Source of the DNA: Conoideocrella luteorostrata
Lineage: Eukaryota; Ascomycota; Sordariomycetes; Hypocreales; Clavicipitaceae
Direction of reading: 5' to 3'
NCBI GenBank assembly: GCA_032433595.1
Contig: JASWJB010000054.1
Span: 108,498 to 172,497, forward strand
Length of the DNA stretch: 64,000 nucleotides
Shown piece by piece: positions 1 to 64,000 of the stretch (the stretch's first letter is position 1; every line of letters starts with the position of its first letter). The translations under genes and the position numbers were made by a program. The notes beneath the pieces were generated by a model. The model had not been told where the DNA came from, did not search any database, and worked only from the letters and a program-made list of their open reading frames with translations.

Positions 1-2
1 CG

Positions 3-401
3 CACACTCACGCCGACAGGCTCGTCGCCGTCGTTGCGCAGGGCGGTGGCAGCCATCACATGTTTGACCTTGAATGGATTCAAGCGCAAAATCACATGGA
101 ATATCCCTTTGCTCTAGCCGATGCCCTCGCATATAAGTTTGGGTATGGGGATGTTGAGAGTTATGCGAACAGTAACCCGAGGGCACGCTTTAGCCTTCTG
201 GAGACTGGCATTCTCAACAGACAGTCGGCTCGACTCTTTTTGGTGAATGGAATGGAGGACAGTATATTTCCAATTGAAGATAGCTTGTTGCCGCTACAGT
301 ACGGCCGGGTCAAAGATGCCAGATTCGTACCTGGCCGGGGACACATGGGTGCGCCGGAAAGCGAGTTTATCATACGAGACTGGCTTCTGAGTATCTTATA
401 A
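3..401 (+). CDS. Ayg1-like alpha/beta hydrolase, C-terminal part
   Basis: The reading frame is open from the window edge, so only the last 132 residues are seen. They contain a Gly-rich stretch (AQGGGSHHMFD), then GMEDSIFPIED, which carries the likely catalytic Asp, and PGRGHMG, which carries the likely catalytic His. The nucleophile serine lies outside the window. This order and wording match the fungal Ayg1 family, which shortens polyketide chains by hydrolytic C-C cleavage in DHN-melanin and related pigment pathways (family knowledge). A scytalone-dehydratase-like gene, another melanin-type enzyme, lies 21 kb away, but that one is divergent and a link is only speculative. The assignment to the FrsA/Ayg1 hydrolase group is fairly firm, but the substrate is unknown. 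Confidence 0.75.
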   Translation, partial: HTHADRLVAVVAQGGGSHHMFDLEWIQAQNHMEYPFALADALAYKFGYGDVESYANSNPRARFSLLETGILNRQSARLFLVNGMEDSIFPIEDSLLPLQYGRVKDARFVPGRGHMGAPESEFIIRDWLLSIL

Positions 402-1295
402 GTGCTCGGAAGGTCAAATGTTAATAGTGCGGCTTGTTGGTTTTGGTGTATTTAGCGCAATATTTCCTCTTGGACTAAGAAAATTGGTTCACACACGACA
501 TTCACATCATCAGAGGTCCCATAAAGTTAGTCAATGCCCATTTCGGTCATTTGCCTGTTGGCCCAGACACCTAAATCACGGAAAACATTTCCGGGTTGTT
601 TCCTTCCCCAATCCCTGAATGTAAAACTCAAGCAACGCGCGTCTTTTCCCGCCTTAATTGCGTACTCATATGTGGGTATGTGTTTGAACAAAGGCTGGAG
701 GAACCCAGACGTTGTTTATGCAGCTTCCGTGGTACCACACCATCGTCATCCATCCTTGTTGCTGTAAGGGCAGCGTCTTCGTCACCAGATGGACGGATAT
801 AACCGCCATCAGTGGACCGGACAAGATGGCTGGCACGATGCATCCTGTCTCCCAAGGGTAAGTGTGAATTACAGATTGAGGAGCATATGTAGGCAATGTG
901 TCTTAAACTTTCTTTTGAGCTTGGTCAAGATCAAACCACACATTATGTCCTCTTCAGCTCTTTCGAGCACATATAAGCGACGACCTGCAATATTTTGGCG
1001 TCCAAAGAAACTCGAACAGTCTGGCAGGATTGAGTTTGGTGCCATCAACGAACGGGTCTGGGTGTTTCCCCCAGTCTCTTTCCCCAAATCTGTACTTTTA
1101 TGTTCGGGTTGTTCAGTGGTGCAAGTAAGGCTCTCAACAACTTTTTCTCAATTTCATTGTCGCGCTATGCCCACTTGGTTTTAATACGAGTGGCGCATTT
1201 AAATCTTGAGCGGACTGCTTGAGGACCAGTCTGATATAATTTACCTAGAACACCATTTGATTCACGAGTATTCGGATACGTAAAACACACCTTTC
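402..1295. other. intergenic, no gene seen
   Basis: This 0.9-kb stretch lies between two gene 3' ends. Short open frames on both strands lack family motifs and overlap each other. Confidence 0.5.
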
Positions 1296-2042
1296 TTATT
1301 CCTCTATAAAAGTAACTTGTTGGTCTAGACTCTCCCGCGGCGTGCGCAAGTTGTTCACTTTGTGATCCTCCATCGGCCACCCAATAGCAATGCCGCAAAG
1401 CAAATGCTGATTCTCGTCTATGCCAAACTCACGCTTGAGCACATGCGAATACCCTGTCACGCTAACTAGCAGGCAGGTTCCAAGTCCTTTCTCCGCCAAA
1501 GCTAATATGAACGTTTGCAGAAACATACCCACTGTCATTACGTCCACAGGCGCCAGCGTTTCATCTATACTGACAACGGCGCAGACTGGTGCTCCAAAGA
1601 ATTCGTAGTTGCGCATTCGTGCTTGTTCCAGACTTGTCTTATCTTCACGAGCAATGTTGTATCCGTCTTTGCCATAAAGAAAACTGCCGAGCTCGCTACG
1701 GAAGCGATGAAAGTGCTTTGGTAGAGGTGGAATAGAAGGGCCGTACTTGAGTGCTTCTGCGTGAAGAGAGCCAACAATACGATCTCTTGCGTTGCTCGAT
1801 GCTATGCGGACTCGCCATGGCTGGATGTTGGAGTTGGAAGGCGCACGCTGAGCCAGCTGCAAGCTCATCTGAAGCAAAGGCCGAGGCACCGCATCGGATT
1901 TGAAAAATCTCACACTACGTCGAAGATGGACATAACTTTCGAACGAGTCTCTTCGGGTATGTTCGCGCTGGTCTGTAACTTGTGTACCGCGAACTAACCT
2001 AGTCGTTGGATGTTGGACATCTGGGTGGCCGACACCGTTCAT
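1296..2042 (-). CDS. nitroreductase-family flavoprotein
   Basis: A 248-residue protein if translation starts at the ATG at 2042. The frame stays open upstream to 2261, with another ATG at 2207, but the domain needs only the shorter form. It shows the nitroreductase signatures: RRSVRFF near the N-terminus for FMN phosphate contact, APSNSNIQPW in the flavin-binding loop, and EKGLGTCLL towards the C-terminus. The family uses FMN and NAD(P)H to reduce nitro groups, quinones or similar acceptors. It is transcribed divergently from a hydroxylaminobenzene-mutase-like gene 0.7 kb away. That enzyme acts on the product of nitroarene reduction, so the two probably work in sequence. No targeting signal is evident. 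Confidence 0.8.
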   Translation of the reverse strand: MNGVGHPDVQHPTTRLVRGTQVTDQREHTRRDSFESYVHLRRSVRFFKSDAVPRPLLQMSLQLAQRAPSNSNIQPWRVRIASSNARDRIVGSLHAEALKYGPSIPPLPKHFHRFRSELGSFLYGKDGYNIAREDKTSLEQARMRNYEFFGAPVCAVVSIDETLAPVDVMTVGMFLQTFILALAEKGLGTCLLVSVTGYSHVLKREFGIDENQHLLCGIAIGWPMEDHKVNNLRTPRESLDQQVTFIEE

Positions 2043-2756
2043 GGCAAAGTTTTCTTTTGTAATTGGTTGGCTGATGTACGTTGTTGAACCTGATCTGTGG
2101 TCTGACGGCCCTAGTCGTTCAGGTATGAGAAAATTAGAAGTAAATTGTGAAGATTTTGTTATCCTATGATAAACCACTTCGATAGGAATGATGATGTTCG
2201 ATGACATTTTGGGAAGCACCAGCGTATTATATAAGTAAAGAGAGGCGGGGAAAGCCCGCACGACTGAATGAAGGACGTGCTATCATAGCTCATTTGAACT
2301 TCGAAGTCGACGTGCTCATTTGATTCACGGGGTTTCGGAGTTGCTGAAGAGCAACAAATCTTCTGCCAAACGATGCAATTCATCCGCGTCGGAGCTTTTG
2401 TTAGGGATGTGTACGGGGAAGTTTATCTGTCTCACTTTTATTCTGGCTAACTGCCGCAATTAATCCATCAATCAGCGAGCCGCCTCTGCCGGCGCCGTCG
2501 GCAGAGTGGGGCTTTGGTCGGGGCTTAACTCGCCCGCTGCCCGACACCTAAAGCTTCATCTGATTACATCAACAAGTTCTATGTGGAGAAATCGGGCGGA
2601 ATATGAAGCCGAACGGCGTTTCCAAGCACAGATAATTCCGACAAAAGATAAAAGGGATTAGACACTCAACATATAAGTCGAGCCCATATAATAAAACTTC
2701 ATCAAGGAGGTACAAAATAATCATTCCAATCCAACCGTCGCAGGCATTTGCTCAAC

Positions 2757-3431
2757 ATGTACACAAACTCTCCAACAGCCGGCGCAGTCGGACTCTTCTC
2801 AGGTTCCACTGCAACTGGTCGCCGCAGCAAGCTCCCGCTCTCCCTCCTTCGCCACGGCAGCGGCCTGGTGGCTTTTGGGCTACTTTTTGGATTTGTTGTG
2901 CCGCTGACGCCGTATCCACGTCTCGGACTGACAGCACATATTCAGTTTTGCATGGAGGGCACGATGGTGATAGTGGCTGGTTTGGTGCTGCAGAGCAACC
3001 CCTTTGCAGACAGCAGAGCTTCTGACCTCAAAAGTGAGACCGATAGACCGAGTGCAGAGGAGAATATGCAGCTGGCAGATCGGATGGGCTGGCTCAACAG
3101 ACGGATTATTTATTGGGGTTTGGTGAGCATCTGGGTCACACTTTTATCGGAAGCTGGAAACGCTTGGTGGGGGACACGCAACCTACTCAGTATTGCTCAC
3201 GAGGCGGCAGGGCTACATGGGAGGACGTCTGCCGCGTGGATGGAAACTGCCGTGTCTATTGCTCACAAGCCCGTGCTCATACTGGCTGCTGTTGTAAGTT
3301 CGTCCAAGTTGATTCAAGCTTTCATGAAGTCAATATCGAGACCAAATCAGGTCCTATGTTTTTATAAATGCCATGGGCTAATCTTCTGTTTACTTGAGTA
3401 GTGGCCGATTATACTGCACTCTCTGTTTTAG
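2757..3431 (+). CDS. hydroxylaminobenzene mutase-like membrane protein
   Basis: Two exons, 2757-3293 and 3402-3431, with a 108-bp intron (GTAAGT...GTAG). The join replaces a longer read-through tail with a short end (WPIILHSLF) and gives 188 residues. Several hydrophobic segments are visible. The first carries GFVVPLTPYPRLGLTAH, which follows the HabA pattern of a PxxxxPRxGLxAH segment, and is followed by a second segment, EGTMVIVAGLVL. HabA-type mutases rearrange hydroxylaminobenzene to 2-aminophenol. The neighbouring divergent nitroreductase would supply the hydroxylamine. The family assignment rests on these motifs and on size. The natural substrate in a fungus is not known. Confidence 0.7.
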
Positions 3432-3836
3432 CAGTAGTTGGAGTTAATTTGTGATGTGCAACGCATAACGTGCTTTCAAGAGACAGATCGGCGAGATGGA
3501 GTCAGCATTAATTCATAAGAACATATTAATATATTCCGGCGGGCAGCTGACAGCCTTAGCCAAGTCTGATTGCGTTTAGAGCACCACAGCGGACTTGGAA
3601 ATGACGAGTCTGTCCAAAACTCTTTAATTCTATAAACTTTAGGAACAACTGGTCCCACCACTTAATATTGTGCTTTAGATTCAGGTTGGGAAATTAAAGC
3701 TTCAGGGAAAATGCACCAGAAAGTTCCATTAGAGTCCCAAAATGCTGCCAAACCTGGCTCAGAGGAAAGGTAGATGATATAATGAGCAGAAAGAGCGCTC
3801 CACTTGCTTAAGGTACTTCATAGCCTGCAACTGAAG
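3432..3836. other. intergenic, no gene seen
   Basis: AT-rich spacer between the mutase-like gene and a solo LTR. No credible open frame. Confidence 0.5.
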
Positions 3837-4031
3837 TGTTGGAATGCCGCCAAGCACAATAGGAAGCACAGAGCCCGTCACGTGGTCACCTTCAAGCCAC
3901 GATATTTATACGGCGATATCGTGCCTTCCACTATGACTTCTTTTCTTCTTCTTAGATAGACCCGACTATTATTAATATATTGCATTTGAAGCCGATGATC
4001 TAGATCATTGCACAACCCTGTGCAACCCACA
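3837..4031 (+). mobile_element. solo LTR, family 1 copy 1
   Basis: A 195-bp element that begins TGTTGGAATGCCGCC and ends GTGCAACCCACA. It is flanked by the perfect 5-bp target duplication TGAAG (3832-3836 and 4032-4036). It is closely similar to copies at 26011, 27077 and 34043. Each contains CACGTGGTCACC, a TATTTATAC box and GATCTAGATCAT. The 5'-TG...CA-3' ends, the length and the 5-bp duplication fit a solo LTR, probably of a Copia-type retrotransposon. No internal retrotransposon sequence remains. Confidence 0.88.
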
Positions 4032-4968
4032 TGAAGATTCTGTGTGTAGAAATCACCTCCAAATCATTAAACCTGACATACGGGGAACAATTTATGTGAA
4101 CACTTTTGCAGCGTAGTTGGTACGTCGTGAAGGGTCACGTGAATTGTCTCTCCGTCAATTCATGCGGCTACTGGCTCAAAGAACTATAATTTATGTAGTA
4201 TTATTGCATGCGGGAAAGCCGCCCAAAAGGGTGGTATGGCGTAATATCTTAAGGTGTGGTGGCACAAAACTTGAAGTACGGTCGGTGACTGCCTAAAAGG
4301 GTTCCGTGCTGTTTTAAATAGTGAATTTCTTTCACAAATATTTTAATGAAAACGTTTGATAGAGTAGCTCATTTAATCTCATTACATGGTATATGTTGTT
4401 AATGCGAGTTCTCATCTCGTTGATCATACGGAAGCGAAAAATACGAGCATGTGTCTCAGGGCTGCCCGCGACGCGGCACTATCTTATTCGCTCCTAACAG
4501 GGTTTCACGATTATCATTTAACCTGGTTTGGATGTTTCCGAATGGCAGATGACTTCTCGTTATCTGGTACTAGTGCGCTCTGCAGCTTCTCATTGGGCTG
4601 GGTTTGCCATTGTCTGCATGTCGGCTAGGAATTTCTCGCCCCCAATCTCACCAGTCCACAGCTACAGTGGGGACTGGTGATTCCGACTTTTGTCGTGTAG
4701 ACTTGTCATACAAAAGGGCTTTTTTGAATGGATTTGCCATACAAAGAGTTTCGGAATTACGGAGAACCCACCGTAGATAGTAATTTACCCAAGTGCAACG
4801 CCGAGGTCCGTCCCAAGTCCCCCCCCAAGCTACCCCTCCTGCCTCTCCCCGCACTCTACTCCCACGGTTGTATTTTCTAATTGCTCGCGTCTCCAAGTAC
4901 CACTCAATCCCCCCCAAAAAGCGGGATAGCATCATGCTGCCATCAGTGAATCCGGAGATATAGTTATA
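4032..4968. other. intergenic, promoter side of the bZIP-ankyrin gene
   Basis: No supported gene. An 80-residue open frame at 4386-4628 has no recognisable features. The last 200 bp are C-rich on the coding strand and probably hold the promoter of the gene that starts at 4969. Confidence 0.4.
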
Positions 4969-5976
4969 ATGTCCACCAGTATTCGTGATAATCCGAAACT
5001 GGATACAGATCAGTTGCGAACCGACCCGAAATCGAGACGACGAATCCAGAATAGAAATGCACAGCGAAACACACGTAAGTCTCCATGATACATGTCCTTC
5101 TCAGGGTTATCTTGAGGGTCTCAATTGACTTCATGAGGTGCAGGCTTGAGAAGAGCTGTGGAAAAGCAAAAGGCGTCTGCAGCTCAAGCCCAGCAGACGA
5201 ACTGCCGTTGCTGCTGTCCACATCAGATCTCTGCAGTAGAAAGCGAAGACGTTTCGGCGTCGCTAGTACCGAAAGCTGGCTTGAACGCTCAAGAAACAGT
5301 CCTGCCGACTCCAAAAACAGTGAAGTCGCCGCACGAACCGCAGACAATGGCGATGAACGTGATGGGTGATCCCGGCTTTTTCGTGGAGATGTTTGGTTCG
5401 CCGACGGCCAATCTGCGCCATGGCTTCTCTAGAAGTCCAAGTGACTACCTGAGTCTCAATGTGGCTTTAGAGTCTTCTGATGAGGACGTCTCGCCGACCT
5501 TACCCGATTCTCACCCAAGAACTTTTGAAGAAACTCGACGATCCTCCGAGGCGAGTGCGAACCAAGATGTAAACGCCAATTCATCTTCCAACGACGAGTG
5601 GAGTCTGTCGAACGAATACCTCCCTGCGGACTCAATTAATGGAGCACCTAACCCCCGCGACCAGTCCAAAAAACCAGGATTCACTCAGAGAAAGACGCCT
5701 CTGCATGCGTCCGCATTGTCGGGAAACTACACTATTCTCCAGATGCTGCTTCGAAGGGGAGCCAAGGTCAACGCGACGGATGACACTGGTCGTACTGCTT
5801 TGCACTATGGCGTTGAAATGGGACATGCTGACGTTGTCAGAGTCTTGTTAGAACATAAAGCAGACGCTGGGATTGTGGACAATCAAGGGCTCAGTGCGAT
5901 GCATTTAGCCGTTGTGAATAACCAAGAGACGGTTGTAGTGCTTTTACTCGAACTCGGCGTTAGCCCTGATGTTTAA
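4969..5976 (+). CDS. TOXE-like bZIP-basic/ankyrin (bANK) transcription regulator
   Basis: Two exons, 4969-5074 and 5144-5976, with a 69-bp intron, encode 312 residues. Residues about 22-46 are a bZIP basic region (KSRRRIQNRNAQRNTRLRR) that is split by the intron. No leucine-heptad zipper follows; the next stretch is Gln/Ala-rich and then holds a Cys cluster (NCRCCC). The C-terminus from about residue 220 is three ankyrin repeats (TPLHASALSG, TALHYGVEMGH, SAMHLAVVNN). A basic region without a zipper plus C-terminal ankyrin repeats is the architecture of TOXE of the HC-toxin cluster and its apicidin-cluster relative, both pathway-specific regulators. It sits at the edge of the UstY cluster, which makes it the best candidate for the cluster's activator. 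Function is inferred. Confidence 0.85.
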
Positions 5977-6635
5977 GAGTTCGTATGAGGCGTCTCGTTG
6001 CAACCATTTAGCATACATGCAGTACAGAACGTCGCAGACCGCTCATGAGACGACTGGAGTGATCCGTGACACCAGAGTGGTGATGAGAAGTGTTTCTCGT
6101 TTTCGCTGATATCTATCTGCCGGTTAGGTCCCGTTGTGTGACCGTACTTAGCCCTAAACCATCCGCTTCTCTCCGCCGTGCTTTTCCTTTTCGTTCGCAA
6201 GTATAATTTCGTCACTCCCCACAGTCACTAACCGGCTTATTGTATCATTGGTCAGCACAGCCAATCTCAGCAAAGGATCTCTGCGAAGGGAAGACCAAAT
6301 TGAAACAAAGTTATTTGGCCGAGCTATAGGAATCGATATACCTAACATTGTGAATAATGAATAAATTCTTTTTTCTTCTATTTATAACCGTGCGAACTAC
6401 GTGATACGGAGTGAAGTTGAAAAAAAAAACACAAACAGTCCCATCCACCTTCCCAACCATTACCGTGGAGTGCTGGCAACGGAGCCTCTCCGTACCCCCG
6501 TATAGCAGCCTTGAAAATGTCTCGTGCGGCATTTTTCTTTCAACGAAGCCGTAGGGTTACTTATTATCGTGTATTTTTTGCCAGGTACGATGAAACATAA
6601 TCGCACGTTGCCACCGGTATCGCCCCACAGTCTTG
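5977..6635. other. intergenic, no gene seen
   Basis: Spacer between the regulator and the promoter repeats of the first UstY gene. Short open frames only. Confidence 0.4.
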
Positions 6636-6715
6636 TGATGACATTGCTGACAAGCCTTGATGACATTGCTGACAAGCCTTGATGACCCTCTGCTGTCAGC
6701 AGCTTCAACGCTGAC
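6636..6715. promoter_or_regulatory. GCTGAC-site cluster upstream of UstY gene A
   Basis: Four copies of GCTGAC or its complement occur at 6646, 6668, 6695 and 6710. The first two sit in a perfect 22-bp tandem duplication (6636-6657 and 6658-6679, unit TGATGACATTGCTGACAAGC plus CT). The cluster lies about 160-230 bp before the ATG of the UstY gene at 6873. The same hexamer clusters in the other UstY promoters, so it is a candidate binding site of the cluster regulator. Confidence 0.55.
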
Positions 6716-6872
6716 GTTGCACACGAGTGCGGCCAATAGAGAGTCAACATAGCATAATAGCCCTATCAGGATCTATTCCCAACAATAGTGACGCTTTTAG
6801 GCTTGAAAGTAAATTTACCATCGTTTTATACTTTCGGTTACAGACTTATTTCACTGCCGTGCTTTTACTACA

Positions 6873-7496
6873 ATGCGTCATTGCTACGCTATCTCTGGAA
6901 GTCACGTAGATGAAACACCACTAGACGGAGAAATCTCCGAAACATCACAAAGAAAATGTCTTGGTCAACCATGGTTAGCCAAGCTGACTCATATTGCCAT
7001 ATGGATTGCTTTATTTTTCGCCGCTTCTCTCATCTTATCAACATGGCATTCATGGTATTCGTTTGATCCAGCAACCAAATCACAGTGCGGTAGCTCTCCA
7101 TCTGAAGCTAGAGACGCTGGCTGTCACTTTGATATCATGTCTTCCACATGGTCTCGCTCCGAATGCTTCGACCGGGAACTCATGGACGAATTTTTGTCCA
7201 TAAAGAATTGGACCTGGTGGCTGGATGCAAACGGTACTCAAGGAATTGCATTGCCAAAGGTCGCTTTGGGAGAGCACAGAACTCTGTTCGTGACATGGGA
7301 GTATCACCTATTTCACTGCATATACATGTGGAAGAAAATGCATCGCGCGTTATTAAAGAATGCATCACTAGACTCTTACATCCTAGATCTAGAGCATACT
7401 TCACACTGTGGGCGGATGCTCCTCGATCACAAGTCGCAGTTGCATGAGAGGAATACAGTTATAGTTACCAAGTATCCGAAGTGTATCACACATTGA
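6873..7496 (+). CDS. UstYa-family (DUF3328) protein, divergent subfamily (UstY-A)
   Basis: A single-exon frame of 207 residues. A short cytoplasmic N-terminus is followed by one membrane anchor at about residues 38-60 (HIAIWIALFFAASLIL). The outer part carries SEARDAGCHFDIMS, ECFDRELMDEF and two HxxHC motifs, in EYHLFHCIYMWKK and HTSHCGRML. UstYa-family proteins are membrane-anchored oxidases that use two HxxHC motifs, probably to bind metal, and form ether or C-C crosslinks on peptide cores (family knowledge). This one belongs to a shorter, clearly divergent subgroup and lacks the HxCRDF segment found in the others. It lies between the bZIP-ankyrin regulator and the candidate precursor, with a GCTGAC-rich promoter. 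Confidence 0.82.
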   Translation: MRHCYAISGSHVDETPLDGEISETSQRKCLGQPWLAKLTHIAIWIALFFAASLILSTWHSWYSFDPATKSQCGSSPSEARDAGCHFDIMSSTWSRSECFDRELMDEFLSIKNWTWWLDANGTQGIALPKVALGEHRTLFVTWEYHLFHCIYMWKKMHRALLKNASLDSYILDLEHTSHCGRMLLDHKSQLHERNTVIVTKYPKCITH

Positions 7497-8245
7497 TCAA
7501 AACGCAGTCTACCAAAACTTTTCAAGGAATTGTTGTACGGATATTCTCGAGGGCTAGGATATGTAGCACACATTAATTCGAATGCTCCGTAGCAACATAA
7601 ATTGGAATCGAAGAATTGCATACTTTGTAGCCCAACACCTTACGTACCTGATGACATCATTAATGACAGGTAACTACCGCATAGTTCTTCAAGGGTACTA
7701 CACCAAACCAGTAATTATACGAATCTTCTAATATACTAGATAACATAGATGTGGTGCTTTCCAGCGCTTGACGGATAATTGAATGAATGGTCCAACATTT
7801 TTTCAATTGTTAATCAGAAGTATACAATTATAAATCTCTTTACAAGCATGGAGGGCAGTTGAGCCGCTCTCGATAAGAGCTAACTCATGGGAACACAAAT
7901 TGATAGATCCTTCCGGCTACTCCATAAGGGAATAATCTCATATGGGTACAGAACTACTATGTTCAAATTCAGGGTAACTCTCCTCATAGTTCGTATGCGA
8001 GAGCCGGCATACATTATGAATGGGTAAACATAACGTGCACATATACGTCTAGAGTAATTGGGCGCACTTATTTTGTCCAACATTGGGCAATCAAATATTT
8101 ATTTAGACGAAATACTAAGGAGTGTAATTTGGATCTCGTCATTGTAAGAGTTTAGATGGACTGCAACAAATAGCAAAAGTTGAACCAGTCCTCTCGTCTT
8201 GCCCTTAGGATGCATAGTACTCCGCGTTGCGGAATTCCATGTCTC
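7497..8245. other. intergenic, AT-rich, no gene seen
   Basis: Lies between UstY-A and the 3' end of the precursor gene, which reads from the other strand. No frame with family motifs was seen on either strand. Confidence 0.45.
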
Positions 8246-8488
8246 TTAGATTGCATCCGTACTTTCAGTGTCTCTCTTGATGATCGACCAGCCTTTATAG
8301 AGAGCTTCCGAGATTCCGTCAACAGTCGCACCATCCGGCTCCGCAAGATGATCATGTGCTCCGTGTGCTAGACATGTAGTTAGGATTAAAGATGTAAGAA
8401 ATTTTGGTATGTCTATGAACCACTCACGAGTAGGAGCGGCAATTGCAAAAGCGGCGAAAAAGCCGATGGAAATGATGGAGAATTTCAT
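8246..8488 (-). CDS. candidate RiPP precursor peptide with one Kex2 site
   Basis: Two exons on the minus strand, 8488-8428 and 8367-8246. The 60-bp intron has GTGAGT, a CCTAACTAC branch site and a TAG acceptor. The product is 60 residues. Residues 1-18 form a signal peptide (MKFSIISIGFFAAFAIAA). An acidic, His-containing leader follows, then YKGWSII directly before Lys51-Arg52 and an acidic tail (DTESTDAI). In ustiloxin and phomopsin precursors the core peptide lies next to Kex2 KR sites and contains a Tyr that UstY proteins crosslink. YKGWSII fits that position, but only one copy is present. The gene lies between UstY-A and UstY-B and shares a promoter region with UstY-B. The precursor role is inferred from context, size and the KR site, not from homology. 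It could instead be an unrelated small secreted peptide. Confidence 0.6.
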   Translation of the reverse strand: MKFSIISIGFFAAFAIAAPTREWFIDIPKFLTSLILTTCLAHGAHDHLAEPDGATVDGISEALYKGWSIIKRDTESTDAI

Positions 8489-8658
8489 AATGGCTGGATG
8501 TTAAACTCTGTGGCTTATAATGTGTAAGTTTGATAAGATGTTTGCTTGCTGGAAGATTCAGAGTGAAAAGAAGGAGTATTAAGAGTATTTTATGAACAAA
8601 GCCTTATGAAGCATAGTATCGATGGCGGCAGCGAAAGAAGACTGACGGTGACACTGAT

Positions 8659-8679
8659 GCTGACACATATGCGGTCAGC
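8659..8679. promoter_or_regulatory. GCTGAC/GTCAGC pair between precursor and UstY-B
   Basis: GCTGACA at 8659-8665 and GTCAGC at 8674-8679 face each other in the 283-bp region between the divergent precursor (start 8488) and UstY-B (start 8772). An ACTGACGG lies just upstream at 8641. Confidence 0.5.
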
Positions 8680-8771
8680 ACATATATCAACTCTGTCTGG
8701 TCGGTCTACGCACGGATGTGGGCCTCGAGTACCAAGTTTTTTGTGTAATATGCTGCCTAGTTGTTTTCAAC

Positions 8772-9868
8772 ATGGTAAATCCTACAATGTCTCATACAAT
8801 TCAACCCACAGCCATTCCTATTGCCCCGCCACTGAACATGGAGAAGAACAGGAAAGACCATAGAGCGTCCTTTTATTCGGAAGATGACCAAAATGGAGCT
8901 GAAAGCGACGAACTGCTAGCCAAATATGACTCGCCTACAACCTTCGCTCCTCATCGCAGAGCACTAATACACTTACTGACCTTATACGTCGCCAATATCG
9001 TATCTCTCATGGTAATCATCGTGATGTGGAGTACGAGGTCAACGGGGTTGCGTGATCCAACTCTCAATATCTATTGTTAGTCAACACTCCGACTCCACTC
9101 CGATTTCGGTTTTATTAACGCTATTGAACAGCCCCAGCAAGTGAAGCAGTCGAATATATCGGTGCTCTGCATTTCCGCGCCGCCTTGTTCAATTATACCG
9201 AGTACATGGGTTATCCGACCGCGGATGGAAGAACAGACGAGCTATGGAGCAATCTCTATAATTGTAAGGCGTTTTGTACATGTAATGCCGATTATGTCAC
9301 TCACAATTTGTCCACAGTTGGTATTTCCAAGATCACGAAAGAGCAGGCAGCGAAGTTGCACACTCCAACTCTTGCCATCCCAGACACTGAGGACTATTTG
9401 ATCGAGCTCGATGTATGGCATGAGCTTCACTGTCTCAACGACCTCCGGAAAGTGCTGTATCCGGAAGTATATGGCGGCCTTCAGGAAGTGACGTGGCCAA
9501 ATGGCACCATCAACCGCGAGACTGATGCCTTTCGCCATTGGGATCATTGTATTGACTCTCTTAGACAGACAATTATGTGTCATGCTGACGTAGCGCCGAT
9601 CCCTTTTCACGTTAACGTTCCTGTCAACAAAGGGATATTCCCGCGGTTAGCCACCACTCATACATGCCGCAATTTCGAGCGGATACAGCAGTGGGCGCGA
9701 GATCACTGGGCTGGAGAGTGGGATTTCAAACTGAATCCGGACAAGGCCGCGGAGATCATTGCTGCTAGTGGATTTGACAATGCTCCAGAAGAAGATATAG
9801 AGTTTCTTTGGCGGGATTTTCCTGAGAACAAATTCTTCAAACACTGGCGTGAGAATTTTGTAAACTAG
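8772..9868 (+). CDS. UstYa-family (DUF3328) oxidase (UstY-B)
   Basis: Three exons, 8772-9075, 9132-9263 and 9318-9868 (introns 56 and 54 bp), give 328 residues. An alternative ATG at 8838 in good context gives 306. One membrane anchor is visible in exon 1 (HLLTLYVANIVSLMVIIVMW). The outer domain carries ALFNYTEYMGYPTADGRTDE, then LDVWHELHCLNDLRKVLYPE with the first HxxHC, HWDHCIDSLRQTIMC with the second, and HTCRNFERIQQWARDHW. All hallmark residues of UstYa-type crosslinking oxidases are intact, so it is expected to be active. It is a likely partner in cyclising the peptide encoded by the divergent small gene. Confidence 0.9.
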
Positions 9869-10277
9869 TTATTCTACCTTTTTCCTGGAAACATGTTAGT
9901 AACAATTAAGGTATTGAAATTGGCTGTATGCCGTAGATACGGGGCTGAACTAAGCAAATTTGATTCCAACGTAAGGGCCGCACGACCAAAATGTAATTTT
10001 CAGCATCATTCAAATGCTCTTGCGCAGCAAATAATATATCATGTGCAGCGAAAAAATTATATTATTCTTTTAGTATTACTGTCGACACGATTGCTAATCC
10101 ACAAGCATCTGAGCGGGTCAAAAAAGAGAAAACAAAAACTATATAACCCTGCTATCGCGATACACTGCATCAAGGCCTCCTAATAGTTTTGCTAGATGTA
10201 CGGGATACTGTGGCATGTCTATTGTTTTGTTGGAAATTCGGGACCCTCGAGGTCGTCTTGCCTGGAAATAGAGTATT
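9869..10277. other. intergenic, 3' ends of UstY-B and UstY-C
   Basis: Convergent spacer, AT-rich. The 96-residue frame at 9893-10183 has no features and is probably chance. Confidence 0.5.
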
Positions 10278-11178
10278 CTATGCTATCTCATCTCCATGCA
10301 CCCCCACGTCAGCATGAGTCTTGAACCAACCATTTACTGCTTTGAACTCCTTTGACATTCTGTGTACATTAGCGTCGGATGGAGCTTTCAAATTGACGAA
10401 GTTGACGACATCCACAGCGTTCTTGTCATGCCAAGCTTTAATAGCATCAAAGTCTCGACATTTGTGCTCTACGCTGAAGTCGGGAAAAGGATGCTCAAAC
10501 GCATCAGTCCATATGTGGGTATAGACGTCGGTGCTGGCTTGGCACAATATCCCTTGCAGAAGATACTCGATACAGTGGCTCAGGTGTAGTTTGTGCATGT
10601 CCGTGGTCTGATTTAGTCCACCGGGGTAGGTTGACCCATAGTAGTGTTCAAAATATGCATCGCGGCGCAAGCTGTCCAGACAGTGGATCTGATGAAAGAC
10701 TTCTAGCCGCCCTGCATAGACGTCAGAGCCAGTTCCAAACTTCTCGGGAAATTTAACAGCATCCTGAGGGTCCTTTCCGATAGCTTCGACCTCATCGCGG
10801 GTCAATGGGATAAGTCGAAGATCACCTAGCCGGTCCCATGCTAGATCGACTGCATGACTGGGAGCCTGGCGATATATACTTGGCGATGAACCGAGAAGTA
10901 GATTTGTATTCCCAAGTTTATTAGATAGTTTTATGTCAATCGATGTGAGTAGTGGTGCTAAGAAAGGTTGTTAGCATTACCCTGTTAAAGCCAGCTTCGA
11001 GTTTCAGCCTACATGCAGCGGAGACCTGTCGAAGAGCCCCATTTCTCGTCCAAAGTTGCCCCCTATTCAAATATACAGAAACAGTAAGACATATTAGGGA
11101 CGCAAATAGTATTAGGGCATTCCAAAAAGTCCACGTTTTCTTAGATGCAACAGACTGGTCCAATAATGTAGTGGGCAT
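10278..11178 (-). CDS. UstYa-family (DUF3328) oxidase (UstY-C)
   Basis: Two exons on the minus strand, 11178-11013 and 10957-10278, with a 55-bp intron (GTAGGC...CTTAG, branch GCTAACA). They give 281 residues starting at MPTTLLDQ. The frame continues upstream to 11256 but without an ATG. The membrane anchor is at about residues 16-38 (WNALILFASLICLTVSVYL). Then come SPSIYRQAPS, VDLAWDRLG, RLIPLTRDEVEAIGKDP, LEVFHQIHCLDSLRRDAYFE with the first HxxHC, HLSHCIEYLLQGILC with the second, TDVYTHIWTDAFEHPFPDFS and HKCRDFDAIKAWHD. This is a textbook UstYa-family sequence with every motif intact. It is the paralogue most like the inactive-looking UstY-G at its C-terminus. Confidence 0.92.
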
Positions 11179-11356
11179 GACACTAATTCCGAAGGGACTT
11201 TGGAGTCGGATTGGCTGGCTAGATTTGATAGAGTGCTTAATCTGTGAGGATAGCACATTGAACAGGTATCTAAAAACTGAATGCGTTTATGTTTTGGTAG
11301 CACTCAGTGAGTGTGGCTGTGTAGAAGCTACTCCAAATTTCGGCAAAGATGGCCAT

Positions 11357-11373
11357 GTCAGCAACGTGTCAGC
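11357..11373. promoter_or_regulatory. paired TGTCAGCA sites upstream of UstY-C
   Basis: Two GTCAGC hexamers at 11357 and 11368, spaced 11 bp apart in the same orientation and both inside GTCAGCA. They lie about 180-195 bp before the UstY-C start codon. Confidence 0.5.
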
Positions 11374-11849
11374 ATTCATGCAGGCGATGGGGAGCACATG
11401 GAGTCGATGCAAATCAGCAGTCATACTATCTTTTGGACCCGCATGCATCGACATTCTGTTCGGGAGCCCATTTTCAATCACTTCTATCACTTAGGACACG
11501 ACGAATAAGTTACTCATTCAGCCTTCTCCGCCAAATCAACGGTATGTCGAAATTCTTCACTATTTGACTTTATTTGACTAGCTGATGATACTAAAGAAAA
11601 GACAGCTTTAAGTTTTCTGGCTAATCCTGGAAACAGATTTAGGGATTGTAAGTTTATGAATTGGAAATAGAACACTGCAGCATTCAAAGCCGGAATAGTC
11701 CGGTATCAGCTTCGTATGAAATCGTAGCCTACTGTTAAATTATGGTATTAGAGGTATAATATAAACATTTGTTCGGATACCAAAGTTTCACGATGCACGT
11801 CCACCTAAATCGGAGCTATGTCATATTATCGGGTGCTCTTTCAGCATAA

Positions 11850-12601
11850 CTACAGAATTTGTTTTTGGGACAACCTGGATACAGTATCTCCAGGCTCAAC
11901 GTTTGACACAGTAAGAGGCTTTGTGGAAGAATCTTCTACTATCGATCTTATCCTCCCAGAATCTCCGCAATAGTGGATTGAACCCGCTCCATCAATAATT
12001 GGCTTTCCGGTCTTGCTGCGCCTGCTCGACATTTCGACCGTGTCGTCAGCCGCACAAACTACGGCCTTATTATATTATCAGTTAGCGTCCTGATTTGCTG
12101 GATGAATATATTAGAAAAACACACCTGAGAAAGATAATCAATGCAGTGCATTAGGTGATCTGGATCATGAATCTGCTGAGCACTGTGATTGCCGATGATA
12201 CTTCGTAAAGCGTCGAGACAGTGGAGTTGATGATACATCGAGATCCCATACCGCTCATAGTGCTCACCATGCTGCGACAAGACGTGCATATAAGGACTGA
12301 CTTTTGTGAGATACAAGGCTTCATCATACAGGGAAAATTCGAATCCAAAATCCGGCCTCGAGTTGTGTGGAGCATTGATGACGCGAGCTTGAGACCTCAT
12401 GGTACTATGTTGACGGCCAACAGCAAGAGACTTGGAAGTTTTTCGGATGGAATTAATTTGGCAGTCGTTATACATCCGACCTCCTAGGAAGTTGTAAAGC
12501 CACAGTCCGCTTAGAAGAACTGGCGGGACGCAGACCAGCCCAAAGACTAAGCGTCGGCGGCGCCAGTTCGACTGTCGCCCGATATTGTCCGAGTCCATCA
12601 T
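11850..12601 (-). CDS. UstYa-family (DUF3328) oxidase (UstY-D)
   Basis: Two exons on the minus strand, 12601-12125 and 12065-11850, with a 59-bp intron (GTGTGT...ATAAG, branch GCTAACTGA). They encode 230 residues. The acceptor was chosen because it restores the family segment CIDYLSQAVVCAADDTVE. A basic stretch (NWRRRRLVFG) precedes one membrane anchor (LVCVPPVLLSGLWLYNFLGG). The motifs are SMYHQLHCLDALRSIIG with the first HxxHC and HLMHCIDYLSQ with the second, and a C-terminal GSIHYCGDSGRIRSIVED in place of the usual HxCRDF segment. The region between anchor and first motif is shorter than in the paralogues. It is predicted to be an active crosslinking oxidase of the cluster. Confidence 0.88.
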
Positions 12602-12820
12602 TCTGTTTTATATAACAGGTATAATAATGATTCAAGTACAAGTGTATAGTCTTCACCTGGTGAGCAAACTGAGGGCCAGCGAGTCGGCGTCTCAGTCGCG
12701 GGGGCGGATCGTTGTAAGGGAGAACGGCAGGGCCTGATTATGCCGCCTATGGGTACGTTGGATACGGCTGTCGTACGCATTCTATGTACCGGGGTGGAGG
12801 CTGTTCAAAGAATGCAGCTT

Positions 12821-12856
12821 GCTGACTGTCATCACAAGTGTTGTGGGTTGCTGACA
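12821..12856. promoter_or_regulatory. paired GCTGAC sites between UstY-D and UstY-E
   Basis: GCTGAC at 12821-12826 and GCTGACA at 12850-12856, same orientation, in the region shared by the divergent UstY-D (start 12601) and UstY-E (start 13051). Confidence 0.5.
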
Positions 12857-13050
12857 TCTCTCGCTGAGTATGTGGGGGCGACGGATGACGGTACTGAGCG
12901 TATGACTCTACACAATTTTAGCTCACTCGGATCCGTTCAACCAAATTATTGGCTGGACACATATTGCTGGCTCGTCCCTCTCACAATCCCAAAGTATTAC
13001 TGTAAGGCTGCCAGCTTATTCCTGATATTTATCGCCTCACAAGTACTAGA

Positions 13051-13769
13051 ATGTCGTTGGAATCAGGCAAATATTCTTCACTACGGGGGGATGACAGCGA
13101 TGATGGTATTGTTGGTATTCGACCGAGAGCATCATGGTTCAAAATTCCTGCCCTGAGCATCATACTGGGATGCTTATGCTTGCTTCAGTCTTCCGTTCTG
13201 TTCTGGATGATAACACAACAAAATGTGTCCAGCCACGTAGTATTTAATGACGAGGCCCCATTTGGAACTGCTGTAACAGAAGAGGAAGTTGAGCATGCAT
13301 GGAGCGTTTACAGTCTGCGTGAGTAGGCCTCTCGTGCACTTCGACGAAAAAATATGTATTCAATGGTATGATAGGGCTGACAGAGTAAACTCCGACAGCA
13401 AATGCAGGGTTTGTGAGCATTCATAAACCTGAGGATCTGGGACTGAAGCCAAATCAAAATGTCGTATCAGGCGTTGATAATGTGTACATGATCTCGGCAA
13501 TGCACCAGCTACATTGTTTGAAGCAACTGCATACGACATTAGTGAGAGGCGACAGCGCATTCAACGCCACGACAGAGCGTAAGCATATACTCCACTGTTT
13601 GAATTACCTAAGGCAAGGTATTTTATGCTCGGCTGATGGTACATTGGAGGGGCCGGATGATCACCCTGAACTGACTCACAGCCCGCTCAGTGGATGGGGA
13701 GTTCTTCATCAGTGCCGGTCGTGGAAGGATTTGATGGAGTTCAGGGATAGCCATTCCATTTCTCGGTAG
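13051..13769 (+). CDS. UstYa-family (DUF3328) oxidase (UstY-E)
   Basis: Two exons, 13051-13318 and 13399-13769, with an 80-bp intron, encode 212 residues. The frame starts at MSLESGKYSSL. A membrane anchor follows (IPALSIILGCLCLLQSSVLF). Exon 1 ends in EEEVEHAWSVYSL, and the join gives PNAGFVSIHKPEDLGL, a typical UstYa stretch. Then come MHQLHCLKQLHTTLV with the first HxxHC, KHILHCLNYLRQGILCSAD with the second, and GVLHQCRSWKDLMEF. It is one of the shorter members but has all key residues. It is divergent from UstY-D across a promoter with two GCTGAC sites, and convergent with the TPR-like gene downstream. Confidence 0.9.
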
Positions 13770-13935
13770 TGTCGTGATACATAAACAATGATGTACTTCA
13801 CGGTAACCCGTGCGACTCGTTGATTCTAGTGAACAAACGGAGTTGCCAAACTTAAGTGATAATGAATGCCACATGTCAACCATCCTTCGATGCCTTTAGA
13901 TTTGTGTATGTTTGAGCTTCTCGATCCATATTGAG

Positions 13936-14667
13936 TCACACATGTACTGCATCTTCTCCCTTCTCCAACTTCTCGGTGAGTTCGCGTAGCATTTCGCGCT
14001 CTTCTTCCTGATACTTGGCGAATTTGCTGCATCCCATTCCTTCAATTAAAGCAGAAGTTTCTTCAGCGAGCCGCCTTGCCTCGTCCTCCTTGGCCCCTCC
14101 CTGCTTCCACATACTTGCAATGATGGTCCTTGTCGTCCCCAAAGCCTGTGGGGAATCCGGGCCACACTTCTCGTGTGTCTGCATCACTGGTAAGACCTCG
14201 CGTGCCGCGGCTTCCGCAGAGGCGAAGTTGCCGCTACGTAGACTCAGACCCGACATCATGTTAAGCCAAGAGTATTGAATCCTCCCTTCGGTAGTGGCAA
14301 TCAACTTGGATATGGTCTCCTCCTCGTCCTTAGGACGATCAAGGAACTGCTGGATAGTGGCGATGCCAAGCAGCAGGTTGATCCAAGTGCGCGAGTCGGC
14401 AACGTGAAGTTGTTGGGGGGCCACTGCGACCTCACGGGCTGAGAGAGTGGATTGGAGTTCGGAGAGCAGGTAGAGCAGCCGGTCATGGACGCAAAGTGAG
14501 CCGTCAAGCTTCATCCTCTCGATATCCTGGGGCTGGTAACAAGTAAGAAAGTTGCGTGCGACTGTAAACTCCATATCTTTCCAGAATGGTGTGTCAGGAA
14601 CATCGAAATCCCACTCAAACTTGGGCTCCTGCGAAGTAGCTGGCGGTTTCACGTCTGCCGTGGACAT
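13936..14667 (-). CDS. TPR-like protein of unknown function
   Basis: A single-exon frame of 243 residues from the ATG at 14667; the frame is open a little further upstream but without an ATG. No signal peptide or membrane segment is seen. The middle and C-terminal parts are helical and Ala/Leu-rich with spaced motifs such as SWLNMMSGLSLRSGNFASAE, GTTRTIIASMWKQGG and DEARRLAEETSALIEGMG. These are reminiscent of degenerate tetratricopeptide repeats as in kinesin-light-chain-like fungal proteins. It lies inside the UstY cluster but its promoter shows no GCTGAC site, so membership is uncertain. I do not recognise a specific function. Confidence 0.65.
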   Translation of the reverse strand: MSTADVKPPATSQEPKFEWDFDVPDTPFWKDMEFTVARNFLTCYQPQDIERMKLDGSLCVHDRLLYLLSELQSTLSAREVAVAPQQLHVADSRTWINLLLGIATIQQFLDRPKDEEETISKLIATTEGRIQYSWLNMMSGLSLRSGNFASAEAAAREVLPVMQTHEKCGPDSPQALGTTRTIIASMWKQGGAKEDEARRLAEETSALIEGMGCSKFAKYQEEEREMLRELTEKLEKGEDAVHV

Positions 14668-15724
14668 TGTGGCGGAACAATGGAGTCTTACTTTTTCAAG
14701 ACCAAACACCCGTAGTAATCTCGGATCGAACGGCACACGCGTATATGCAAATTGATGGTTGGATTGCAACGCACCTCAATTGCGGAGAACGGTGCACAGT
14801 TATGCATCACGGCTGCGGTCAGAAGTCACGTGCGAGTCGTTGTGGTCATGCACCACCGTTGGTCGAGGACTGTCGTTGGTCATTCACAAAACACCGCGTT
14901 GAATTACGTGGAATTCAATTAAATCCCTCAGACACTCGGAAATGCTGATATTCCTTACGAGCCAGCAGAAGCCTCGTTTCTAATCATAACAGAAGAGCTA
15001 AAATTTAGTTGCAAGTCGTGGCGGTTAGCATCAGTGCACAATAGAAGACAAGGTCAAGCCACCTAACCTCTCGTCATCGGATGAATAGAAATACTAAGCA
15101 ACTATTAGGTTCAATGATTTTATGAAAGTCTGATGGAAATCTTGGATCGACGGAATCCAGGACGAAGTGCAGGTATGCATAGCCGTCAAATTCTTTTTCA
15201 AATCAAAGAGAACTTCCTACTGCTAGCAACATGTCAGTTGTAGCTGTTCCTGGTGGTGCAAATCAAAGATGGCTTCCCATTGTAGCAGGGTGTGACGGTC
15301 TATTGCTACTCCCAATGACAATGTCGTCAGTCGTCAAGGTCTGGCATTCGCATGATAACATAGCTCTCGGCTGCAAACGATTTTCTCCTCGGCAGCTATT
15401 AGTAGCTTCCCATCGAGGATTAGTGGACATAAAGTTACCAGACCATGTATTGTATGACATACGCACAACGTACGTGAAATCACGACGCATTCAGAAAGAG
15501 AGGAAAACATAGGCCATAAATTTTGGTCACTATTTCGCTGAAGAATGTCACAAGAAGTATGGGCCCATTTAAAGGTCATAATCACGCGTGACATGTGGGA
15601 CGTCACAAGGCATCCTAAGGATATCACGAACGCTCTGGCGGTTGGAACTAATGAATTGCACGAAGATCATAAGATATCTCTTGTTCTCGCTTAACCTTTA
15701 CATTGACCTCAACGCTTTCATCGT
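14668..15724. other. intergenic, no gene seen
   Basis: About 1 kb between the TPR-like gene and UstY-G. The open frame at 15231-15512 (93 codons) shows no domain or signal peptide and is probably chance. Confidence 0.45.
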
Positions 15725-16682
15725 TCAATAGAAGACCCTTCCACCCCACCACATATCCGTCATCCTGATAGCCTGAACCGCATTGTCCTGAACCCAGCTT
15801 GTCATAGCATCAAAGTCACGGCACTTGTGCTTCGTCGAGAAGTCCAGTGCGCTACCGGGTAACGATTGTCCCTGAACTCTCGTGAGGATTTGCAATATCG
15901 TGCTCAAATCACCCCAGCACATTGCTGCTTCTCGTAAACGATTTAGACACAAGTCTGCTCTATGCATAATGTTCTCATTGGACCCCTTGAAGGCTGGATT
16001 GCTAGAATAGGTGACATTATATCTACGGCGATTAAGATGCTGTCTCAGGAGGTTGACGCAAGCCAGCTCAACATATACTTCAGGGATCGCAAGAAGGTGT
16101 GATTCGTCCCTGGGAACGTGTAAGAAACCTTCATCTAGCGTGATTTTTAGATCCGAAAGCCGTGACTTTGGTATAGCTATTGGGCTCTCTGCGAGATGAT
16201 TAGTCTTGGTTTGGATACGAGCTTGGGCAACTTCGGCACCATTATAATAAACCTCTAGAGCCCAACTCACCCGGCAGGAAAGCTTGCCAATTCTTATCAG
16301 CTTCTTCAATGGGATCACCAAAATAATCCGACTTTGTAAATAATTCTAACCAAGGAAACATCTTCCACTCATAGTCGAGACCCTGCGTGATCGGGGTCCA
16401 CGTCGTCCCGTGCGAACCACAGATGGTGTCATTTAGACTTGGATGCACCGCGCGATAAAAATTAAATGCTGCCAACGAAAAGAAAATAGCGACAAAAGTC
16501 CACGCTAAACCTGATCTCCAGGTCAACAAAACCTGCAATTGAGTCATCAGGCGGACACAGTCGACAGCTAGCGGCACTACGACGCAAAGTTTGAACTGAT
16601 CCGCTGGTCTTTTACAAGGCTCCTGGTATTTGATGTTTTCGCGCTTTTGGACTCTGAAGAACTTAGGGTAGCTCAGTTGCAT
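15725..16682 (-). CDS. UstYa-family protein with lost HxxHC motifs (UstY-G)
   Basis: Two exons on the minus strand, 16682-16271 and 16221-15725, with a 49-bp intron (GTGAGT...CCAAG), give 302 residues. The fold signature is clear. There is a membrane anchor (LAWTFVAIFFSLAAFNFY), then EEADKNWQAFLP, PKSRLSDLKITLDEGFLHV, a position for the first motif, a second, and HKCRDFDAMTSWVQDN. Where the paralogues have HxxHC, this protein has VELACVNLLRQHL, and for the second motif HRADLCLNRLREAAMC. The cysteines remain but the paired histidines are gone. Both frames are intact without stops, so this looks like a maintained but non-catalytic member rather than a decayed gene. A role as partner or scaffold of an active UstY is inference. 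Confidence 0.85.
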
Positions 16683-16718
16683 CGTTTGACTTGATCACGG
16701 TAGTCTAGGTCATGCTGT

Positions 16719-16774
16719 GTCAGCGTCCGTCAGCCCTTGTCAGCCCTTGTCAGCAACTTGTCAGCGACGTCAGC
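16719..16774 (+). promoter_or_regulatory. array of six GTCAGC sites at about 10-bp spacing
   Basis: GTCAGC occurs at 16719, 16729, 16739, 16749, 16760 and 16769, all in the same orientation, with spacings of 10, 10, 10, 11 and 9 bp. The array lies 37 bp upstream of the UstY-G start (16682) and 183 bp upstream of UstY-H (16957), in their shared divergent promoter. One site per DNA turn places all six on one helix face. Confidence 0.7.
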
Positions 16775-16956
16775 AGAGCAAGGCTGTTAGCCGAACAGGC
16801 AATTGTCACGGATTGTTAGCGGATTCTGTGTAGCTGTTCAGCTCTGCATCCGTCCAAAGACGTGTCAAGTCAATTTGTGAGCTAGAAGTCATTGCAAATT
16901 TGACATTTGAGTTCATTTACCACTCGTACATATTCTGTTCTTTACTCTCCGCTGAA

Positions 16957-18023
16957 ATGCTAGGAGCCTTGAAAGGGTGCCAAAGATACTTGCCACTTCC
17001 TTCCGCCAAAAACTTCGAGGATGAGGAACGAATCGCCCTCGAGAAGACACTCTCGGACAGGGAGAGTTGCTCGACTAAGCAAAGCGATGCAGAAACTTGG
17101 GAAAGCTTGGAGTCACCTGATCGACCAAAAAGTATACTAGAAAGATGCCAGATGTGGCTGTTGTTTGTCTCTGTGACGGCGTGCCTTGCTTCTTACATTG
17201 CGGTATTCACAACCCAAAATCAGTTGGAGAAATCGTGTCTGAGATTTATGGAACCTTGGCGTATGCTTGCTCTCATTTGCAAAGTTGGTATCGGATCTAA
17301 TCATTCTGAACAGACCCCTTTCGTCCGTTTGTTACTTACGAAACACGTCGGTTTGATTGGGAAGGGTGTCCGGAAGACTTTTGTGGAGGTGTCCAGCAGG
17401 AAAGATCGAAGAGGTGGGAAGATCTTTGGAACTGTGAGTGCTCTTACCGGAACAGTCGAGCGACTTTGCATTGATTCTAAATCGGATTATTAGACGGTTA
17501 CCCCGCATTCCCGAGAGACAAGGTAAATGAGTTGAACAAAGATCCTGCGGCGGACTGGCTGCATCCGTCGGGGTCTGACAATATAGACAATCTAGTGTCG
17601 TTACCGGAGTGTAAGTCCCGACGCTTGGAGTTGCTACGCAGCCATTCACCCGGCATCCCATCTAACCTAGGCATCATAGTTGCTCATCAGACTCACTGCG
17701 TCAGTCTGATTAGGAAAACTTTGTATGGGGAGGAAGTCTCTCACAGCCTGTCTGAGGAGATTGAAAAAGAGCGACTCTGGTATCATACCAACCACTGCCT
17801 ACTATCGCTGAAGATAATGATTGAATGCAAAGCGGACCCGACACCCGTGTTGTTCAAGGATGCAGGGAAGGATAATAGAATTGGAGCTTGGACATTGGTT
17901 GATGCGCCAAGGCGATGCAAGAACTACGAACCACTCCGCATCGCTCTAAGAGGCTCTGAGAAGATGTGCTCAATTAACTGCAATGCGGCAGAGATTTACG
18001 GCGCGTCGACTACAACAGTTTGA
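16957..18023 (+). CDS. UstYa-family (DUF3328) oxidase (UstY-H)
   Basis: Three exons, 16957-17260, 17314-17433 and 17494-18023 (introns 53 and 60 bp), encode 317 residues. The joins recover family segments absent from the read-through frames: PFVTYETRRFDWEG and ERSKRWEDLWN. The N-terminal cytoplasmic part is about 75 residues and acidic. The membrane anchor is MWLLFVSVTACLASYIAVF. The catalytic motifs are VAHQTHCVSLIRKTLYG and YHTNHCLLSLKIMIEC, both HxxHC, and the C-terminal RRCKNYEPLRIALRG replaces HxCRDF. It is predicted to be an active crosslinking oxidase. It is divergent from UstY-G across the phased GTCAGC array and is the last clear UstY gene. Confidence 0.9.
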
Positions 18024-19186
18024 GATTGCGAGCTGTTGGGTAAGTTTGTTACTTAAACCATCAAGAGTAATAGTGGTAAAATAAGTAGATAATACCACTG
18101 CCCCGTCGCCGTCTCAGTTTTTTGACAGTATCGTAGTCGCCAGCCTAGTGTTACCAGCCTAGTACGTCCTGTGCCCTTTGTATGGACTCTAGGGTGCTGA
18201 ACGAAAAGTACGCGAACATACAAACTTCAATCTCTCGCCGGGTCTCTATCTCGTCGCAATACAGCACGGTCGCAATTGAATCATCTGTCGCAGAAAAAGG
18301 ATAGATAGCGGGTTCCAACTGTGGCCATCTGTGGTTGTGCATTGTAAGAGTTGTGCTGTGTTGCTGGTTGGGGTCACGAACCGCTGGCTCGACGCAGGGT
18401 GCCTAAAGAGGTACCGTTGACAAAGATCATAGCACTGTGCTTATGATGGCCTGTGAATTATGACGTTTGGCATCTTCGAATCGACCCCAACCACCCCAAC
18501 CAGATGAACGATGTTGGGACTTACGAACGATGGGGCTGAGGTTTCATTCCCCGCTACTTCGCATGATGAAAGCGGCTATTGGACGGCAGAAGGGACTCCG
18601 AATAGCCGTCGAGGTGCGCCGTAGCAGTCCCACGTCGGCAGCTCTCGTGGGAAAAAGACGACGATAACGTCGGAGCCGCCGACGCGGGTGTTCAGCCAAT
18701 GCGGCTCGGGTCGTCTCACCGCACAGTTATATGGGCCTTATGATGTCAGCATTCGGCGGCAACTAGTTCTCTTGCATTAGTGGCATGGAACTTTTGAAAG
18801 AATTTGGAAGCGCTATCTACGTAGTGCCGGTGCGTTCATGCAGAGCAGACCAGGACACGGACTAATTGCGAAGCTCGCAGTGTTGTATCAACGCAGCTTC
18901 GGTTTACCGGGTAATGAGTCATGGCCAAGTTGTACAGAGACACCTCGACCGCCGTGATGGTTCAAGTGACGTTGACCAGCTGCACGCGGACGGATTCGGC
19001 CGCATCGGATGCGACCTATAATGACGGCAATGAAATGCAGCGGTGTGATGAATTCTCCAGAGAAGAGTTTTATTTTGCAGGCAGGACATACTATATATCC
19101 ACAGGGCAGCGTCTGCGAGGTGGATGGCTTTCTTACATCGTGACAAAGTCATTCCTCCTCTTCTTCCGTTTCATCGCATCTCCAAC
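18024..19186. other. intergenic, no confident gene
   Basis: About 1.2 kb upstream of the invertase gene. A single GTCAGC (18745-18750) lies 440 bp before its ATG. A 63-residue frame on the minus strand (18151-18342) has no known motif. Confidence 0.4.
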
Positions 19187-21031
19187 ATGAAGCTCATGCC
19201 CGGCGGCCGTGCCGCATCACTGTTTGCAGCCTTGCATTTTACAGTTGGCTGCCTTGGATCGACACCAAGCTCTCTGCTTTCCGCCACGAAGACTACTCCT
19301 GCAGATCTGAATTATCCGTCTGGGACGCCTTTTCCAGGCGACTATGGAGGCCAATACCGGCCCCAAGTTCACTACTCCGCGCCCCAAAACTTCATGAGTG
19401 ACCCAAACGGCATTTTTCGGGACGCAAGTGGCACCTGGCACTTATACTATCAATATAACCCGCTGGGGCTCTCATTCGGGAACCAGCACTGGGGCCATGC
19501 CACCTCGAAAGACCTGTACCACTGGGCCAGCCAGCCCATTGCTCTGGGTCCTCCAAACAGACATACAACAGCTCTTTTTTCTGGGAGCACAGTGGTCGAC
19601 AGGAACAACACCTCCGGGCTTTTCCCCAATCAGGACAACGGTGTGGTGTCAGTATTCGTGAGTGCCTTACGCGCCATCTATAACTTCCAATGGCACGCGC
19701 GTCCATCCAATCCATCTCCTGGTCATTCTAAAAGCGGGTCACTAACCATGTTATAAAAGACTCTAGCCGGCAGGGATCCCGATGGCGGTTTTGGTGGCCC
19801 CCAAGTACAGTCACTCGCATACTCTCATGATGGGGGGTTTAATTTCCAGTTCTACGAGCATAACCCCGTCATCAATAGTACTTCAAATCAGTTCCGCGAC
19901 CCGAGAGTCATGGCTTATAAAGATCACTGGGTCATGGTTATTGCCTATTCCCGGGACTTTACCATTGGGATTTATACGTCACCAAACTTGCTTGACTGGA
20001 CACACGCGAGTAACTTTTCCCTCCATGGCCTTCTAGGCGCACAATGGGAATGCCCGAACCTCATACAGATGCCGTACATTGATGAGGAATGCCATAGGCA
20101 GGACGACGTTTGGACATTGTTTGTCAACATCAACCCCGGCGGCCCCCTTGGTGGAGCCGTTGTACAGTATTTTCCAGGAAGCTTCAACGGCACACACTTT
20201 AAGCCAGTGGACTCGGCCGCACGAACTGTAGACTCTGGGAAGGACTACTACGCGATGCAGTTCTTCAACAATATCGGTCCGGGTACCGAGGTCGAATACC
20301 CAGTCTCGATAGCGTGGGCATCCAACTGGCAATATACGCAGCTCGTGCCAACCGGGCAAGAAGGATGGCGAAGTTCAATGAGCCTGCCCCGTCGACACTA
20401 CATGACTAAGATCAAGGGTGTTGGCTGGAAGCTGGTCAGTCAACCATACAACTTGGAACGTGTGATGGGAGACACTCTTGCAGTCCAAAAGAATGTAACG
20501 AAGGAAGTTGTAGCCGTCGAATTCTCAGGGGTCAAATCCAATGCCGTCTTCTGGGAAGTCAACATTACCGGTATCCCTGAGAGAGCGCTGCGGTCGCTTT
20601 CGCTCAACGTATCCTTCGTTAGCCCTTCAACAACCGAAAGCGTTCGTCTAGCTTACGTCTTTGGCGGTGTAGACTTTGACTTGTATGGCGGTGATACGCC
20701 CTTTTCCCTTGATAGAGGAGGCGCGAAGGGATTTGACCATAGATTCTTCACCCACAGGTTCTCTGTCAGCAGCCCACACGATGATGGTACGTGGTCCGCG
20801 AGTGGCGTGCTAGATCGCTCACTCCTTGAGGTGTTTATCCATGGCGGCATAGAGACTGTGACATCGACCTTTTTCACTCAAGAGCCAGTAGCCGTTGTGT
20901 TGTTTAGTCTGTCACCTGATCTACCCAAAGGGCTGAGCGTTGATCTGCGTGTGGTAGGCTTGAACAGCGCTTGGGACAATCAAGCGAGCCATGACGGTCT
21001 AGTTTATGGCAATCGGACCATCAAGGGATGA
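19187..21031 (+). CDS. secreted GH32 glycosidase (invertase/inulinase type)
   Basis: Two exons, 19187-19657 and 19760-21031, with a 102-bp intron, encode 580 residues. A signal peptide covers about residues 1-24. The GH32 catalytic triad is visible: NFMSDPNG with the nucleophile Asp at about residue 72, QFRDPRV with the stabilising Asp at about 204, and WECPNL with the acid/base Glu at about 254. The C-terminal beta-sandwich includes [13 protein letters not shown]. Many Asn-x-Ser/Thr sites fit secretion. GH32 enzymes cleave sucrose, inulin or levan. The usual WMNDPNG is changed to FMSDPNG, and the effect is unknown. Membership in the UstY cluster is doubtful; it is probably a neighbouring nutrient enzyme. 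Confidence 0.93.
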
Positions 21032-21676
21032 GGATGAAAAGTTTGGTTTTTTGGTGAACCCAACAGGGTGTGAAAAGGCTATGAGTAGAGAGGCTGATCA
21101 TCAGCGAGAAATTGGAATTCAATGATTTCTTTTAGTCTCGACACAATCCTCCATTAAGTGTAAGCAGCCCGATTAGAGGAGGTTGAGCTGCGCCTTAGTC
21201 AAGATAGTATAGACCACCAGCACTTCAATAATATATTTGCTTTTTCCAGCGACTGCCCTTAGCCAAAAGGCTTCATGACGATCTGTTCACCGTGACAATG
21301 CGTTGTCTGATCGGTTGACCCACCTTGTTTCATCTCCGTGCTAGCCGAACCCGAGGCTGACACCGTGAAACGATGCATTTCGACCGACATCGGGAGTCGC
21401 TCATCGGATCTCGTTTCGAACCAACATCGAGAATGTCAAGCGAGTGACGCTATTCTGTGACGGCGCTAGGCAAGAAGTGGTGATCGCCGTGCCGCACAGC
21501 CGGAGCGAGGGTATCCACGACTGACTCCGCTTCAGCACGGCTCAGATTACCATCCCTTTTCACCACCCAAAGACCTAGCTTCCCCGCACGAACAGCCCTC
21601 GCAATCTACCGAGGAATTACTGGTAACTGCACAATAATCATTGCAAAAAGATCGTCTTGGCAGTTCGGATCTAAAA
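21032..21676. other. intergenic, no gene seen
   Basis: Spacer between the GH32 gene and the dehydratase-like gene. No open frame of note. Confidence 0.45.
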
Positions 21677-22228
21677 ATGGCTACTGATCTTGCATTCTCG
21701 GGTCTGAATCTCCTCCAGTGAAGCACATACTAGACGATACTAATAATCGCGCATGTAGACTATCTTGACATCCGCAATTTGACTTTCGAATGGGCCGAAA
21801 GCTATGACAATAAGGACTGGGAAAGTCTGCACAAATGCCTCGCCCCTTCTATCCGCCTTGACTTTCGCAGTCTCCGGGGCGAATTGCACGAGAAGCTATC
21901 CCCCGAGGACTATGTGGTCATTCTTTCTGGCGTAAAGATATTGGGAAACAAGCTTCTCAAGACACAGCATCTGTTGGGAGGGGCGAAATGGGAGTGTTTG
22001 AGCGACGGCGGCGTCAAAGTCGAACATCAGCTTCGGGTGGCACATCAGCGCTATACCAATGATGAGTTTTCGGAGGTTGCTAATAAAGGGCATGGTCATG
22101 GGGCTGTAGCGCTTTGGTACAGAAAATTTGAAGGAATGTGGAAAATCGAAGGCGTCGCGCCAAGACTTGGCTGGTTCGAGTACGACTTATTCGGGACACT
22201 CGATCCAAACGGGGACGAAAGCTCCTAA
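21677..22228 (+). CDS. scytalone dehydratase-like protein with altered active site
   Basis: Two exons, 21677-21701 and 21759-22228, with a 57-bp intron, encode 164 residues. The small first exon supplies the family N-terminus (MATDLAFSDYLDIRN). The SnoaL-like/scytalone dehydratase fold is marked by FEWAESYDNKDWESLHKCL, KTQHLLGGAKWE and VAHQRYT, so the Tyr-Asp pair and both catalytic His positions are kept. From knowledge of the Magnaporthe enzyme, three other active-site positions differ: the Tyr of VDYRS is Phe here (LDFRSL), and the Ser and Asn of the HSAN segment are Gly and Val (GHGHGAVALWY). It is probably a dehydratase or cyclase of another polyketide-like substrate rather than the melanin enzyme. 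No polyketide synthase is in the window. Confidence 0.85.
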
Positions 22229-22846
22229 TTAAGTAGATTAGTATCTCATCATTTTGTCACGGTACATCATTTATGAAGATACTGAAATGGAGTTTTGTGC
22301 CCGGAAGTATGGTGGCTGTTAAGTGAATCTAGACGAAATCCCGATGTGATTTGAGCGTATTGAGTAGTCTCATGGCCCAGCTTGGATCTATTGCCACAGT
22401 CCCCGACCAGCACCTTCATTCTGTAACTTTTGAAGCTGATATGCAGCTAGCGAAGGTACAAAGACCAAAAAGAATATAAAACGCATCATAGTTAAATAGG
22501 CGCTATAGTCCCAAAAAGCGCTGTTATTATTACTCGTTATTTCCGTGATATAAGGTGTTGAAAGACGTGACGTCGATTGATGTTATTGGACATGGTTAGG
22601 AAGTTATGCTCTTGTTTGCATATGAGGGATGGGATGCCTCTGTATGAGCGAGCGGCGGTGGTTTGTCAGCAGCTAGGCCAATTCAGAGAATATGTGTAAG
22701 AATATCTAAAGATTAGAGGAGGCGCAGGCACAAAGCAAATATATTCTAGGTGATAAATACGTTCATATATGTCGCTGTATATAAAACAGAATAAAGCAGT
22801 ATAATATAGTACAATCCGGGATAAGTTACTTGCATGTAAAGACACC
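22229..22846. other. intergenic, convergent 3' ends
   Basis: AT-rich spacer between two converging genes. No gene seen. Confidence 0.5.
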
Positions 22847-24640
22847 TTAAAAATCCATGGGCAGTTTCTGCCAATCCTCCGAATATCGCTTATCCCACTC
22901 CGTCAGCACGTATACCGTCGGCAACTCGCCTTCTCTTTCCGGCGGAACAATGCGTTCTTCACACACTCTATGATTGCCACAAATATACTCATCGCGAACG
23001 CACTCGCAATCACGTTGCCTATCGCCGCGTTTTGTCTCTCCCCATGCAACCCCATGTTCGAAATGCATGATAGCTTCTGCTAGCATCGCCATGAAATGTA
23101 CATGTGCCACGCCTTCCACCATCGGACATTGCTTTAATAGCTCGATGGCTTTCTGGCGGATACCTGGCACGCGGCATCCTCTTGCTACTGCGAACAGGGG
23201 TTCGCAGAGGGATGGTCCAAAGCTGAATGTGTGTGTCTCCGGGCCTTGCCAAGTGCCAAGCCTTTTCGATCTAACTGTCGGTTCGAGTAATCCCGCCGAA
23301 ATTTCAACGATTATCTTACACTCCTTTTGAAAAGTATCCCAGCGTAGTTCACGATCAGTAAAGTTGATCCCGAGAACAACATCGACAAGGAGCTTGCGGG
23401 CTTTTAATATACGCACAGCCCTGACATGTTCTCCCCCGTCGCAAAAAGAGGCCTGGATCTGGGTCTCAAGCGCCTCAAACCGTAATTTCCAATTGTCAAA
23501 TGCCCGTCGATAGATATGCCACGCGTCCGGCGTAGGATGTTGGACATGCAACGTCGGCGTGCGGTATGTGTTGAATGTCTCGACAGCGTTCAGTCCGAAA
23601 AACCCGTTCCAAATAATCTCGAAGGCGTAGTAAGCTTCCGCAAGGGACTCGAATGGTCGGCTAGAGAGCGCCTGTGTTTGCAATACTCCCATCCAGCTTT
23701 CCCCAGGCCACGGCGTGCTCCGCATGTTCATGGTTTGGCTGTCGAGGCGACAGAGCATTGCGATCATAGAGTCAACTGGCATTAATGCTGCAGGTTGATG
23801 AGAGCCATATGGCCCCTTGCGATCCCAGATTCTCCATTGGAAGAAGAGACGGAGACCATTGTCGACGTGCGTCCATGCTTCAACGTGGCTATTTCGGGCT
23901 CCACACATGAACGCAAGAAGCACGTTCACAGTGAGGAATATTTCCTTGTCTACCGAACTGAGGTGCGTTTGGCAAGCCATGTGGATGAGATACCTTAATG
24001 ATACATTATACTGCTCCAGGGCGAAGTCATCCAGCCTCTTCCCGAATACCCGCATGGACACAATGTCGGTGTTGGGTGAGCAAATGGTCGATTTCTGATG
24101 CAATGCACTCAATGCAGTGCAAGCATGCCACACAGCGGGATATGTCTTAGCAGATTGCAATAGGTTAACAGTCCAGAGATCGTAGTCAAACGAACCTCCC
24201 ATCCGCGAAGCGCCGTCAGTATGGAAGTAGCGAAATGCCTGGAGACCCTCGTTGCTCGGGCGCACCTGAGCAGGGTAAACAGCGCATGTAGGTTGCCGTA
24301 ACAGGGGCTCGTAAGGCTTATTGTAGCCAGGGCATGTACGCCCAGTTGAGAGGCACTTCCTACAGGCCGGCTTTTCTTCGTCGCACTTCACTCGACGGGC
24401 TCTTCATTCTCATATAGTTGACTCGGTTAGCTCGCGCCGAATCAGGTTTGTTCATGATGAACAAATAACGGAAGAGCCAATGACTGACCTACATGTGAAA
24501 CACCCCGTCTTTGGTTTTGGTTCCCACTTCTCTTTCGACGACTCAAGGCCGCCGTTGACTGCTTGTTGGTTGCGTCGCCGGCATCGTTGGAGGAGCGTGC
24601 TAGGATTCGGCCTTGCGCACCGCCGGATTGAATGGATGGC
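22847..24640 (-). CDS. Zn2Cys6 transcription factor
   Basis: The main exon runs from 24401 to 22847, preceded by an 87-bp intron (24488-24402) and an upstream exon ending at 24489. The join creates a complete binuclear zinc cluster, TGCFTCRARRVKCDEEKPAC, followed by RKCLSTGRTCPGY. Its six cysteines follow the CxxCx6Cx5-9CxxCx6C pattern. The remaining about 510 residues are the variable fungal-specific regulatory part. The true start is unresolved: the exon-1 frame is open up to 24640 but has no ATG, so there is either another upstream exon or a frameshift. It converges with the dehydratase-like gene and may regulate the 19-24 kb genes. The role is inferred from class only. Confidence 0.85.
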
Positions 24641-25285
24641 CTAACAGCCACGGCAGAAATATGATTCATGGTGGAGCCTTGTTACACAAAGCACAAGCCT
24701 TCCATCACGAATCCGGGTCGGGAGGTCGTGAAAAGTTATTTCAGATCGAAATCAGTATGAAGATCCTCCACGTAACTTTGGGTGGCATAACGAAGTAAAA
24801 ACGGTTCGCGTAGAGTCCAGGAGTGGGGCGCTCTCTTTCAGAAGGAACATGCTCTACGAGTAACTACTCCGTAACTTCGGCCACCCAGTCGCCAGCCGGA
24901 ACATGAAAGCGTTTTGCTTTCGCATGAGTCCAAGCAATCTTTACTCTCAGCGTTTTCAATACCCACAGAGAGAACGTCTTGTTTCTATACGTCGCTATTT
25001 CAGTCATCTTACCGTAGCGTAGTCTCTCTGTTACTGTTTCTTATAGACTTGAAATTGATTACATACGTAATTTTATGTTAACAAAAAGAATAAGTACTAT
25101 TTCTAACTAACCCTAACAAATCAAGCAGATCAAATCAAATTTCTCGCGGATTAACTCGATTCCAGTGAAAATAAAGTGATAGTTCATATACAAAAATTTC
25201 ATCCTAATAGCTCGGTCTTAGATGTCCAGCATCCGGCATCCAACGTCTGTTGCTCTTTGATGGCATCGGTATTCGTTCTAGCAGG
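24641..25285. other. intergenic, no gene seen
   Basis: Upstream region of the Zn2Cys6 gene. It contains one ACTCCGTA palindrome half and no credible frame. Confidence 0.4.
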
Positions 25286-25848
25286 CTACGCTGCCGTGAA
25301 TCGGATACAATCATCCTGAGGTCCACGCAGGCCCAGCGGCATAAGAACTAGCTGATGATTGGCCGCCGAAGTCATAGTGCGTAGGCTGTAGTTGCCAGCC
25401 GGTACACCTTTCTCGACGTTAGCGGAAAGTAGGCCAGCTCCATCACCTGCATCCCTCACATGTTGGAACACTTTAAAACTGGTAGGGTCGAGAGGCGTTT
25501 TAGGATTTAGCCTGTCTCCAGTTTCCTGGATTGTGAAATGTGTGTGCCCAATTACTAAGTCTTCGGTATCCAAGCCTTGAGGGGCAGAATAGTATGTTGT
25601 TTTTGGATTAGTAAAATTACCCGCTGCCAAGTTTAAGACCATGACTTGAAGCTTGAACTCCTTTCTCGCGGGTACTTTTTCACCATATTCAGGGCTAATA
25701 ATAGTCCTAGACACCATGCGGTCGGCGGCAGGTATTTTCCCCATTGCTTCACGGCTCGATTAGCACTATAAATTGAAGCGAGCACGCAATTACGGAGCGA
25801 AGGGCTTACGAATGCCATTGTACGTGCTCCCTGGAACCAGCCTGCCAT
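25286..25848 (-). pseudogene. remnant of a fungal secreted protein (misnamed 'ribosomal S17-like' family)
   Basis: The frame 25744-25286 encodes 152 residues with coding-like composition: RTIISPEYGEKVPARKEF, LAAGNFTNPKTTYYSAPQ, GHTHFTIQETG, DAGDGAGLLSANV, NHQLVLMPLGLRGPQDDC. I recall this pattern from a family of fungal secreted proteins often labelled ribosomal-protein-S17-like. An upstream piece (MAGWFQGARTMAF, 25848) lies in another frame and no splice joins the two in phase. The signal peptide and N-terminal part are missing, and a solo LTR lies 160 bp upstream. I read it as a 5'-truncated, frameshifted remnant. A short functional gene starting at 25744 cannot be excluded. Confidence 0.5.
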
Positions 25849-26010
25849 TGGTTAAATTTGTACCTCAGCAAAAATTGATAAAGATTTCCACATCCCTATA
25901 GCTGTGAGATTCCTTCACGTCGTCTTTGTAGACTAATACTTGAGTCTCTTACGTGGCTGAGAGTGTTATGTCTTTGGCGCTGGGATCGCTGCCATTTTGC
26001 TGGGACTTAT

Positions 26011-26215
26011 TGTTGGAATCTTGCCGCCAAGCACACAACAAGAGCACAGATATCGTCACGTGGTCACCCTTCGGCCACCCTATTTATACGGGTATCGTAG
26101 GCATCATAGCTTGACTTGTTTTTCCCTTCTTAGATAACCTACTTGACTTATTGAATATATTCTATTTTGAAGCAGTTGATCTAGATCATCTGTTGCACAC
26201 CCTGTGCAACCCACA
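26011..26215 (+). mobile_element. solo LTR, family 1 copy 2
   Basis: A 205-bp copy starting TGTTGGAATCTTGCCGCC and ending GTGCAACCCACA. The 5-bp target duplication CTTAT is perfect (26006-26010 and 26216-26220). It has the same internal landmarks as the other three copies. Confidence 0.9.
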
Positions 26216-27076
26216 CTTATTCTGGATGAGACTACCCTCAAGAGTGATAGCACATGTTTCACCAGTGCTATTCGTAACATTGTTTCCTCCGTCGGCTAGT
26301 AGTTTGGGACGTAGCTCTGCCCAGACTTGATCCAGGGACTGTAAGTCTGCTTCTTGTAAGGCTATAATTGTTTGGTGCCAGGCTCATGAGTATAAAGAGA
26401 TATTCTCGGGGATGCATTTTGGAGTAGATTATGGTATTAAATTAGTAAAAGCGGATATGATAAACATTAGCTGCGTAGATGAAAGTGAAATTATAACTTC
26501 GCAAGAATTAGAAGCAAGACGGATCTATGAGCTCATAAGTAGAAAAGGGCACGGAATTAGATAGTCAGAGAGGGGAAATGAGCTTCTAGTTGACTCTAGT
26601 TGGGTTTGAAGAAACGCAGAAATGTTCTGTGCTGCAAACACTGAAACATAACTCTAATTTAAAACATTTGGCAGGCCATCAGCGACACGGCTGTACGCGG
26701 AAACAAAACAGACACTATAGTCTCGCCCAACTCAATGAGACATCAGCGAAACATGTCCTGTTCGAAATTCAGCCTAGGCAAGATGCTGCAAAATAATAAT
26801 GTCGAATATCAGCCTTTGAGATAATTACTTCTACACGTTTTTAACTTCTCTTCTTGAAAGTTATTTATACAATTGAAGATGTGTCTGGTCTTGCATATAA
26901 GCTTTTCTTGACTCTTTCTGTGGTTTGTGTTAATTAAATATTGGTCTCGATCGTTATTACAAACCGTATATTTCTTGCGTGTATTTTCCGTGCAGCGACC
27001 TCAAACATCTCAGGTACCCTAGGACGGGAGCACAGGACGTGTTTGGCTGGTAAATGATCTACCGACTATCAGTACC
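26216..27076. other. AT-rich spacer between two solo LTRs with a coding-like scrap
   Basis: No intact gene. On the minus strand at about 26380-26222 a short open stretch reads ALQEADLQSLDQVWAELRPK, then shows no family and no ends. It may be a decayed gene or transposon fragment. Confidence 0.35.
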
Positions 27077-27276
27077 TGTGGGTTGCACAGGGTTGTGCAA
27101 TGATCATGATCATCGGCTTCAAATGCAATATATTCAATAATAGTCGGGTCTATCTAAGAGAGGGAAAACAAGTCAAGCTATGATGCCTACGATACCCGTA
27201 TAAATAGGGTGGCCGAAAGGTGACCACGTGACGATATCCGTGCTCTTGTTGTGTGCTTGGCGGCGATATTCCAACA
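27077..27276 (-). mobile_element. solo LTR, family 1 copy 3 (inverted)
   Basis: A 200-bp copy in reverse orientation, starting TGTGGGTTGCACAGGG and ending ATATTCCAACA on the plus strand. The 5-bp target duplication GTACC is perfect (27072-27076 and 27277-27281). It carries its own duplication, so it is an independent insertion and not an end of the element formed with copy 2. Confidence 0.9.
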
Positions 27277-27481
27277 GTACCCTATCCGAAGACGTGAATC
27301 TATTACTACGTAAACAAAACACTATCCAGGCTTCGTCCATCTTTTACAGCTATATCAATCCAATTGCGTCGCAGAATATCAGATGAATGTTCCACATTAA
27401 CTAGTGTGTTTAGATCAAGTAAGAACTGAAAATCGCATTATTGTAATAGTCCTTCGACAGAAGTGTGTGCCGCTTAGACTC

Positions 27482-29169
27482 TTAACGAACCAAATTATCC
27501 CTACCATCCATAATAGAATCTCTTCTAGCTTTTTCTTCGAGAAGCAGTCGCACAATAGCATCCCGTTGTTCTTCGTTTTTGTGGAGACGGGTTGTGATCC
27601 TTTGTCCTCCATATGTTTCCGTGTTACCAGAAGCCCATGATAGTACCGTGCGACCACGATTATCTGTTGATTTGATGTCAGCGCACCAATGCAGAAGCAG
27701 CTGCACGACGGCCGCATGTCCTTTCTCAGCAGCATATGACAGGGCCGAACGCTTCGAACGTGTCGTCGAATTTACGTTGACCCCTTCATCCAGAAGCAAT
27801 TGCACAACGTTCGCATGCCCTTCTCGCGCAGCTTGTCTTAGAGCCCTAGCCGAACCCATATTTTCCGAATCATTCTTACCGCCTCTGTCTAGAAGCAGTC
27901 GGACGATTTGCTCATGTCCGTTTCTTGCTGCTTCTCCTAAAGCCATCGACCCCCCATACTCATTAATCTTAGCACCCCTATCGAGAAGCAGTCGAATGAT
28001 TTGCTCATGCCCGTTTCTTGCTGTTGCTTTTAAAGCCGTCGACCCAATCTCAGCACCTCTGTCTAGAAGCAGTCGGGCGGTTTGCTCATGTCCGTTTATT
28101 GCTGCTCCTCCTAAAGCCATCGACCCCCCATACTCATCAATCTTAGCACCCCTATCGAGAAGCAGTCGAATGATTTGCTCATGCCCGTTTCTTGCTGTTG
28201 CTTCTAAAGCCGTCGACCCAATCTCAGCACCTCTGTCTAGAAGCAGTCGGACGGTTTGCTCATGTTCGTTTCTTGCTGCAGCTTCTAAAGCCGTCGACCC
28301 AATCTCAGCACCTCTGTCTAGAAGCAGTCGGACGGTTTGCTCATGTCCGTTTCTTGCTGCAGCTTCTAAAGCCGTGGACCCCCCATACTCATCAATCTTA
28401 GCACCCCTATCTAGAAGCAGTCGGGCGGTTTGCTCATGTCCGTTTCTTGCTGCAGCTTCTAAAGCCGTCATAGACCCACCCCGCTTATTGATGCTGGCGC
28501 TATTATCTAGAAGTAGTTGCACAATATGCTCGTACCCATGTTTGGCAGCGCAGATCAGTGCCGTGTGCCCCGCCCCACATTCTGAATCTATCTCAATGCC
28601 CTTGACGAGAACAAGCCGCACAGTGTCTAGATATCCTCTTTCAGACGCTAGATGCAAAATTGTACGCCCATTGTTGTCCTTGGCAGTCACATGCCCAACA
28701 CTGGAAATAAGTTCGTTCAGCTTTTCACTCTGGCCCTCAGTAGCAGCGCAAAACATAGCTACTTCGAGATCAGAGGTACTATCAATGCTACCCCATTCGA
28801 TAGTGGCGCCGTTTTTATCGAAAATCTCGGTACTCCGATTATGAGTTTCCCTCAAGTGTCGCGTACGGTGATCCCTGCGATGTGTAATGTAATCGCAGTG
28901 CGGCAATGGACAGTGCAGGCTGAATCGCGAGTTTGTATGGGTTCTTTGGTGGCGCTTAAGGTCCGCACTTAGAGCGAAACCTTTATCACAAAGGGAACAT
29001 TTATAAGGACGATCATGTGTTTTTCGATGTCGGCTGGAGTAGAGCAAATTAGCAACGTATATTGCCTGGACATGAGTAGAATAATAGCGCCGTACTTGTA
29101 GTCCATCCGCCTCTCAAACTTCCTTGGGCAATCCTCGCAGCAAAAAGCGTCATTCGATTTTTCATCCAT
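27482..29169 (-). CDS. C2H2 zinc-finger/ankyrin-repeat protein with expanded repeats
   Basis: Two exons on the minus strand, 29169-29096 and 29033-27482, with a 62-bp intron, encode 541 residues. The join completes the first C2H2 finger (CCEDCPRKFERRMDYNRHRK plus TH), with exact C-x2-C-x12-H-x3-H spacing. A second finger follows (CSLCDKGFALSADLKRHQRT plus H) and a third, looser one (CPLPHCDYITHRRDHRTRH). From about residue 125 to the end there are a dozen or more ankyrin repeats. The middle ones (RLLLDRGA...ALEAAARNGHEQ) are nearly identical at DNA level, in unit lengths of about 31 and 27 residues. It is probably a nuclear regulator or an NLR-independent ankyrin sensor. The function is unknown. 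Confidence 0.85.
27900..28480 (-). repeat. near-identical tandem repeats within the ankyrin gene
   Basis: Units of 81 bp (for example 28216 to 28297) alternate with longer units of about 93 bp that carry an extra DEYGG-coding block. Sequence between units is almost unchanged, which indicates recent duplication or gene conversion within the array. Confidence 0.8.
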
Positions 29170-29483
29170 GGCGTATAGAGTGTGCGAACAAACAAGATGT
29201 GAATGAAAGGTAGTATTTCTTCGGTATGGGCTGCGTTGTAATGTAGACACGGGTGCTGGGTACGGAGTAAATGGACGCTGCCTAACTCGGATTGACAGGC
29301 CGCGCCCCGCGTCTCATGCCTCTCCCTGTCCGGCCCCACTGCGCTCAAGGAGATATTAATACAGTGCGTCCTCCCCGTGTGCCATCTAATCCTTTCAAAG
29401 CCCTCCCTTTGACCTTTGGCTCATAATTTTCAACGAATCTCGGTATCCGTTATCTTCTTGTACCACTGGAACCTTCCATCACG

Positions 29484-30206
29484 ATGAGCAACTTTGAATC
29501 TTCCTGCGACCGCAGCAATGCAGGGGCTCACAATCAGCTCCAAGGGAACGAAACCGTCGAGCACGCAGTGAACGAGAACGTTGAGTTGTGAGTTTTTTTT
29601 TTTTAGTAAGCTGACGGTATGCCCCGGAGTTGGGAATTTTGCTCCTTGTTCGACATGGATCGTGCCGCCGCCCCCGAGCCAATTCGAGTCCCCACAGTGG
29701 ATGCCACGTCTGCATATGTACCCGATCAGCCCAAGGCCTTGCTGACGACCTCATTTCATGGCAATTTGACCCATGGCCAGTCCTCACTCAAATCTACCAC
29801 CGGCCAGTCCGGCCATGCTGCCTTTGAGTGTCCGGTTGCAACAGTGCGGCCTGCTGATCTCACAATCCTCGGTGGCTTTGGTCCGGCTGGCGACTCGTTG
29901 GCCACACCAGCGGGCCCTTCTAGTGGTCTCCCTGTCGGCAGTCCTTCCCCTGGGAATACACTCATAACAACGCCCTCTAGTAAATCGGCATCTTCCCCCG
30001 ATACTGCTACTGGTCCTCCCTACTGCTGCACTTATTGCGGAAAGCACTTTAGCCGTCGACGTGATCTTGAACGCCGCCACCTACCAATACACGACCCTTC
30101 CGCGAAACGATTTCCTTGCCCTTTCCTAGGTTGCGACCGCAAAGCCGATCGGGGATTCCTGAGATTGGATAAGTTAGCAGAGCATCGTCGCAGCAAAGGC
30201 CACTAG
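29484..30206 (+). CDS. small C2H2 zinc-finger protein
   Basis: Proposed exons 29484-29587 and 29630-30206, with a short 42-bp intron that contains a T tract, give 226 residues. The N-terminal 150 residues are Ser/Thr/Pro-rich and low in complexity. The C-terminus carries CTYCGKHFSRRRDLERRHLP plus IH as a C2H2 finger, then CPFLGCDRKADRGFLRLDKL plus AEH as a second. It is head to head with the C2H2-ankyrin gene, 315 bp apart, so the two may share a promoter. The exon 1 to 2 join is in phase but the acceptor is weak, and translation could start in the second exon instead. Confidence 0.6.
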
Positions 30207-33200
30207 CAGTATGAAAAAGTAGTCTCAACATGATGGGACCTCAAGATTTTGCTAGCATGTATCTACTATAAGTGGCTCTCTACTTTGTGTGGTGCGCTGC
30301 GTTGAGAGACAGCACAGAGTTTATGCTATTCCCCCTTATTTGCGTCCTCCAACCCGGGTCATGTTTTAGCTCTGATTATTATAATATTATGACATTCTGC
30401 TACAAATGTGCATAGTGCAACTCGTCTTCTGTGGTAAGTAGCTCAAGATCAATAGGCCAGTAACCTTGAGCGCGCCCGACTGTTTCGCTTGAATATTGTG
30501 GCTCTAAGCAGGAGCCTTCTTTCCGCGTTATCCACGGAGCACAGCCAATAGTATCGTTTATCCGCCCTCCCGCGCCCTTTTTATACCCTGCAATGGCCAA
30601 TCGAGCAATCGGGGGGGAGGGGCGGATTTTCGTCAGCATCAAACAGCAGCATATCTCCCCCGGCATATTACCTCTTTGGCGACCGTAAAGCCACATTTTG
30701 GTACCGGACAGGGGTCGTAGCCAATTAGAAGCGGAGCACTAGAAGGTACTTACCCTGCCTGCTATTTTGTATCATGATAGAAGTCCTCGTAAATTTTCGA
30801 ATTACAAAGAGATACATCGCACGTCTCACAGCCCAGAGCACTACTGAAGGTCACTATGGGTCGTCCATGTTAACAGGGTTACTTGTGGAGACTGGTACAA
30901 GAGTGTGGCCTTACGGTCACCAAAGAGATAAGCTACCGTATTTCACCGCCATATTTTTGTCCAACGCGGAAGGCTTATATCCCCAGCCACTCAGGGGCTG
31001 ACACCGACACCTCCAACAATGCTGCACTGCCCATGTCGACGGTACGTAGAGTGCGGCTGCCACAAAACCTCTCTGTCAGCTGAACTACCGTTCGGGCGCG
31101 GCGGTGCGATGCTTCCCGTTGAACATGGAATTAAAGTCTTGTCATCTTCGTTCAGTGTTGGCATTTCAGATGACCCACCCTGAGGCGGCCCGCCTGTATG
31201 TTCTTAGCACATAAAACTGCGCGTTGAACTTTTCTCGGTGCAATTGCTGTAGGGTATGTGGCCAGTTTGTACTAGAAACACCAGTATTTCCTTACTCCAA
31301 TCTTCGTTCAGTAAAACACTGGTCCATATTTCTAGGAATGAATGCTTTTGTATGACACCAAGTATGTAGAGGCGGAAGGCCGCCTCTGACTCAGCATGAC
31401 GCAGCCCTGAATGCGGTAAGACAAAGGCAGCCATAGAAGAAGGCTCCGCGACCAAATTGAGCATGCAGCGATTTTTAACAGCCACCCACCACGTAATCAT
31501 GCAAAGTATCTACGGGAATTAACCCCCGTAGCTATCTAATTTCCAGCTTTTGATGCACGTATTGGCTTCCCTCTTCAAGCAATTCAGATCGAAATAACCA
31601 AATCCGCAAGCCAGTAAAGGTGTTTGCTTCGTCACAATCCGCTTTTTGACATAAGAAATTGTATACATCAAGCGTGCATATTTCAAATAAATCCTAATAA
31701 ATGGCAGCAAATGGCGATCAGCCACTAAAGGCCTGAAAGGACTGTAAAAGCCCATTTTCTAACAAAAAAAATGTCCTTAAGTTCACTAGACTTCGTGGTG
31801 TTGCACAATGTTGTCGTTAGAGGATGGCTTGGAGGCCTAGACATGTTAAGGATGTGATTTGCTGTCATTGTCCTTCTGATGCATGGAGCCACTTGCCCCA
31901 TGGTCATCGGATCCTTCTCCAGCAACGCAGATGCCTAGAACCTGCTATATTCCATCATGGAGAACATACAAGTGACCGTACTTCTTATCCAAGAAGTAGG
32001 CATTCCGAGTTTATACATTTAAGAAACCAGTCGGCTTGTTCAAGGCATGTCCGCGATCGGAAAACCGTCGATGAAGGGCAGCTGTCTGACGAAACATCTT
32101 ATCATAGTCAGCTCGGTCATTATCCTGCTCGACCCCATCATTTTAGCGCTGGAATAGGCAAATCAATATCAGTTCCAGACGGCTTCCAAAGTTTTTGTTC
32201 ACAGCATCAAGCTCAAACTTGAGTTTTCGATTCTAAAACAGGTTAGTCGACTTTTACGGTAAGCAGAGGTGGTGCCGGGAGTACTCTTCTTCTCGTGAAA
32301 TCCTGCTACATAATTTTCAAATACCCTCAAACAGCATTGATTCAGGCGTGACCCCGTACTTGTCCCAGAAATCGCCAGTTCATGTTGCGTGATCTCCGGA
32401 GGCTCGAACTCTATTTCCCCACCGTTGCTGCACTGTTGGCTGTAAGTGATAATCACTTGAGGCGTCGCGCAGACTGAAAGTGGGATCAATCAGGCAACCA
32501 ACCCGTTGTTATGTGGAACCTTTGGCCGGAGAAATATATGCAGTTAGTACCCCTGCTCATGTATATTGGGCAAGGGAAATGGGAAGGGGCGTATTGTATG
32601 GTACTATGGCTATTGGAAGGCTAGAAGTGGAACTAGCCAGTTTTCCCAGTCTTTATGTGTGTAATGGCTCCTACTCTCGTTGAAAATCGGCCGAGCCGGT
32701 GATCGATTAGGTTGGCCATCCCAGCTTCGATTGATAGAGATCCACACGACAGCCGGTCAGGGTGGTAAACCATCCAGTCTACTCCGTACAGCATTTCTCT
32801 TAGATGTCCGAGAGGCTCATCGCTTGTAGCGCAGGCCTGCCTACTCTCCCAGCCTTTGGCTATGACTTTAAGTGACTATACTTCACCACAACCCTGCAAG
32901 CACATCATGGCGGTTTGCAGCGACAGCTGTTACAGCGCCAATTGATGTATGGCTAATAATAACGATGTGCTGCTAAATTTCATGACATACCAAGAGCTCA
33001 TGACTGAAGGATTTACAGCAACCGTGCTTTCAACGCAGCTTGATTTAACTACCTGGTTTCAGTGCAGTCTAAAGCTACAACTTATACTATAGTAGATAGC
33101 CTTAAATCCATATTACTATGTTTGCTCTAAGAAGCGACAAAGGTTATAATGTCAAAAGGCGCTTCTAGTCAAGCCTAGGTTTTTAGTAAATATTGTCGCA

Positions 33201-33612
33201 GGCGCCCGTAATGGGGCTTTTAAATCCAACACATTTAAGCTAGAGACTTAGGTTATTTAAATTATATAAAAGAGGCTCCACACAACGCTTTATAACTTTG
33301 AATTGTTGTCTCTTCTGATACACCTTGATTCTATTTCTAAATTGTTTATTTTTCACCGTGAGCTGCTTCTGATCATGTCTTGGTGACTTCTATTAGAAAG
33401 GTCCCCTTTACCACCTTGTTCTGGTGAATTATATAGCCTTACGCGCCCTAGCCCATGTGCGACGCTTTCCTGTCTCAAAGTAGCGGAACATGTAGGCAGT
33501 CTCTACGCTATAATTTATCAAGTTAGATATTTATTCGATCTTAAAACCAGAATTTCCAACCCTTCTAACCCTACCCAAGGTTTTCTATTCCCGTTCCCGC
33601 GGCTTCATGCAG
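30207..33612. other. 3.4-kb gene-poor region, no supported gene
   Basis: Only scattered short frames with no family motif. Parts (about 33.0-33.6 kb) are strongly AT-rich. It could hold old, mutated transposon sequence. Confidence 0.4.
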
Positions 33613-34010
33613 TGTGTGGGCGGAAATGATCCTCTAGGGTGACAAGGTTGAATTCACGTGCGTTGTGGGCTTAACCAATTTGGTCAATTCAAATAGTATA
33701 GCTATAAGTAGTGCGATCGTGCCCTTCGAGAGACAGGCCATCATCAAGAATTGAATCCCAGAAGTTTTTCCCTGAAGTTTACTTGGCCTTCGTGCCTCAC
33801 ACGTTTATTTATTATTTTGTTTAATTGAAGTGCGCAGTTACTCCGCAAGAGGCAAGCAACCTGCAAGACCATTTGATCTCGGCAAGAGAAAGGTCACTAC
33901 GAAATACAGGAGGCCTTTGAAGGAGCCTTTCTCGAAGTATACGGAGCGTTGCTGGGTGTGTGTGAGACCTCAGTATACGTGAGTGTTGGGTGCGCCTTTT
34001 GGGTCGACAA
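33613..34010 (+). mobile_element. LTR-like repeat, family 2 copy 1
   Basis: A 398-bp element similar along its length to 49780-50173. Shared landmarks are TGTGTGGGCGG at the start, TATAGCTATAAG, TACGGAGCGTTGCTGG and GTATACGTGAGT, with GTCGACAA at the end. The flanks are TGCAG before and AGCAG after, a four-of-five match to a target duplication. I read it as a solo LTR of a second, older family; the ends are less certain than for family 1. Confidence 0.6.
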
Positions 34011-34042
34011 AGCAGCTATAGCTAGAATTCCCACTAACATAC

Positions 34043-34240
34043 TGTTGGAATCCTGCCGCCAAGCACACAACAAGAGCACGGAGCGAGTCACGTGGTCACC
34101 TTTTAGCCACCCTATTTACACGAGTATTGTAGGCATTGTATCTTGACTTGTTTTTCCCCTCTTAGATAGACAGAGACTTATGAATATGTTGCATTTAAAG
34201 CCGATGATCTAGATCATTGCACAACACTGTGCAACCCACA
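34043..34240 (+). mobile_element. solo LTR, family 1 copy 4
   Basis: A 198-bp copy starting TGTTGGAATCCTGCCGCC and ending GTGCAACCCACA. The target duplication CATAC is perfect (34038-34042 and 34241-34245). It lies 32 bp after the family-2 repeat. Confidence 0.9.
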
Positions 34241-34949
34241 CATACTATGTTAATATCGCAAGTATTATCAAGGGCCTAGCGAGAAGCTACCTACTCTTGC
34301 CGCTTATTAATCTAACTATTTATCTCTAGCTTACTAGGGATTATATTAAATAATACACTACACTGGATATTAAAAATAGCTCTACTTATAATATTACAAA
34401 AGGAAAAACTATTACTCTTGCTAAATGCTAAGTAATGTAGCAAGGCATAGGATCCCGCGTGCTATAGAGAAAATAGAATTATATAAAACTAACGCATTAG
34501 CGAACTATTATAGCTATAGCTAGTTTGTCAGGGAGAAAAGAACACACTGAACACCCAGTTAACCTAGTGGTAATGTTTAGTATTAATTAATCAAATAGTT
34601 CGTGTGGTCAGATTATCTTTATCGCGTGGTGCAAATCAATTGTGTAAGTGCAGACGGGTTCGTAGGTCAAGGTCACAAGTCAGAATTATAAGGCGTCAGT
34701 TTGTTTCTCAATTAAACCTATAGTCTTGTTCAATAGCAAGTGATTAAATGGTTTGTGCATCCAAATAGTCATTATTAAGTAATAATAGGCATTCAAAGAT
34801 AAAGTCAAAATCCCCAAAGTGTTAATTTGCTTCACGAAGAAGGCATAGTTTGTTTTCGTTCTGAGGGGAGCTACGTTAGCTATAAATACATTGATTAAGG
34901 CTAACTAAAATCCTCCTTGTCATTGTCAAAGAAAATTCCCACTCCACAG
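34241..34949. other. very AT-rich spacer
   Basis: Dense runs of TA and TTA with no open frame, as expected after repeat-induced point mutation. A TATAAATA box lies at about 34881. Confidence 0.45.
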
Positions 34950-35349
34950 AGCCACTAAGGCTTTGATTGTACGTGAGAAAAATAACCAGACAAGTTGGGA
35001 GCTGCATCCGCAAACACTAAGCCTGACGAATTTTTTGGAGATGAAAACAAGCGGGATGAGCAAAAAGGATGCTGGTACTATTAGCATCCAACAAGAGGAT
35101 GCTCTGATGAAGTTTTTTGATGGCAAGATAGGTGAAGGCGACATATCCAAAGCCTCCCCTAAAGTGACCGCTGAAATTACCAAGGAATTTCAGAATTTGG
35201 TTGCCATGAACATGGGGCTAAACCTGAAGTATTCGAAACCATCCGAAGACAGGAATCTTCACTTCTTTCCTACGAACAATCCGGCTAGTACTATCGCCTC
35301 TGTCCTTGGACTGCTAGAGCAAGATGTCAAAGCTGTCGCTGGCAAGTGA
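34950..35349 (+). CDS. hypothetical protein fragment, 5' part missing
   Basis: An open, coding-like frame of about 130 residues from a plausible splice acceptor (CCACTCCACAG, ending 34949) to a stop at 35349. It is polar, with stretches such as ELHPQTLSLTNFLEMK and SIQQEDALMKFFDGKIGEGD. No ATG begins it and no upstream exon is seen in the AT-rich DNA before it, so it is either a truncated gene or the last exon of one with distant exons. I do not recognise the family. Confidence 0.4.
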
Positions 35350-36613
35350 ATTGGCATGGATACAGTGATGATAATGTAGTAACAATAAATAGACTTTACT
35401 GCTAAATAATGAAATAAAATTCCAATATCAAGCTTGAACTTTGTTGTCTACTACTTATTATTCATGACGGCCGCTTTATTTGCTCTACAGCCCTACACTA
35501 AACTCCTTCTACGTCCCGGCCTAACCTACACGGCGTCACGCAACGCGAATTCGCATAGTACTGTAACTATCATACTATTCGCTAATATTCCCCTGCAAGG
35601 TATTATTGGATGCAATTGCAAGGGTTAAAATTCTCGTGCATTGATGGTTGGGGCAGTGTTACACGGATGATGGATACAGAATTCATGACTTCACCCGGGA
35701 TGTCTATCCACGACATTGAGCACGTAGAACAACGTCCCTTGACGAATGACTAGATCCATCTGTTGTTATTTAATGCTTTCTAGTGTTACTAGCCGTCCCG
35801 TCTAGTATGTGTACGATAAACCGGGATATATTTAAGGCCTCATGATATAGATTTATGATCGGAGCGGACAATTCTGGCCCGTTCTCATTGTGTCACTGAC
35901 AGCGTTGATGCTATTTCTGATCCTATGTCGAACGCGATGGGTGTCACGGCTTGAGTTCTGATATAGTAGAGCGAAGGGTAAGACTTCTCATGTATTTCGT
36001 TGCTCAGTAGCGACGAGGTAGCACTCTACTGCTGATGGTCTTAATTTCTGATCTTCTCCATAGATTTGACCCTTACCCTCTATTTATGCTCGCTACTACC
36101 CCGCAGTGAAGAATTTGCTAGCTGCATGGTATTCTCCCCCGGATGACCATAGGTGCATTGCTAGTTCCAAGACTCCATCTACAGGGGGAGTGGGTTTAGA
36201 CTCGTACGGACTTACTAGTCTCTTTTTGCGGCTGCTAGAACTAGTCAAATTATTCGATAGTCACAGCTATGCAGTCTTGCTACAAGCTTTAGACAGTCAC
36301 GGAGTTATCCCACAATGGTCAAAAAGTGATTCACAGTGTACATTGCATCTAGTAGCTGACTCTCGGCACCACAAAAGATCATTGCATGCAATTCGATTAA
36401 TGAGCGACGAGTAAGAACTAGTTCGAGCGTAGGATAAAAGCAGACTGATTACACAAAGGGCCAGCCATTCGGTAATGTTGAATCCCAAATAAATTCCCCC
36501 TTCATGATCATTCTGCCACTGAAAATCGTATCTGCGTATTTGCCATGCTACTTCACACGAGACCTAGTGTGACGATCTCATCTGGTTGCCAATACGATTC
36601 AATATCTTCGATT
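35350..36613. other. intergenic, no supported gene
   Basis: No frame with family features. The 102-codon frame at 36106-36414 is probably chance. Confidence 0.4.
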
Positions 36614-36950
36614 TTAGCAGTGAGCGCCGCCCTGGCTGCCTCCGCGGCATGAGGCGCGGTTGCAGTCTTGAATCTCAGTCCATCGGCCACGGAGGCACTG
36701 GACCTATTTGCAGAAAACACATATTAGTAAAAGCAGTCTAGTTACTTGGAGCAGAGAAACTTACTACACCAGTACGGTCGCAACCGCAGAAACGTCGGTC
36801 TCCGTTTGAAGATTGGCAGCCACTGTTTGTACGTCGCTGGTCGGCACCAAAGCCAGCTCCGCAGACGTCTCTGGTCTCCAACTCGGGGACGGCTGAAGCA
36901 GTAACGGCAACAGCAGCCATGAGAGTGCAGAGGATAGCGTTGACCTTCAT
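36614..36950 (-). CDS. small secreted cysteine-rich protein (effector-like)
   Basis: Two exons on the minus strand, 36950-36765 and 36703-36614, with a 61-bp intron (GTAAGT...AATAG), encode 91 residues. The signal peptide is MKVNAILCTLMAAVAVTASA, followed by a short pro-part ending in ETRD. The mature part has eight cysteines in order: DVCGAG, SGCQSS, RFCGCD, VQCLRG, QDCNRA, SCRGG and a final AHC. Four possible disulfides in about 65 residues is typical of fungal effectors and antimicrobial-type proteins, but no named family is recognised. Exon 2 supplies four of the eight cysteines, which supports the splice. Confidence 0.8.
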
Positions 36951-39900
36951 TTTGAAAGTGATGTTGGGGTTGTTTGATTGATTTGATTTGTTTGATATGA
37001 GTTGAGTGTGTGTGAGGGAGTTGGATGTCCGATAGTCGAAGATTTAGAGGGAAGACCGTGTTGTATTTATACTTTTTCGAAATAGAGAGCAAATCATCTT
37101 TGAAGACTTACTTCGCGTCTTCGAGTGCTCGTCAGCCGTAGGCTCACGATTCCGCCGAGAGATTCGTCCGCATTGCTTCTCTCTACTCGGTAGAAATGGC
37201 CGTTCATTGAACGGGCAGGTAAGACACTTGTTTCTGCGTCAGCAAAATTTATAATGTGAGCTAATAATATCGTGCTTACACAGAAGGCGCCAAGACCAAT
37301 TAGGATGAGACTAACACATGTCAAGTATTCAGCTGCGCAATAACCAGTGAGCTGCGGGCTGTCGGCTAGGATACCCATGGACGGCCCATCGCCCCGCTCG
37401 AGTGGTGGAAATTTTCCACGCCACGATAATGCCCCTTTTGAAGATCAACGTAGCGGCCATGTTGACGCCCAGATACCATTCGCCGTCGCACTCAATATCT
37501 CTGTCACTGTAATCATTGTCTATGTCATTTCATTCCCCATTAATAGACGTCTCTAGTCAGATATTGGCTGTGAAGAGACTTTGGGCGTCGCGGTGAGCTC
37601 GCAAATAAGCTTCTATTAATTACGTTCAGGTGAGACAGAGCCTGAACAAGCGGGCGTAGGGAGCCTGACGTTTGAAAATGGCGAGATCCGAGAAATTGCA
37701 CACAGTTGGTAACACTACGCTAACGAGCGGATCGGGAACCGCAATACAGGGGTTTGATGAGTTTTGCCTGCAGTAAACAGTGTTGGAGTCTCGTATGCTG
37801 CGGCGGATGCGGGGGAGATGCTCGTAGTTTAACAAGACGCCGCTATCTCATGTTCTGGTTGCTAAGCCGCCTGCCCCCTTGTACTCCGTAAATGTTCTGC
37901 ATTTAAATGCACCAAAGCAACACAGTAACTACGGAGTAGTATTACCTATGTTATGATGGCATGCCTTTACCCTAGCTTTACCTGCTTCTACACACTACAA
38001 GCTTCTACATCATCACAGCGCCATTACATGACTAGTTCTTGTAAGCGCGATTAATAAAGAGGGTTTGAGCTTAGTAACTCGGAGAAGGCGCAACTGCACT
38101 GAAAAAGTCACTCAACAACCTGGCTCTGTTTACGCCCTACTAATCACGTTTGCATGAACGGTAAGGTTATGGAAAAGACTACAACGTAATTAATACAGGA
38201 GGTCAAGGTGTTCAAAAATCTGTACGTGGCCAATCTCACGCTCCGCCAACGCTTACTATTGGTTGGACTACTTTCACGATGCAGCCTTACGCTGACTACC
38301 CCTTGCGCTGACCACCCTCGCACATTTAAAACGGATATAGGGATTATATCTAGTTGTAAATCCGGCAGGTTTTAACGTCACATAGCGACATTAACTAGAC
38401 GTGGATAAGTATGACTATAATGCTGTGTGGCTGCAAATGGCGGGAATGACCAAGTCTCACACGACCACGGTAAGATTTGACTCCACCCCGCTTATACCGC
38501 CACGTAACAAATGCTGGCAGATGAAGGCAGCTGAGTCAGCGGTCAGAACAAATTTATTTAGTGCTTAAAACAATACTCAGATTTGGTACACCGACATCCG
38601 GTCGTCGAATTGGTTGGTTGTCCGGGCAAGACGCTGTCGGAATTGAGGCGGGATCGGGTACTGATGTTGTTGGAGAGGCTGACTGGACTCTTGGTAGCGA
38701 GCCAGTTGGAGATGCTATTGGGTTTGAGTAGGAATTGGGGACAAGATTCGATCAAGGCGCGACTAGACCCCTCACTAATGAAGTGGTATGGATATGATCC
38801 CTGACTAGCCTCCAGAACATTGAAGCCATGGACCACATCGATTTGGTCAGGTCGTGTGCCGCTTAGGTTGTCATTAGCACTACTACTGAAATTGACTAGA
38901 CACTAACTACTCTGTAATCTGTCGACTTCGTACTCCGTAGTCGGTCAGGGTATGAGATTCGCAGAGGTTCGCCAAGGTCCGCCAAGGTACGCCAAGGTCC
39001 AGTTAACGGAGCGGCTGACTGGATTTGGTCAGCAATATTGAAGTTGATGGATCTCATTGCAGTTAAACTGTTCCTCTGGCTGGACTATTCGTTTAGAAGC
39101 TTACAAAACTTACAAACATCCCATGAAACTGTTCGTACACCTGACTTTGACTTCTTGCTACCAACAAAGGCTCTTCTATTTGTAACGGCCATTGAAATAT
39201 ATGCTGCGGATTGTGATATGACCATGCTAGTAGACCGCGAGGTTTGCTTGCGACTCTTGTGGCACGCAGCCCACTTCGTTACCACGATGCGTATTACGCT
39301 TATCTAAATGTTCTCTGTTCCTCCATTGTGCCTCCAACAGAACTGTATGTCTACATATACTGCGTTAAATACCTTGATCGGGGACGGCATTGATGATGTT
39401 TTGGCTTCTTGTATCCACGTACAACATACCGAGAGGAGTTTTGGGGTGAACAAAGCTCCGAGGCTCAATGTCTTAACATCTAGCACCCGCGTCATGCTAC
39501 AGATTCTCGGTCAAAGTACGCAATGAATCTGCTGCTGAATCTGTAAAAAGCAAAGCTATGTATTAAGAAAGCTTATGATTCGAGTTTGAAAATAATTTAC
39601 AGACTCATACTCTGTGTTAATATTGGTCCCACTGCTTCTGTATCTGCAGACATGAATAATTATAATGTTTCAGCGAGGGAAGTGGTATAGGCACATTCTC
39701 TTATAAGAGCCTAGTTATCATCACTGCAACAGTAATACCAGTTTTCTATGTAATATACTCATTTAGTTACAGAATCATGTACTCACTCTATGTTGTGACC
39801 TTAAGTCGCACGCCTTTACTCCATTTCGTACTAAGACAGCGCCTCGCTGAACACAGACTCACTGCCCGCCGTATCTATACAAAGTCGGCTTTTTAGAATT

Positions 39901-42061
39901 AACTGGGCTTGAATTGTTCGTATACTAGCTGGAACTGTTTCATAACCTATATTGAACACTCATTATCCGGTTTCCCTTAGCAAGGTGGATGGCAGTGCAG
40001 ACAATGCTCGGCAAAGCGACGAGGGCGATTGCCGCTGCTCAAGACCATTACGTATCCGCATGGAAGGAAAATAGCAGTCGACTGCGATAGTCAACGAAAA
40101 TGGCTGTTGCTCCGCCCAATAGCAAGTTGCGAGACGCATAGCGGTCAACATTGCCATAAGAGGCCGGCTCTCATGATGACCCACATTCATCGTAGCAGCA
40201 TGGTGAGATGGTGTGCTTGGCAAACATTTCTGGTCCCAAGACGACATGAACTTGGTGGGGAAACCGATGCAAGCCGCGGAACAATTAGCTGCATTAGGAA
40301 CTACCCGAATGGCCAAGGACTTGGCGATGGATTCACCATAAGATGTTCTTGGCGGGTTGCCCTCATCTTCCACACCACCGTCAGACAAACGCCAAGCCAG
40401 TCAACCGACCAAGTAGCCGAGGTGGCGCAGATAGTTGGGAGCTACTTCAGCCTAAGTAAGCCATTCTACTCTTCAGGATCTTGGCGACAAGGCACACGAC
40501 CGTGCTCGACCTCAGCTGCCAAGGGTATGACGACATGTTTGGTTAACACTACTCCTGGGAACGGGACAAGGACAAAGTCGGCACAAGGGACATGTGAGCA
40601 GCAGGAGTTCGAAGTACTTCAACAGAAGGCGACAGTCTCGACGCTTGAGCGGGCTCGGAGCTATGCACCGGAATGATTCAACCATCCGATATGAGCTCAC
40701 CGACGTGTTGAGCTCTTCCAAGCCCTATGGGAAATTTAAGAAGCGGAGACAGCTATGGACGTCAGTAAATACCTTACCTTTTGTCGACCATGGAAATAGC
40801 CTCCCGGGGGGCGACCTAAGGTAGAGTAGGGCTTGGGTAGCGAGTTCCGGGGTCAGCACTCCACACCAAACGAGATGCCACATCCTTGAACACACCTTAA
40901 TGTCGGGCAGCAGTAACTATGTTCAAATCAGCAGTCTCATAGAATTGAGAAGAAGATTTAGCCAAGAAGCACGACGTTGCGGCCATGTCCTACCAGCATG
41001 CCGGCCGAATTGGTCCCGTGCTCATACGGCATGGAAGCCTATCATGATGTTTCATTCTTGAATTCTATAGTTGCTTACGCTATGCTTGTATTGTCAGCTA
41101 ATCTATTGATAGAAAGAAAGTGATAAAAATATTGGCGCCTGAGCTTAGGCTGGGGAAAGGAAGAATCTAAATTTCAAACTATTGTTTTCAAGGTTATCCC
41201 TTCGTATGCGGGGACGAAGTGGCGAGTCGGGCAATGGAGCGGCAGCCACTGCGCATCATTACGCTAAATTGGAGAAAGGACGTGAGGCGCCGGCGCTATT
41301 ACTCCGTACCTATAAGCTTATTGACGGCCCGCCATCGGCACTGTGTGCTGTACTTGGTGTTACTGTCGCTGCCGAGCTCGGTGCCGACGGCCAATTTCGC
41401 TGGACGTCCATTCCACGGTGCGAGAATTGACGAATGCCGACGACATGAGGGAATTCGCGGTCGAATTTCGGCACAAACATCTTCTGATCCAGATGATCAC
41501 CAAGCCTTGCGTCAGAACGTAAACGCAGCGAAAGTATGCGCAGCTGAATTGGACGCGGAAACTATTAAGTAAGGGATGGTCGTTTCGCCGAGGGCTCAGA
41601 TGTTGAGATTAGAACCTTTTCCAACGGTGTCGCCGTAGATAGATAGTATCAAGAAAGGATCCCCAGCGACTGCGGGTCCTCATCCTATTTTCCGGTGTCG
41701 TACTATGAGCCCGGTTTCAAGGCAGCCCGGCAAATTCAACGGCAAACCCAATCACAACGGTCACACTGAATATCGTTGACTAGAGGACTTAATGGCTCTC
41801 CAATGAACGAACTGATCACTGGCGTATTATGCTCACAGACGATACTTGACATCTTCAAGCACGTTTTGGGTGCCGACTTGAATAGCACATGGAGAAGATT
41901 CTGCCCAGAGCCGTCTTGATGGGTTATCAAGAACAAGTAGCTGTGGCAAGAACCTGGTAACTAATTGAAGGGTTCGACAAACACTAATGAAGATGGGACA
42001 AATGTTGTAACTATCGGGCGTATTGAGCGGTAGATTGCATCCCTTCTTGTTTAAATTCGCC
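36951..42061. other. 5-kb gene-poor region
   Basis: No supported gene. Short frames such as 37094-37378 (-), 38583-38804 (+), 39038-39307 (+) and 40029-40676 (+) overlap frames on the other strand and show no motif. A 10-bp tandem repeat (38961-39000) and several TACGGAGTA palindromes are present. Confidence 0.4.
38961..39000 (+). repeat. 10-bp tandem repeat, four units
   Basis: Units GCAGAGGTTC, GCCAAGGTCC, GCCAAGGTAC and GCCAAGGTCC follow one another directly. Confidence 0.75.
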
Positions 42062-44175
42062 TCATTTTCGTTGCGGGGCGTGCAAGCTTTTAAAATAATT
42101 ATACACCATGGTAAGATTTCCAAGATTCCTCCTCGTCATATAAGCTTCCAAGAGCTCCTTACGACCATTTCTGTCATAACGAATAAGCTCGATATCCAGA
42201 ACCTCCAACAATATGTTGACGGCTTCCTCAGCCTTGTAGGCAGCAGCTGAGCGAAGCAGTGCAGTGACATCACTAGCATAAGCCCCATGGACCACTTTAT
42301 CTCGGCCATTCAGCTTGATAACTGTACCTAGAAGTGTTTAGTCGAGGGCCAGGTTGGCATGGACATCGACTCCGTGATATAAAGTGTCGGTACGATGTGC
42401 TCCAATTTCGCGAAGCTATGTAGGCAAATATTTGCTTCATTAAGGACGGAACAACGAGTAAAGGGGTAGTGGATTGCTGGCTAGTGGAGCGTGCGAAGTG
42501 CAGCGTGTAGAATTTTCGGCGATGCTATGAGCCCTTGAGGACACTGCTGTACTCCGTAATAGGTTGGGTGACTTGAACATTTGTTTCCATAGCAATTGCA
42601 GAGTAGGTATTTTTTAGGACATCAAGAAATTGTCCAGTTCAGCTAAGACTATAACAGCCCCAGAGCACTGTCTGGTGAGGCGTACAGACATCATCCACGG
42701 ACACCCTGCATCCAAGATGCATCTTTACGATGGCGATACATCCCCTTTGTGCGGCAATTACAAGGAAAATATCGGCGCCCAAACCTAGATTAAGTTCACC
42801 AACAGCTGCTACGGCTCTTTTGCACCGCGTTTCAGAACGAAGTGCAACATATTCTGAGTGACTACGAGCCTCTAGTCTCTAGAGTTTAATAAGGACCCCT
42901 CGCGTACGAGAATCGATGTCGGCGCCACGCTCCAAGGACTGCTAAGCCCGCTTGCCTGTCCTAGTTGATACTTCCGGATGACGCTTTAAGGAGCCGGTGG
43001 TCCAGTTCTTTCAGGTAAATCTATGATCGCTTTCTGCTTAGCTAGGCATTGCTAATCCAGTGATGCAAACTTGATGATGGTACCAGCAAAGTCGTACGAG
43101 AAGACGCGGTTGGAGTGTGAACAGTTTCAGTGTTTAGGGAGAAAAAACATTTGTGTCGGACAATGGGTGTTGTCCGTGAGTAGGTGGCCGAGGTTATCAG
43201 TCTGCCAGTGGTTGGCTGTCAGGCGAGATTTGCGTCGACGCCCCGGCAGTCTCGAATTTCGGTCCAGAAGTTCTCGGACGACTTCCTAAAATCCTCAGTG
43301 AGCGGCCTTCCTAGATACCGTAGCTCGTATCAGCCAGTCGTTGCTTTGTACGCCGTTAAAATTACAGAGTGCCGCTCTCGATCGTACTAGTTGTCACACG
43401 TGAGCAGCTATGGATGTCTAATAAGTGGAGTTGTCCTTGTATTCTAGCTATTCTGACGAGGAATTAGACCTCTCTTATAGATGAATTCTAGCTAGTCTGA
43501 CTAATAGAAAAAATCGGATGTCACAAGTGAGCAGCTATGGATGTCTGAATGTGTGGAATTGTCCTTTTATTCTATCTAATATGACGAGGAATTAGACCTC
43601 TTCTTATAGATGACTACTATCTATGAATTCCGTCATCGGACCCGGAAGGTTGTCTCACGATATCTCCACTGGGTCAGAATCCGTAACCGGCTCACTGTGA
43701 TCCGTAACACATTTGTAACATGCTCTTCTTGACATCGGAAGTATCGGACCTAAGGGAGATGCCGGAATTTGCGGCGACACACGATGTTCTGTGACAAAGT
43801 TGATCTCCGCTTTGGACCAGCTCATTAAAGATGCAATGCGGGAAGCTATGCTTCTCCTGCTTGCCCAAGCCTTGCTCAATCGCAAATCTCAGGCAAAGCT
43901 CCACTTTCCATGATTATCAGAGCCACGCCGGAATCGCCCACTTTGTCGAGATCAGGGGCTAGTCCTTGTCGCCGGCAGGGGGGGAAATGCCCATCCGGGC
44001 CATGTTGGAGTAGTGTCTGCACGACATTGAGATGCCCACCACTGCACGCTTCAAGCAGGATGTAAAGCCATCTGTATTGACCTCATTGACATCAACACGG
44101 AGATCCTGGCTGCTGGCTAGAAGAAACTCTACGATGGCAGCACGGCTACAGCCGGTGGCGACTTCCGGCGCAGGA
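42062..44175 (-). pseudogene. degenerate ankyrin-repeat gene
   Basis: Several pieces on the minus strand translate to ankyrin-like sequence in changing frames: AAIVEFLLASSQDLRVDVNE and LEACSGGHLNVVQTLLQHG (about 44.0-44.15 kb), SLERGADIDSR (about 42.93 kb), VIAAQRGCIAIVKMHLGCR (about 42.75 kb) and LLRSAAAYKAEEAVNILLE (about 42.25 kb). Frameshifts and stops separate them and a repeated element lies among them. I see no intact start or end. This is most simply the remains of one large ankyrin protein gene. Confidence 0.6.
43392..43614 (+). repeat. two direct copies of a roughly 97-bp element
   Basis: Both copies begin TGTCAC-A-CGTGAGCAGC or TGTCACAAGTGAGCAGC (43392 and 43519, period 127 bp) and end TTATAGATGA. 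Internal text such as GACGAGGAATTAGACCTC is shared. The origin is unknown; it is perhaps a fragment of a repeated element inserted in the ankyrin pseudogene. Confidence 0.7.
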
Positions 44176-44695
44176 CTACGCGATAGTGAGAGGCCGTATT
44201 GTATTGACTCTCAAGTGTTTTCCATCTTTCCATCCTTTGTGCAGTCTATTGGGAGTGCCACATTGCCACCCTACCTGTGACTGTGTAAAAGGCAACCTAT
44301 TTAGCCCGGAGGAAGCAATAACTACAACGAACGAGCGAACTGGGAATATGCAGGGTGTCAAAGCAGCAGCCGATAAGTCACAGTAGTTTGTCTTGAAAGC
44401 GCCACGATAGTTTCAAGTTGACAAGTTTTACGGTTCAAGGGCGGCTAGCAGTCAAACATTCGCAGTCAGACAAAAGACCATGTGCACAGTATCTGGGGAT
44501 ACCTCGGCAAACCGGTGCCTGAGGCCTGAAAATAATTAATAGCAGCGTATATATAATGGTTGCCATCCCAGTCAGTCTAGTATGGATATCTATTATTAGT
44601 GAGCGGCACTATTCTTCGCCCATCCACTAACCCTGTGAGCCACATCACCTCAATATCTATTGTACAGCAACTCCTTCGTTTCTCGCCATGCAGAA
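44176..44695. other. intergenic, no gene seen
   Basis: Spacer before the 3' end of the Kelch gene. Nothing recognisable. Confidence 0.4.
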
Positions 44696-46725
44696 TCATG
44701 ATTTCCTGGCAAACTGTTCGTGTGATACAAAGTCTCTCGGCCGTTGCGGCGTCGCATCCAGCTCGCTTATTGGAGAAGCAAACTCAGTATGAGGGAGTTC
44801 AGCATGAGGGAGTTCAGACAGAGGCGATACTTGATAATCGAGCTCCATCCCAGCTTTGGTCGAGTCGATGGTGTGCGTCCTTCGGGATTGCAAAGAAAAG
44901 GAATCTTGGTGGTCAAACTGATGGTCGAACTGACGGTCCAACGATGGTGGCTCGTCCCGGTTTGCTTCCCCCATGCGCTTCTTGCGGCGAATATAGTATA
45001 TGAGACCGGCGATGAGAGCCAAAGCCGCGACGCCTCCCAGAGCACCACACAGAATGGCGATCAACCGCGATGGCGATGACGAGCAAAGCTTGTCATCAGT
45101 GAAACAGGAGGCTTTAAAGAGGTTAGTCTATCATGGTGGTAGTTCGCACTAAGGGGAAGCACTCACCGAACATCTCCTTCAACTCAGAGCTGCTCCAGAC
45201 GACGTCCTTCATGCCACTATTGTCTATCAGCTATCGATTGCATACTACACTAGTCGACAACAGCATACGTACCCATTCTTGTACCAGTCTTTAATGGCGC
45301 TGGGTGACTGATAGTCTTTTGCTTTGGCATCATACCCATTCGACCACTTCCATTCCGTGAGATCCAGAATGCCCAGACCTTGCTTCCAAGGATCCTTGGT
45401 ATTCCAGGCATCTTCTGACGACGCCAAGCCACCATTGACAAGCATTTGGCGTTTGCCGACAACAGCACAAGCATGGGAGAAGCGTCTCGGGCTGGATATG
45501 TCGATGCGCATCCAGTGAAATCCCGGAAGGGTCAATACCCAAACATCGTCCAGGGCGTCCGGCGAATTCGAGCGGCCGCCATATACGTAACTAGACAGAT
45601 GTGAATGCGTCAGTAAAATCTCTTATTCCCTTAGATGGAGGATCTCTCGTACATGTCGAAGCTGCCGTCGGGCGACGTCACACCAACCATGCAGTGGTCA
45701 TATCGGTCTGGCGGGATAGCACCAGTCGTTTCCTGTGTGAACCATCTTCTTCTTCGCTGGTTGTAGATTCTGACTTTCTCCAACCCGACAGGTTTACGAG
45801 CATGAGTCTTTCGACTTTTGGACATACCCCCCGTTGTCACAATCATTGAGGTGTTGTCGAAGCCAGTGATGCAGGCCCCTTTCAATTGCATCACCTCTTT
45901 AGGGCCTCGTAGGTCGGACGAGAGAGACTGATTTGTCCACGTTTGACTGTCGAGGCTGAAACTGAGCATCCCCGGTGCGGTTTTCCTGTTATTCGACTCG
46001 AGAGTTGTGCTGGAGTTTGTCGTAGAAAGAAACCCCCCGACAACGTACGCTTGTCCGCCGCAGACTACATCAGCGCCCGATGATCGCCGAATCACATCAT
46101 CGGTTCCAGATGCCGGCTGGACGACATCCCATGTACCACCGCCACCCTCATTCGGCGACAGCAACCACACAGACGCATTAGTTATGCCTGGGCGTGATTC
46201 CTGTGATCCATCTCCGCCCCATTGATACAGAATATTGTTTGTTGTGTCGGGCCATAAGTTTGAATTTGTCGAGGAAGGCTTCTTCCACTTTTTAATCCCG
46301 TTAAATCTTACGGTTTCGTTGTTCCATGACTCCTTGAGGGAAATCGAGAGTGTTGAGTTGACTGCCTCATGCGGGTTAGTACGAGTGATGGTTGGCAAGA
46401 CGGGCGTCTTGTCTTGGGGCTTATCATATTCCTCACCCGTATCTGAGGTCACCGCCTGCTTTTGAGAGCCATCGCTTTGCGATATCCGGCCGCCCTCCAG
46501 ATATAGAAAATTACCTACAACGGCGACTTTCAACCGCGTTCAAACGGTCAACTTGAGCCCCCACTTCTCCATGACTGTAAGTTGATCCCCGAGGAATGAA
46601 GACTCACTTGAGTGCAAGGCTCTGCGATAGAAATTTTCAGGTTCCGGGACTTCGACTTGAGCCGCGACGACGCCAAACGTGACCAGCAATTGCACATTTG
46701 TGATCAGCATCGCACAGGGACGCAT
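44696..46725 (-). CDS. Kelch-repeat single-pass membrane protein
   Basis: Five exons on the minus strand, 46725-46608, 46526-45653, 45590-45273, 45216-45167 and 45111-44696, all in phase, encode 591 residues. There is a signal peptide (MRPCAMLITNVQLLVTFGVV). The extracellular part carries Kelch-type blades: GNFLYLEGGRIS, NNILYQWGGDG, GGQAYVVGGFLS, SMIVTTGGMS, DIYVYGGRSN and QMLVNGGLAS, with several N-glycosylation sites. One membrane segment (LIAILCGALGGVAALALIAG) is followed by a basic stop (RRKKR) and a short cytoplasmic tail that contains small repeats (FDHQ, ELPH). This is the common fungal family of Kelch-domain surface proteins. The ligand and function are unknown. Confidence 0.88.
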
Positions 46726-48594
46726 GTTGTGTAATGGACGCCAGTCCAATGTGTTGGGTTGTCGAGGAGCAAAGCAGTCATCCAAAGTCGATTAATTGCG
46801 TTCGCCTCGTTCGATTCGGTTGTGTCCGAGTCGCGAGATTGATTCAAAATGGCAGGAAAAACTTTGCTTCAATGAAAAGTAGGATATGTCCTCCGTACTT
46901 CGTACTTCGTAGAACGAGTGTGGCACCGAAAACCTACCATCTTCCTCACTTGCTTACTGCCGGGTTTGCGGATGCCCGATCCGTAGCATTGTGAAATTGA
47001 TCGTGGGCCCACCGAAGTAAGCCTCCGTGATGATAATCAGACTTCTCGTCACATACGGAGTAAGCAGCAGCAAGATAAAGTCTCCGATGTGGACAAGGTA
47101 GCGAGGGGTCCGAGGGCTGATCAGGGCACTCCGTAAGACGCCGTTTTTTTTCGTGTTGGGAAAATTGCTTTTTTTTGGGGAAGGGGTTGGATTCAGGGGC
47201 TCACTGACGCGAAGAGCTGCGCAGACTTCATGTGCAAGTCTATGACAACATGCTACGGAGTAATGAACCAGACCTTGATTCGTGGCGTGTATCGTTATTT
47301 TCCGTAATCTTGTTTCGATGCGCCGATTTGTCGTCGCCATTCTTCGTCGTCACGCATGTCTCAGCGCAAGGTCTTCGAGCGGCCCAACAACTGCACTGCC
47401 GGGATACGGCTGATACGGTCGGTACCATGTATTGAGTCTAGACCGTTGGGCATCACTCGAGAAGTAGGGCGACCATCCAAGTTGACCCCTTTTGCCTGAT
47501 GTCAATGGAACCGTGACAAGATTTGTGTTTTTGAATATATACTTGCGGCTATCCCCCTCTTGTTATATGGCCTGCTACAGCCTCTAGTCACAGATCCAAC
47601 TCGTGTGTTTTGTGTGTTGTCGACTTCTGTAATAGACTTGGCTACGGAGTACTCCGCACTTTTGGGGGATATACGGAGTAGCTGACGGCGGGGCGTTCAC
47701 GTTATTCTTCGACCCACAGGCGCTGCACGCACTAGAGGTCTAGCCAGAGCCCGCTGACTCACTCAACCAATGGTGTTTGCTTGCGCCAAAGACATTTGCC
47801 GGTGCGGGCGGATAGAGCGCTCCCCGCGCCCTACAAAACGCCACCACACTTAGAGTAGCTAGACCATGACATTAGTCCTCCGCTCATCTGTTTTGATCGT
47901 CGCAAGACGGCCTCGTGTTGGTCGCGTCACGGATCTCTAATTAATTGGAAAGACTGTAGTCGGCCGGGGGCACTTACCTGGTACCTGGTTATCCCTCGTG
48001 GTCGCCAAACGGACAGGCGCAAGCAACAGGAACATCGGGTTCAAGCGAGTAGGGCTGAATTGGGTGGCGACCCATGACCACGAGAAGTTCTAACGCGGCT
48101 TGTCGTACTCCGTACTCTGTAGATTTCACGTTGAACAGCGCCAAATAATGCCTGCAGCGATAGTGGGCAGATGGAGTACTCCGTACGGAGTACGGATACA
48201 GGTCTCTCGAATAACATGCTTAAAAGAAACTTAAAAAAGTTATGATCTCTTCCAGCACCCCTTGTTGGAGATGCGGAGCGGAGCAAAGTCAACTGCAGCC
48301 TTCATTCTCTCTAGGTGACGGGGCGTCCGGATTAGATGCAGCCATGTGATCATTAAGCTGGCCGCGGTGACGGAGCAGTGGAGTTGTCTGTATATTTTTA
48401 CTGCCGTCATTCTTGCAGATTTTAAAAGCAAACTTACCCAACAGCATATGGTCTCGAGGTTTCGTAGTGGACTGGCCGTAAATCTCCGCTGTCTCTTCTT
48501 TTTTTTGGACTCGTGATTGCGAGCTAAGAAAACGGGTAGCCAGCCTTAGTACGGCAGGTGCAACGACAGGCGCCCACAGCTGTCTGCGACCGTG
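46726..48594. other. intergenic with many TACGGAGTA palindromes
   Basis: No supported gene. The palindrome TACGGAGTA or its parts recur at about 47040, 47250, 47645, 47670, 48107 and 48175-48195. Confidence 0.45.
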
Positions 48595-49040
48595 TTGACA
48601 CTTTCGACAGTAATATGAACAGATGGGTCGTCTCCGATGGAACCTGTGACGCAAAGTCCGGCATGGTTATCGTCGCCGACACGCCGATTGGCAAGGCTGT
48701 CTATGACGCTCATTTGACAACTTCATCCCGGAGGCTGACGTTGCTCTGTCCAAGAATGGTGGAGGCAGCGCCAGCCTTGTCTTCCGCGCAACTGGGCTGG
48801 GTCAAGGCGCTGACGACTGCAACGGCTATTACGCCGGCTTGAGCACTGAGAAATCTGTGGTCCTTCAGCGCGTCAAAGGAGACTTGACGTTCCCCAAGTC
48901 CGCTCAAGTCCCCATCACCGTTAATCAGGTGTTCCACACTAAGGTGCAGGCCATCGGCGACTTAATCAACATCATGGTAGGAGACACAACCGCTCCCTGA
49001 TTAGCGTTGGGGACGGAACCTGTGCGAGAGATGTGCTCCG
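48595..49040 (+). pseudogene. frameshifted LamG/concanavalin-like domain remnant
   Basis: Coding-like sequence with domain wording: TFDSNMNRWVVSDG, EADVALSKNGGGSASLVFRA, GADDCNGYYAGLS, VVLQRVKGDLT, FHTKVQAIGDLINIMVGD and ISVGDGTCARD. This matches the LamG-like module found at the C-terminus of some secreted glycosidases. One base-level frame shift lies near 48712 and a second near 49000, and no catalytic domain or signal peptide precedes it. The remains are therefore a broken 3' piece of a secreted enzyme gene. The frame that follows (49050-49414) looks coding-like but is unassigned, and both strands are open there. Confidence 0.55.
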
Positions 49041-49414
49041 TAGCTAGCGTTCGTAACCACTGGACCGGTGCCATCGTAGATAAACTTAGCCGGGTTGGGT
49101 TTACTACCTTCCCGGTTGACTTTGGGTCTAACTCGCCGAGCCGGAAGACGCACGACAGCAAGTTTGAGGTCACACTTTCTGGAACGAGTACTAGCGATGC
49201 ATGGAGCGGAGAAGCTGTCCACGATGCCACATTCGTAGACTTTGTCCTGGACGCAGATATTCCGCTTGTCAATGTCTCTCTGCCTATCGCCCGGTTGGTC
49301 ACCGGCGTTGGCGAGGGTGCAAGCCTTATCCGAAAGCGCGGTAAGATCTTCCTGAACAATGACAGGGCCCGTCCTGCCATGCACGGCGTCCGAGCCGTCA
49401 AAAACTTGGGATGA

Positions 49415-49779
49415 ACTGTGAAGTTGGTGTGCGGGAACCTTTTCTGTTCTACTGGTCCGCACTGCCCGCCATACGCCACGCAGTTTAGCGTCCATTAGTT
49501 AGCAACAACGACCTGCCCAGGTCTATCGTTAACTTCCTTCCTAATTAGGTGCGGCTGGAGCTGCACCTTACACCGCGGCATTCCGCGCCTAGCAACTTGT
49601 ACCAATCACCTTGAAAATGTATCATTTAGCTTAGTCGATGAAGCGTGAGAGCACATGTGCTCACAGGCATCACCGAGGGAGTCGCAGTAGGAGCAATGCT
49701 AGTTCGCGATTAGATTTACTGCTTGGGTTTAGAAGTATTCCATCTGTTGTGCCGTGAAGCCAGTTACCGTATCTACTAG
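49415..49779. other. intergenic, no gene seen
   Basis: Spacer before the second family-2 repeat. Confidence 0.4.
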
Positions 49780-50173
49780 TGTGTAGGCGGGATGAAGCCC
49801 CAAGGGTGGCTGGAACGAATTCACTTGAAGTTTGGACTAGACTGGATTGGTCAGATCAAATGATATAGCTATAAGAAGGGGGGTTATCTCTCAGCGTCGG
49901 ATCAAGAAGTTTCCCTCCGTGTTCAAGAAGTGTGTCTTTGTCTGGAGCCCTGCCCTAGCACCTATTATGACCGGATTGCTTTATTGAAGTGCACAGCGAC
50001 CCGATAAATGCTGGGCAGGCTGTTAGACCACTTAATCTTATCACACGTGAGGTCCCTACGAATTACGGAAGGTCTCTGCAAGAACCTTTCTCAGAGTTTA
50101 CGGAGCGTTGCTGGTTGTGTGTTAAGACACCGGTATACGTGAGTTGTGTGGGTGCGCGGTCTTGAGTCGACGA
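49780..50173 (+). mobile_element. LTR-like repeat, family 2 copy 2
   Basis: A 394-bp element similar to 33613-34010 with the same landmarks, starting TGTGTAGGCGG and ending GTCGACGA. The 5-bp sequence ACTAG flanks both sides (49775-49779 and 50174-50178), as expected of a target duplication. It ends 13 bp before the ATG of the acyltransferase gene and carries a TATAGCTATAAG box, so it may act as that gene's promoter. Confidence 0.65.
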
Positions 50174-50186
50174 ACTAGGAAGCGAA

Positions 50187-51803
50187 ATGGAGAACTGTGA
50201 CGAAGTGTATCCGCTTCACCGGCTGGACATGCCCAAAGCACAGGCAGCTTTCCAGGTGTGGACTTTTCTATTCAACGACCAGTTGGATGCAAAGAAGCTC
50301 TGCGAATCTTTGTCGAGATTGGCAGAGATCGGTGATTGGAGGAAAATAGGCGGTCGGATTAGACGCTCGGTAAATATTTCCAACTCAAACATCTTCTTTG
50401 CTTGGTCTGGTACTCTTCTCTGTTTTATGAAGTTCGTTAGGATTTAATTAACACACATGTTGTAGAAGGATGGGTACTTCGAGATACATTGTCCGAGGAT
50501 ATTCACAGTCGAGCGACCGGCAGTAACTTTTTCTCACGATGATGATTATAGAGATAACAGCATCTCTGAACACCCTTTAGGCAGTCGGTTTCCGCGATCG
50601 ACAAACCTTGATGAGGTCACAAGTATCCCATATGACAGCGAGCTTCAAAATCTAGCTATCCGTACGAGCTTCCCTACCTCTATCGATGACGTTATTGGCA
50701 AAGACGCTCCCATCCTCTCGCTTCATGTTGTGACATTTAGTGACTCGACTATTGTTGGTTTAAGCTGGCCACACATTCTAACAGATGCTTTCGGTATTCG
50801 AGTTCTGCTGCACAGTTGGTCGCTTGTTCTAGCCGGTCGAGAGTCAGATGTCCCCCCAGTATTGAGCGCCAAACAAGACATAGCATATGAGGTGGAGAAG
50901 CAAATAAACCAGGGGGATGTGGAGCATCCCTCTATAGTACCGGCTCAAGACTTAATCATCAACAAGCATCGCATGAGTAAGGGACAACTTTTGCAGTTTT
51001 TAGTGCGCTACATGTGTAGTGCATACGGGAAACAAGGGTTTGAGCGACGACTTGTCTACCTGCCTAAGAGAGCTGTGGACGCCCTCGTGGACACAACAAG
51101 ACAAGAAGCAGACAATTCTAGTGTCGAAATGGGAGTGAAAGAAGAGGGGCTATATATTAGCAGAGGTGACGCTATCACAGCCTGGTTCTCTGCGTTAGTG
51201 TATACACTTCAACCCAAACCTCGCGATATCTCTATTCTGTCTCTTGTCAACCTTCGTTACCGACTTCAACCCCTCCTTCCTACCACTGAGATTGCTGGTA
51301 GCTCTGGTTTTCACCTACAGAATTTGTTCCTAGTGTCCCACATGAAACTTGTGGCCGAAGTTGACTTGGGCAAGGACAGGTCAGTTGGTAGCATAGCTGT
51401 AAAAACGAAGCGCCAGGCACATTTACAGACTCAGCAAGACCAACTGACCGGTCTACTCCGGCTTGCCTGCAGCAAGATAACTCCAGGCAAGAACCTGTCT
51501 GTGTTGTACGGTGGTGTTAAGGACAATATGATCTTAGTCAATAATATGATAAGAATGGATTTTTTCACCGCTGTAGACTTCAGCCCAGCGGTCGCAAGGC
51601 AAAGGGACCTGTCAAGCTCTCGGAAGAATCCTCCGGGAACGATTATTAGCTTTCTTTTCGGATATCTCAATGATCGAGTTCCTCGAGCTAGTGCTTTGAC
51701 CATGCTGGGCTCCGATCACAGTGGTGGTCATTATCTCATCATGTCGATGGAGCCTAAGCACTGGCATGCTGTTGATGCAGAGCTACTAAATCTTTGTAAG
51801 TGA
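50187..51803 (+). CDS. BAHD-type acyltransferase (PF02458-like)
   Basis: Two exons, 50187-50369 and 50466-51803, with a 96-bp intron, encode 506 residues. The catalytic HxxxD motif is HILTD at about residues 164-168, preceded by GLSWP. The equivalent of the C-terminal DFGWG motif is weak: DFSPAVARQ near residue 430. Fungal members transfer acetyl or other acyl groups from CoA to secondary metabolites such as trichothecenes. A donor-like GTAAGT at 51798 could lead to a third exon with a different C-terminal tail. The start codon lies just after an LTR-like repeat. No other biosynthetic gene is adjacent, so the substrate cannot be inferred. Confidence 0.82.
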
Positions 51804-52849
51804 AAGTAGGATAGTAAACAGTATTATTTACACCGCGTCCGCTTCCTCAGCGCAGCATAATCTCTGAACATTTTCATTCTTTAGCCTTGAAAGAAACCGT
51901 GCCAAAGGCGACTTATTTAATTGCATGGGGCACACGAAGGCTCACAGTGGGCCCAAGGAACATCTTCCTAGTAATAGGATGAAGTGTAGGCTGATTCGAG
52001 TGTCGCTAATAACTTCCGTGGTCTTTCTAGCAAAGATAGTAGGGCTTGCCCATTGTAAAGGATAGGTGCAGTGGAGTGTCACAGGCTATATTTATTATTT
52101 ATGTTACTAGTTTGCAGCTTCAGCTTTTGCTGAATTATGTGGCATGGGGGGCGTCATAAGATGGTGGCTACGATTTATCTGATCGCTGGAAATGTCCTTT
52201 GACTTCCATCTATTTCATGAATCTACAGAATGGACCTAAAAGAGTGCAAAAAATGCTTATCACGAAGAGTTTTGATGATTCACAGCAGTCTTACGCACAC
52301 TACACTGTCCTGGTTGAAAATTTTGCTTAGAATAATAGTCCATTGGATATACACAATGGTTTCGTAGTCGGCAAAGGTGCTTTCTCGTCTACGTTGGTTA
52401 TATAGAAACTACATAACTGATGCACCGTGCAAAGTAATCTACCCCCAGGGAGATCTGCTGAATTTTAGCTAGTAAGTTGTGAGCGGTTTGGTGTTACTAT
52501 CTGTGTATAACCAACTTTCAGACCCAGAAATGACATGCATAACCCATACCCAGTACGAGTTAATACCAAAGATCGCCCAAGAAAAAAGGGGTATGGTTCC
52601 AATAACCGGCTATGCTGCGTCTCCTCTACCTTGCCGCGCTTCAGATCATGATTCTGTGGTCCTAAACTCTGGCACGGAGTGAAATTCAATCCCGTGGGTT
52701 TCGCTTTCTAAAGAGGTCTAAGAATCTTGTGCCTCTCTTTTTCGGAACACCTGACGTGACGGTTGGATGGACGAAAATCTCGTTTCTGGGCTAGAACGCA
52801 TTAGCCAATAAAATCGCAAAATTTGTGCTTGCAGGGCATTGGAGAAAGC
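51804..52849. other. intergenic, no gene seen
   Basis: Spacer between the acyltransferase and the 3' end of the kinase-ankyrin gene. It may include a small last exon of the acyltransferase (about 51885-51981). Confidence 0.4.
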
Positions 52850-55800
52850 TCAGATAGTTACCTTCGTCGTTGCAAACGCTCCTGCCACGAAGCCAACACC
52901 GTTGCTTTCACTCTCCTCAAGAGCAGGGTAGGCAGCAACTCTTTGTAGAAAACCATCTTGTTTTAATGATTTAACTGAGGTTTCGTTTCCCATCGGTCGA
53001 GCTGATGATCTTTTGGCACCCCATTTTACGAATTTCTCGATCATGGCGGCTTGAAGAGTCTGCTCTTTGTGCCAGTAGATTGGACCAGCGAGCGCGTAGT
53101 CACAGATGAACTTTGATTGAGAATCTTCCATCCCAGGATCAAAGTTGTAGTCTTGATCGGGGGACCCGTGTAATAGAAGGAGGTCTAGTGGAGTGCGTCC
53201 CATTCTATCCAGTGCGTTTATGTTCGCGCCATTCGAGTACAGAAACGCGCCAACAGTAGTTGCATAGTGCAACGCCACGAGGTGGAAAGGCGTGAGTTTG
53301 TCACGGCCTCCCGACGCATCAATAAGACCAGGTTCCATGGCATAAAATGTATCAAGTTGCTCGTCAAGCTCGCTTTCAGACTCTGTACTTTCAGTTAGTA
53401 TTTGCGGAAAGTCGAGTGCCTCATGTCAACTTACCGGCGGCGGGTTCTCTACCCGCCAACACATGGAACACGTTCATACCCGATGCAGTCACAATCAAGC
53501 TGGGCGGTGGGTTCAGGCTCATCAAAAAGTCAACCTGGATCTTGGAGCCCAATACCATTGCTAGCGGGGAGCAAAGAGATTGGTCAATTCTGAAGTCTGG
53601 TGTTAGACGACACTCGTTGTACGATGCCCCTTCTTCGAGTAAATACTTCATGACATCGATATAGCCATATTGCAAGGCGACATCAAACGCAGTTTCACTA
53701 AAGTAATTCATCTCATTCAGAGCCGCTCCTGCCCCTGATTCTTTCAGATGTTTTCCATATATGGGAACCTGAGAGGGCCGATGATGGACAAGATCCGGGA
53801 GCAGCCCAGAAGTGCTGAGTAGGGAATTCCCCGGGCTGAGTTGCAAAAGCATTTGCACTCTCTCTGATCGACCGAAATTCATATTGGTGGAAACGGCGAG
53901 CGGGAGCGTTTCGGAAAAGGTTCTGGGGAAATGCAACCTGAGCTCAGCATTTGTGTACTTGTTAATAAGCCATTTAAGCGCAACGTCATTGCGTTGGGCA
54001 GCAAATGTGAGGAGATCAATATTGTCAGCCTTGCCCGTGAGCTTAGGGAAGTGCTCAATGACTGACTTGGTAACAAGCATGTCCAGGATAGACGTGAACT
54101 TGCTTTCCCATTCAGCGCCCCCCTCGAGAATCATGCGCGGGCGAGACATAATGGTCATAGAGATCAAGGCTTTGCAGGCGGCAGGCTCTATACTCTCGGC
54201 GGCATGGGTTCTCAGTAGTTGAAGGCTTGTGCCAACAAGGTGAGGTTGTAGGCTTTTTGCATGACGTGTTAATAGTTCTGCTTGGTCTGAATCATTAAAG
54301 ACAGTGCCGCTGCCGAGTATTTGTCCGATGTACCCTGGGCTTGTTAGCCTAGCATTACCGGCGACATCGTATGCCGATGATGTTGATGTTCCAAGCGGTT
54401 GAGTGGCAGCAAGAATTGCTGGATAATCCATCTTGGCTTGGGGCGAGCCAAGTCTTACGGAAAGGTCAAGAAATTCCAAAGCTCGTTTTGCGTTTCTTTG
54501 AGTGCCAAGCCCATCGAGACACATAATCGCGATATGGTAGGCACCATCGGCAGCTTTAGATCGCTGACTGAAACGACAGGGCGTCATAGATGGGTCGTTG
54601 ACCTCGAAATCTCGAAGTTCCATTCCTTTGATGACCTCAGCATTGTTGCGCTTGTTCAAATTGAGCGCGCTTGACGATGAGTTTGAAGTAATGCCGGGGA
54701 TGCGTCCATCAAAGAAATGAGACAAGAGGACCAGCCGGGCGTGATTGGGTTGCTGAGACGAAGCTACTTCGACACTGATCTTTGAAATGAAGTCAAAAGC
54801 AATTTCTCTGCAAAGATCTTCAGTGAGAGTCGCAGTAAAGATTCCGAACGCTCGTCGCATCTAGTCTGAATCAGCCAACCTGTATCCCAAATTGTAACCA
54901 GTAGTTATCTCTTACGTCAAGGACTTCCAGGGCGTCGAAACGGGGAACCTGTCGGCAAGTTGGACCGCTATATTCATCAATTAGGCAACGATTGAAACCA
55001 GCTGCTTTACATTTAGGCACATCTTACCACTGGGTACATTCGCCTGATGGATAGGGGGTTTTCGTGAAATTTTCCGTAAATACCTCCATCTTGAACTTTG
55101 AGCCATTGAGTTCGTGCATTGCGAGTGCCCCCGGGCACTCTTTGCGATGCTCACGCCATTGACTATCGTACCTGTTCCTCCAAATGCCCTCGATGAATCG
55201 AAATAGTGCACCGCCTGTCAGTGGCCGCAAAACAGCTTCTTTGGCAAGCGTCTTGTCCAGAATGGCGGAAATCATCTCGAGCTCGAAACGACAGTACATT
55301 TTGCCAAAAGAGATGGCAGTATTTTCAGATATGTTCTTGGTGAGTTCTTGGTGAAAGAGGGCATACTTAGCGAGGTCCTTGACATCCGTTTCAGGCATTG
55401 GGAAAATTTCAGCAATGAAGGAATCGAGATGATCTTCGTCGTGACTGTGAAGAACGGATTTCGCGAATGCCTTCAATGGGTACACCCCTTCAAGAAATAT
55501 AGACGCGAACACTAGTCCAGCAGAGTAAATATCGGTCCGAGGCAACATTTCCATGTGAATAGGCTTGTCGGTCGCGGCTTCTGGTGCTGCCCAGTATCGA
55601 GAGAACCCTTTGAGAGAGCGCTGAGCGGAGTCGGCATCAGACACAATAATTGAGAAGCCAAAGTCACATAATTTAGCGGTGAAATTGCGGCAAGCTGTTT
55701 CTGAAGTTGAAGTCCGATTCGCATTGTAGAATGATACGTCATTGCACACAACCAGTACATTTTCCAATTTTATGTCACCGTGTATCACGCCATGGTCGTG

Positions 55801-56779
55801 TAAAGCCTTGAGTCCGCGGGCAACGTCTAGGCAGAGGTTCATTTTCATCTCAAAGAGCCGATTTGGCCAAATTAATGGAGAAGTGAGAAACTGCGCCAAG
55901 TTTCCGCAGTTGGCATCTTCTAGAATCAGAACTGGTTCGCCGAGAAAATGTCCTGATCCGAGAAGACTGAGGATATTGGGGTGCCTGCGTAGGGCTGGGA
56001 AAGCCATGATGCGGAGCTCGGTGGCAAGTTGGTCGAACTGCAGAGCCATATCTTTTGAGTTACCACGCGCTTTCTTACTCGAAGCAAGCCGCTTGACGGC
56101 GTAATACTGCCCTGTACGATTTGGGTCAAAAGCGTGTGCCTGTAAAAGGCTCGTATTTGCCTTGGGGTCCCCTGCATATCGACCATTGAAGTTGTTGAAC
56201 TGTCGTCCCGGAACATACCGATGACTCTCGACGACGGCTGTGTATCCTTTTCCAGCATTCAATACCCAAGGTCGCTCAAAAGTCCTCGGCTTGAATTGAA
56301 TATCAAGACTGCTGTCTGCTGCCAAGAGACAGAATGAAGCGATGCCATCGACAGGGTACGGCATATCGCGTTGCCGTTGGTACGATATGGAAACACTAGT
56401 CGCGTATCCATCTTCAGTTTCGACATGATGGCTATCTCCTGGAAACAGTTCACTCCTCTCCATTTCGTCTAAACACAACAAAAGTTGTAGAAAAGAAGCA
56501 TTTTGCGTAAGAAATGCAGTTCAGTTGAGAGCTTGACATCCTTCTTACCTGAACAGCAGAATCTAGCTGAAACAGCTCGGCGTTCGAGAACGTGAGGCTG
56601 ACGGTCCAAGCGACTGCTGATTGGCCCGCGACTCCAGCCGCAGTCAATATATGTCGGAAAGTACTGGTGGCCGGACGCGCGTCCTCGATGTCCGACGTGT
56701 CCTTGCACAGCTGAAATCCTGCGGCTTTCACTAGTTTGCTTAGCTGGTCGGGTATTCCTTCAATAATTCCCTCACCAAT
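52850..56779 (-). CDS. protein kinase-ankyrin fusion protein
   Basis: At least five exons on the minus strand, 56779-56549, 56457-55028, 54967-54916, 54860-53435 and 53382-52850, join in phase to at least 1223 residues; the first exon with the ATG was not found. The N-terminal third holds a kinase domain: YAVKRLASSKK with the ATP Lys, VIHGDIKLENVLV as catalytic loop (HGD in place of HRD), KLCDFGFS for metal binding, and WAAPEA for APE. A middle TPR/Sel1-like part follows (GAYHIAIMCLDGLGTQRNAK), then ankyrin repeats (ETAFDVALQYGYIDVMKYLL, RTPLDLLLLHG). The kinase looks active. It is divergent from a HeLo pseudokinase gene 0.36 kb away. This resembles fungal kinase-ankyrin proteins linked with incompatibility or stress signalling. 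Confidence 0.82.
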
Positions 56780-57140
56780 CTAGCTATTTACGGCACTGAC
56801 AATCCTGACAGAAGCAATTCTCTTCTCAACACACGTGTGTCTAAGCTACTATTGGTGTAAATAAATAGGTGCATTGGACAGGTCTGTTAGAGGAAGACTA
56901 TTGAATCTCGCATCATCAAACATTATCATCGGATAACATCAACATTACTAATGTACATGAATTTGATCCCCCTCTATTCAATTCGACAGTATGTTGCCAA
57001 CTTCAGCTCATGAGGAATCTTGGCTCATACAAAATTTCACAAATCCTTTCTGAAAAAAAAGAAGAAAAAAAAAACTTTAAATTGCAATTGCAAGTGATCC
57101 ACTAATTTCATTGTCAGACTCTTAGCCAGCGACTGTGAAG

Positions 57141-58865
57141 ATGGCTGGATTGGAAATCCCCTCCTTTCTCATCGGCACCAGCGGACTTATTGCTGTCGTC
57201 AGCAAAAGTATGCAGATTGCCCGCGCTGTTAGAGACATGAGAAATGTCCCAGACGAACTGTTGGACCTTTACAACAAGTTTGATGCCGAATGTGCGACCT
57301 TTTGCTTATGGGCCGAAGCAGTCTTTGGCCCCGAACTGTACTCTCAAAACGGCGATGCTTTTGACGCAGATATTCCAGACCAAGCGGGAGCTGACTCTGT
57401 CGTTGATATCCAAAGGATAGTTTACAATGCCCTAGCGACAGTACAGGGAATCTTCGAGGATACCCGGGGCATCTTTGTCGAGATGGGCCTCGGCATAGAG
57501 CCTCCCAGACCCATTCCAGGCAGCTATGCTTCTTCAACAACAAAGAACCAGGCTGCAGAAAAGAGACATGAAAACAAGAAATCAATCAGTAGTGCATTAA
57601 CTACGCGATCAAAGTTTTTCTTCAAGATTCGAACCTGGAAAGACGCCCCAGCAGAAAAGCTGGATGGGCTGCACAAAAGTCTAGTCTACTGGAATACCAA
57701 GCTCAACCAACTTATCGGACCGCAGAGATCAATTGCAATTCAAACTGCCTTCATATCCCGTGTTTTGTCGAACAAATCCACTCAACTTCAACTAGTCAGC
57801 GTGCAGAGAGCCAATAATACCGCCAACGCACATCTATCTACCGCGGCTCAATTCAAGAGCTGTCTCATCCTCTCAGACAATGGTGGAGGGGAAATCGAGC
57901 CGAAAGCGAGAATCTCGTTTTCTAGACTTCAACACTGCGAAGCGCCAGGAGATGCAAACTCCCCGTCGCGTAGAGTTGGTTCGTACTCGGATCCCAACGA
58001 TCATGGCCTCACCCGTGTGCTTGTCGAGTGGAAAACAGCACAAATTAGTCTTAGTCCAGACGACCACAAAATCTTCAAAGATCGGTTAGCAAAATTGTCA
58101 GCAATCCTTGGGCTGCAGACTCGTCCGGATGGGTTACGCACACTCGACTGTCTGGGTTGGACAAGCACAAAAACAGCACTGGGCGACAGTTTTGGCCTCA
58201 TATACAAAGTCCCTGATTTTGCAGACCCAATGGCCGCACCACTCAGCTTGACTCAAGCATACAGCGCTGACAAGGCATTCCCAACGCTTCTCGAGCGTTT
58301 TCAGCTAGCAAGGCTACTTTCGCTTTCATTAATGACATACCATGCCATGGGATGGCTTCACAAAGCCTTTTCGAGCGACAATATTCTCATCTTCCGTACC
58401 CAGGAAGGCAAAGTTGACTATGGAAAGCCTTACGTCAGTGGGTTTGAGTATTCGCGCCCGACGGAAGAGTACTCCCTCCCTTTTGACCGGCCAGGAAAAG
58501 AGGCTTTCAATCACGCACAGCATCCAAACGTCGCCAAAGACCCGGAAAGGCGGCTTCAGGGATATCAGTATCGTCGTTCCTACGATGTCTATAGTTTCGG
58601 TATAATTTTACTAGAGATTGCATGTTGGCGACCATTGCATAAGATATACACTGACGCCAAGGCTAAGTTAACGACAGATACCGCTCTTAGCACGTTAAGC
58701 GGGATTGTGGATCAGGCTGTAGCGCACAGAATGGGCGTGATATATCAACAGGTTATCTTATCTTGTTTTCACTGGGATGGAAGGGCAAACAAGTCAGATA
58801 ACGAAATTGAGGAGTTTTATTTTGCTGCTGTACAGAAACTCGCCACCTGCCATTGCGCCGCTTAG
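57141..58865 (+). CDS. HeLo-domain protein with C-terminal pseudokinase
   Basis: A single-exon frame of 574 residues that starts at MAGLEIPSFLIGTSGLIAV. The N-terminal about 210 residues resemble the HeLo (HET-s/LopB) domain, with a hydrophobic first helix and long amphipathic helices. HeLo domains of fungal incompatibility proteins form membrane pores when triggered. The C-terminal part follows a kinase fold (GDSFGLIYKVP, GWLHKAFSSDNILIF, YDVYSFGIILLEIA) but lacks the HRD aspartate and has SGF in place of DFG, so it is a pseudokinase. Fungal HeLo-pseudokinase proteins with this layout are common and poorly characterised. The divergent kinase-ankyrin neighbour may be its partner or regulator. 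Confidence 0.8.
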   Translation: MAGLEIPSFLIGTSGLIAVVSKSMQIARAVRDMRNVPDELLDLYNKFDAECATFCLWAEAVFGPELYSQNGDAFDADIPDQAGADSVVDIQRIVYNALATVQGIFEDTRGIFVEMGLGIEPPRPIPGSYASSTTKNQAAEKRHENKKSISSALTTRSKFFFKIRTWKDAPAEKLDGLHKSLVYWNTKLNQLIGPQRSIAIQTAFISRVLSNKSTQLQLVSVQRANNTANAHLSTAAQFKSCLILSDNGGGEIEPKARISFSRLQHCEAPGDANSPSRRVGSYSDPNDHGLTRVLVEWKTAQISLSPDDHKIFKDRLAKLSAILGLQTRPDGLRTLDCLGWTSTKTALGDSFGLIYKVPDFADPMAAPLSLTQAYSADKAFPTLLERFQLARLLSLSLMTYHAMGWLHKAFSSDNILIFRTQEGKVDYGKPYVSGFEYSRPTEEYSLPFDRPGKEAFNHAQHPNVAKDPERRLQGYQYRRSYDVYSFGIILLEIACWRPLHKIYTDAKAKLTTDTALSTLSGIVDQAVAHRMGVIYQQVILSCFHWDGRANKSDNEIEEFYFAAVQKLATCHCAA

Positions 58866-61287
58866 CCATATAGATTGAATAGCTTGGTATAAGTCTTGTA
58901 TTTGTCACATCGTGGGCTGTTACCAAAGACAACGTTCGAGATGTTTTCAGAGACGACTGGCTACAAAAGCAAGAACAGACGTCTCTGTTTGTATAATGGA
59001 GCGCTTCAGGGACTACTTACTTTCGTGTGCACCTCGAGTTGTGTATGGTTTCATGATGTACAAAGATCAGTGTAAACCCCCGAACTGCCTATGATTTTGT
59101 TGCGTAGTTTCATAATAGCTTACGCGAAACATGTTACATTGGAAATGTCGTGAGAAGATGCAAGCTTGGGGAGGAAGCTCGCAGGCATGCCCTTAAGCGC
59201 GGCCGTCACTCGACTAATAACAATGCTTCGAACCTCAATATAGTGCAATTTTACAATATGATATTGCATTTACTAATGGATCATGTTGTGTTAATACAGT
59301 ATCTCAAGATTTCACACTGTAGAACCCTCATTCTCGGCATTCATGACATAGGCATCTACTGGAATTGGCCCCTTGCCTCGGATACGCTTGGGATCGTATT
59401 TCATCATTATTACTAACGTAAAATTGAACTGACCGAGTGCCTCGTCGAATGATCAAGCAATAGATACGGGGATGTTTTCCTCGTTTGAGATTTGGTGTGA
59501 ATTTTGTCAATCAGTCTAAAGTAGCGCAAGTTATTAAAACGAAAATCGTTTAAAATTGCTATTTTAGGCAATAATAGTAAAGTGACATCGAGAAAGTTGT
59601 GGACATACGGGATCGCATGTTTCGATTATGACGTGGATTGATTGGAGGACCGTTTAGAAATTTATAAGCAGTCATCATACTCAGTCTGGGTGTCTTGACG
59701 GGAAGCACGAAAGCGCGAGATTGCACCTAGTCAAGTCTCTAGATTGATCCACGTCTCGATGAACCGCTACCGGCCGCGCCAAAACTAGTGGGATCTAACA
59801 TCGCGAGACTAACTGAGCTCTGTGTAGTCCCAGCGGAGCATTCCGGCCGGCCAGCGTGCGCGAGCCTCGGCATCCAGTATTTGGATTGGGCCCAAGGTTC
59901 AGTGCGAGCTGGTGATTAGTGAATGGTATCTCTACAGTGCGGTGGCATCCTTCGACTTGACCTGTCGGGCGATCGCTCCCATGAGCAAAATGCCCTGAGA
60001 AACGACACATTTAGGAAGAACGACGTATCATGAGGGATATATGAAGAAAGCACGCAGGCTAGAGGGTGCTGGAAAAGACTTTAAATTGAAGGATGCGGAA
60101 GAACAATCAGAGGTGGGTTTCTTCATCTTTAATCATCATCTATTATCATCATTATTGTAGTCCCTTGAGACTCTCAACGGGACGGCTAAATTCCCCTTCA
60201 ATGATACTAATCCTTAATGCTGTTCGCCTACTCCTCCCAAAAGTAGATGACCTGGTTTACTGCTAGACCGAGTCGCTTTTGCAAGGCTCTTACAAACCCT
60301 ATTGCTCAGGCAAGCATTGATTAACGTTGACTGTTAGACGTTTGTGCATAAGAACGCTACCTATTTATAAACATTTATTGTAACGAATTTTAACATGTTT
60401 TTTTAAAGGACATTAAGCTCATTTGCATCAATCAACAGGACAAGAGCTCCAGCGGCGCCGGCGCAGCTGACTCAGGGGCAGCGCCCGAGATAAGGTTTAG
60501 GTTGTAACTGTGGCATATTGACGTATGTGCCCTCAAGCTGGTGGTGGCGCAAATCGGCATGTGCGGCGGAATGTTAATCACAGCCAAGCCGTGCGCGGGC
60601 TAGTCAGATTCTTTCCTATGCAATCTGCCTTTTGTTTCCCCTGATAATTCTGTGCAAACTAACGCTGTCACTAAACTAACAAGAACATCTTCCGTTCTGG
60701 CTTTAACGTGCTTGCTTCTCTGTGGTTAGCCGCGCCTTCCTTTGCTTCGCGACAATTCCGCCTTAAAGCATCATTGAAGTTTTGTATCCAAATACTTCCA
60801 TTTTCGGCTGATGTCGAGGTGCATCACGTACACCATCTCCATTAGAACCGCATTGGCCAGACGAAAGTGAGCGGCATTAATAAATAAAGTAGCTCATCTA
60901 AATACAATAAGACCGCATCCACAAAAAAAGATCACTCGTAGACCTGACTCGGTGGTACTATTTGCGGCTGTAGCTTTGCGCATGTGCCAAGAGAAGTACT
61001 GACAACCTCCCGTTCCACTTGTAAATCCACAATAGTGTAACGTTATGAAGTAGCCTTTGCAAGTTGAGCTTGGCGCACTAGGGTGCCTTATGCCCTTTAC
61101 GGAGCATACAACCGCAGAGTCAGGTAGCTTAAAGCATATATGGAAGAACCTTGTATAGACGTCGTATATACAACGAAAAGCGGTACAAATAGTTGTTATG
61201 TCTAAACGCATCAATCTAACTAGGGCAGAGGCAGCTTTGCCCATTCTCCTCTCCCCCATCGCAGGCACCCACTGAGCTCTACTTACC
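58866..61287. other. 2.4-kb region with no supported gene
   Basis: Short frames only, none with motifs. The last few hundred bases should hold the promoter of the metalloprotease gene. Confidence 0.45.
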
Positions 61288-62600
61288 ATGCGCTATACTT
61301 TGGCCAGTCTTCTGGCTCTCTTCGTTTTTCTCGTTGCGGCCAGACCGCCAAGTAAGATATCACACGGAAAATGTGCTTCGACGAATGTTTCCCAGGCGTT
61401 GCTGGCCGCTCACCGTGCGGCGGCGTCCTTGAAGGTAAAGCATCTCGCTAGTCGAGATGAATCAGCTGATTTCAATGACCCTGTTGCTATCGACGTCTTC
61501 GCCCACGTTTTCTCAATTTCAGCATCGGGAGAACAGCCCCATACAGTAAGTCAATATGAATTGCGCAGCCGTGAGCAGATAAAATTAATACCACGCCAAA
61601 GAAAGATAATGTTAACAATTTCGTTTTCTCTTACTTTATTTTAGAATAAGACTATACAGTCGCACATGTCCTCGCTAAATCGGGCTTTTCGCACAGCAAA
61701 AATATCGTTTAACCTAATAAACACAACCTGGAATGTCAAGCCACATCTTGCCGAGGGCAAGGACGACAAACGCATGAAATATCTCCATCATCGAGGTGAT
61801 AACAGAGACTTAAATGTTTACTACGTTCATCATAGCTCAGAAGAAGATGACTCAGCCTTCGCTGAGTTCCCGGATCAGGCGACCGATCATCTTGGAGTTC
61901 TATCTGATGGCGTTACGATACCCGCGTGGGCTTCCACCGAACAAGCAACATTTGTACACGAGGTTGGGCACTGGCTTGGTCTGTTGCACACTTTCCATTA
62001 TGGCCCCGAACCTGACAATGGCTGCATTGGTGACGGCGACATGATTAGTGATACGCCTGCCCACAGAAATGCATCTTGGGAGTGTCCCTCGGATCCGCCG
62101 TTAAATACTTGCCCATCTCTCCCTGGCGACGATCCAGTTCACAATTACATGAACGACTTACCTGAGTACGCATTCCTTCTCTCTATGTGTAACAAATGAG
62201 CCTTAATGACCAAAATGTATCTAGTGAGTGTTATGAGGGGTACTGGGACCGAGGCTTCACCAACGAACAGATCAAGCATGTGCGCTCGCTGTTGAAACAG
62301 TTCCGATCTGAGAGCATACCAAAACCGACGTGGCCATCCGAATTGAAGCGCCTCACGCCCTCCGATAAAGGCGGGAAGCTGCCCTTCTACCCAGAACCCG
62401 AGAACCCAGTCTTGACCTTCTTACAATGTGGGTCGACTGATAATGGCACGGTCCCTGAAGCGCCTGAAGAATATTGTGGAACTCTCTACTTCTGCAATGC
62501 AGCTGCTAAGAGACAAGTATCCGACATTGAGCAAGTTGACGACGTACTACAGGCCACTCTAAGATGTGCGAAGCAAAGAGACCCATCGCAGACATTATAG
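61288..62600 (+). CDS. secreted zinc metalloprotease, MEP1/pappalysin type
   Basis: Three exons, 61288-61545, 61645-62165 and 62225-62600 (introns 99 and 59 bp), encode 384 residues. The signal peptide is MRYTLASLLALFVFLVAA. The catalytic zinc site is HEVGHWLGLLH at about residues 191-201, matching the metzincin pattern HExxHxxGxxH. The Met-turn region is HNYMNDLPDECY, which is formed only after splicing. The usual secreted fungal members end about 20-30 residues after the Met-turn; this one continues about 90 residues with extra cysteines and no known domain. Such proteases degrade extracellular proteins, and many fungi use them in nutrition or host invasion. The extension is the unusual feature. 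Confidence 0.9.
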
Positions 62601-64000
62601 ACATGTTACGTATGCACACTGTCACCAAATCCGGCAAAAGACGAATCTCCATGCTGGTGACATCGATATTGCATTTAATGTAGTGTCACGGAGGCTTTAT
62701 GGGCAGGGTTTCCATCGCTCAAATTGGCCGACAGCTTGCACGGTCGGGTGCAATTCTTCGTCTCTCTCCGTATCGTGATGGAGTTGGTATCTTGTTACTA
62801 TTGGCTTGCATAATCCGTTTGGATGTCTTATGGGGGCTATCATACTCTCTAAGTATCCGTTGCCGGGTTGATGTCATTGTATGGGCAAACACACACATCT
62901 CACATCCCCGCGCTCTTTCTCCCAAACGGATAGAATGGAAGAAAAGGACCTATTGTTATTAAATTAAAGCCTTCATACAGGCCCGATATAGCTTACGGCT
63001 GCAAGACCCAGGATAGCTCTTAATTCAGTAGCGACAACGGGCAACATCGGCACAGGCACTGCATAACTAAATAGCTCGCGGAAATCCCAAGGTTATCTTT
63101 TCTTTGTAATAGAGTAATTTTAGGAACCAAACATGCTAAGTTCCAGATAATACTTAGGATAAAGAGTGTGGTTCTTCTTGTAGCTAGTGGCAGATGAGAA
63201 TGGTCGCGTGGATGCAGTCAAGATATCGCTAAAGAACGGCGCCGGGCTAAGTCGTCTTACAATACGTGAAAAATGTTCCTCTACTCCGCACGTTCGCGCG
63301 CTATTTATAGTGTCACGCCAGCCTTAATGCAAATTATTTACTCCGTACATTCCGTTCAGAGTTTCCAATGGGCAACATCATCTGAATTTTCATGTGGTTG
63401 GGACACATGCAGAGTCGAAAGTGAGAGGCGACAACTTCCGTGCAGATATGGCAAGTTATGAATTATATCAATTTGAATACATTGGTTAAGGAGCTAGGTA
63501 GGTCGCTTCCCCTCGGAGGCGTTTGATGCAATCTGCGCTTGGTGCTCTTGGTGCTCGGAGATATCGAACTGCTAAATTTAGATGGTAATGACAAGGGGAA
63601 TATTCCAAAAGCATTTGCAGGCCGAGACTGCGCTAATCACGCAGGAAGCCTCGTTCGATACACGACCTTCCAATCTCGGAACTCACCCAACCTCCTCGGG
63701 GCGGCGGGTTCGAACGCAACGTAGCCGAGCTGACTCCATACGAGCGGGCAAGTGGTTCGCAAAGTATGACAAGGCTGCCTCGGGCGTTGAGGATGGCGGG
63801 GAGTGTTACTCTTGTGTTGCATTGCGTCTTACTTATGGAGAAGCTGTAACTTAGCCGAGGCGGGTCAAGCGGACACCTCTTCCACATCGAGACAGAACCT
63901 CAACCAACATGCATATAAACCTGTTGGGAGAGATGCCATATTGTGAAGGGTTTGATTCGATTGCCTGCACGGAGGCGACTAGATCGGAGAGGTCTACGGC
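62601..64000. other. intergenic to window end, no gene seen
   Basis: AT-rich spacer with overlapping short frames on both strands and no motif. One TACTCCGTAC palindrome lies at about 63340. Confidence 0.45.

Follow-up and report, generated by a model that had tools for sequence, protein, structure and literature searches.

Gene content of the locus

A compact group of genes lies in a 64,000-nucleotide stretch (the window) of contig JASWJB010000054.1 of Conoideocrella luteorostrata, a scale-insect-killing fungus. It comprises a gene for a bANK-like regulator, a gene for a putative precursor peptide and seven genes for membrane proteins, denoted Y1–Y7 (Table 1). At all seven positions at which DUF3328 genes had been predicted, gene models were recovered that have a start and a stop codon, an uninterrupted reading frame and GT-AG introns. 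The intron acceptor of Y4, AAG, is of a less usual kind, which we counted against our preferred explanation.

Using Pfam, we assigned six of the seven (Y2–Y7) to the UstYa/DUF3328 family (PF11807), with scores between 53.9 and 185.7 bits, all above the cut-off of 25, whereas Y1 had no Pfam match, UstYa included. Two HxxHC motifs were found, as predicted, in six proteins (Y1, Y2, Y3, Y4, Y5 and Y7). The motif sites of Y6 read V-E-L-A-C and R-A-D-L-C, with all four histidines gone and the cysteines retained; an orthologue search for Y6 found none, and we also counted its degeneracy against our preferred explanation. The six PF11807 genes lie within about 9 kb. Because a profile search of the 46.4-Mb genome gave 57 exon matches, this clustering is not a matter of chance. 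The Y2–Y3 pair recurs in distant fungi, where proteins of the two types were found on contigs of equal length, read as a common contig, in 11 of 50 cases.

Comparison of a Y1 profile built from five sequences with a UstYa profile of 76 sequences revealed no similarity (probability 4.9), the small profile giving this comparison weak power. Across the genome, Y1-type genes lie no more than 2 kb from a UstYa match at seven of nine sites, or six of eight without the window's own.

Table 1 Features of the locus, with positions counted from the first nucleotide of the window
Feature	Position	Strand	Details
Nitroreductase, near cluster	1296-2276		
bANK-like regulator	4969..5976	+	312 aa; exons 4969-5074, 5144-5976; basic region and C-terminal ankyrin repeats
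Three TGCTGACA boxes 5' of Y1	6645..6701	.	At 6645, 6667, 6694; two within 22-nt tandem duplication
Y1, Pfam-orphan membrane protein	6873..7496	+	207 aa, one exon; HxxHC motifs HLFHC, HTSHC
Putative single-core precursor	8246..8488	-	60 aa; exons 8488-8428, 8367-8246; 60-nt GTGAGT..TAG intron
TGCTGACA box, peptide/Y2 divergent promoter	8658..8665	.	
Y2, UstYa family	8772..9868	+	328 aa, three exons; PF11807 E 2.9e-54; orthologues found
Y3, UstYa family	10278..11178	-	281 aa; exons 11178-11013, 10957-10278; PF11807 E 1.4e-54; orthologues found
Two TGCTGACA boxes upstream of Y3	11356..11374	.	At 11356, 11367
Y4, UstYa family	11850..12601	-	230 aa; exons 12601-12125, 12065-11850; PF11807 E 2.9e-14, corrected model
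TGCTGACA box, Y4/Y5 divergent promoter	12849..12856	.	
Y5, UstYa family	13051..13769	+	212 aa, two exons; PF11807 E 7.3e-24
TPR-like gene inside cluster	13936..14667	-	243 aa; TPR_10 E 0.085 only; single copy in genome; no box
Y6, UstYa family by profile	15725..16682	-	291 aa; PF11807 E 5.9e-30; no HxxHC
Six GCTGAC cores between Y6 and Y7	16718..16775	.	One perfect TGCTGACA at 16748
Y7, UstYa family	16957..18023	+	294 aa, four exons; PF11807 E 2.1e-26; public entry QQS21_003936

A common promoter element and a candidate regulator

All five promoter stretches serving Y1–Y7 and the peptide gene contain TGCTGACA, which is absent from the promoters of the regulator and of a TPR-like gene within the cluster. 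Over seven promoter stretches the box occurs eight times, in five of them, where about 0.17 occurrences are expected, and none of 600 random draws was as extreme; the stretches were delimited after the repeat had already been spotted by eye, which we likewise counted against our preferred explanation.

The bZIP–ankyrin gene predicted at 4969 is present, and its product carries C-terminal ankyrin repeats (Ank_2, E 1.1e-31) of the kind that mark the bANK regulators ToxE (HC-toxin) and Apf2 (apicidin F). The bZIP_Maf match (E 0.079) falls under the cut-off, and the basic stretch and the missing heptad leucines were judged by eye. Compared by description, ToxE and Apf2 share with this protein the ankyrin repeats and its apparent N-terminal basic stretch. 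As outlined in PMC4109984, they also share a common box in the cluster promoters with none in the regulator's own, although they regulate NRPS clusters through the boxes ATCTCNCGNA and TGACGTGA, as opposed to TGCTGACA here. The bANK-like regulator would turn on the eight genes via their TGCTGACA boxes.

The TPR-like gene had been overlooked in the original prediction. As it bears no box and stands between Y1–Y5 with the peptide on one side and Y6–Y7 on the other, it could mark the boundary of two adjacent pathways, a division also favoured by the lack of a detectable Y6 orthologue and by the recovery of one Y7-type relative only. However, the Y6/Y7 promoter has the same box together with six GCTGAC cores, and a database model from Xylariales sp. 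PMI_506 (P0070) fuses a Y2-type half to a Y7-type half, so that the Y2 and Y7 types are neighbours in that fungus. We consider two pathways very unlikely and treat Y1–Y7 and the peptide as one cluster, with the TPR-like gene probably outside the pathway. Near the cluster are the nitroreductase gene and a gene for a FrsA-like hydrolase, which extends to the window start.

A putative single-core precursor

The predicted 60-residue secreted-type peptide is present as a spliced model in which one core precedes KR. Its layout comprises a signal sequence, a leader, ..EALYKGWSII, then KR, then the tail DTESTDAI. The 61-nt first exon and phase-1 intron are the same as those of two multi-core precursors of the same genome, C8 and C612. 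Together with three others (C54 25 kb, C76 and C532), these resemble the window peptide in having a signal sequence and an aromatic core immediately N-terminal to a basic site, and differ from it in having 2 to 10 cores instead of one.

On its own, the peptide is a weaker case than the UstYa clustering: when the region was shuffled 60 times, 10 of the copies contained one or more comparable KR peptides of the secreted type. A protein search found no relatives of the peptide. Both results, and PKS domains 16–19 kb to the left of the window, would suit a peptide that arose as a chance ORF or is some small secreted protein unconnected with the cluster. The UstYs would then act on a substrate encoded at another site, such as a non-ribosomal peptide, which is what the cyclochlorotine DUF3328 proteins act on. 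We regard this as unlikely, given that the peptide and Y2 lie under a common box-bearing divergent promoter, that the first exon matches those of two multi-core precursors and that no NRPS was seen in the scanned parts of 1–25 kb.

The single core and the lost histidines of Y6 could also reflect a decaying cluster, its precursor reduced to one core, the Y6 active site lost and the product absent; for ustiloxin, precursor repeats are described as boosting transcript and product (PMC10512285). Yet every model is open with splice sites, six proteins retain both motifs, boxes are present in five promoter stretches and there are no remnant cores near the peptide, all of which make decay most improbable. 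The reading of the locus as a RiPP cluster gains support from the common promoter element and from a precursor structure found in multi-core precursors of the same genome.

Comparison with known clusters

As predicted, no NRPS, PKS, methyltransferase, flavin monooxygenase or peptidase was found among the Pfam-scanned proteins of 1–25 kb, the remaining ORFs being read by eye. No transporter was seen in the cluster or among the same scanned proteins, and tyrosinase (PF00264) matches on C54 were confined to 21.9–22.5 kb, about 90 kb off the cluster. The prediction that known clusters always include a methyltransferase, flavin enzyme or peptidase does not hold for asperipin-2a, whose cluster is outlined in PMC6514808 as a precursor, a single UstY homologue, a transporter and a reductase.

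The locus resembles the dikaritin clusters for ustiloxin, phomopsin and asperipin-2a in its secreted-type precursor, Kex2-type site, adjoining DUF3328/UstYa genes and aromatic core residue. It departs from them in its lone core, in having Y1 besides six UstYa genes, and in that no tyrosinase, methyltransferase, transporter or peptidase was seen in the cluster; we counted the unrepeated core and these unseen genes against our preferred explanation. DUF3328 genes are given as 2, 5 and 1 in the three clusters, respectively, with a mean of 1.7 over 1758 precursors (PMC7329392). The five-part dikaritin definition of Ding, as set out in PMC12048977, comprises a repeated-core secreted precursor, a tyrosinase, a methyltransferase, a transporter or peptidase and several DUF3328 proteins. 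Several of the last are present here (six PF11807 proteins); the cluster has no tyrosinase, and the peptide has a signal sequence and KR but a single core. A later definition, with DUF3328 as the class-defining enzyme, a ribosomal precursor and an oxidized or cyclized peptide as the product, would accommodate the locus, where Y2–Y5 and Y7, each with two HxxHC motifs, lie beside the putative precursor. The cluster is probably a dikaritin-like RiPP gene cluster.

CctR, which acts in cyclochlorotine biosynthesis, is a dimer that uses two coppers and O2 and loses its activity when the motifs are mutated (PMC12435403). The cluster enzymes share with CctR and the cyclochlorotine DUF3328 proteins the HxxHC(x)nHxxHC arrangement and a membrane segment close to the N-terminus; in a model of Y3, both motifs lie on two helices, as described for CctR (PMC12435403). 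CctR differs in being a homodimer acting on a non-ribosomal cyclic peptide, whereas the present cluster includes Y6 without motif histidines.

Proposed pathway and implications

We propose that the precursor of 60 residues is routed into the secretory pathway and that its single core, ..EALYKGWSII, would be released by Kex2-type cleavage before KR and then trimmed. Membrane-anchored HxxHC proteins (Y2–Y5, Y7 and perhaps Y1) would oxidize the core in the lumen, most likely at Tyr and Trp. By homology to CctR, a two-copper site with O2 may introduce cross-links, double bonds or hydroxyls. Lacking the histidines that bind copper, Y6 is probably a non-catalytic partner subunit.

With seven related membrane proteins and a tiny secreted peptide seemingly switched on together, a heavily modified small peptide product may follow. 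The original proposal of successive UstY reactions by seven enzymes was too strong. Since Y1 is not demonstrably a UstYa protein, Y6 has lost its histidines, and UstYa and UstYb are described as jointly required for one step in ustiloxin (PMC6514808), the reactions may be fewer than the genes. The pathway may be an unusually extreme form of an already known kind, in which near-exclusive, repeated copper-enzyme oxidation yields a heavily modified peptide.

More tentatively, and with somewhat less than even confidence, we suggest a RiPP pathway made up almost wholly of copper oxidases, in which several HxxHC enzymes, some paired with the dead Y6, act on one short core; Y1 would represent an unrecognized HxxHC family tied to UstYa genome-wide and invisible to mining that relies on Pfam, and single-core precursors a blind spot of repeat-based searches. 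If the proposed pathway is real, the locus would indicate how far UstYa chemistry can reach when it acts on a single short peptide and other enzymes are few or absent. Being compact and equipped with its own regulator and box, the locus would also suit the question of why many UstYs are retained in clusters and whether these form mixed dimers. Single-core precursors could then be sought by two handles, the Y1-type family and the combination of a 61-nt first exon and a phase-1 intron. One published miner, as described in PMC11109268, requires repeated stretches in the precursor. In a published survey of the C. luteorostrata genome, 2 BGCs fall into the class 'Other', in which fungal RiPPs are included (PMC12352038), as against the five multi-core precursor loci that we found in this genome besides the window.

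An HxxHC gene cluster beside a candidate precursor gene

The window covers bases 108,498–172,497 of contig C54 in a 46.4 Mb genome; the organism is a scale-insect pathogen according to the available text of its published draft genome (PMC12352038). All predicted gene models between 4.9 and 18.1 kb are closed and in frame, with GT-AG introns (see table). Among the seven candidate HxxHC membrane proteins, Y1–Y7, the UstYa/DUF3328 assignment of the original prediction stood for Y2–Y7 and was not supported for Y1, which had no match in a Pfam scan; an alignment of Y1 with four paralogues did not resemble one built from 76 UstYa proteins. Its count of six proteins with both HxxHC motifs intact was confirmed: Y1–Y5 and Y7 carry two each, and the Y6 model none. 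At least two motifs were present in 124 of 138 retrieved database proteins, one in 10 and none in 4. A clear hydrophobic segment near the N terminus was found in six of the seven proteins and was borderline in Y6.

The UstYa proteins of the cluster share about 24–34% over their BLAST-aligned parts, values that make them look like old, distinct lineages rather than recent copies. The predicted Y3 structure (pLDDT 86.7) places its two HxxHC motifs on two helices, a modelled arrangement that agrees with CctR, a DUF3328 enzyme described in the accessible portion of PMC12435403 as a membrane-anchored, two-copper, O2-using dimer whose motif mutants are inactive. Y3 matches QQS21_003934 of Conoideocrella luteorostrata and Y7 is 003936; this numbering allows one annotated gene between them, where four are seen here. 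Y2 and Y6 seem to be absent from the public annotation, because both were queried jointly with Y7 and only Y7's own entry was returned.

Table: Features of the cluster, its surroundings and related loci (C, contigs; L, stretches read from them; cluster genes in order, predicted models)
Feature	Position	Strand	Observation
PKS acyltransferase and carrier domains	L031:1143-3614		left of cluster
Scabin-like/Pertussis_S1 ORF	L032:5672-7474 (about C54:104.2-106.0 kb)	minus	matches both families
FrsA-like hydrolase	L032:9151 to window 398		left of cluster
Regulator			bANK-like
Y1
Peptide		minus	60 residues, putative
Y2			PF11807, E 2.9e-54
Y3			PF11807, E 1.4e-54
Y4			PF11807, E 2.9e-14
Y5			PF11807, E 7.3e-24
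TPR-like gene	window 13936-14667	minus	one copy in genome
Y6			PF11807, E 5.9e-30
Y7			PF11807, E 2.1e-26
Extra TGCTGACA copy	window 18744		between Y7 and GH32 gene
Scytalone dehydratase	window 21734-22225		right of cluster
Ankyrin ORF	window 27482-29113	minus	near-identical tandem repeats, 81 and 174 bases
Candidate small secreted protein	window 36614-36950	minus	cysteine-rich, intron possible
C54 precursor, 25 kb	L033, C54:19.5-29.5 kb		EDYFIGADKR (YFIG core) x8
C8 precursor			ESYLPN or its variant x5
C76 precursor, small UstYa locus	L039:3783-4028, 4580-8604		CYNWI x2; altered third core beyond stop codon, other frame
C532 precursor			NNQAGWG x9
C612 precursor	L040:1554-2119		HQSYL x10; units end KER
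Match to peptide signal region	C35:28126-28212		29 residues, 52%, E 0.01; C35 without UstYa match

A shared promoter box

GCTGACA repeats were spotted by reading before seven promoter stretches were drawn and all 8-mers scored. The top-ranked 8-mer, TGCTGACA, has eight copies, two of them accounted for by one tandem duplication, in five of the seven stretches (Y1, peptide/Y2, Y3, Y4/Y5 and Y6/Y7); neither the regulator's stretch nor that of the TPR-like gene contains it. For comparison, it occurs 3 times across the 44 kb lying to the right, 15 times in other loci totalling 196.5 kb, and nowhere at 0–4.9 kb of the window. When seven stretches were drawn at random 600 times, no draw was so extreme (the nearest had P 2.0e-11 versus 1.35e-11 observed), and just one draw had some 8-mer in five stretches. 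Judged by their promoters, Y1–Y7 and the peptide gene seem to form one regulon, and we infer that the cluster regulator binds TGCTGACA. In the apicidin F cluster, as the available text of PMC4109984 describes it, the box of the bANK regulator likewise occurs in cluster promoters and spares the regulator's own.

The peptide and multi-core precursors elsewhere in the genome

A simple hydropathy script assigns the peptide a hydrophobic signal sequence; a short leader follows, then a single Tyr/Trp stretch (..EALYKGWSII), KR and a tail of eight residues. Taken alone, these features would be modest evidence for a precursor, because 10 of 60 shuffles of the region yielded at least one comparable ORF and the actual region has two comparable starts, one within Y7. 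Comparison within the genome lifts the candidate's case. Reading 18 UstYa-match stretches (L033–L050), which cover 15 of the 27 contigs with matches, revealed multi-core precursors in five, all with a Tyr- or Trp-bearing core at or a few residues from a basic site. In the window peptide, C8 and C612 genes alike, the first exon measures exactly 61 nt and a phase-1 intron follows the signal sequence, unlike in the C54 25-kb precursor gene (66 nt, phase 0); the C76 and C532 models lack such an intron. The window peptide has a single core, and no decayed core copies were found near it. The C76 precursor tail, TDGCI, resembles TDAI in the tail of the window peptide.

The C612 precursor, which adjoins two UstYa genes, was found by reading ORFs, the precursor scan having missed its KER-ending units; because these end in KER rather than KR, its processing site may differ.

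Y1-type genes, a probable orphan family near UstYa matches

The genome has eight sites with Y1-type genes and a ninth with a weak match. At seven of these nine (six of eight excluding the window's own), a PF11807 match lies 0.5–1.6 kb away, against 0.36% of the genome within 2 kb of such a match (binomial P 2.6e-16 for seven of nine, the 2-kb limit having been chosen after the distances were seen). Besides the window's own, the loci near PF11807 are on C76, C612, C532, C363, C300 and C341; of the four read around the gene, those on C76, C612 and C532 have multi-core precursors, and in the C363 locus none was found. The Y1-type gene beside the C612 precursor has lost its motif histidines, and so we hypothesize that inactive partners may recur. 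No description of the family was found in the open-licence papers searched. The closest Y1 paralogue sits at the C76 UstYa locus.

Comparison with dikaritins and relatives in other fungi

By the later criterion, with DUF3328 as the class-defining enzyme, the cluster is dikaritin-like; the repeated core and tyrosinase of Ding's older five-part definition (quoted in PMC12048977) are missing. The proteins of 1–25 kb that were scanned with Pfam included no methyltransferase, transporter or peptidase, as originally noted for the first and last. In contrast, about 90 kb to the left on C54 lies a second, ustiloxin/phomopsin-like locus, where the YFIG precursor is adjoined by a UstYa gene and a tyrosinase. 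DUF3328 gene counts given in the accessible part of PMC7329392 are 2 for ustiloxin, 5 for phomopsin and 1 for asperipin-2a, with a mean of 1.7 over 1758 precursors.

Databases were searched with Y3 alone and with Y2, Y6 and Y7 jointly, and matches were sorted by local BLAST. Y2- and Y3-type proteins fell on contigs of identical length, and so apparently on one contig, in 11 of 50 cases, including Truncatella angustata, Rhypophila, Podospora fimiseda, Hyaloscypha bicolor, Aspergillus sclerotiicarbonarius, Achaetomium macrosporum and, with consecutive gene numbers, Cladobotryum mycophilum, Ophiocordyceps sinensis and Cladosporium. Two database models are fusions, of Y2-type with Y7-type (P0070) and of Y3-type with Y4/Y5-like (P0022); these types therefore adjoin in other fungi too. 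The joint search yielded no Y6 orthologue.

Surroundings of the cluster

PKS domains, the FrsA-like hydrolase and scytalone dehydratase flank the cluster, as if it were seated among melanin-type genes; the hydrolase we take to be Ayg1-like. Also to the left, the Scabin-like ORF is predicted to be an ADP-ribosyltransferase-like protein. In the ankyrin ORF to the right, zinc-finger-like residues, judged by eye, precede the repeats.
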